NCBI GenBank assembly: GCA_036377595.1
Contig: DASUYB010000002.1
Location: 1-35,042, forward strand
Direction: 5' to 3'
DNA: 35,042 nt
DNA from: Longimicrobium sp.
GTDB taxonomy: Bacteria > Gemmatimonadota > Gemmatimonadetes > Longimicrobiales > Longimicrobiaceae
Below are positions 1 through 35,042 of the stretch, piece after piece (within the stretch, counting starts at the first letter, position 1; each line of letters starts with the position of its first letter). Both the position numbers and the translations under genes were made by a program. The notes below the pieces were generated by a model. It did no database searches, was not told where the DNA came from, and worked only from the letters and a program-made list of their open reading frames with translations.

Positions 1-1502
1 TGGCGGCGCGGTTCGCGGCGGCCGGCGTGCCGGTGCTCGACCCCGCCGACGAAGCGGCGTGGGCGCATCTGCCCGCCGCCGATCCGCGGCCGGCGGGGCT
101 CTCGCCCGACCACCTCGCCTACGTCATCTACACCTCGGGGAGCACCGGGCGTCCCAAGGGCGTGACGGTGCCGCACCGCGGCGTGGTGAGCCTGCTGGCC
201 GACGTGCAGCGCCGCGCGCCGATCGGCGGGGGCGACGGGTGCAGCCTGTGGACCAGCACCAGCTTCGACGTCTCGGTCTACGAGATCTTCTCCGCGTTGC
301 TGGCCGGCGGGCGGCTCTGCATCCCGCAGGGCGAAGCGCGGCTGGAGGCGGGCGCCTTCCTGGACTGGATGGAGGCGCGCGAGGTCGGCAGCGCCTACCT
401 GCCGCCGTACTTCCTCCCCGAGCTGCGCGAGCGCGTCTGCCGCTCGCCCGGTCGAAGCCGGCTGCACCGCCTGCTGGTGGGGGTGGAGCCGATCGCCGAG
501 CCGCTGCTGGCGGAGATCCGGCGGAGCGTCCCCGGGCTGCGGATCGTCAACGGCTACGGGCCCACGGAGACCACCATCTGCGCCACCCTCCACGACGTGC
601 CCCTCGCGGCGCGTGGCGAGCGGGTGACGCCGATCGGCGCGCCGGCGGCCAACACCCGCGTGTTCGTGCTGGACGGGCGGATGCGGCCGGTGCCGGTCGG
701 CGTCGTGGGCGAGCTGTACGTGGGGGGCGTAGGCGTGGCGCGCGGATACCTGGACCGCCCGGCGCTGACCGCGGAGCGCTTCGTCCCCGACCCGCTCTCG
801 GGCGAGCCGGGCGCGCGGCTGTACCGCACGGGCGACCTGGGCCGCTGGCTGCCGGAGGGGGCGCTGGCGTTCGCCGGGCGCACCGACGCGCAGGTGAAGA
901 TCCGTGGCTTCCGCGTGGAGCCGGGCGAGATCGAGGCGCGGCTGGTGGAGCACGCGGCGGTGCGAGAGGCCGTGGTCGTGGCGCGAGAGGACGCGCCGGG
1001 CGACAAGCGGCTGGTGGCGTACGTGGTCGGCGACGAGACCGGGGCGGACCTGCTCCGCGCGCACCTGGCCGAGCGGCTCCCGGAGCACATGGTTCCCGCG
1101 GCGTACGTGCGGCTGGACGCGATGCCGCTCACGCCCAGCGGCAAGGTAGACCGCAGGGCGCTCCCCGCTCCCGACGCGGACGCGTTCGCCGTGCGTGCGT
1201 ACGAGGCGCCCGCCGGCGAGACGGAGGAGGCGGTCGCGGGGATCTGGGCGGAGCTCCTCGGCGTGGAGCGGGTAGGCCGCCACGACCACTTCTTCCAGCT
1301 GGGCGGGAACTCCCTGCTGGCCATCCGGCTCGTGTTCCGGATCAGGCGGGAGATGGACGTGGAGCTCGCGGTGGGCGACGTCTTCGAAAAGCCCGAGCTT
1401 TCCCTGCTGGCCCAGCACCTCCGCGACGCACAGCTGGCCCAGTTCGATCCGGGCCAGATCCAGGAGCTGCTCGCGCTGGCCCGCGCCGCCGACGTGGGAT
1501 GA
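1..1502 (+). CDS. NRPS, C-terminal A-PCP portion (5' partial)
   Basis: The gene is already open at the left edge (codons start at base 3); the internal GTG at base 27 is not a real start. It encodes the end of a nonribosomal peptide synthetase module: an adenylation domain that activates one amino acid as its AMP ester, then a peptidyl carrier domain. A3 reads YVIYTSGSTGRPKG, A5 GYGPTETT, A7 YRTGDL, A8 GRTDAQVKIRG and A10 TPSGKVDRRAL, so the catalytic lysine is present. The carrier site is LGGNS, with the serine at about 1311. Aligned by eye to PheA, the specificity residues read D-V-Y-Y-L-G-G-I-C-K; I cannot assign a substrate. The 33-residue tail after the carrier is helical (FDPGQIQELLALARA) and resembles a docking segment for the next synthetase. 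The stop overlaps an ATG (ATGA at 1499), and NRPS 2 starts 40 nt later, so they are very likely co-transcribed. Confidence 0.97.
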   Translation, partial: AARFAAAGVPVLDPADEAAWAHLPAADPRPAGLSPDHLAYVIYTSGSTGRPKGVTVPHRGVVSLLADVQRRAPIGGGDGCSLWTSTSFDVSVYEIFSALLAGGRLCIPQGEARLEAGAFLDWMEAREVGSAYLPPYFLPELRERVCRSPGRSRLHRLLVGVEPIAEPLLAEIRRSVPGLRIVNGYGPTETTICATLHDVPLAARGERVTPIGAPAANTRVFVLDGRMRPVPVGVVGELYVGGVGVARGYLDRPALTAERFVPDPLSGEPGARLYRTGDLGRWLPEGALAFAGRTDAQVKIRGFRVEPGEIEARLVEHAAVREAVVVAREDAPGDKRLVAYVVGDETGADLLRAHLAERLPEHMVPAAYVRLDAMPLTPSGKVDRRALPAPDADAFAVRAYEAPAGETEEAVAGIWAELLGVERVGRHDHFFQLGGNSLLAIRLVFRIRREMDVELAVGDVFEKPELSLLAQHLRDAQLAQFDPGQIQELLALARAADVG

Positions 1503-1542
1503 CCGATCAGCCCTTCACCGCAATGAACTGCCCGCAGAGCCG

Positions 1543-1546
<4 letters not shown>
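1499..1546 (+). CDS. possible 15-residue coupling ORF between two NRPS genes
   Basis: This tiny reading frame starts at the ATG that overlaps the upstream NRPS stop (ATGA at 1499-1502). It ends in a TGA that overlaps the ATG of the next NRPS (ATGA at 1543-1546). The peptide would be MTDQPFTAMNCPQSR. Two four-base overlaps in a row would let ribosomes step from one synthetase gene to the next. It could equally be chance in a 40-nt spacer. No function is claimed for the peptide. Confidence 0.2.
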
Positions 1547-8199
<6,653 letters not shown>

Positions 8200-8232
8200 C
8201 GCCACCTTGCCCGTACACCGCTTCCCAGGCAC

Positions 8233-11200
8233 ATGTCCTCGAACACGCTGAACCTTTCCCCCGCCGAGCTCCTGGCGCTCCTCGAGCTGGCCGAGGCCAC
8301 CGCCCCCGTGCAGGCCGCGGCGATGGTGTCGCGGATCGAGCCGGCGGACCGGAGCGGACCGCTGCCGCTGTCCTTCGCGCAGTGGCGGCTCTGGTTCCTG
8401 GATCAGCTCGGGATCCCCGGCGCGGTCTACCACATCCCGACCCGCATGCGGCTGAGGGGCGAGCTGGACCGGAACGCGCTGTACCGCGCGCTGGACCGGC
8501 TCGTCGCCCGGCACGAGGCGCTGCGCACCACCTTCGGCACGGTGGACGGCGAGCCGGTGCAGCGGATCGCGCCGGCGGAGGAGAGCCCCTTCGAGCTCGC
8601 CGAGCACGACCTCCGCGGCTACGCGGAGGCCGGGGCGGAGCTTCGCCGGCTGCTGGAGGAGGAGGCGGGCGCGGCGTTCGACCTGGCACGCGGGCCGCTG
8701 ATCCGCGGGTGCCTGATCCGCCTGGCGGACGATGACCAGGTGCTGCTCATCACCATGCACCACATCGTCTCCGACGGGTGGAGCATGGGGGTGTTCACCC
8801 GCGAGCTGAGCGCTCTCTACGCCGCCTTCCGCGACGGCGAGCCGGATCCGCTTCCCGCGCTGCCGATCCAGTACGCCGACTACGCGGTGTGGCAGCGGCG
8901 CTGGGTCGACGGCGAGGTGCTGAAGGCGCAGGCGGAGTACTGGAAGGAGACGCTGGCCGGCGCGCCGGAGCTGCTGGAGCTGCCCACCGACCACCCGCGG
9001 CCGGCGCGGCAGGACTTCGCCGGCCGCGCCGTCTGGATCGAGCTGGAGCCGGAGCTGGCGGCGGGGCTGAAGGCGCTGGGCCAGCGGCACGGGAGCACGC
9101 TGTACATGACGTTCCTGGCCGCGTGGGCGGTGGTGCTGAGCCGTCTCTCGGGACAGGAGGAGGTGCTGGTCGGCACCCCGGTGGCGGGCCGCGGGCGGGC
9201 CGAGATCGAGGGGCTGATCGGTTTCTTCGTGAACACCCTGGTGGTGCGCGTGGACCTGTCGGGAGCACCCACGGTGGCGGAGCTGCTGCGGCGGGTGAAG
9301 GAGCGGGCGCTCGAGGCGCAGGATCACCAGGACATTCCCTTCGAGCAGGTGGTGGAGCTGCTGCAGCCGGTGCGCAGCCTGGCGCACACGCCGCTCTTCC
9401 AGGTGATGTTCAACTGGCTGAACATGGCCGAGCGCCAGATGGAGCTCTCCGGGCTGGCGCTGGGCCCCGCGGGGGTGGCACCGGCACCGGGGCCGCGGCC
9501 GGCACCGGCCGCGGAGCCGGGCGCGCCCTCGGAGGCGTCGGCGCAGTTCGACCTGACGCTCACCCTCGCCGAGCGGGGCGGGCGGATCACCGGCGCCCTG
9601 GAGTACGCGACGGCGCTCTTCGAGCCGGAGACGATCGAGCGCCACGTGGCCTACCTGCGGCGGGTGCTGGTGGAGATGGTGGCGGACGAGCGCCGGAGCG
9701 TGGCCCGGCTGGAGCTGATGTCCCCCGCGGAGCGGGCGCGGGTCGTCGAGGGGTGGAACGCCACGGAGCTCCCCTGCCCGGACGACGGGTGCGTGCACGA
9801 GATCTTCGAGCGGCGGGCGGAGGAGACGCCCGACGCGACGGCGGTGGTCTTCGCGGGCGGCGAGCTCACGTACGCGCAGCTGAACGCCCGCGCCAACCGG
9901 CTGGCGCACCGGCTCCGCGCCCTGGGCGTGGGCCCGGACGCGCGCGTGGGCGTCTGCGCCGAACGCACCCCGGAGATGGTGGCGGGGCTCCTCGCCGTGC
10001 TCAAGGCGGGCGGGGCGTACGTCCCGCTCGACCCGGCGTACCCGGAGGAGCGGCTGCGCTGGCTGCTCGAGGACAGCGCTCCCGTGGCGGTGCTGGCGCA
10101 CGGCTCGCTCGCCGGGCGCTTCGCGGGCGCGGGCGTGCCGGTGCTCGGGCTGGACGCCGCCTCGCCCGCCTGGGCGGACGGGCCGGACACGAACCCCGGA
10201 CGCGGGGCGCTCCTGCCGGAGCACCTGGCGTACGTGATCTACACCTCGGGCTCCACCGGGCGGCCCAAGGGGGTGATGGTCACCCACCGCGCCGTTGGGC
10301 GGCAGGCCGCCGCGATCCGGGCGGGCTTCGGCCTCCGGCCGGACGACCGGTCGCTGCAGTTCGCCTCCATCGCCTTCGACGCCTCGGTGGAGGAGATCTT
10401 CGGCGCGCTCCTCGCGGGGGCGGCGCTGGTGCTGCGCACCGAGGCGTGGCTGGAGGGCGCGCACGCCTTCTGGGGCCGGTGCGCGGAGAACCGGGTGACG
10501 GTGATCGACCTCCCGACCCGCTTCTGGCAGCTCCTGCTCGACGAGCCCTCGGCCGCCATCCCGCCGTGCGTGCGCCTGCTGGCCATCGGCGGCGAGGCGG
10601 TGGAGCCGGCGGCGCTGGAGGCCTGGTTCCGCCGCGACGGGCACCGGCCGCCGCTCCTCAACACCTACGGCCCCACCGAGACCACGGTCAACGCCACGCT
10701 CCGCGAGATCGCCGGCGACCCCGCCACCTGGCGCTCCATCGGCCGGCCAGTGGCCAACACCCGCGTCTACCTCCTGGACGCGGTGGGCGAGCCGGTGCCG
10801 GTGGGGGTGGCGGGAGAGCTGTACATCGGCGGCGGGCAGGTGGCGCGCGGCTACCTGGGCCGTCCGGGGCTGACCGCCGGGCGGTTCGTGCCGGACCCGT
10901 TCGCCCGCGAGCGCGGGGCACGCCTGTACCGGACGGGCGACCTGGGGCGGTGGCTCCCGGACGGGTCGATCGAGTTCGTGGGCCGCACCGACTTCCAGGT
11001 GAAGATCCGCGGCTTCCGCATCGAGCTGGGCGAGATCGAGGCACGGCTCGCCGAGCACGCGGCCGTGCGCGACGCGGTGGTGCTGGCGCGCGAGGACGCG
11101 CCCGGCGACCGGCGGCTGGTGGCGTACTGCGTGGCCGACGAGGGATTGGACGTGGAATCGCTGCGGGCGCACCTGGCCGAGCGGCTGCCGCCGTACATGG

Positions 11201-14200
11201 TGCCGGCGGCCTTCGTGCGGCTGGATGCGTTCCCGGTCACCGCCGGCGGGAAGGTGGATCGCAGGGCGCTCCCGGCGCCGGAGGGCGACGCGCTCGCCGC
11301 GCGCTACGAGGCGCCGGAGGGCGAGACCGAACAGGCGCTGGCCGACATCTGGGCCGAGGTGCTGCGCGTGGAGCGGGTGGGCCGCGGCGACAGCTTCTTC
11401 GACCTGGGCGGGCACTCGCTGCTGGCGGTGCAGGTGATCTCGCGGGTGCGGCAGCGGCTGGCGGTGGAGGCCGCGCTGCGCGACCTGTTCGCCCGGCCCG
11501 TGCTGGCCGACTTCGCGCGGGGGCTGGAAACCGCGTCCCGCGCCGAGCTGCCGGCGATCGAGCCGGTGGAGCGGGGGGCGGACCTCCCGCTCTCGTTCGC
11601 GCAGCAGCGGCTCTGGTTCATCGAACGGCTGGAGGGCGCGGGCGCGGCGTACCTCATCACCGTGCGCCAGCGGCTGCGGGGCGAGCTGGACCGGGCCGCG
11701 CTGCGGCGGGCGCTGGACCGGATCGTGGCGCGGCACGAGGCGCTGCGCACCACCTTCGCCGAGGTGGACGGCGCACCGGTGCAGCGGATCGCGCCGGCGG
11801 AGGAGAGCCCCTTCCATCTCACGGAGCACGACCTCCGCGGCGGCGCCGAAGGGCCGGCGGAGCTCGGCCGGCTGATGGTGGACGAAGCGCGCGCGCCGTT
11901 CGACCTGGCGCGCGGGCCGCTGATCCGCGGCCGGCTGGTGCAGATCGGCGGCGACGACCACGTGCTGCTCGTCACCATGCACCACATCGTCTCCGACGGG
12001 TGGAGCGTGGGCGTGTTCACCCGCGAGCTGGGCACCCTCTACGGCGCCTTCCGCGAGAAGCGGCCCGATCCGCTCCCGCCGCTCGCGGTGCAGTACGCCG
12101 ACTACGCCGCGTGGCAGCGCCGCTGGGTCGAGGGCGAGGTCCTTCGCGAGCAGGCGGAGTACTGGCAGGACACGCTGGCCGGCGCGCCCGAGCTGCTGGA
12201 GCTGCCCACGGACCACGCGCGGCCGGCGCGGCAGGACCTCACCGGCGCCACCGTGGGCCTGGTGCTCGGCGAGGCGCTCTCGGCCGCGCTCAAGGAGCTC
12301 TCCCGGCGGCACGGGACCACGCTGCACATGACGCTTCTGGCCGGCTGGGCGGCGGTGCTCTCCCGCCTGTCGGGGCAGGACGACGTGGTGGTCGGCACGC
12401 CCACGGCAAACCGCGGGCGGGAGGAGATCGAGGGGCTGATCGGCTTCTTCGTCAACCTGCTGGCCGTGCGCGTGGAGCTGTCCGGCGCGCCGACGGTGGC
12501 GGAGCTGCTGGCGCGGGTGAAGGAGCGCGCGCTCGGCGCGCAGCATCACCAGGACATCCCCTTCGAGCAGGTGGTGGAGCTCGTCGGGCCGCCGCGCAGC
12601 ATGGCGCACACGCCGCTCTTCCAGGCGATGTTCACCTGGCAGAACGCCCCCGGCGGCGGCGCCGGGCTTCCCGGCCTCGCCCTGGCGCCGATGGGGCCGG
12701 CCCAACCGCCGGACCGGCCGGGCGCGGCACCGGTCGCGCCGGCCCCGTCCGCGCAGGCGACGGCGCACGTCGACCTGTCGCTGACGCTCTTCGAGCGCGG
12801 CGGGAGGATCGCGGGGAACGTGGAGTACGCCGCGGCGCTCTTCGAGCGGGAGACGGTGGAGCGCTTCGCCGGCTACCTCCGCCGCGCGCTGGAGGCCATG
12901 GTGGCGGACGAGGGCCAGCCGGTGGACCGGCTTCCGCTCCTCCCCGAGGCGGAGCGGCGCCGGGTGGTGGAGGAGTGGAACGCGACCGGACGTGCGTATC
13001 CCGCCCGCGGTCTCCGCGTCCACGACCTGTTCCGCGCCCAGGCGGCGCGGACGCCGCACGCGGTCGCGCTCTCCTGGCGCGGCCAGCGGCTGACGTACGC
13101 CGAGCTGGAGGCGCGGGCGAACCGTCTGGCGAATGCGCTGCGGCGGCGCGGCGTGGGGCCGGAGGTGCGCGTGGGCATCTGCCTGCCGCGCACGCCGGAG
13201 CTGGTCGCCGCGATGCTGGGCGTGCTGGGTGCCGGAGGCGCGTACGTGCCGCTGGACCCGGCGTACCCGCGCGAGCGGCTGGGCTACATGGCCGAAGACG
13301 CCGCGATCACGCTGGTCATCACCGACTCCGCCCTCGCCGACCGGTTGCCGGAAGGCGCGGCCACGCTTCTGCTCGACCGCGACCGCGAGGCCATCGCGGC
13401 GGAGTCCGCCGACGGGCCGGAGAGCGGCGTCCTTCCCGAAAACCTGTCGCACGTCATCTTCACCTCCGGGTCCACGGGCCGCCCGAAGGGGGTGATGATC
13501 CGCCACGCCTCGGTGGTCGTCCTGCTGCACTGGCTGCGGGAGAACGTGACCGACGAGGAGCGCTCGTCGGTGCTCTTCTCCACCTCCATCAACTTCGACG
13601 TCAGCGTCGCCGAGGTCTTCGGCACGCTCGCCTGGGGCGGGAAGCTGGTGCTGGTGGAGAACGCGCTTGAGCTGGCGACGATCGGCGAGGACGTCGTGCA
13701 CGTGAGCATGGTGCCCAGCGCGGCGGCGGAGCTGCTGAAGAGCGGCGGCATCCCGGCCTGCGTGAAGACGCTGAACCTGGGCGGCGAGGCACTGCCGAAC
13801 GCGCTGGCGCAGGGGCTGTACGCGCTGGAGACGGTGGAGAAGGTCGGCAACCTCTACGGTCCGACCGAGGACACCACCTACTCCACCTACTCCGTCGTGC
13901 CGCGCGGCGCGGACCTGGTGCTGGTCGGCACGCCGGTGGCGAACACGCAGGCGTACGTCCTCGATCACCATCTCCAGCCCGTGCCGATCGGTGTGGTCGG
14001 CGAGCTCTATCTGGCGGGTGACGGCCTGTCGCGCGGCTACGCGAATCGGCCGGCGATGACGGCGGAGCGTTTCGTCCCCTGCCCGTTCGGCGCGCCGGGG
14101 AGCCGGATGTACCGGGTGATGGACCGCGTGCGCCGGCGCGCGGACGGGGAGCTGGAGTACCTGGGCCGGATCGACTTCCAGGTGAAGGTGCGCGGCTACC

Positions 14201-16419
14201 GCATCGAGCTGGGTGAGATCGAGGCGCGGCTCGCGGAGCACCCGGGTGTGCGTGCCCCGGTCGTTCTCGTCCGCGAGGACGCGCCCGGCGACCGGCGGCT
14301 GGTCGCGTACTACCTGGGGGACGAGCCGGTCGCAGTGGACGCGCTGAAGGCGCATCTCGCCAGCCGCCTGCCGGAGTACATGGTGCCGGCGGCGTACGTG
14401 TGGATGGAGACGTATCCGCTCACCCCGAACGGGAAGGTGAACCGCAAGGCGCTCCCCGCCCCGGAAGGGGATGCCTATGCGGCCCGCGAGTACGCGGCGC
14501 CGGTGGGCGAGACCGAGCGGGCGCTGGCCGGGATCTGGGCCGAGGTGCTCGGCGTGGAGCGGGTGGGCCGCCACGACAACTTCTTCGAGGTGGGCGGGCA
14601 CTCGCTCCTGGCGGTGCAGGTGATCTCGCGGATGCGGGAGGTGCTGGGAGTGGAGGTTCCGCTGGCGGACCTGTTCTCGCATTCGACGGTGGAATCGCTT
14701 TCCGCGCGCATTTCCGGCTCGGAACCCGGGGTCCACGACGACCGGGCGATCGCCATCCGTCCGTCCGGTTCGCAGCCCCCGCTCTTCCTGGTGCACGAGG
14801 GAGCGGGGTCCATCGCGTACGCGCAGGTGCTCCATCCCCACGTCGGGGGCGACATCCCGGTGTACGCGCTGCCGGCGTCCCCCGCGGACGCACCCCTGCG
14901 TACCGTAGAAGGGATGGCGGCGCGCCTGGTACGGATGATCCGCGAGGTGCAGCCCTCGGGGCCGTACCGGGTGGCGGGGTGGTCGTTCGGGGGCGTCCTC
15001 GCGTACGAGATCGCCGCGCAGCTGATCGGCCGGGACGAGGTCGTCGAGTTCGTGGGGATGTTCGACAGCTACCACCCCGTTCGCGCCGGCGCCGTGCCGC
15101 ACGACGAGGCGCAGGAGCACGCGCAGCTCCTGCACGTGCTCCGGATGGCCGAAGCCGTGGAGTCGAACGTGAACCTCGACGAGGCGGGCGTCGCCACCGG
15201 CGGCGTGGACCTCGAGACCTTCGTCACGCGGTGCCGCGAGAAGGGGCTCCTCCCCGGCCACGTCACCGTGGAGCAGGCGCGGCGGATGCGCGACCTCCTG
15301 CGCGGTCACCAGCGCGCCCTGCGCGAATACTCGCCGCCACCGCTCCCGGTGGCCGTCCACCTCTTTCCCGCCCGGCAGAGCGCCGACCCGGAGCCGTCGC
15401 GCGGCTGGCGGGCCACGCTTCCCGCGACGCAACTCCGGGTCACGCCCGTGCCGGGGACGCACCTGTCCATGATGCGGGCGCCGAACGCGGCCGCCCTCGG
15501 CGAGGCGCTGTCGCGCGCGGTCGGCCGGGTGCGGGAGGAGGCGGCGCCGCGCTCCGCCGCGGGCAGCTCGCCCCTGGTGACGCTCCAGGGCGGGGCGGCC
15601 GGCGCCGCTCCCCTCTTCTGCGTGCCGGGCGCGGGGAGCGGCGTCACCAGCTTCGTCGACCTGATGTCGGCACTGGGCCCGTCCGTGCCGGTCTACGGGC
15701 TGCAGCCGCGCGGGATGGAGGGAGAGGCGCCGCCCCACGCCACCGTGCAGGCGGCCGCGGAGCACTACCTCCGCGCGCTCCGCGAGGCCCGCCCCGCGGG
15801 GCCCGTCCACCTGCTGGGCCACTCTTTCGGCGGGTGGGTGGCGTTCGAGATGGCGCTGCGGCTCCACCAGGCCGGACGCCCCGTCGCGTCGCTCACCATC
15901 CTGGACAGCGAGGTGCCGGACGATTCCGAGGCCGTGGTCCGCGAGTACGGTGGCGGGGAGGCCTTCCTGAAGCTGGTGGAGGTCCTGGAGCTGACCGCGG
16001 AGCGGTCCCTCGGGATCGCCCCCGCGGAGGTCGCCTCGCGCGACGAAGCCGGGCGGCTGAAGCTCCTTCACGGGAAGATGGTCGCGCTCGGCCTCCTGGG
16101 CGCGCGCGCGACGCCCGAGGACCTGGCCGGTCCGTTCCGGACGTTCGCGCGGTGCCTGCGCACGACCTACCGCCCCCTGGGCGTCTATCCCGGCCGGCTC
16201 CGCCTGGTGCTCGTCGACGATCCCGCGATGGACGAGGCGGCCAACCGCGCGCACTTCGCCGAGGTCGAGCGGGGATGGAGGGAGTGGGCGCCCGGTCTGG
16301 TGTTCTCGGCCGGCGCGGGGAACCACGTCACCGCGCTGAAGCCGCCCCACGTGGCGGCGCTGGCCGGGCTCCTCGCCGAGGACCGCGATACCGATGACAG
16401 TTCTCGATTCAACCTCTGA
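8233..16419 (+). CDS. terminal NRPS: C-A-PCP-C-A-PCP-TE-TE
   Basis: This 2728-residue synthetase adds the last two residues and releases the product. In order: N-terminal docking-like helix (LSPAELLALLELAEAT); condensation HHIVSDG at about 176-182; adenylation (A3 near 667); carrier serine at about 1062; condensation HHIVSDG at about 1250-1256; adenylation (A3 near 1740); carrier serine at about 2124; then two thioesterase domains. TE1 has GWSFGG (Ser2251), Asp2278 and His2410. TE2 has GHSFGG (Ser2531), Asp2558 and His2698. Both show the 27-residue Ser-Asp spacing of release thioesterases. By-eye codes: A1 D-A-E-D-A-G-T-V-N-K, acidic and perhaps for a basic residue; A2 D-V-A-S-N-G-L-T-Y-K, perhaps for a small residue. 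A2 has an unusual A7 (YRVMDR instead of YRTGDL). Both condensation domains carry Pro/Ala-rich inserts. The gene starts 33 nt after NRPS 2; the ribosome site is weak. Confidence 0.97.
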   Translation: MSSNTLNLSPAELLALLELAEATAPVQAAAMVSRIEPADRSGPLPLSFAQWRLWFLDQLGIPGAVYHIPTRMRLRGELDRNALYRALDRLVARHEALRTTFGTVDGEPVQRIAPAEESPFELAEHDLRGYAEAGAELRRLLEEEAGAAFDLARGPLIRGCLIRLADDDQVLLITMHHIVSDGWSMGVFTRELSALYAAFRDGEPDPLPALPIQYADYAVWQRRWVDGEVLKAQAEYWKETLAGAPELLELPTDHPRPARQDFAGRAVWIELEPELAAGLKALGQRHGSTLYMTFLAAWAVVLSRLSGQEEVLVGTPVAGRGRAEIEGLIGFFVNTLVVRVDLSGAPTVAELLRRVKERALEAQDHQDIPFEQVVELLQPVRSLAHTPLFQVMFNWLNMAERQMELSGLALGPAGVAPAPGPRPAPAAEPGAPSEASAQFDLTLTLAERGGRITGALEYATALFEPETIERHVAYLRRVLVEMVADERRSVARLELMSPAERARVVEGWNATELPCPDDGCVHEIFERRAEETPDATAVVFAGGELTYAQLNARANRLAHRLRALGVGPDARVGVCAERTPEMVAGLLAVLKAGGAYVPLDPAYPEERLRWLLEDSAPVAVLAHGSLAGRFAGAGVPVLGLDAASPAWADGPDTNPGRGALLPEHLAYVIYTSGSTGRPKGVMVTHRAVGRQAAAIRAGFGLRPDDRSLQFASIAFDASVEEIFGALLAGAALVLRTEAWLEGAHAFWGRCAENRVTVIDLPTRFWQLLLDEPSAAIPPCVRLLAIGGEAVEPAALEAWFRRDGHRPPLLNTYGPTETTVNATLREIAGDPATWRSIGRPVANTRVYLLDAVGEPVPVGVAGELYIGGGQVARGYLGRPGLTAGRFVPDPFARERGARLYRTGDLGRWLPDGSIEFVGRTDFQVKIRGFRIELGEIEARLAEHAAVRDAVVLAREDAPGDRRLVAYCVADEGLDVESLRAHLAERLPPYMVPAAFVRLDAFPVTAGGKVDRRALPAPEGDALAARYEAPEGETEQALADIWAEVLRVERVGRGDSFFDLGGHSLLAVQVISRVRQRLAVEAALRDLFARPVLADFARGLETASRAELPAIEPVERGADLPLSFAQQRLWFIERLEGAGAAYLITVRQRLRGELDRAALRRALDRIVARHEALRTTFAEVDGAPVQRIAPAEESPFHLTEHDLRGGAEGPAELGRLMVDEARAPFDLARGPLIRGRLVQIGGDDHVLLVTMHHIVSDGWSVGVFTRELGTLYGAFREKRPDPLPPLAVQYADYAAWQRRWVEGEVLREQAEYWQDTLAGAPELLELPTDHARPARQDLTGATVGLVLGEALSAALKELSRRHGTTLHMTLLAGWAAVLSRLSGQDDVVVGTPTANRGREEIEGLIGFFVNLLAVRVELSGAPTVAELLARVKERALGAQHHQDIPFEQVVELVGPPRSMAHTPLFQAMFTWQNAPGGGAGLPGLALAPMGPAQPPDRPGAAPVAPAPSAQATAHVDLSLTLFERGGRIAGNVEYAAALFERETVERFAGYLRRALEAMVADEGQPVDRLPLLPEAERRRVVEEWNATGRAYPARGLRVHDLFRAQAARTPHAVALSWRGQRLTYAELEARANRLANALRRRGVGPEVRVGICLPRTPELVAAMLGVLGAGGAYVPLDPAYPRERLGYMAEDAAITLVITDSALADRLPEGAATLLLDRDREAIAAESADGPESGVLPENLSHVIFTSGSTGRPKGVMIRHASVVVLLHWLRENVTDEERSSVLFSTSINFDVSVAEVFGTLAWGGKLVLVENALELATIGEDVVHVSMVPSAAAELLKSGGIPACVKTLNLGGEALPNALAQGLYALETVEKVGNLYGPTEDTTYSTYSVVPRGADLVLVGTPVANTQAYVLDHHLQPVPIGVVGELYLAGDGLSRGYANRPAMTAERFVPCPFGAPGSRMYRVMDRVRRRADGELEYLGRIDFQVKVRGYRIELGEIEARLAEHPGVRAPVVLVREDAPGDRRLVAYYLGDEPVAVDALKAHLASRLPEYMVPAAYVWMETYPLTPNGKVNRKALPAPEGDAYAAREYAAPVGETERALAGIWAEVLGVERVGRHDNFFEVGGHSLLAVQVISRMREVLGVEVPLADLFSHSTVESLSARISGSEPGVHDDRAIAIRPSGSQPPLFLVHEGAGSIAYAQVLHPHVGGDIPVYALPASPADAPLRTVEGMAARLVRMIREVQPSGPYRVAGWSFGGVLAYEIAAQLIGRDEVVEFVGMFDSYHPVRAGAVPHDEAQEHAQLLHVLRMAEAVESNVNLDEAGVATGGVDLETFVTRCREKGLLPGHVTVEQARRMRDLLRGHQRALREYSPPPLPVAVHLFPARQSADPEPSRGWRATLPATQLRVTPVPGTHLSMMRAPNAAALGEALSRAVGRVREEAAPRSAAGSSPLVTLQGGAAGAAPLFCVPGAGSGVTSFVDLMSALGPSVPVYGLQPRGMEGEAPPHATVQAAAEHYLRALREARPAGPVHLLGHSFGGWVAFEMALRLHQAGRPVASLTILDSEVPDDSEAVVREYGGGEAFLKLVEVLELTAERSLGIAPAEVASRDEAGRLKLLHGKMVALGLLGARATPEDLAGPFRTFARCLRTTYRPLGVYPGRLRLVLVDDPAMDEAANRAHFAEVERGWREWAPGLVFSAGAGNHVTALKPPHVAALAGLLAEDRDTDDSSRFNL

Positions 16420-16441
16420 CGGAAGGGCCAGCCGGATTGAC

Positions 16442-16666
16442 TGTGGATTGGGGAAGGAACAGGCATGTCATTCCGAAGGCGCTGCGCCGCCCCGTCCTCC
16501 ATGCCAAAGCCGTGGCGCCTGAGGAATCTGTGGCCGGCGCCCGCGCCACAGGCCGCCTTTCGCCCGGACGCATGCCACAGATTCCTCGGGCGCCGCCCGA
16601 AATCAGCGCGATTGAAGATTCGGAGCAGCGGCGCCGACTCGGAATGACATTCGATCGGAATCCACA
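16442..16666. repeat. long nested inverted repeat after the NRPS operon
   Basis: Three pairs of arms nest around one centre. TGTGGATT (16442-16449) pairs with AATCCACA (16659-16666). TGTCATTCCGA (16466-16476) pairs with TCGGAATGACA (16639-16649). GAGGAATCTGTGGC (16521-16534) pairs with GCCACAGATTCCTC (16574-16587). The motifs TGTCATTCCGA and GAGGAATCT belong to a kind of dispersed intergenic palindrome known from several bacterial phyla. It fills most of the gap between the NRPS stop and the next gene. It could end or attenuate NRPS transcription. It also keeps the downstream frame open upstream of the true start, so it is not evidence of coding. Confidence 0.85.
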
Positions 16667-16766
16667 ATCGATTGCGGCAGCCGGTATCACACGTCAACGG
16701 AATCAACGAACGCGCCGTGGCTCAACGCGCGCGCTTCTCCATCACCCCCCTCCCGGACCCCCGCCC

Positions 16767-18155
16767 GTGATCGCCTCCGCCCTGCGGATCCCCCCCGACA
16801 CCCGGGCCGCGCACCGCCAGCTTTCCCCCGCCGCCGAGCGCTTTCTGGACCACCTGCTGGATCACCCCGACCAGGCGGCGCAGCTGGCGGGGTTCGAAAA
16901 GGGGCTGCCGGACTGGATGATCCCCCACGACATCACCTGGCCCACGCTGGTCGACGCACGGCGGGTGGCCGAGATGGAGCGGGCAACGGTGGGCGTGTGC
17001 AGGCTCGTCAGGGCCATTCCCGCGGTGGTGTTCGGCGGAGACCTGGGAGCCATCGCCACGTTCTACGACTACGATCCCCTCCTGCTGGCGATCATGTTCT
17101 CGGTGCGCAATTACACGAACAGCACCGTGGCCCGCTGCGACTTCATCGACACCCCCGGCGGGCTGATGTGCTGCGAGGTGAACATGGCCGCCAACCTGGG
17201 CGGCTGGCATCACGGGTTCTGGCGTGAGCGCTACCTGCGGCACCCCGTGCTCATGGACTTCTGCGCGCGCGAAGGCATCAGCCCGGGCGGCCACGACGTG
17301 CTGGTCACCTTCTGCGAGCACGTGATCGACGACGCCCTGGACAGCGGCGTGATCGAGGAAGGCGGCGAGCTGAATGCGGTGCTGGTCCTGAACGAGCCCA
17401 CCGAGGATGCGCGGCGCGACGCCGCCGAAGTGTACGCGGAGCTCCTCCGCCGCACCGGGCGCGGCGTGACCGGCCAGCTGTGGCTGTGCAGCTGGCCGGC
17501 GGAGGAGCTGACGTTCCGGGGGCTGGACGTGTACATGGGCGAGCGGCGGGTGCACGTCTTCTACGGGTTCGCCCAGGTGTCCCCTCCCCTGCAGGTGCTG
17601 CGCTCGCAGCTGGTGGGCCGGATACGCTTCTACGGCGGGCTTGCGCGGATGTGGGTCGACAAGCGCAACCTCGCCCTGCTTTCGGAGAACGAGGGGCTGG
17701 AGGCGTGGACCGATGAGGACCGCGAGCTGATCCGCGACCACATCCCCTGGACGCGCCTGGTCTCCCCCCGCACCACCACCTGGCGCGGGGCCGAGGTGCA
17801 GTTTCCCGGCTTTCTGCTGGATCGCCGCGACGACATGGTCCTCAAGCGCAGCCTGGGCTCGGGCGGCGCGGCCGTGCACGTGGGGCGGTACCTGGCGCCG
17901 GACGCCTGGGAGGCGCGGGTGCGCGAGGCGGTGGAGGAGGGAACCTGGATCGTGCAGGAGCGGGTGGAGTCCAGGCCGTACTTCTATCCGCCCCGCCCCG
18001 GCGCCGCCCCCGTTCCCCACACCGTCGTCTGGGGCCTGTTCTGCACCGGGCCGCGGTACGCCGGCGGCTGCCTGCGCATGCTTCCCCAGGGCGTCGGCGA
18101 GGGCATCGTCAACGGCGCCCGCGGCGCCTACGAAGGCGCCATCCTGGAGATCTGA
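16767..18155 (+). CDS. probable circularly permuted ATP-grasp ligase
   Basis: A 462-residue protein without a signal peptide. About residues 355-395 carry an ATP-grasp nucleotide-binding signature: a lysine on a strand followed by a glycine-rich loop (MVLKRSLGSGGAAVHVG), then TWIVQERVES. The order of elements recalls circularly permuted ATP-grasp proteins (VLKP...GGKGV...VVQER), which join a carboxylate to an amine through an acyl phosphate. The upstream half has many charged and aromatic motifs (FYDYDPLLLAIMFSVRNYTN, CCEVNMAANLGGW). GTG 16767 is chosen because it follows the inverted repeat and precedes the first protein-like segment; no clear ribosome site is seen, so the start is uncertain. 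It lies downstream of the NRPS on the same strand, so it may add an amide-linked group to the peptide (inference). The exact substrate and subfamily are unknown. Confidence 0.75.
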   Translation: MIASALRIPPDTRAAHRQLSPAAERFLDHLLDHPDQAAQLAGFEKGLPDWMIPHDITWPTLVDARRVAEMERATVGVCRLVRAIPAVVFGGDLGAIATFYDYDPLLLAIMFSVRNYTNSTVARCDFIDTPGGLMCCEVNMAANLGGWHHGFWRERYLRHPVLMDFCAREGISPGGHDVLVTFCEHVIDDALDSGVIEEGGELNAVLVLNEPTEDARRDAAEVYAELLRRTGRGVTGQLWLCSWPAEELTFRGLDVYMGERRVHVFYGFAQVSPPLQVLRSQLVGRIRFYGGLARMWVDKRNLALLSENEGLEAWTDEDRELIRDHIPWTRLVSPRTTTWRGAEVQFPGFLLDRRDDMVLKRSLGSGGAAVHVGRYLAPDAWEARVREAVEEGTWIVQERVESRPYFYPPRPGAAPVPHTVVWGLFCTGPRYAGGCLRMLPQGVGEGIVNGARGAYEGAILEI

Positions 18156-18177
18156 TCCCAAATTCCGAGGTTTCAGT

Positions 18178-18314
18178 GTGCATTCCGATATCTCAAAAGA
18201 ATGACTCACACGGAGGAAACGGAGGTAACGGAGGAACTAAACGCGAGCAGAGTTCCTCCGTTTCCTCCGTTCCCTCCGTGTGAGATTCTTCAGTTCAGGA
18301 ACATGGGAATGCAC
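18178..18314. repeat. hairpin of 9-nt CGGAGGAAA-like units with outer arms
   Basis: The inner arms (18205-18238 and 18251-18284) are built from reiterated CGGAGGAAA/CGGAGGTAA units and their complements, opening with CTCACACGGAGG and closing with CCTCCGTGTGAG. The outer arms GTGCATTCC (18178-18186) and GGAATGCAC (18306-18314), with AGAAT/ATTCT in between, extend the symmetry. It starts 23 bp after the ATP-grasp stop, so it may end transcription in either direction. There is no U-tract, so this is not a classic intrinsic terminator. Confidence 0.85.
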
Positions 18315-18555
18315 GGTAAATCCTGAGAAACGGTATGATCGCGTATCCGCCGGGACCGACGGGGATCGAGCGCGCCGTGTCGCCCTCGGAGCGCCGCGGG
18401 CACGGGGCGGTCGCGGACGGAAAGCACCGCGCGCCGGGGGTGAGCTTCACCCTGGAGACGGGGTGAAGGCCGTGGGCGCCCGGCCCGGGTTTCGCCGGCA
18501 CATCATCGCGGGCCCGGACAGGCTCCGGGACCTCACCCGAGAGAAGGTCACACGG
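18315..18555 (+). other. leader before the S51 peptidase gene; no gene recognised
   Basis: The reading frame of the next gene stays open upstream through this stretch, but the translation (Arg/Gly/Ala-rich) is not protein-like. A TATGAT at 18334-18339 is the best -10-like hexamer, without a convincing -35 partner. Nothing else is recognised. Confidence 0.3.
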
Positions 18556-19290
18556 ATGTCGATCGATCCGGAGGAGTTCGCCGTCCCGTTTTCCGGCGCG
18601 CCCGTCTACCTGCTGGCCGACAGCCAGCTCCTCTTCTCGTCGCCCGGGGGGCGCGCGCTGCTGGCCCCGGCCGTGGACGCCATCGGGAGCGCAGGGCCGC
18701 GCGCGGCCTACGTGGGCGCCGCCAACGGCGACCGGCCCGAGTACTACTCGATCTTCGAGGGCGCCATGGAGATGATCGGCGTGCGTGACCGGCGCATGAT
18801 CCTCTCCGGCTACTCCGCCCGGGACCGCGCGTACCTCCGCTCCGCCGACCTCATCGTCCTGGCCGGCGGCGACGTGGGCGCCGGGCTGCGCGTGCTGCGG
18901 GAGACGGGGATGGACGACGACCTCGACGAGCGGCGCCGGGAGGGCGCGGTGCTGGTCGGCGTCTCGGCCGGGGCGGTGCACCTGGGCGCAATGGGCTGGC
19001 TCGGCGGCGAGCCCGCCGACGGCGAGCTGGTGGGCACGCTGGGGATCGTTCCCTTCTCGGTGGACGCGCACGACGAGGCCAACGGATGGCGCCGCCTCCG
19101 GCAGCTCGTGGCCCGCTCGCTCCCCGGCAGCGTCGGCATCGGCGTGCCCACCGGCGGCGGGGTCATCCACCACCCCGACGGCGCCGTGGAGCCGGTGGGG
19201 CGCGGCGCCGTGGAGCTCCGCCTGGACGACGGCCGGATCGTCGAGTCGATCCTGTACCCGCCCGATCGTTCGCCGCCGCCGGCGGAGTGA
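18556..19290 (+). CDS. peptidase S51 / cyanophycinase-like protein
   Basis: A 244-residue cytoplasmic protein. The motif GVSAGAVHLG (Ser137) matches the nucleophile elbow of peptidase family S51, which includes dipeptidase E and cyanophycinase and has a class I glutamine amidotransferase-like fold. LIVLAGGDVGAGL (about 99-111) matches the preceding glycine-rich strand of that family. VDAHDE (about 170) may supply the histidine. Such enzymes cut Asp-X dipeptides or related isopeptide bonds; the substrate here is unknown. ATG 18556 is chosen because the conserved fold starts right after it (PVYLLADSQLLF) and the upstream extension is not protein-like; the ribosome site is weak. It lies between the ATP-grasp gene and the exporter, so it may process or detoxify the peptide, for example by reversing the ligase product (inference). 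Confidence 0.8.
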   Translation: MSIDPEEFAVPFSGAPVYLLADSQLLFSSPGGRALLAPAVDAIGSAGPRAAYVGAANGDRPEYYSIFEGAMEMIGVRDRRMILSGYSARDRAYLRSADLIVLAGGDVGAGLRVLRETGMDDDLDERRREGAVLVGVSAGAVHLGAMGWLGGEPADGELVGTLGIVPFSVDAHDEANGWRRLRQLVARSLPGSVGIGVPTGGGVIHHPDGAVEPVGRGAVELRLDDGRIVESILYPPDRSPPPAE

Positions 19291-19550
19291 CGGGGCACCG
19301 CCGACGGGGAGACGCGCCGTCGTCCCTCTCCGCGTGGTAGGCCACCGCCTCGTCCTCGCGCGCCTGAACAGGGTGGACTTCTGCCACACCACGGCGATCT
19401 GGTGCGTCCCACGCCGCGCGTGATTATCTTTTCATCGCCGCAAGCTGGCCGGAAACGGAAGCACCGCCATTTTCCGGCGGGCGCGCCGCCGCCGCTCCGA
19501 CTCGAACCTTCGCGGGCCCGTAGGGGCCCCGACGCCCGCTCAGGACCCGA
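19291..19550 (+). promoter_or_regulatory. leader of the ABC exporter with a possible promoter
   Basis: A 260-bp gap without a gene. The only AT-rich patch is GATTATCTTTTCAT at 19422-19435, about 115 bp before the exporter start; it could hold a -10 element, but no matching -35 is clear. The rest is GC-rich with short self-complementary runs (for example GGGCCCGTAGGGGCCC near 19513-19528). Confidence 0.3.
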
Positions 19551-21371
19551 ATGCCGCCTGCACCTCTGCCGCCCGCACATCTCGCCGAGCCCCCACCCCT
19601 GAGGGAAGCCTTCCAGCAGTTCAGGCGGCTGCTGCGGCTCGTCCGCCGGTACTGGGGGCCGCTCTTCCAGGGGATGGCGCTCGGGGTGGTGCTGGGGCTG
19701 CTGGCGCTGGCGGTGCCGTACCTCTCCAAGCTGCTGGTCGACGAGGTGTATCCCTCGGGCAACCTGTCGCTCATGCACCTGCTGGTGCTGGGCATCCTGG
19801 GGGTGAGCGTGGCCTCGGCGATCATGACGGGGATCCGCTTCTACTTCACCTCCTACACCACCGCGCACCTGGCCAACGCCTCCACCCTCCTCTTCTTCAA
19901 CCACCTGCAGCACCTGCGCACGCGCTTCTTCGACCAGCACCGCGTGGGCGAGATCAACAACCGCTTCATCGACGTGCGCCTCGCGTTCAACACCGTGGCC
20001 AGGGTGTTCGAGACGGTGTTCTCGAGCGCGGCCTACCTGCTGCTGGTGCCGCCGTTCCTGTTCCTGCTGCAGTGGAAGCTGGCCCTGGTCGCGCTGGCCG
20101 CCGTCCCGATCACCGTGGCCATCACCCTGGGCAGCGCGGGGGTGCTGCGCAGGTACTGGAAGAAGGCCGCGGAGGCGTACGCGGAGCTCGACGCGATCCA
20201 GCTGGAGGTGCTCAGCCACATCCGCACCCTCAAGGCGATGGCGACGGAGCACCTGATGTACGCCCGGGCCAGCCGCGCCATCCAGGGCGCCCTGCAGTGG
20301 CAGCTGAAGGCGGCCGGCTACTCGCAGGTGTTCGCGGCCAGCAACGCCATCGTGGCCGGCCTGGGCACGGCGGTGTTCACCGGGTACGCCTGGATGCTCA
20401 TCATCGGCGGCGAGATGACGCTGGGCGACTACGTCGCGTTCACCGCCTACGTGGCGTACCTGACCGGCCCGCTCACGCAGATCACCACGCTGTTCACCGA
20501 CTTCCAGCGGACCGCGGTGAACCTGGGGCGCATGTTCGATTACCTCGACCAGCCCCCCGAGCAGGACCCCACCCTGGCGTATGCGCCGCCGCCGCCCATC
20601 GCCACCGTGGTGCGGGGCGAGATCAGCATGCGCGGCGTGTGCTTCGGCTACCTGGCCGGGCGCGAGGTGCTGCACGACGTGAGCGTCTGCTTCCCGTCCG
20701 GCGCCGTCACCGTCATCGTGGGCCCCAGCGGGGCGGGGAAGAGCTCGCTCCTCCGCCTGATCCTGCGCATGGAGGAGCCCGACGCGGGCGAGGTGTGCGT
20801 GGACGGCGCGCCGATCTCCTCCCTCTCCCTCACCGACCTGCGCCGGCAGATGTCGGTGGTGTGGCAGGAGTTCAGCCTGGTGCAGGGCACCATCTGGGAC
20901 AACCTGACGCTCGGCGCCGAGGAGCCCTCGCGGGCGCGCGTCGACGACGCCGTGCGGCTCTGCCGGCTGAAGTCGCTCATCGACGAGCTCCCCGACGGCT
21001 ACGACACGCACGTGGGCGAGTGGGGCGCCACGCTGTCGGGCGGGCAGCGCCAGCGCATTGCGCTGGTGCGCGCGCTGGTACGCGACGCGCCGGTGCTGCT
21101 GCTGGACGAGGCCATGGCCAACGTCGACATGCAGACCGAGACCCTGATCCTGCGCGACCTGCTCGCGCGCCAGGAGGGGAAGACGGTGATCTTCGTGACG
21201 CACCGCGTGAGCACCGCGGCGCTGGCCGACCACGTGGTGATGGTGGCGGCGGGGCGCGTGGCGGCCGCGGGAACGCACGCGGAGCTGATGCGCGACAGCG
21301 AGGCGTACCGCAAGCTCCAGGGCGGCGGCATGGAAGACCCGCGCCGCCCGCACGCCGTCCCGGCGACCTGA
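19551..21371 (+). CDS. ABC exporter, fused membrane and ATPase domains
   Basis: A 606-residue half-transporter of the exporter (MsbA/bacteriocin-export) type. The N-terminal half has several long hydrophobic spans (for example MALGVVLGLLALAVPY near 42-57 and LLLVPPFLFLL near 164) and ends near residue 330. The ATPase domain has Walker A GPSGAGKS (391-398), Q-loop VWQEF, signature LSGGQRQR (from 495), Walker B VLLLDE (515-520, with catalytic Glu520), D-loop ANVD and H-loop His551. All key residues are present. There is no N-terminal C39 leader-peptidase domain. It would act as a homodimer in the inner membrane. It is the last gene of the biosynthetic block, so export of the peptide and self-protection are the likely roles (inference). 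The first 20 residues are proline-rich; ATG 19551 is the only good start and lacks a strong ribosome site. Confidence 0.93.
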   Translation: MPPAPLPPAHLAEPPPLREAFQQFRRLLRLVRRYWGPLFQGMALGVVLGLLALAVPYLSKLLVDEVYPSGNLSLMHLLVLGILGVSVASAIMTGIRFYFTSYTTAHLANASTLLFFNHLQHLRTRFFDQHRVGEINNRFIDVRLAFNTVARVFETVFSSAAYLLLVPPFLFLLQWKLALVALAAVPITVAITLGSAGVLRRYWKKAAEAYAELDAIQLEVLSHIRTLKAMATEHLMYARASRAIQGALQWQLKAAGYSQVFAASNAIVAGLGTAVFTGYAWMLIIGGEMTLGDYVAFTAYVAYLTGPLTQITTLFTDFQRTAVNLGRMFDYLDQPPEQDPTLAYAPPPPIATVVRGEISMRGVCFGYLAGREVLHDVSVCFPSGAVTVIVGPSGAGKSSLLRLILRMEEPDAGEVCVDGAPISSLSLTDLRRQMSVVWQEFSLVQGTIWDNLTLGAEEPSRARVDDAVRLCRLKSLIDELPDGYDTHVGEWGATLSGGQRQRIALVRALVRDAPVLLLDEAMANVDMQTETLILRDLLARQEGKTVIFVTHRVSTAALADHVVMVAAGRVAAAGTHAELMRDSEAYRKLQGGGMEDPRRPHAVPAT

Positions 21372-21406
21372 CCCTCTCGATACCGAATCCGGAACAACAA
21401 CGGGCC

Positions 21407-21488
21407 TCACGCGGAGACGCGGAGAACGCGGAGAAACCGCGGAAGACGATGGCCGCAGTTTTCTCCGCGGCTCCACGTCTCCGCGTGA
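21407..21488. repeat. hairpin of 8-nt ACGCGGAG units
   Basis: The arms 21407-21437 (TCACGCGGAGACGCGGAG...) and 21458-21488 (...CACGTCTCCGCGTGA) are near-perfect complements of 31 nt around a 20-nt loop. The arms consist of reiterated ACGCGGAG/AACGCGGAG units. It starts 36 bp after the exporter stop and may act as a transcription end or mRNA 3' stabiliser. A partial relative without its right arm (TCTCACACGGAG) lies near 21564-21575, preceded by TGTGCATTC, like the left flank of the hairpin at 18178. Confidence 0.85.
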
Positions 21489-21673
21489 TATACGATCCGA
21501 CAACAACAGGTCTCATACCTTGAACGAATGGCTGTGCATTCGATTGGATCTGATGAGAATGGTCTCACACGGAGTCAGCAAAGGAAGCGCGGATGCCGAA
21601 AACCCCTGTGAATCCTTGATGTTCCGGAAGGGCCAACCGGAGTTACCGCGCTGAAATGCCGCGTTTTCGCTGT

Positions 21674-21698
21674 AAACCTATCCCAGAACCTGTCCCAC
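21674..21698 (+). repeat. att-like direct repeat, left copy
   Basis: A 25-bp sequence starting AAACCTATCCCA, identical at 22 of 25 positions (first 12 all identical) and in the same orientation as 34909-34933. On the other strand it is two 12-mers, TGGGACAGGTTC and TGGGATAGGTTT. A 7-bp stem-loop (AACCGGC 21699-21705, GCCGGTT 21713-21719) follows directly. Together with the right copy it brackets all the mobile-element and defence genes, as attL/attR would. Confidence 0.6.
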
Positions 21699-21820
21699 AA
21701 CCGGCCGGCGAAGCCGGTTCCGAAAGAACGGTGCGCCGGGCTGGGGGACAAGCCCCCCGCCCGGCGCCGAACCTGAAACCCCCTGCCGGCGCTCTCAGTC
21801 CCCGGCGCTTGTATCGGCGC

Positions 21821-22135
21821 CCCCTGGTATTCGTTCCGAACAACACTGAGCCACGCCGGGCGAGGTACGCCGTGGGTTGCATAGATCCGGTCCAACCCCT
21901 GCACCAGTTCTAGTGCCGCAGCTACCCGCATCCCCGGCGGAATCGAAGCTAGTACCTGCTCGATCAGATAGACGGCAACGTCCGGCGTGAGGCCGTCGCC
22001 ACCGGCGGCCCACTGGCGCAGGTACCAGTCTCGCAGCTTGCTGAGGGTCGTTCCGTAGAGGCGACGCGTTTTGCCGGATACGATGTTCGCGATTCCGCCG
22101 TGGCTGACGCCCGAAGCATTGGCGACCGTCGTCCG
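21821..22135 (-). pseudogene. XRE-family regulator, C-terminal remnant
   Basis: Read on the minus strand from about 22135 down, the translation is protein-like without a start codon at its beginning. It contains ASGVSHGGIANIVSGKTR, a helix-turn-helix of the Cro/C1 (XRE) type, then LYGTTLSKLRDWYLRQ and a helical tail ending near RNEYQG. The N terminus is missing: beyond about 22135 the DNA instead reads as relaxase on the other strand. The first ATG (21931) lies after the helix-turn-helix, so no DNA-binding protein can be made. The junction marks a deletion or insertion that fused this gene to the relaxase remnant. Confidence 0.6.
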
Positions 22136-24074
22136 CGACGTGGACGGCGGGCTGCGCGTGCCCGCCGAGCACGAGACGGGGTTGCAGCGAGTCTACCCAC
22201 CCTCGAACCCGCGTCGCGGAGACGCCGAGTTCCTGCGTGAGGTCACGGCACGCGCCGCCCCGGTACTGGAGCAGGCGCAGTCCTGGGCCGAGTTGGAGCG
22301 CGGACTTGCCGAGCAAGGGCTGGCGCTGCGCGTGAAAGGCGGCGGGTTTACGCTGACGGACGGGACCCGACAGGTGAAGGCATCGGAGGTCGGGCGCGAA
22401 TGCTCGCGTTACCATCTGGAGAAGCGCTTGGGCGCGTATCCCGACTACCGGACACGCATGGCCGTCGCGCAGATCGCACCGGCGCCTCGCGCCCCCGTCG
22501 TCCAGCCGCAGGTCGCGCCACCTCGGGAATCGGCTACGGTTGAAGTGCAGACTCCCGCACGGCAGGAGCCGCCGGGTCCCGCGCTTCCTCCTGCAACGCA
22601 GGTCCCGCCTCGCGTGGAGGGTCGCGTTCCCGAGCGGCACAAGCCGCAGTTCGGAGACGCGGGACACGGCATCGTCGAGCTGTTCGACGGTCCGCCACCG
22701 CCCGAGGCCGAGGGCCCTGCCCACGCCGTGGAGCGCGCTCCCACACCGCAGCCCCAGCGGAAGGAACGCACCTTCCTGCACGAGGTGCAGGAGCGCGCCG
22801 GGCCGGTACTGGAGGGGGCCGACACCTGGGCGGAGCTGGAGCGCGGCCTTGCGGACCACGGACTGTCCCTGCGCGAGAAGGGGGGCGGTTTCGTGGTGAC
22901 GGACGGAGAGCAGGAGGTGAAGGCGTCCGAGGTAGGGCGGGCCTTCTCGCGCTTCCATCTGGAGAAGCGGCTGGGCCAGTATCCGTCCTCCCGCGCGCGG
23001 GGAGTGGTGGAGGAGGTCCAGCCAGCCCCGCCCGCCCCCGCCGTGGAGCCGGATCCCGCCGAAAGGCAGGTCGAACAGCTCGCGCTCCCCCTTCCCACGC
23101 CTGCCGTCCAGGAAGGAGCGGGGACGCCTGCGCGCCCCACGCAGCGCTTCACGCTGTACGACGACGGGACCGTCTTCGGGGTGCGGGACAGGGATGGACA
23201 GATCTTCTTCGCCGAGACGCGCGAGCGTGCCGTCGCCGAGGTGGAGCGCGCCAACGCCATCGCCGCGCTCTACCCGGCCGTGATCTCTATGCGCCACCTC
23301 CGCGAGATGGACGGCGCATGGAGGGATGCGCGCGGACTGCCGCGCCTGCCCGAGCCGGAGGGACGCCGGATCGTGGTCGCGGCCCCGGAAGGACTCGGGG
23401 ACGCCGTGCCCCCGCTCCCGCCCGTTGCACGCGTGCAACGCGAAGAATCAACTCCGGCCGCGGCTTCCCCGGAACGCGCTGCCGCGCCCCCGCCGGAGCG
23501 AGCGCCGGCGCCCACAGTTGAGCTGCCGGTTCAGCCCGAGCCGTCGCGGCCGGCGGAGCCCCCGATCCGCACACCCGCGCGCGGGTCGGAGCCGCCGGTG
23601 CCGGCCAGGAAGAGAACGGTTCCACGCACGGAGCGCGAAGACGCGCCAATCCAACCGGCAGCTCCCGCTCCGCCCGCACCTGCTCTGCCTCATGGCGCAC
23701 GCGCTCGTGATGCCGGAGTCCCCGAGTTGCCTCCGGAAATCGACGCGTATCTTCGCGTTCTCACCGAGGCCGCCGAAGCGCTGGACCTCCTGGATCAGCG
23801 CCAGAAGGCCGGGGAGGAATTCCACGCTGCAGCGGACGAACTCGCGTGGCTACCGGAGCGGCGAAAGCGGGCCGACGCGGCCGTCGAGGGATACAGGTCC
23901 GAGCTGCGCGAAGTGTACGCTGACCCCGCCGCCGCCGAGAAGGCGATTGCGGCGCATCGGAAACAGTACGGCACCGACGCAACCGCCGATGCCATTGAGC
24001 GGTCTCCCGAACGCTTCGGTGCGCTGCGACCGGACCCCGACCAAGGGCATGATCTCTCGCCTGTGGCGGCGTGA
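22083..24074 (+). pseudogene. relaxase (MobA/VirD2-like) C-terminal remnant
   Basis: This open frame of about 660 residues lacks the N-terminal nickase domain of a mobilisation relaxase. It keeps the accessory C-terminal part. A module of about 75 residues occurs twice (about 22227-22448 and 22770-22995), each with APVLEQAQSWAELERGLAEQ or GPVLEGADTWAELERGLADH, then KASEVGR and HLEKRLG. Next come a segment beginning FTLYDDGTVFGVRDRDGQIF, a Pro/Ala-rich linker (about 23400-23700) and a tail with the relaxase-like pattern LREVYADPAAAEKAI and PERFGALR. The first residues after ATG 22083 (or TTG 22071) come from DNA antisense to the XRE remnant, so this start is probably accidental. In an intact element the protein would nick oriT and lead DNA transfer; here it cannot. 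It could still be translated. Confidence 0.65.
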
Positions 24075-24462
24075 CACCCATTGGGCGCGCAGCCAGGCGC
24101 GAGTGCTGGTCCACCATTTCCGGCACGCACACAACCAGTTCGCCGCGTGCCCGACCGCGCAGGACGAGGAGCGGGTGCGCGCCCGCAACTCGGCCGCACA
24201 GCGCGCCCGTGACGAGCTGGACGCAAAGCTCCGTCGGCTGCCGCACTCCAGTTCCGCCGAGTACGCGCGGGCTGCGATTCGCGGGGCGAACGAGGCTGCG
24301 CGCCTCAGCGGACGGTCGATGGACGCGGTGTTGCAGCAGGTGCGGCCCCGCGTATCGGACGCAGCATTCCGGACTCTCACGTCAGCGCTGGTGCGCGAGC
24401 TTGAACGCCAGTATCGAGCACACGAACGTGAGGTGAGAGGACAGAGCGGGTGGCAGCTCTGA
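24049..24462 (+). CDS. small helical protein, or frameshifted relaxase tail
   Basis: A 137-residue frame that overlaps the end of the relaxase remnant by 26 bp. It is rich in Arg, Ala and Gln and predicted helical, with no membrane segment (MISRLWRRDTHWARSQARVL at the start, RELERQYRAHEREVRGQ near the end). AAGGG stands just before the ATG, too close for an ideal ribosome site. It may be a separate mobilisation gene. It may instead be the true end of the relaxase after a single frameshift, because the relaxase frame stops right after its PERFGALR motif, where relatives continue with a basic helical tail. No family is recognised. Confidence 0.5.
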   Translation: MISRLWRRDTHWARSQARVLVHHFRHAHNQFAACPTAQDEERVRARNSAAQRARDELDAKLRRLPHSSSAEYARAAIRGANEAARLSGRSMDAVLQQVRPRVSDAAFRTLTSALVRELERQYRAHEREVRGQSGWQL

Positions 24463-24682
24463 TTGTTCTAGCCAAAGGGAACGAGTTCTGCCGTCCCCCC
24501 CTGAAAGTACCGTTTCGTTTGCGGACCCCAACCTCTCAATCACCTTCTGGAGCGTGCTGAGCAGGTAAATCATCTGGTGCCGCGCTCGCACCTCACATTG
24601 GATCAAGGCTCGTGAAGGGAGACCAGGAGAGCGCAACAAAGAGCTGTGGAGTTGAGAACGAATCCGAGAATCTGGCGTTGAA

Positions 24683-27600
24683 CTATCGATCCCTGATCCA
24701 AGCCCATTCCTCGTTGCTGAGGTTGATGGGCAATCGGGCCGACGCAGCCTCAAAGAGCCCTTTGAACGTTGCGTAGTACTGACGCGCGGACCCATCGGAA
24801 CTCGCGGTGAGGATCTTCCGGCCATCCAAGCTGAACTCTGCGTGTTGAACGTAACTGGTGTGTCCACGCAACACAGAGAGCGTCTGGCCGGTCTGGGCAT
24901 CCCAGAGACGGGCTGTGCCATCGACACTGGCAGTGACGACAAATTGGCCATCCGGACTGAATCTCGCCGTAGTAACGTTCGCATCGTGACCGCGAAATGT
25001 GACAAGCACTCGTCCTGTTTCCGCGTCGAATACACGCGCCAGTCGTCCCTCTTGAGTGACGAGAATGTGATCGCCCGATGGGCTCCAATCGATTTGAAAC
25101 TCTTCGGGATGGAGTCCCTCGATCTGCGATAGCTTGCCCCTTGTCCCCTCGACGTCCCACACACTCACAACACCATTTCCTACCAGTGCGACCTTCCGCG
25201 CATCCGGACTGAATATAGGATTTCCAAGGTCAGCCACTCGGAACTCTCGGAGCAACCGGCCATAGCGTGCATCAAAGACGTTGACGGTCTCATTTCCGCA
25301 AATCGCCACGATTCGTGTCCCGTCGAGACTGAATCTGGGAGTGTTAATTTCTTTGCCGGCACACTTGAATGTTGACTTCACGCCACGCGTTTCTAGATCG
25401 ATCTTCCGAACGATTCCGCCATCATCAACCAAGATCGAGGTGCCATCCGGGCTGAAAGAGTTCCCATCGACACCCCATCGGCCTCCGTCCAGTCCGGGTA
25501 CAGGTGCGAATGGCTCTGTCGACCATACAGCCGCTCGCACTCCGTCGCTAAATTGTTGGCGCACGAGAATGAATCGACCGTTTGGAGCAAAGTAGACTTC
25601 GTTGAACGTGTTTGTTCTATTGGGACCGGGTCTCAGTTTGGCCTGGGCAATGAGCGCTCCGTCGGCGCTCCACAGGCGAAGAACGCCATCGAAATCGATC
25701 CCGATGATTTTTGAACCATCAGGACTGAATGAGGCGCCGACGATATCGGATGTGCCACCTCGCAATACTGGCAACTCGGACTCGAAGTCCGATGCCCACA
25801 GTCGGGCTGTGCCCCGCTCGGCGCTGATGGCAATCAGCTCACCGTCGGGGCTGTAAGATACATTATTCCATCCAAGGCTGTTTTCGAAGAAACGCGTTAA
25901 GGTGCCTGAGACGAGCCCATCGAGTGCATTCCACACGATCGCTGCTTGATCTGTTGCGATGACAACCTGTTGGCCATCGGGGCGAACGCTCATGCTTTGA
26001 AATGCACCCTGCAGAGGCAGCACAGCGAGTTGGGCGCCGGTCGTGACATTCCACACTTTGGCGCCGCGGTATCCACCTGTGACCAAGAGCCGCCCGTCTT
26101 GACTGAACATGGTGCTGTAGGCCCACCCTTCACCGGCCTCACGAAATGTATGAACATCGCGACCGTGAGTTGTGGACACGAGGTGCACTACGCCATCACG
26201 AGCTGCCCCAGCAAACATGCTGTTGTCGGGGCTGAATGACATGCTGTATACGCAGCAGACCACGTCACGCAGTCGAGCAACAACGTGACCGTCGCTGATC
26301 CGCCAGAGAGTTATTCCGTCGGGTGATAGAGTCGCCAACTTCTCGCCATCGGGACTGAATGTGATGGTGGCATAGCCAACCCGCGGAAGCGACCGAACCA
26401 GCATGCCGGTGGCCGAATCCCACAGACGCACAATCCCGTCCTCTCCAATGGTCGCAACCCGGGCATCATCCGGGGCGAACACAAAATCCCGAAGATATCC
26501 GTTCGCCACCGGCCACTCACGCAGCACCGCGAGCGACGCAATGTCCAAGAGTCGTAGTCGACCATCGTCGGTCGGCACAGCCATAACCTGACCTTTGTGA
26601 TCCAGCGCTACTCTTGACAGGTTACGCTCGCTCGGCAGAAGCGAGTGCACCTGCCGTCCCGTCTTCACATCCCAGATCTTGCCACCCCCATCGCCGAGTG
26701 TGATCGCGAAGCGGCCATCGGGCGTAAACAGCACTCCGCTGAGGCCTGCCATCCTCTGATCGCCATGGCGGAGAATGACTTTGACATACGGCGCTCGCAG
26801 CGCCCGTCTCAGCGCATCCCACACAGGAGGGGTCTGTGCAGTTCGACCGGCCTCGACGGCATACATCAAACCGCGCAACGCGTCTCCGCGTCCTTCAAGA
26901 GTCCTTGCAGCTTGATCAGCGAGATCTTGCGCTCGAGTGATCCTCATTCGTTCTCTAGCCACAAGCGACTGCTGCGCGGCGACCAGGAAACCGACGACTG
27001 CAACGACAGCCAACAAAATGACTGCCTGTATGCGCCTCTTGTCACGCAGGCGCCGGGTCCTCTCGTCCCTAGCGTCCTGATCTTCTTGATCGCGACTCGC
27101 CACGAGAAACGCCGACTGATCAGCATTCACGTCGCCACGATATTGTTCCGCCCATGCCTCCGCCTGGGACAGACGAGCACCTCGGTACAACTGATGCGGG
27201 TCGCGTTCAGTGGCGAGCCACTCAGTGGCGGCCTGATGCACCCGACGCTCTATCAAGATGGCCTCCCGATCTTCATCTAGCCAAGCTTGTAGGAGCGGCC
27301 AGTTTCGGATCAGGGCTTCGTGGGCAACTTCGATAACATCGTGCTCTACCTGCCAACGACCGAGCGATAGGCTGTGCGTGGCTTGGGGTGCGAGCGTTGG
27401 GGCTTGAGTAACAACGAGGAGCCGCTCGGCGAGCAGCGTATTCAGCACCTGTTCAGCCAATTGCCTGTCTGTGCCGAGTTGCAGGATGGCATCCTTCGGA
27501 ATTCGGCGACGAGTTTCCACCGTCGCTACGCCCACATGTGTCAGGCGGACGAGCAGTTTTCGGGCGAACAGTTGACCCTCTGGGCTCAGACCTCTGAATA

Positions 27601-28918
27601 CTGCATCGGCATGGTTCTTCAGAGCACCGCCGACGCCGCCGATGTCTCCATATGCACGGTGCGTGAGAGAAGAGCCATCACGGCGCTCCCACAACTGGAG
27701 GAGTGCATGTCCAAGCATCGGTAGTCCCCCTGGCTCGTCGACCACGTCGCGCAGAATTCTGTCAACGAGTCCGCTTTCAAACGTCAGGCTAGATGCCTTG
27801 GATGGCTTCTCGACAACATCCCGCAATTGTTGTTGTCCAGGGCGTGCGAGCACCACCTGATGCTGCGATACCCACTCAACCAGTTCCTCGTATTCGAGGC
27901 AATGAGGATAGAAGTCACTCCGAAGGCACAGGAGCAGTCGGACGCCATACGGGCCGCGACTCCTCGCTGCAGTGACAAGTGAAGTGATAAATGCCAGTCG
28001 GCTTTCACGTGTCTTGCTGAGAGTGAACAGCTCTTCGAATTGATCGACCACGATTAGCGTGTGCCTGTCGTGAGGGGCCGACAGCATCGCCAAGCAATTC
28101 GCAAGGCCTTCTGGGCCCACCTTCAGCGACAGCTCACATTGATCCCTCAGCTTGAGCTTTTCAGACGGTGAAAGGTCTGATTCGAGATCCGGAAGAGCGT
28201 TGGCCATCTCGGCGAATGGACTCTCGCCAGGCCTACAGATAGCCACCCGCCAGCCGTGAACCCATTTGCCGTCGGAGTAGAAGCGTCCACGCTGCAGTGC
28301 CGGAACCACACCTGCGTGAATCAACGAGGTCTTTCCAGATCCAGAGTCACCAATGACGGCAACTACTGAGCTGTCCTGCAAGGCGTTTAGAGTCGAGTGC
28401 ACCTCTGCATCACGCCCAAAGTACAACGCGCCGTCCTCCGCCGAGAACGGTAGCAACCCTAAGAAAGGACAGCGCTGCGAGACTGCCTCGGGCGCGATTG
28501 GTATTGCAGGACCCTGAAGTTCCGCCACCAGAGTCCGAATCGCGTTGTCAGCCTGGGCCGGTGCCCTGAGATCGACCCACTGATGCTGTTGCAAGAATGC
28601 CGGTAGCAAATCCGGCTTCGCGCCATGACCAAGGACCGGGTAGATCCTGAAGCTCGGATCCTTCGCGTTCCGATCGATCGCCAGACGCAGTTCTCGGTCG
28701 ACCCAACCGGAAATGCCGTTGGTACCAATGTAGATGACGAAACTTGATGATCTAACGAGTGCAGCTTCGAGCTCCGACGCCCAGAGCTTCCCAGGCTTCA
28801 AATCGTCAACGTCAAGCCAGACTTTTATCCCGGAAGCGCGAAGGGTGCGAGCGAGCGTTCGCGCGGACTCGGCTTCAAGACCCTCGTGACTTAGGAACAC
28901 GTGCGAGGTGTCGCCCAT
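24683..28918 (-). CDS. TIR-STAND ATPase-WD40 protein, putative defence
   Basis: A 1411-residue multidomain protein. Residues 1-135 form a TIR domain (HVFLSHEG, then DVDDLKPGKLW, then WVDREL with Glu76 in the place of the NADase glutamate). About 150-600 is a STAND ATPase of the nSTAND1 type: CPFLGLLPFS, Walker A GDSGSGKTS (from 190), Walker B TLIVVDQFEE (about 287-296), and the typical VAHEALIRNWPLLQAWL near 531. A hydrophobic segment (630-648, AVILLAVVAVVGFLV) follows. The rest to about 1395 is WD40 propellers with repeated FSPDG and GTARLWD units. Known relatives sense a trigger through the repeats, oligomerise with ATP, and fire the TIR to destroy NAD. The role here, antiphage defence with cell suicide, is inferred. 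ATG 28918 is preferred over GTG 28930; neither has a clear ribosome site. Base composition is clearly less GC-rich than the NRPS genes, which suggests transfer. Confidence 0.9.
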   Translation of the reverse strand: MGDTSHVFLSHEGLEAESARTLARTLRASGIKVWLDVDDLKPGKLWASELEAALVRSSSFVIYIGTNGISGWVDRELRLAIDRNAKDPSFRIYPVLGHGAKPDLLPAFLQQHQWVDLRAPAQADNAIRTLVAELQGPAIPIAPEAVSQRCPFLGLLPFSAEDGALYFGRDAEVHSTLNALQDSSVVAVIGDSGSGKTSLIHAGVVPALQRGRFYSDGKWVHGWRVAICRPGESPFAEMANALPDLESDLSPSEKLKLRDQCELSLKVGPEGLANCLAMLSAPHDRHTLIVVDQFEELFTLSKTRESRLAFITSLVTAARSRGPYGVRLLLCLRSDFYPHCLEYEELVEWVSQHQVVLARPGQQQLRDVVEKPSKASSLTFESGLVDRILRDVVDEPGGLPMLGHALLQLWERRDGSSLTHRAYGDIGGVGGALKNHADAVFRGLSPEGQLFARKLLVRLTHVGVATVETRRRIPKDAILQLGTDRQLAEQVLNTLLAERLLVVTQAPTLAPQATHSLSLGRWQVEHDVIEVAHEALIRNWPLLQAWLDEDREAILIERRVHQAATEWLATERDPHQLYRGARLSQAEAWAEQYRGDVNADQSAFLVASRDQEDQDARDERTRRLRDKRRIQAVILLAVVAVVGFLVAAQQSLVARERMRITRAQDLADQAARTLEGRGDALRGLMYAVEAGRTAQTPPVWDALRRALRAPYVKVILRHGDQRMAGLSGVLFTPDGRFAITLGDGGGKIWDVKTGRQVHSLLPSERNLSRVALDHKGQVMAVPTDDGRLRLLDIASLAVLREWPVANGYLRDFVFAPDDARVATIGEDGIVRLWDSATGMLVRSLPRVGYATITFSPDGEKLATLSPDGITLWRISDGHVVARLRDVVCCVYSMSFSPDNSMFAGAARDGVVHLVSTTHGRDVHTFREAGEGWAYSTMFSQDGRLLVTGGYRGAKVWNVTTGAQLAVLPLQGAFQSMSVRPDGQQVVIATDQAAIVWNALDGLVSGTLTRFFENSLGWNNVSYSPDGELIAISAERGTARLWASDFESELPVLRGGTSDIVGASFSPDGSKIIGIDFDGVLRLWSADGALIAQAKLRPGPNRTNTFNEVYFAPNGRFILVRQQFSDGVRAAVWSTEPFAPVPGLDGGRWGVDGNSFSPDGTSILVDDGGIVRKIDLETRGVKSTFKCAGKEINTPRFSLDGTRIVAICGNETVNVFDARYGRLLREFRVADLGNPIFSPDARKVALVGNGVVSVWDVEGTRGKLSQIEGLHPEEFQIDWSPSGDHILVTQEGRLARVFDAETGRVLVTFRGHDANVTTARFSPDGQFVVTASVDGTARLWDAQTGQTLSVLRGHTSYVQHAEFSLDGRKILTASSDGSARQYYATFKGLFEAASARLPINLSNEEWAWIRDR

Positions 28919-29040
28919 CGCCGTGATCACGGCGCAACGGCCCAGATCAAGGAGGTGAGCACCAACGAAGCTGTGTGGGCGATGGTCATGGACTGGGGCT
29001 CATCAGTGGTGGAGGCTGTCTAACGCATGTTGAGAGCACG

Positions 29041-29091
29041 CCCCTGCTGCGATCGTGCGGTCGCGAACCAAACGTGAACCCCCAGCAGGGG
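29041..29091. other. stem-loop in the IS110 left-end remnant
   Basis: CCCCTGCTG (29041-29049) pairs with CAGCAGGGG (29083-29091) around a 33-nt loop, just upstream of the broken IS110 transposase start at 29101. IS110 elements encode a structured bridge RNA in the noncoding end next to the transposase. This stem may be what is left of it (inference). Confidence 0.35.
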
Positions 29092-29100
29092 AGGGCCCTC

Positions 29101-29211
29101 ATGAGATGCTCGACCAAGTATGTGGGGCTGGACGTGCACTAGGCAACCACGGTCGCGACGGTCCGGGAGTCCAGCGGCAGGATCATCGCCCCCTGCGTCC
29201 TCCCGCAACCC
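29101..29211 (+). pseudogene. IS110-family transposase, N-terminal stub with nonsense codon
   Basis: From ATG 29101 the translation is MRCSTKYVGLDVH, then TAG (29140-29142), then ATTVATVRESSGRIIAPCVL before similarity fades near 29211. YVGLDVH with the first DEDD aspartate, followed by the ATTVA strand and GRII, is the typical start of IS110 transposases. The TAG stands where a glutamine codon (CAG) would be expected. The rest of the transposase is absent, because the ssb leader follows. The remnant lies between the divergent TIR-STAND and ssb genes. Confidence 0.75.
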
Positions 29212-29242
29212 CAACGACAACCCCAACTACCAACCACCGCGC

Positions 29243-29265
29243 GCCCCGGTCAGTCCTGCCGGGGC
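29243..29265. other. GC-rich stem-loop in the ssb leader
   Basis: GCCCCGG (29243-29249) pairs with CCGGGGC (29259-29265) around a 9-nt loop, about 100 bp before the ssb start and just after the IS110 stub. There is no U-tract. It may be a terminator remnant or a regulatory hairpin. Confidence 0.3.
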
Positions 29266-29361
29266 CGCGGCGCTCTGGCTAACCCCCCGGAGAAAACGAG
29301 GGAAGAACCGGTTGGCTGATTCGTCCGGCCATCCACCACCCTCAGACGGAGAGTTACGCCC

Positions 29362-29784
29362 ATGTCACGCTGCTTCAACCGCGCCACCCTGATCGGCTAC
29401 CTGGGCGCCGATCCCGAGATCCGGACGCTCCCCGGCGGCGGCCGGGTCGCGCATGTCGCGCTGGCGACCACACGCCGCTGGAACGATCGCGACGGGAAGC
29501 TGCGGGAGAAGACCCAGTGGCACCGCATCACCGTGTGGGACAGCCTGCCCAGCACCTTCAACTTCGTGGAGACGTACGTCCGGAAGGGCGACCGCGTCTT
29601 CGTGGAGGGCGAGATCGACTACCGCTCCTACGAGGACCGCGACGGCGTCGTGCGCTGGTCGACCGAGATCCGCGCGTCCGAGGTGCTCGCCGCAGGGGAG
29701 CTCAGCGGCGGCGAGGGCAAGCGCGCGGCCGGCAAGCCGTCCGCACGCAGCGAGTCGGGTGCCGTCCAGATGTCGGCGCTGTGA
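29362..29784 (+). CDS. ssb: single-stranded DNA-binding protein, mobile-element type
   Basis: A 140-residue SSB with one OB fold over about residues 4-110. The family start FNRATLIGYLGADPEIR is followed by GGGRVAHVALATTRRW, then TQWHRITVWD, KGDRVFVEGEIDYRSYEDRDG and TEIRASEV. It binds single-stranded DNA as a tetramer. The C-terminal tail is short and ends AVQMSAL; the acidic DDDIPF-like tip that recruits replication and repair proteins in housekeeping SSBs is missing. GGAGAG stands about 9 bp before ATG 29362, a good ribosome site. The nuclease gene follows after 7 bp, so the two form an operon. Housekeeping SSBs usually sit elsewhere; this one belongs to the inserted element (inference). 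Confidence 0.92.
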   Translation: MSRCFNRATLIGYLGADPEIRTLPGGGRVAHVALATTRRWNDRDGKLREKTQWHRITVWDSLPSTFNFVETYVRKGDRVFVEGEIDYRSYEDRDGVVRWSTEIRASEVLAAGELSGGEGKRAAGKPSARSESGAVQMSAL

Positions 29785-29791
29785 GGTACCG

Positions 29792-30736
29792 ATGATCAAC
29801 ATCTCGATGTATCCCGACTTCAGCTGGTCCCACTCGCGGGATCGCGCCCTGATGGAGTGCGCTCGCGCCTACTACTGGCGCTACTACGGCAGCCACAACG
29901 GGTGGCAGTCCGATGCTCCCGAGAGCACCCGGCTCGCGTACGCCCTCAAGCAGCTCACCACGTTCCCGATGATCGTGGGCACCGAGGTGCACGCATGCGC
30001 CCGCGACTACGCCCTGGCTGTCCAGCAGGGGAGCACGCGGCCGACCTTCGACGTGATGCTCGCGCGCGTTTCCGACGCAATCAACCGCGCGGTGCTCGGC
30101 TCTCACCACCGCGGGGCATTCCTCCGCGATCCGAAGCGCGTGGTGATGCTGCAGGACGCGTGGCACTCCGGCCGCAACGAAGCCGCTGGCTTGGCGCCGG
30201 CGCTGACGAAGGCCCGGCTCTGCCTGCGCAACCTGGAGCGCGCGGAGCTGTGGGAGGAGCTGGAGCAGTGCCGCCCCGAGTGGGTGATCGCTCCCGAAGG
30301 CCCGGAGGCGTTCGTTCACGAGGGGTGGCCCGTCTATGCCGGTCCCGACCTGGTCTATCACCCCGACGGCAAGCGCGTTGTGATCCTCGACTGGAAGACG
30401 GGGGACGCTAGCGACGCCGAGTTGCAGATCCCGCTCTACGCGCTCTACTGCCGAACCGTCCTCGGGATTCCGTACCGGGATGGCGAGTGGTTCGGCCGCG
30501 TAATCAACTTGGCCACGGGAGCAGACACGGGGCAGGAGATCACGAAGCTCGACCTGATGCAGGCCGCGGAGCGCGTCCGGCAGAGCGTGGGCGCCATGCA
30601 CGCGCTGCTGGCGGACGTCGATACCAACCAGCCTCGCGCGATGGAGGCGTTCCCCGTCGCCGAGCCGGAGCGGCGACGGTCCTGCCAGTACTGCCCGTTC
30701 TTCACCCTCTGCGAATCGGAGTTGGCCCAGGTGTGA
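29792..30736 (+). CDS. PD-(D/E)XK nuclease with Fe-S cysteines (Cas4/AddB-like)
   Basis: A 314-residue protein of the RecB/Cas4-like nuclease superfamily. Visible motifs are GTEVHACARDY (motif I histidine), GPDLVYHPDG (metal-binding aspartate), ILDWKTGD (D-x-K catalytic motif) and QIPLYALY (the Q-x-x-x-Y helix). Cys23 near the N terminus and Cys298, Cys301 and Cys307 at the C terminus (CQYCPFFTLC) match the four-cysteine iron-sulphur staple of Cas4 and AddB. Such enzymes cut single strands or DNA ends. GAGGT stands before ATG 29792, and the gene follows ssb by 7 bp, so the SSB may present its substrate. No helicase, RecT or Cas1 partner is in the window, so this is not a CRISPR Cas4. The specific role is unknown. 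Confidence 0.85.
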   Translation: MINISMYPDFSWSHSRDRALMECARAYYWRYYGSHNGWQSDAPESTRLAYALKQLTTFPMIVGTEVHACARDYALAVQQGSTRPTFDVMLARVSDAINRAVLGSHHRGAFLRDPKRVVMLQDAWHSGRNEAAGLAPALTKARLCLRNLERAELWEELEQCRPEWVIAPEGPEAFVHEGWPVYAGPDLVYHPDGKRVVILDWKTGDASDAELQIPLYALYCRTVLGIPYRDGEWFGRVINLATGADTGQEITKLDLMQAAERVRQSVGAMHALLADVDTNQPRAMEAFPVAEPERRRSCQYCPFFTLCESELAQV

Positions 30737-30810
30737 CCCCCCAGCTCTCGCTCTTCGACTGCGACAAACGCTGGAATGCGAGACGAGAACACTAGGTTTC
30801 TTCCTCATAC

Positions 30811-33800
30811 TCAAACGACGGGCCTTCTATCGAATTCACCCGGCATCGGTGGATCTACGTCCCAATCCTCTTCGTTCGCCCTCTGTCCGATCAACGTCCA
30901 GACATCCTTCTCGAAAGGCATCGTCCCCAAGGCCGCCGGATCGGAGGGGGGAAGCTCGGGCTCCGCCTCACCTAACGCCTGCAGGACAGCACGGCAGCGC
31001 GCAAGCTCCCACCAGCGCGCATGTGGTGGTCCATCCGACCAGGCCCAGCGGTAACCTTTCAGGGCGTGGTCTCGCGCCCCCGCCGGATCGCGGAGGATGA
31101 GATAGGTCTCTGCGAGGGAGACATACGGCGGCTGCGCACTGTCCTGGAGCCGATCGCAGATTTCGATCGCACCTTCGATGTCGCCGGTCCTTGCCTTCGC
31201 GAAGGCGAGCCGCGCTTCGAGCCCGGCGACCGGTATCCCGCCTGCCTGGGTGAGCTCGATGGCTTGCTCGAAAGCGGTGGCCGCCAGAAGTGCATCCCCG
31301 CGTCGGAGCGTTAGCTCACCGCGAATGCTAAGCAGATCTCTCATTGATGCCTTGTTGTTGCCTTGTCGCGCAACGGCCTCTGCTTCCGTTAACTCGATGT
31401 CTGTCAGCATATTTTGACGAAATCTCAACCAGCACAGCACTCGCTCAGCCTCACCAGGCCGGTAGATCGCTCGCAGCCGTGGTGTCGGGAGCCTCAAGTA
31501 CTCATTATGGGCAACCTCGGCCTCAGCAACCATGCCTGTCAGGTCGTAGTACTCGATCAGCTTCAGGTACGTGCAGGAGGTACAGGCGTCTCTCCGTTCG
31601 TCCTTTAAACCAGATTGGAACCTCTTCGCGATAGAAAGGGCAAGTTTTATTGCAGAGAACATCGAGGCGATATGATTCTCAGCGCAAAAGCTCGCTGCGA
31701 GCCCCAAGAGATCCACCCACACGCTATATATGTCCGCTCGTTTAAGGTCGATCCTGAGTGCGGCAAGATAGCTCTCGTGCGCGTCTGAGAATTGGCCGAT
31801 CTGGAACAACGAATTCGCCACGTCGGTCAATAGGAACGATTGAAAGTGTGATTCAGCCGGGGAATGCGTGAACCCGCGTGGAAATAGAGGCTGGAGTATC
31901 AACAGTACGTCGAGGGGCGCCTCGACACACAGGAGAGCCTGCGCGAAATCCCCAATATAGAATTTCACGGCGGCCGAATGTCGTTGCGCCTGAATGAGCG
32001 CCCGGAACACATCGACACTCTGCTGGAGATCGGCGACAGTTCTGGCTTCGCTGAATTGGTCAGGAGGCCTGCTTTGGAAATGATCGATAATGCGGTTGCA
32101 GATGGCGGCTCGATCAGTGTCCTCCAAGATATCGAATGCATAGCCGCGGACGACCGGATGGAGATCGTAGCTGTTCTTTTTCCGGTCCCACTGCAGCAAG
32201 CCACGCCTCTCCAAGTCGTGCAGCGCCGAGACGAGTTTCGGCAGATACTCCCGGAGTTCTTCAGGCCCCCAGAACGCCGGTGCGGCGCGGTCGTGGGCGA
32301 CTTCAGCATCATCTTCATCAGCCGCAGGCTCGCCAGCGGCTTCTGGAAGGGGAGGGAGAAAGGGATTCAGAGCTACGACCGTTTCGAATGGGACCGCGTG
32401 GGAAAAAGCGGCAATTCGATTGAGGAGCTGTCGCACGCCGGGCTCAAGGCCGGTCAGCGCCGCCGCAAGGATGTGCGTCCGGCGCTGCACGAGATCGAGT
32501 CTGGACAGGTGGAGAGAGGCACCACCCTGCGGATCCCCGACCCAGCGGTCGAAATTGCCGGGGTCGTGGACGTAGTCGTTAACCAGACCTGCCGTGATGC
32601 CGATGAGGAGCGGGTGGTTGTCGAAGTGCCTCGTTAGGTAGCGGCGGATCGCTTGGTCACCGCTCCGTATACCGAGATCGCGCATCATCGTGAGCGCGTC
32701 GTCCGGGTGCATGCCGACGAGTCGGTGGTGCATCACGCCGGGAAGCGGTTGACCCGCCTTATTGGTGAGCGTCGATGGCATCAGGCGGGAGGTAACGAGC
32801 ACCTTGGACGGCGAGGCCGCAACGAGCTGGCGCAAGAGGTCCGCGTCTGAAGGCTTAGTGCAGGCGCGATGGTCGACGTCCGAACGCACCTGGTCGTCTC
32901 GTAACTGGGAAGCATCGAGCCGGTGGTACGCGACTAGCACTCGCTCGAATCCGTCGAGCACTAGCAGGAATGGCTCCTCCTTCAACGCGTTCAAGAGCAG
33001 GACGGCGAGCTCAGTGGTTTTCTTCCCGCGGATTTTATGGAACTGGAGTCCCTTGGTGTACGCCAGTGCGTACGCAGCGAACTCCGCCATGTCTGCGCCG
33101 CCTTCGTAAAAGCTGTACCACAATACGCCGGCCAAGTCGGGGCGGACCACGCGCGCCTGCTCCTGGGTCCATCGCCAGGCCAACGAGCTCTTTCCCATAC
33201 CACCGATCGCCTCAACCACCATCATCGGCTGTTCGCTCGCTGCCCAGTCGTCAAGCAGGCTCAACTCCGCGTGTCGGCCGACGAACTCGTGACCCGAGAC
33301 GAAGTTAGGAATCGCCAAAGGCTTGGGAGGCGAGGGAAGCCCTCGCTTTTCCGCGACCTGCCGGGTGGTTCGTGCCTTCTCTTCCTGCGTCTCCACGGCC
33401 ACAAGGCTGCTCCGGAACTCGGCCATTGACTGCAGCACGAGACTCTTGAGGCTCTCCACAGACGAGAACTGGGCTGTAATCGAACGCGCCTGCGCGTCTT
33501 CCCGAAGCGCATGCAGCTTGGCCCGGTAGGCTTCTACCGTCTCGACGTTGCCCAACTGCGTTGGATGGTCGTCGCTCATCAAGAACATATAGACGGGGAT
33601 GCCACGGCCGAGTGCACGCCGGTATTCCAACTCGGTAATGGAAAGCTGATTCGGATTTCGCCGTGAATCGCGAGGGACACCACCGTAGCGGTGGCTTACA
33701 ATCCCCACATAGGCGTATGCCCGGTCAACCTTCTCGTAAGATGATGCAATGACATCCTTTTGTGCGATTGCGGAGTCGAACTCCATCCCGATCGGGTAGA

Positions 33801-33912
33801 AGCCGAGACGAAGCAGTGCATCGACAACGGCTTTGCGGTGCTCGATCAGGTCCTGAAAAGTGCCGCTGACAATAACATCAGGGTGATCGGGCACATTGTT
33901 GGGCTTCTCCAT
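30811..33912 (-). CDS. DUF4062-STAND ATPase-TPR protein, putative defence
   Basis: A 1033-residue protein. Residues of about 11-110 match DUF4062 (VIVSGTFQDLIEHRKAVVDA, then MEFDSA, HRYGG and SITELEYRRAL). About 205-560 is an NB-ARC-like STAND ATPase: FVGRHAEL, Walker A GGMGKS (237-242) and Walker B LLVLDGFE (about 316-323). A winged-helix-like part follows (LLQWDRKKNSYDLHPVVRGY). From about 640 to 990 are helical repeats of the TPR type (for example GDALLAATAFEQAIELTQAG). DUF4062 often heads STAND proteins and lies where TIR effectors lie in relatives. An effector or adaptor role in antiphage defence is inference. ATG 33912 is chosen over an upstream ATG because GAGGGG stands 5-6 bp before it. 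It converges with the nuclease gene. Base composition is less GC-rich than the NRPS block. Confidence 0.85.
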   Translation of the reverse strand: MEKPNNVPDHPDVIVSGTFQDLIEHRKAVVDALLRLGFYPIGMEFDSAIAQKDVIASSYEKVDRAYAYVGIVSHRYGGVPRDSRRNPNQLSITELEYRRALGRGIPVYMFLMSDDHPTQLGNVETVEAYRAKLHALREDAQARSITAQFSSVESLKSLVLQSMAEFRSSLVAVETQEEKARTTRQVAEKRGLPSPPKPLAIPNFVSGHEFVGRHAELSLLDDWAASEQPMMVVEAIGGMGKSSLAWRWTQEQARVVRPDLAGVLWYSFYEGGADMAEFAAYALAYTKGLQFHKIRGKKTTELAVLLLNALKEEPFLLVLDGFERVLVAYHRLDASQLRDDQVRSDVDHRACTKPSDADLLRQLVAASPSKVLVTSRLMPSTLTNKAGQPLPGVMHHRLVGMHPDDALTMMRDLGIRSGDQAIRRYLTRHFDNHPLLIGITAGLVNDYVHDPGNFDRWVGDPQGGASLHLSRLDLVQRRTHILAAALTGLEPGVRQLLNRIAAFSHAVPFETVVALNPFLPPLPEAAGEPAADEDDAEVAHDRAAPAFWGPEELREYLPKLVSALHDLERRGLLQWDRKKNSYDLHPVVRGYAFDILEDTDRAAICNRIIDHFQSRPPDQFSEARTVADLQQSVDVFRALIQAQRHSAAVKFYIGDFAQALLCVEAPLDVLLILQPLFPRGFTHSPAESHFQSFLLTDVANSLFQIGQFSDAHESYLAALRIDLKRADIYSVWVDLLGLAASFCAENHIASMFSAIKLALSIAKRFQSGLKDERRDACTSCTYLKLIEYYDLTGMVAEAEVAHNEYLRLPTPRLRAIYRPGEAERVLCWLRFRQNMLTDIELTEAEAVARQGNNKASMRDLLSIRGELTLRRGDALLAATAFEQAIELTQAGGIPVAGLEARLAFAKARTGDIEGAIEICDRLQDSAQPPYVSLAETYLILRDPAGARDHALKGYRWAWSDGPPHARWWELARCRAVLQALGEAEPELPPSDPAALGTMPFEKDVWTLIGQRANEEDWDVDPPMPGEFDRRPVV

Positions 33913-33942
33913 CGTCACCCCTCGGTACAATGAATTTGTAGG

Positions 33943-33967
33943 AGGTCCTGCTCCGGAGCCAGAACCT
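33943..33967. promoter_or_regulatory. dyad-symmetric site upstream of the DUF4062-STAND gene
   Basis: AGGTCCTG (33943-33950) and CAGAACCT (33960-33967) are complementary at 7 of 8 positions. They flank CTCCGGAGC, itself part of the 10-bp palindrome GCTCCGGAGC. The site lies about 30 bp before the start codon on the minus strand, where a repressor site or leader hairpin would be expected. Confidence 0.35.
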
Positions 33968-34559
33968 ATTCTGTAGGATTTCTCCTCCCAATATTACGCT
34001 TTCAGCCGCGCCATCAGCTCCTGTCCACAATCGGAGGAAACGCCTTCTTGTACACGGTGCCACCCTTGATGACGGTCGACGCATAACGTAGAAGAAGCGC
34101 ACAATAATTCAAGAGAAGCGGATGTCGAAATCGGACCCATCCTTGCCGATAATCGAAACCGCAAGCGGGGACTTTCCGGTAGGAGCCGACGAGTTGGAAA
34201 CCTCTCTGGGGCCGCGCTCCCCTATCCCGCTGTCGCCCTCGACGTCGGCGGGAAATCGCCAGGGGTACACGACGGGGTGCCCGGCCGTCTTCGGTGACCA
34301 CCGGGGTGCGCCTCTCCACCAGCTCGCTCGCCGGCGTGCGGCGAGCGAGCCGTGGGAAGGTGCCGCGATCAACTGCGCCGACCTCCCCCCACGACCGTTT
34401 CCCATGCCCCCACCTTCTTCCAACCTCCGCACATAGGCCCGAACTGGAGCGGGCTGCGCCCGCAACCACGTGATCCGCGCGCGGCGGCCCCGCCGCAGAC
34501 CGAAGCGAGCGAGCCCGACGCCCCTGTCGCCAGTGGCGGGGTATCAGCAGGGACAGATC
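33968..34559. other. gap of about 600 bp; no convincing gene, possible gene fragments
   Basis: Open frames on both strands here are low-complexity and Arg/Pro-rich. The only protein-like piece is on the minus strand at about 34014-34085, ending STVIKGGTVYKKAFPPIVD before a stop. It recalls the C-terminal strands of amidohydrolases, but is too short to assign. The base composition changes from the moderately GC STAND gene to GC-rich DNA near 34200. The N-terminal part of the downstream integrase should lie here but is not recognisable. Confidence 0.3.
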
Positions 34560-34906
34560 GTTGACGTCCCTGTGTTGACCCGCCTCCATGAACGCGCGGC
34601 GGCGGCGCACGCCTCCTATCAGGTGATGCGTGACCTGTTCGAGGATCTGGAGAGGATTGCGGGCGTGGAGCACCGGCGCGGGCGCTCCTTCTACGGCCTG
34701 CGCAGGCAGGCAACCGACCTCGCGCCTGAGTTCGCGCAGGACGCGCGAGTCCTCAACAGCATTTCCGGCCACGCCGACAGCGCCACGCGCGAGCAGGTCT
34801 ATCAGGACAAGGAGAACGAGCGGGTGCGCGTCAAGCCGCGGAGGTACGGCGCTCCATGCGGCGCTACCTGCTGGAGGGAAAGGACGGCGAGCAGATCGCC
34901 GCCTGA
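34560..34906 (+). pseudogene. tyrosine recombinase/integrase, C-terminal fragment, frameshifted
   Basis: The translation from about 34560 is the catalytic C-terminal half of a phage-type integrase: LFEDLERIAGVEH, then FYGLRRQATDLAPEF (box arginine), VLNSISGHADSATREQVYQD (histidine and nucleophilic tyrosine). After VRVK (34835) one base is missing. Stepping back one base restores the tail AAEVRRSMRRYLLEGKDGEQ and a stop at 34904-34906. The N-terminal arm-binding and core-binding domains are not found upstream. The protein would be inactive. The stop is 2 bp from the right att-like repeat, the usual place for an integrase gene. Confidence 0.78.
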
Positions 34907-34908
34907 CC

Positions 34909-34933
34909 AAACCTATCCCACAATCTGTACCAC
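34909..34933 (+). repeat. att-like direct repeat, right copy
   Basis: A 25-bp sequence starting AAACCTATCCCA, matching the left copy at 21674-21698 at 22 of 25 positions (differences at positions 13, 16 and 21). It lies just after the integrase stop, so the 13.2 kb between the copies could be one integrated element. The motif could instead be a dispersed genomic repeat or an integrase arm site. Confidence 0.6.
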
Positions 34934-34945
34934 CCCGCCGGGACG

Positions 34946-35042
34946 ATGGAAGAGCCGCGGCCGGTGCGGGCGTCGGAGGGGCTCATAGTACCGGGGAAGC
35001 CGGGTAATGCCGGTGGAGGGAAGGAGCCCTGCTTCTGGGACG
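34946..35042 (+). CDS. N terminus of a possible group II intron-type reverse transcriptase (3' partial)
   Basis: Only 32 codons are visible. MEEPRPVRASEGLIVPGKPG followed by NAGGGKEPCFWD recalls the N-terminal signature of some group II intron maturases (a basic stretch, then GNAGG-K-P-F). A group II intron would normally have several hundred bases of structured RNA before this ORF. Here the integrase remnant stands only 40 bp upstream, so it could be a truncated intron, a group II-like free-standing reverse transcriptase, or a false resemblance. No ribosome site is clear. Confidence 0.4.
   Translation, partial: MEEPRPVRASEGLIVPGKPGNAGGGKEPCFWD

What the first reader, a model, noticed from the sequence alone, without database searches (positions are those of the whole stretch)
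24683..28918. TIR-STAND-WD40 protein with a membrane segment between ATPase and propeller
An N-terminal TIR with the NADase-type glutamate, an nSTAND1 ATPase, one transmembrane span and a long WD40 array make a complete sensor-effector machine in one chain. The membrane span would put the propellers on the other side of the membrane from TIR and ATPase, unusual for a phage-protein sensor unless the trigger is at the envelope.
Basis: partly seen in the sequence, partly recalled or inferred. Interest (0 to 1): 0.7.

Follow-up and report, generated by a model that had tools for sequence, protein, structure and literature searches.

The report
Membrane-spanning bacterial TIR-STAND-WD40 receptor
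A large bacterial protein that probably senses something outside the inner membrane with WD40 propellers and answers inside the cell with a TIR domain that looks able to destroy NAD; the membrane span holds up in every computed test but turns out to be the usual design of its ATPase family, not an oddity.

Summary
Observation confirmed. Window 24686-28918 (minus strand) encodes 1411 aa: TIR (7-130), nSTAND1 ATPase (151-574), one hydrophobic segment (630-648) and about 14 WD40 blades. E76 and K196 are numbered correctly; E76 is invariant in all 8 TIR-nSTAND1 proteins aligned. AlphaFold2 puts the hydrophobic segment inside one 77-residue helix (599-675).

Of 80 named nSTAND1 relatives, 74 have the segment 355-455 aa after Walker A (79 of 80 at a looser cut). 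Flanking charge favours the N side in 73 of 74, i.e. N-in, sensor out. NACHT/NB-ARC proteins of the same phylum lack it at that place (0 of 9). N-terminal outputs are swapped freely (kinase, HTH, caspase, TIR), so nSTAND1-TM-WD40 looks like a general transmembrane receptor chassis. Six plasmid-borne TIR-nSTAND1 proteins in three proteobacteria have the same span.

The gene lies on an AT-richer insert with conjugation/phage-type genes and a second STAND gene (DUF4062). Most likely: inner-membrane receptor, extracytoplasmic propellers, cytoplasmic STAND switch, TIR NADase suicide output. Ligand, location, NADase activity and anti-phage function are untested. New member of a known kind; the class-level topology is the interesting part.

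The parts
24686..28918 (-). whole coding sequence, 1411 aa (stop codon 24683-24685)
28529..28900 (-). TIR domain (residues 7-130), TIR_2; putative catalytic Glu76 at 28691-28693
   Evidence: Pfam E 1e-20; E76 aligned with the AbTIR glutamate, invariant in 8 of 8; TIR fold nearest SPARTA TIR Z 18.4
27197..28468 (-). nSTAND1 NTPase (residues 151-574); Walker A Lys196 at 28331-28333
   Evidence: Pfam E 6e-112; invariant G190, S192, G193, G195, K196 and D292, Q293, E295, E296 in 70 sequences
26894..27124 (-). single continuous helix (residues 599-675) joining ATPase module to sensor
   Evidence: AlphaFold2 models
26975..27031 (-). hydrophobic transmembrane segment (residues 630-648); preceded by an Arg/Lys-rich stretch
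   Evidence: KD 2.82 against 1.29 for the next best; N flank DARDERTRRLRDKRR, C flank RERMRITRAQDLADQ
24773..26785 (-). WD40 repeats, about 54 strands (roughly 14 blades), probably two seven-bladed propellers
   Evidence: Pfam, AlphaFold2 secondary structure, Foldseek 2ymu and Apaf-1; blade count is inferred from strand number

Best explanation
A single-pass inner-membrane receptor of the STAND type. The propellers lie outside the inner membrane (periplasm: the genome encodes Omp85 proteins, so the cell is diderm) and bind an unknown ligand. Binding is passed along the 77-residue membrane-crossing helix to the cytoplasmic nSTAND1 ATPase, which exchanges nucleotide and oligomerises, as Apaf-1 and plant TIR-NLRs do; the clustered TIR domains then cleave NAD+, killing or arresting the cell (abortive infection or a related conflict response). 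Shown by computation: domains, catalytic residues, hydrophobic helix, family-wide charge bias, composition of a foreign insert. Inferred: membrane insertion and topology, oligomerisation, NADase activity, ligand, biological role.
For: Domains and residues. Continuous helix through the span. Segment at the same place in 74 of 80 relatives at KD 1.9 or more; net charge higher on the N flank in 73 of 74, one tie; at the looser cut 78 of 79, one tie. Phylum control: nSTAND1 14 of 15 parsed loci, NACHT/NB-ARC 0 of 9 at that place. Domains N-terminal of the span are cytoplasmic kinds: of 76 scanned, Pkinase 31, HTH_31 20, caspase 9, GerE 9, TIR_2 8, BTAD 7. Cysteine: N part 0.46 %, propellers 0.23 %, but exactly two Cys in the last 75 residues in 51 of 62, as for a disulfide outside the cytoplasm. 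The one relative clearly without the segment, L019, has GAF-SpoIIE in place of the propellers. TIR close by structure to SPARTA, SARM1 and AbTir NADases. Whole TIR-NTPase model matches plant TIR-NLR RPP1 and Apaf-1. GC 55-62 % against 70-77 % for the NRPS and transporter flank.
Against: No membrane or topology experiment exists for it. P0001 itself lacks the tail Cys pair seen in relatives (its tail is; theirs). A first cysteine test that kept the tail was uninformative. Kyte-Doolittle values up to 1.83 occur in the neighbouring DUF4062-STAND protein, whose TPR part I take to be soluble, so the five cyanobacterial relatives at 1.54-1.85 are ambiguous. WD40 proteins may be Cys-poor anyway. The 80 relatives were ranked by similarity to residues 1-740, which includes the segment, so they are somewhat biased towards having it. 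Kinase and HTH outputs on the same chassis argue that the receptor need not be about phage.
Confidence: 0.6

Rival explanations
1. Same membrane topology, but not immunity: a receptor for an envelope, developmental or neighbour-derived signal, with TIR used for signalling or regulated death in a social bacterium.
For: The chassis carries Ser/Thr kinases (31 of 76) and DNA-binding HTH domains (HTH_31 20 and GerE 9 of 76) more often than TIR (8 of 76).
Against: TIR and caspase versions are suicide-type outputs; the gene is absent at E<=1e-30 from five same-genus genomes (only the best candidates per genome were scored), sits on an AT-richer insert beside a DUF4062-STAND gene, and relatives cluster on plasmids.
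Confidence: 0.2
2. Membrane-anchored but wholly cytoplasmic: the helix dips into the membrane or anchors the protein, and the propellers sense phage proteins in the cytoplasm like Avs or Apaf-1.
For: WD40 propellers are usually cytoplasmic (general knowledge); Apaf-1 propellers fold back on the ATPase (PMC13174449, passage).
Against: One uncharged span of 19 or more residues in a single straight helix suits a full crossing; strong N-side charge bias family-wide.
Confidence: 0.13
3. The hydrophobic helix is itself part of the effector, inserting into the membrane only on activation.
For: Membrane damage is a common suicide output (general knowledge).
Against: The segment is kept next to kinases and HTH outputs where no pore is needed, and is hydrophobic enough for constitutive insertion.
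Confidence: 0.04
4. The segment is a buried helix of a soluble fold.
For: None found.
Against: AlphaFold2 helix 599-675 is continuous through it; the positive N flank recurs across the relatives.
Confidence: 0.03

Closest known systems
nSTAND1 STAND NTPases (Pfam PF20703; named in PMC8195603, passages read)
   Same: Same ATPase family, E 6e-112; same position of the hydrophobic segment in nearly all relatives
   Different: Nothing structural; this one carries a TIR, as 8 of 76 scanned members do, itself included
Caspase-NACHT-WD40 proteins of bacteria (PMC3501461, passages read)
   Same: Effector-STAND-WD40 order; that survey also scored transmembrane helices with inside/outside labels
   Different: Caspase instead of TIR; the passages read do not describe a span between the NTPase and WD40 parts as a family rule
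DGR-diversified STAND sensors of Thiohalocapsa (PMC10907252, passages read)
   Same: STAND proteins, some with TIR, some predicted to have the sensor in the periplasm
   Different: C-type lectin sensors diversified by retroelements, not WD40
Swarozyc / DUF4062 and TEP1 (PMC13174449, abstract and passages read)
   Same: TIR-like NADase; TEP1 has NACHT and WD40 repeats
   Different: No membrane span is described in what I read; the DUF4062 gene here is the neighbour, not this protein
Plant TIR-NLR RPP1 and animal Apaf-1 (folds 7dfv, 3sfz)
   Same: TIR-NTPase order (RPP1) or NTPase-double propeller order (Apaf-1)
   Different: Both soluble (general knowledge); different STAND clades; sequence identity 12-14 % in the rows
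Plasmid TIR proteins WP_213234664, WP_213234667 (Caballeronia sp. NK8), QIO48704, QIO48709, QIO48711 (Rhizobium leguminosarum), WP_275598548 (Sinorhizobium sp. K101)
   Same: TIR-nSTAND1 with the same hydrophobic segment; 5 of 6 with WD40 matches
   Different: 26-32 % identical over residues 5-608 in the three listed; two and three copies near each other in Caballeronia and R. leguminosarum

Membership tests
nSTAND1 NTPases (PF20703) | profile match above curated cut-off with Walker A and Walker B | tested here: met
   375 bits against cut-off 27.1; K196, D292 invariant among 70
TIR NADases | TIR fold with the catalytic glutamate | tested here: met
   TIR_2 E 1e-20; E76 aligned with AbTIR Glu, 8 of 8; fold Z 14-18 with NADase TIRs
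TIR NADases | NAD+ cleavage | not testable with these tools
   needs enzyme assay
Single-pass transmembrane receptors, N-in | one hydrophobic span with positive cytoplasmic flank | tested here: met
   (prediction only)
Single-pass transmembrane receptors, N-in | experimental membrane location and topology | not testable with these tools
   needs fractionation and reporter fusions
Known anti-phage systems in PADLOC 2023, including Avs | match to a whole-protein model | tested here: not met
   only partial matches of the TIR part, best E 9e-12 to SAVED-TIR over residues 4-93
Bacterial NLR-like defence proteins | protection against phage | not testable with these tools
   no experiment
Apaf-1-like WD40 STANDs | NTPase followed by two propellers | tested here: met
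   (two propellers inferred from strand number); the membrane span is an addition

The most novel reading that the evidence does not exclude
nSTAND1 proteins as a whole are a large, so far undescribed class of transmembrane NLR-like receptors in bacteria: extracytoplasmic, often disulfide-capped WD40 double propellers, one membrane-crossing helix, a cytoplasmic STAND switch, and interchangeable outputs (kinase, DNA-binding, caspase, TIR). The TIR version would be an envelope-facing immune receptor that kills by NAD loss before phage DNA is expressed.
Probability: 0.45. Interest if true: 0.7.

Novelty: new member of a known kind. Interest (0 to 1): 0.42.

Why it matters
Bacterial STAND immune proteins studied so far are mostly thought of as cytoplasmic sensors of phage proteins. 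If nSTAND1 proteins expose their sensors outside the inner membrane, they would be a bacterial counterpart of cell-surface receptors built from NLR parts, could detect attack at adsorption or DNA entry, and could be tested directly with proteobacterial plasmid copies.

Tried and rejected
Buried-helix reading: rejected on the AlphaFold2 helix and family pattern. 'Unusual membrane span': rejected by the survey. Cysteine content of the whole C part against the N part: no difference (0.45 % each); only after the last 75 residues were treated apart did a signal appear, so this is a second look at the same data. I first counted six relatives as lacking the span; inspection showed five of them (L049, L057, L059, L063, L092) have a weaker segment (KD 1.54-1.85) at the same place. 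Sensor diverging faster than effector: paralogue pairs gave 26 % identity in the C part against 58-59 % in the TIR for two pairs, but the Caballeronia pair does not show it clearly (WD40 69 %, nSTAND1 66 %, TIR 89 %), so no general claim. Integrase at 34470-34988: Phage_integrase E 0.07, below cut-off. Organism of the window: not determined; no named record was found, and my guess of Gemmatimonadota comes from no call. Of 20 phylum nSTAND1 places one is the window's own and four (L112, L114, L115, L120) were not parsed by my Walker pattern; eight of the 15 parsed are the same places as L010-L017. The search scored only two candidates in each genome (six), so absences there are weak.

Literature: searches found two papers naming nSTAND1; in the passages read neither describes a family-wide span. 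The library lacks most subscription papers, so absence there is weak.
Full report
What is there. The open frame at 24683-28930 on the minus strand, read from the ATG at 28918, gives 1411 aa. Pfam finds TIR_2 at 7-130 (E 1e-20), nSTAND1 at 151-574 (E 6e-112) and WD40 families over the rest. In the phmmer alignment with AbTIR (8g83) and its relatives, E76 lies on the matching glutamate; that this is the catalytic residue is recalled. The protein is not in PADLOC as a system: only its TIR part matches, best E 9e-12.

Structure. AlphaFold2 on residues 1-760 with 69 relatives (mean pLDDT 88.4) gives a TIR, a STAND ATPase and then a single helix 599-675 that contains the hydrophobic stretch in its middle. 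A second model, residues 601-1411 with 38 relatives (mean pLDDT 82.7, pTM 0.79), repeats the helix and shows about 54 strands, roughly 14 blades by division, probably two propellers. Structure comparison places the TIR nearest SPARTA TIR-APAZ (8ifl, Z 18.4, rmsd 2.1 over 134 residues) and near SARM1 (Z up to 17.4) and AbTir (Z 15.8). The TIR-NTPase part matches plant RPP1 and Apaf-1, and the propellers match 2ymu and Apaf-1.

Is the span unusual? No. One scan of 84,980 named genomes with alignment A1 gave 80 nSTAND1 loci from Chloroflexi, Actinobacteria, Cyanobacteria, Planctomycetes, Proteobacteria and others. One frame of at least 900 aa per locus was examined; two shorter frames (L069, L080) were dropped. 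In 74 of 80 a segment of KD 1.9 or more lies after the ATPase, 355-455 residues from Walker A where a Walker A motif was found. Of the six others, five have a weaker one (1.54-1.85) at the same place, so 79 of 80 excluding L019; the linker peak is the hydrophobic maximum of the protein in 79 of 80. L019 (Pirellulaceae) carries TIR-nSTAND1 followed by GAF and SpoIIE; its linker value of 1.84 falls in what I read as the start of the GAF domain. Because the 80 were ranked against a query that includes the segment, I also took nSTAND1 loci of the window's own phylum found by the Pfam model alone: 19 of 298 genomes; 14 of the 15 parsed loci have the segment, 4 were not parsed. As a control, NACHT and NB-ARC proteins of the same phylum: of 9 examined, one (L142) has segments of 1.9 or more, far C-terminal, and none has one at the nSTAND1 place; one NB-ARC hit, L135, was not examined.

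Topology. Among the 74, the 15 residues on the N side of the span have the higher net charge in 73, with one tie (means +3.9 and +0.05); with the looser cut 78 of 79 and one tie. By the positive-inside rule (general knowledge) TIR and ATPase are cytoplasmic and the propellers outside. What precedes the span fits: in 76 N-terminal regions scanned, Pkinase 31, HTH_31 20, caspase 9, GerE 9, TIR_2 8, BTAD 7 (one protein can match several). What follows is mostly WD40 (65 of 74 by my WD probe); eight of the other nine show WD40, TPR, FGE-sulfatase or pentapeptide matches, some weak. In 62 complete WD40 members with a strict span, the propellers hold half the cysteine of the N part (0.23 against 0.46 %), while 51 have exactly two Cys in the last 75 residues. 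A conserved pair suggests a disulfide, hence a place outside the cytoplasm; but the window protein lacks the pair (its tail, the relatives), and the comparison was made after a first version had shown nothing. The genome encodes Omp85 proteins (6 places), so 'outside' would be the periplasm.

TIR members. Seven of the 80 loci have the TIR by phmmer; in the eight-sequence alignment with the window protein E76, W72, D36 and the Walker residues are invariant. Six of those seven have the strict span. In PLSDB plasmids 163 records match residues 1-711 at E<=1e-20. Six TIR proteins on three plasmids were examined: two on Caballeronia sp. NK8 pNK84, three on Rhizobium leguminosarum pRL31b3, one on Sinorhizobium sp. 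K101 pK101b. All six match nSTAND1, five of six also WD40, and all have the segment (KD 1.93-2.50) after the ATPase. TIR_2 appeared for four of the six; for the two Caballeronia proteins only the best 25 families were printed and TIR_2 was not among them, the TIR there resting on the record annotation and, for one, on the tblastn match from residue 7.

Surroundings. GC falls from 70-77 % over the first 21 kb (NRPS-like and transporter genes) to 55-62 % over this gene and 58-62 % over the next STAND gene. The insert also holds a protein with two TraI_middle stretches (22071-24074), an SSB (29362-29784) and a PD-(D/E)XK nuclease of phage exonuclease type (29789-30736). The neighbour 30811-33930 is DUF4062 with a weak AAA/TPR part; a 2026 preprint (PMC13174449, abstract and passages read) reports DUF4062 as a TIR-like NADase with anti-phage activity. 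Its motif SITELEY supplies a candidate glutamate, residue 100. This is the only strong nSTAND1 protein of its genome, and none of five same-genus genomes has a match at E<=1e-30 (few candidates scored). Acquisition as cargo of a mobile element is the natural reading.

Mechanism, with likelihoods (my estimates). Membrane insertion about 0.92; N-in, propellers out about 0.85 given insertion; TIR acts on NAD about 0.75; the role is defence or regulated death about 0.65. The chain - ligand on the propellers, helix rearrangement, nucleotide exchange and oligomerisation, TIR clustering, NAD loss - is inferred from Apaf-1 and plant TIR-NLRs, not shown here.

Novelty. The protein is a new member of a known kind. 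Prior work read in passages: nSTAND1 named as a STAND clade (PMC8195603); caspase-NACHT-WD40 and transmembrane labels in caspase homologues (PMC3501461); STAND sensors predicted in the periplasm (PMC10907252); conflict systems with STAND and propeller parts (PMC7159879); prokaryotic WD40 survey (PMC5587647); propeller structures including PkwA (PMC6805158). I found no statement that nSTAND1 proteins are transmembrane receptors as a class in searches, made in a library without most subscription papers. That class-level reading is where the interest lies.

Noticed in passing
window 30811-33930 (-): DUF4062-STAND-TPR protein (1039 aa) with a SITELEY motif, beside the TIR gene; DUF4062 is reported as a TIR-like NADase (PMC13174449), so two putative NAD-depleting STAND proteins share one insert.
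   Followed up: partly
window 29362-30736 (+): SSB and PD-(D/E)XK exonuclease genes on the opposite strand between the two STAND genes; phage or conjugative type.
   Followed up: partly
window 22071-24074 (+): TraI/MobP-type protein with two TraI_middle stretches but no relaxase catalytic domain found: possibly a truncated relaxase.
   Followed up: no
window 34470-34988 (+): Looks like the end of a tyrosine integrase by eye, but Phage_integrase E is only 0.07.
   Followed up: partly
window 1543-19290 (+): Two giant ORFs of 2218 and 2728 aa that look like NRPS by eye (not scanned), then a 572-aa protein with no Pfam match at E 0.01 and an S51 peptidase-like protein.
   Followed up: no
L019:3516-6605: Pirellulaceae TIR-nSTAND1 joined to GAF and SpoIIE phosphatase, without the usual transmembrane span.
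   Followed up: partly
C-terminal 75 residues of L018-L097 proteins: Conserved cysteine pair in a tail motif (LT..E......C type) after the propellers; exactly two Cys in 51 of 62 complete WD40 members; missing in the window protein.
   Followed up: partly
L122, L125 (Caballeronia pNK84); L123, L126, L127 (R. leguminosarum pRL31b3): Two and three TIR-nSTAND1 proteins near each other on single plasmids, next to an annotated integrase or transposases.
   Followed up: partly
L139, L140 (G197 contig 34): Three NACHT proteins within about 14 kb in a relative of the same order.
   Followed up: no
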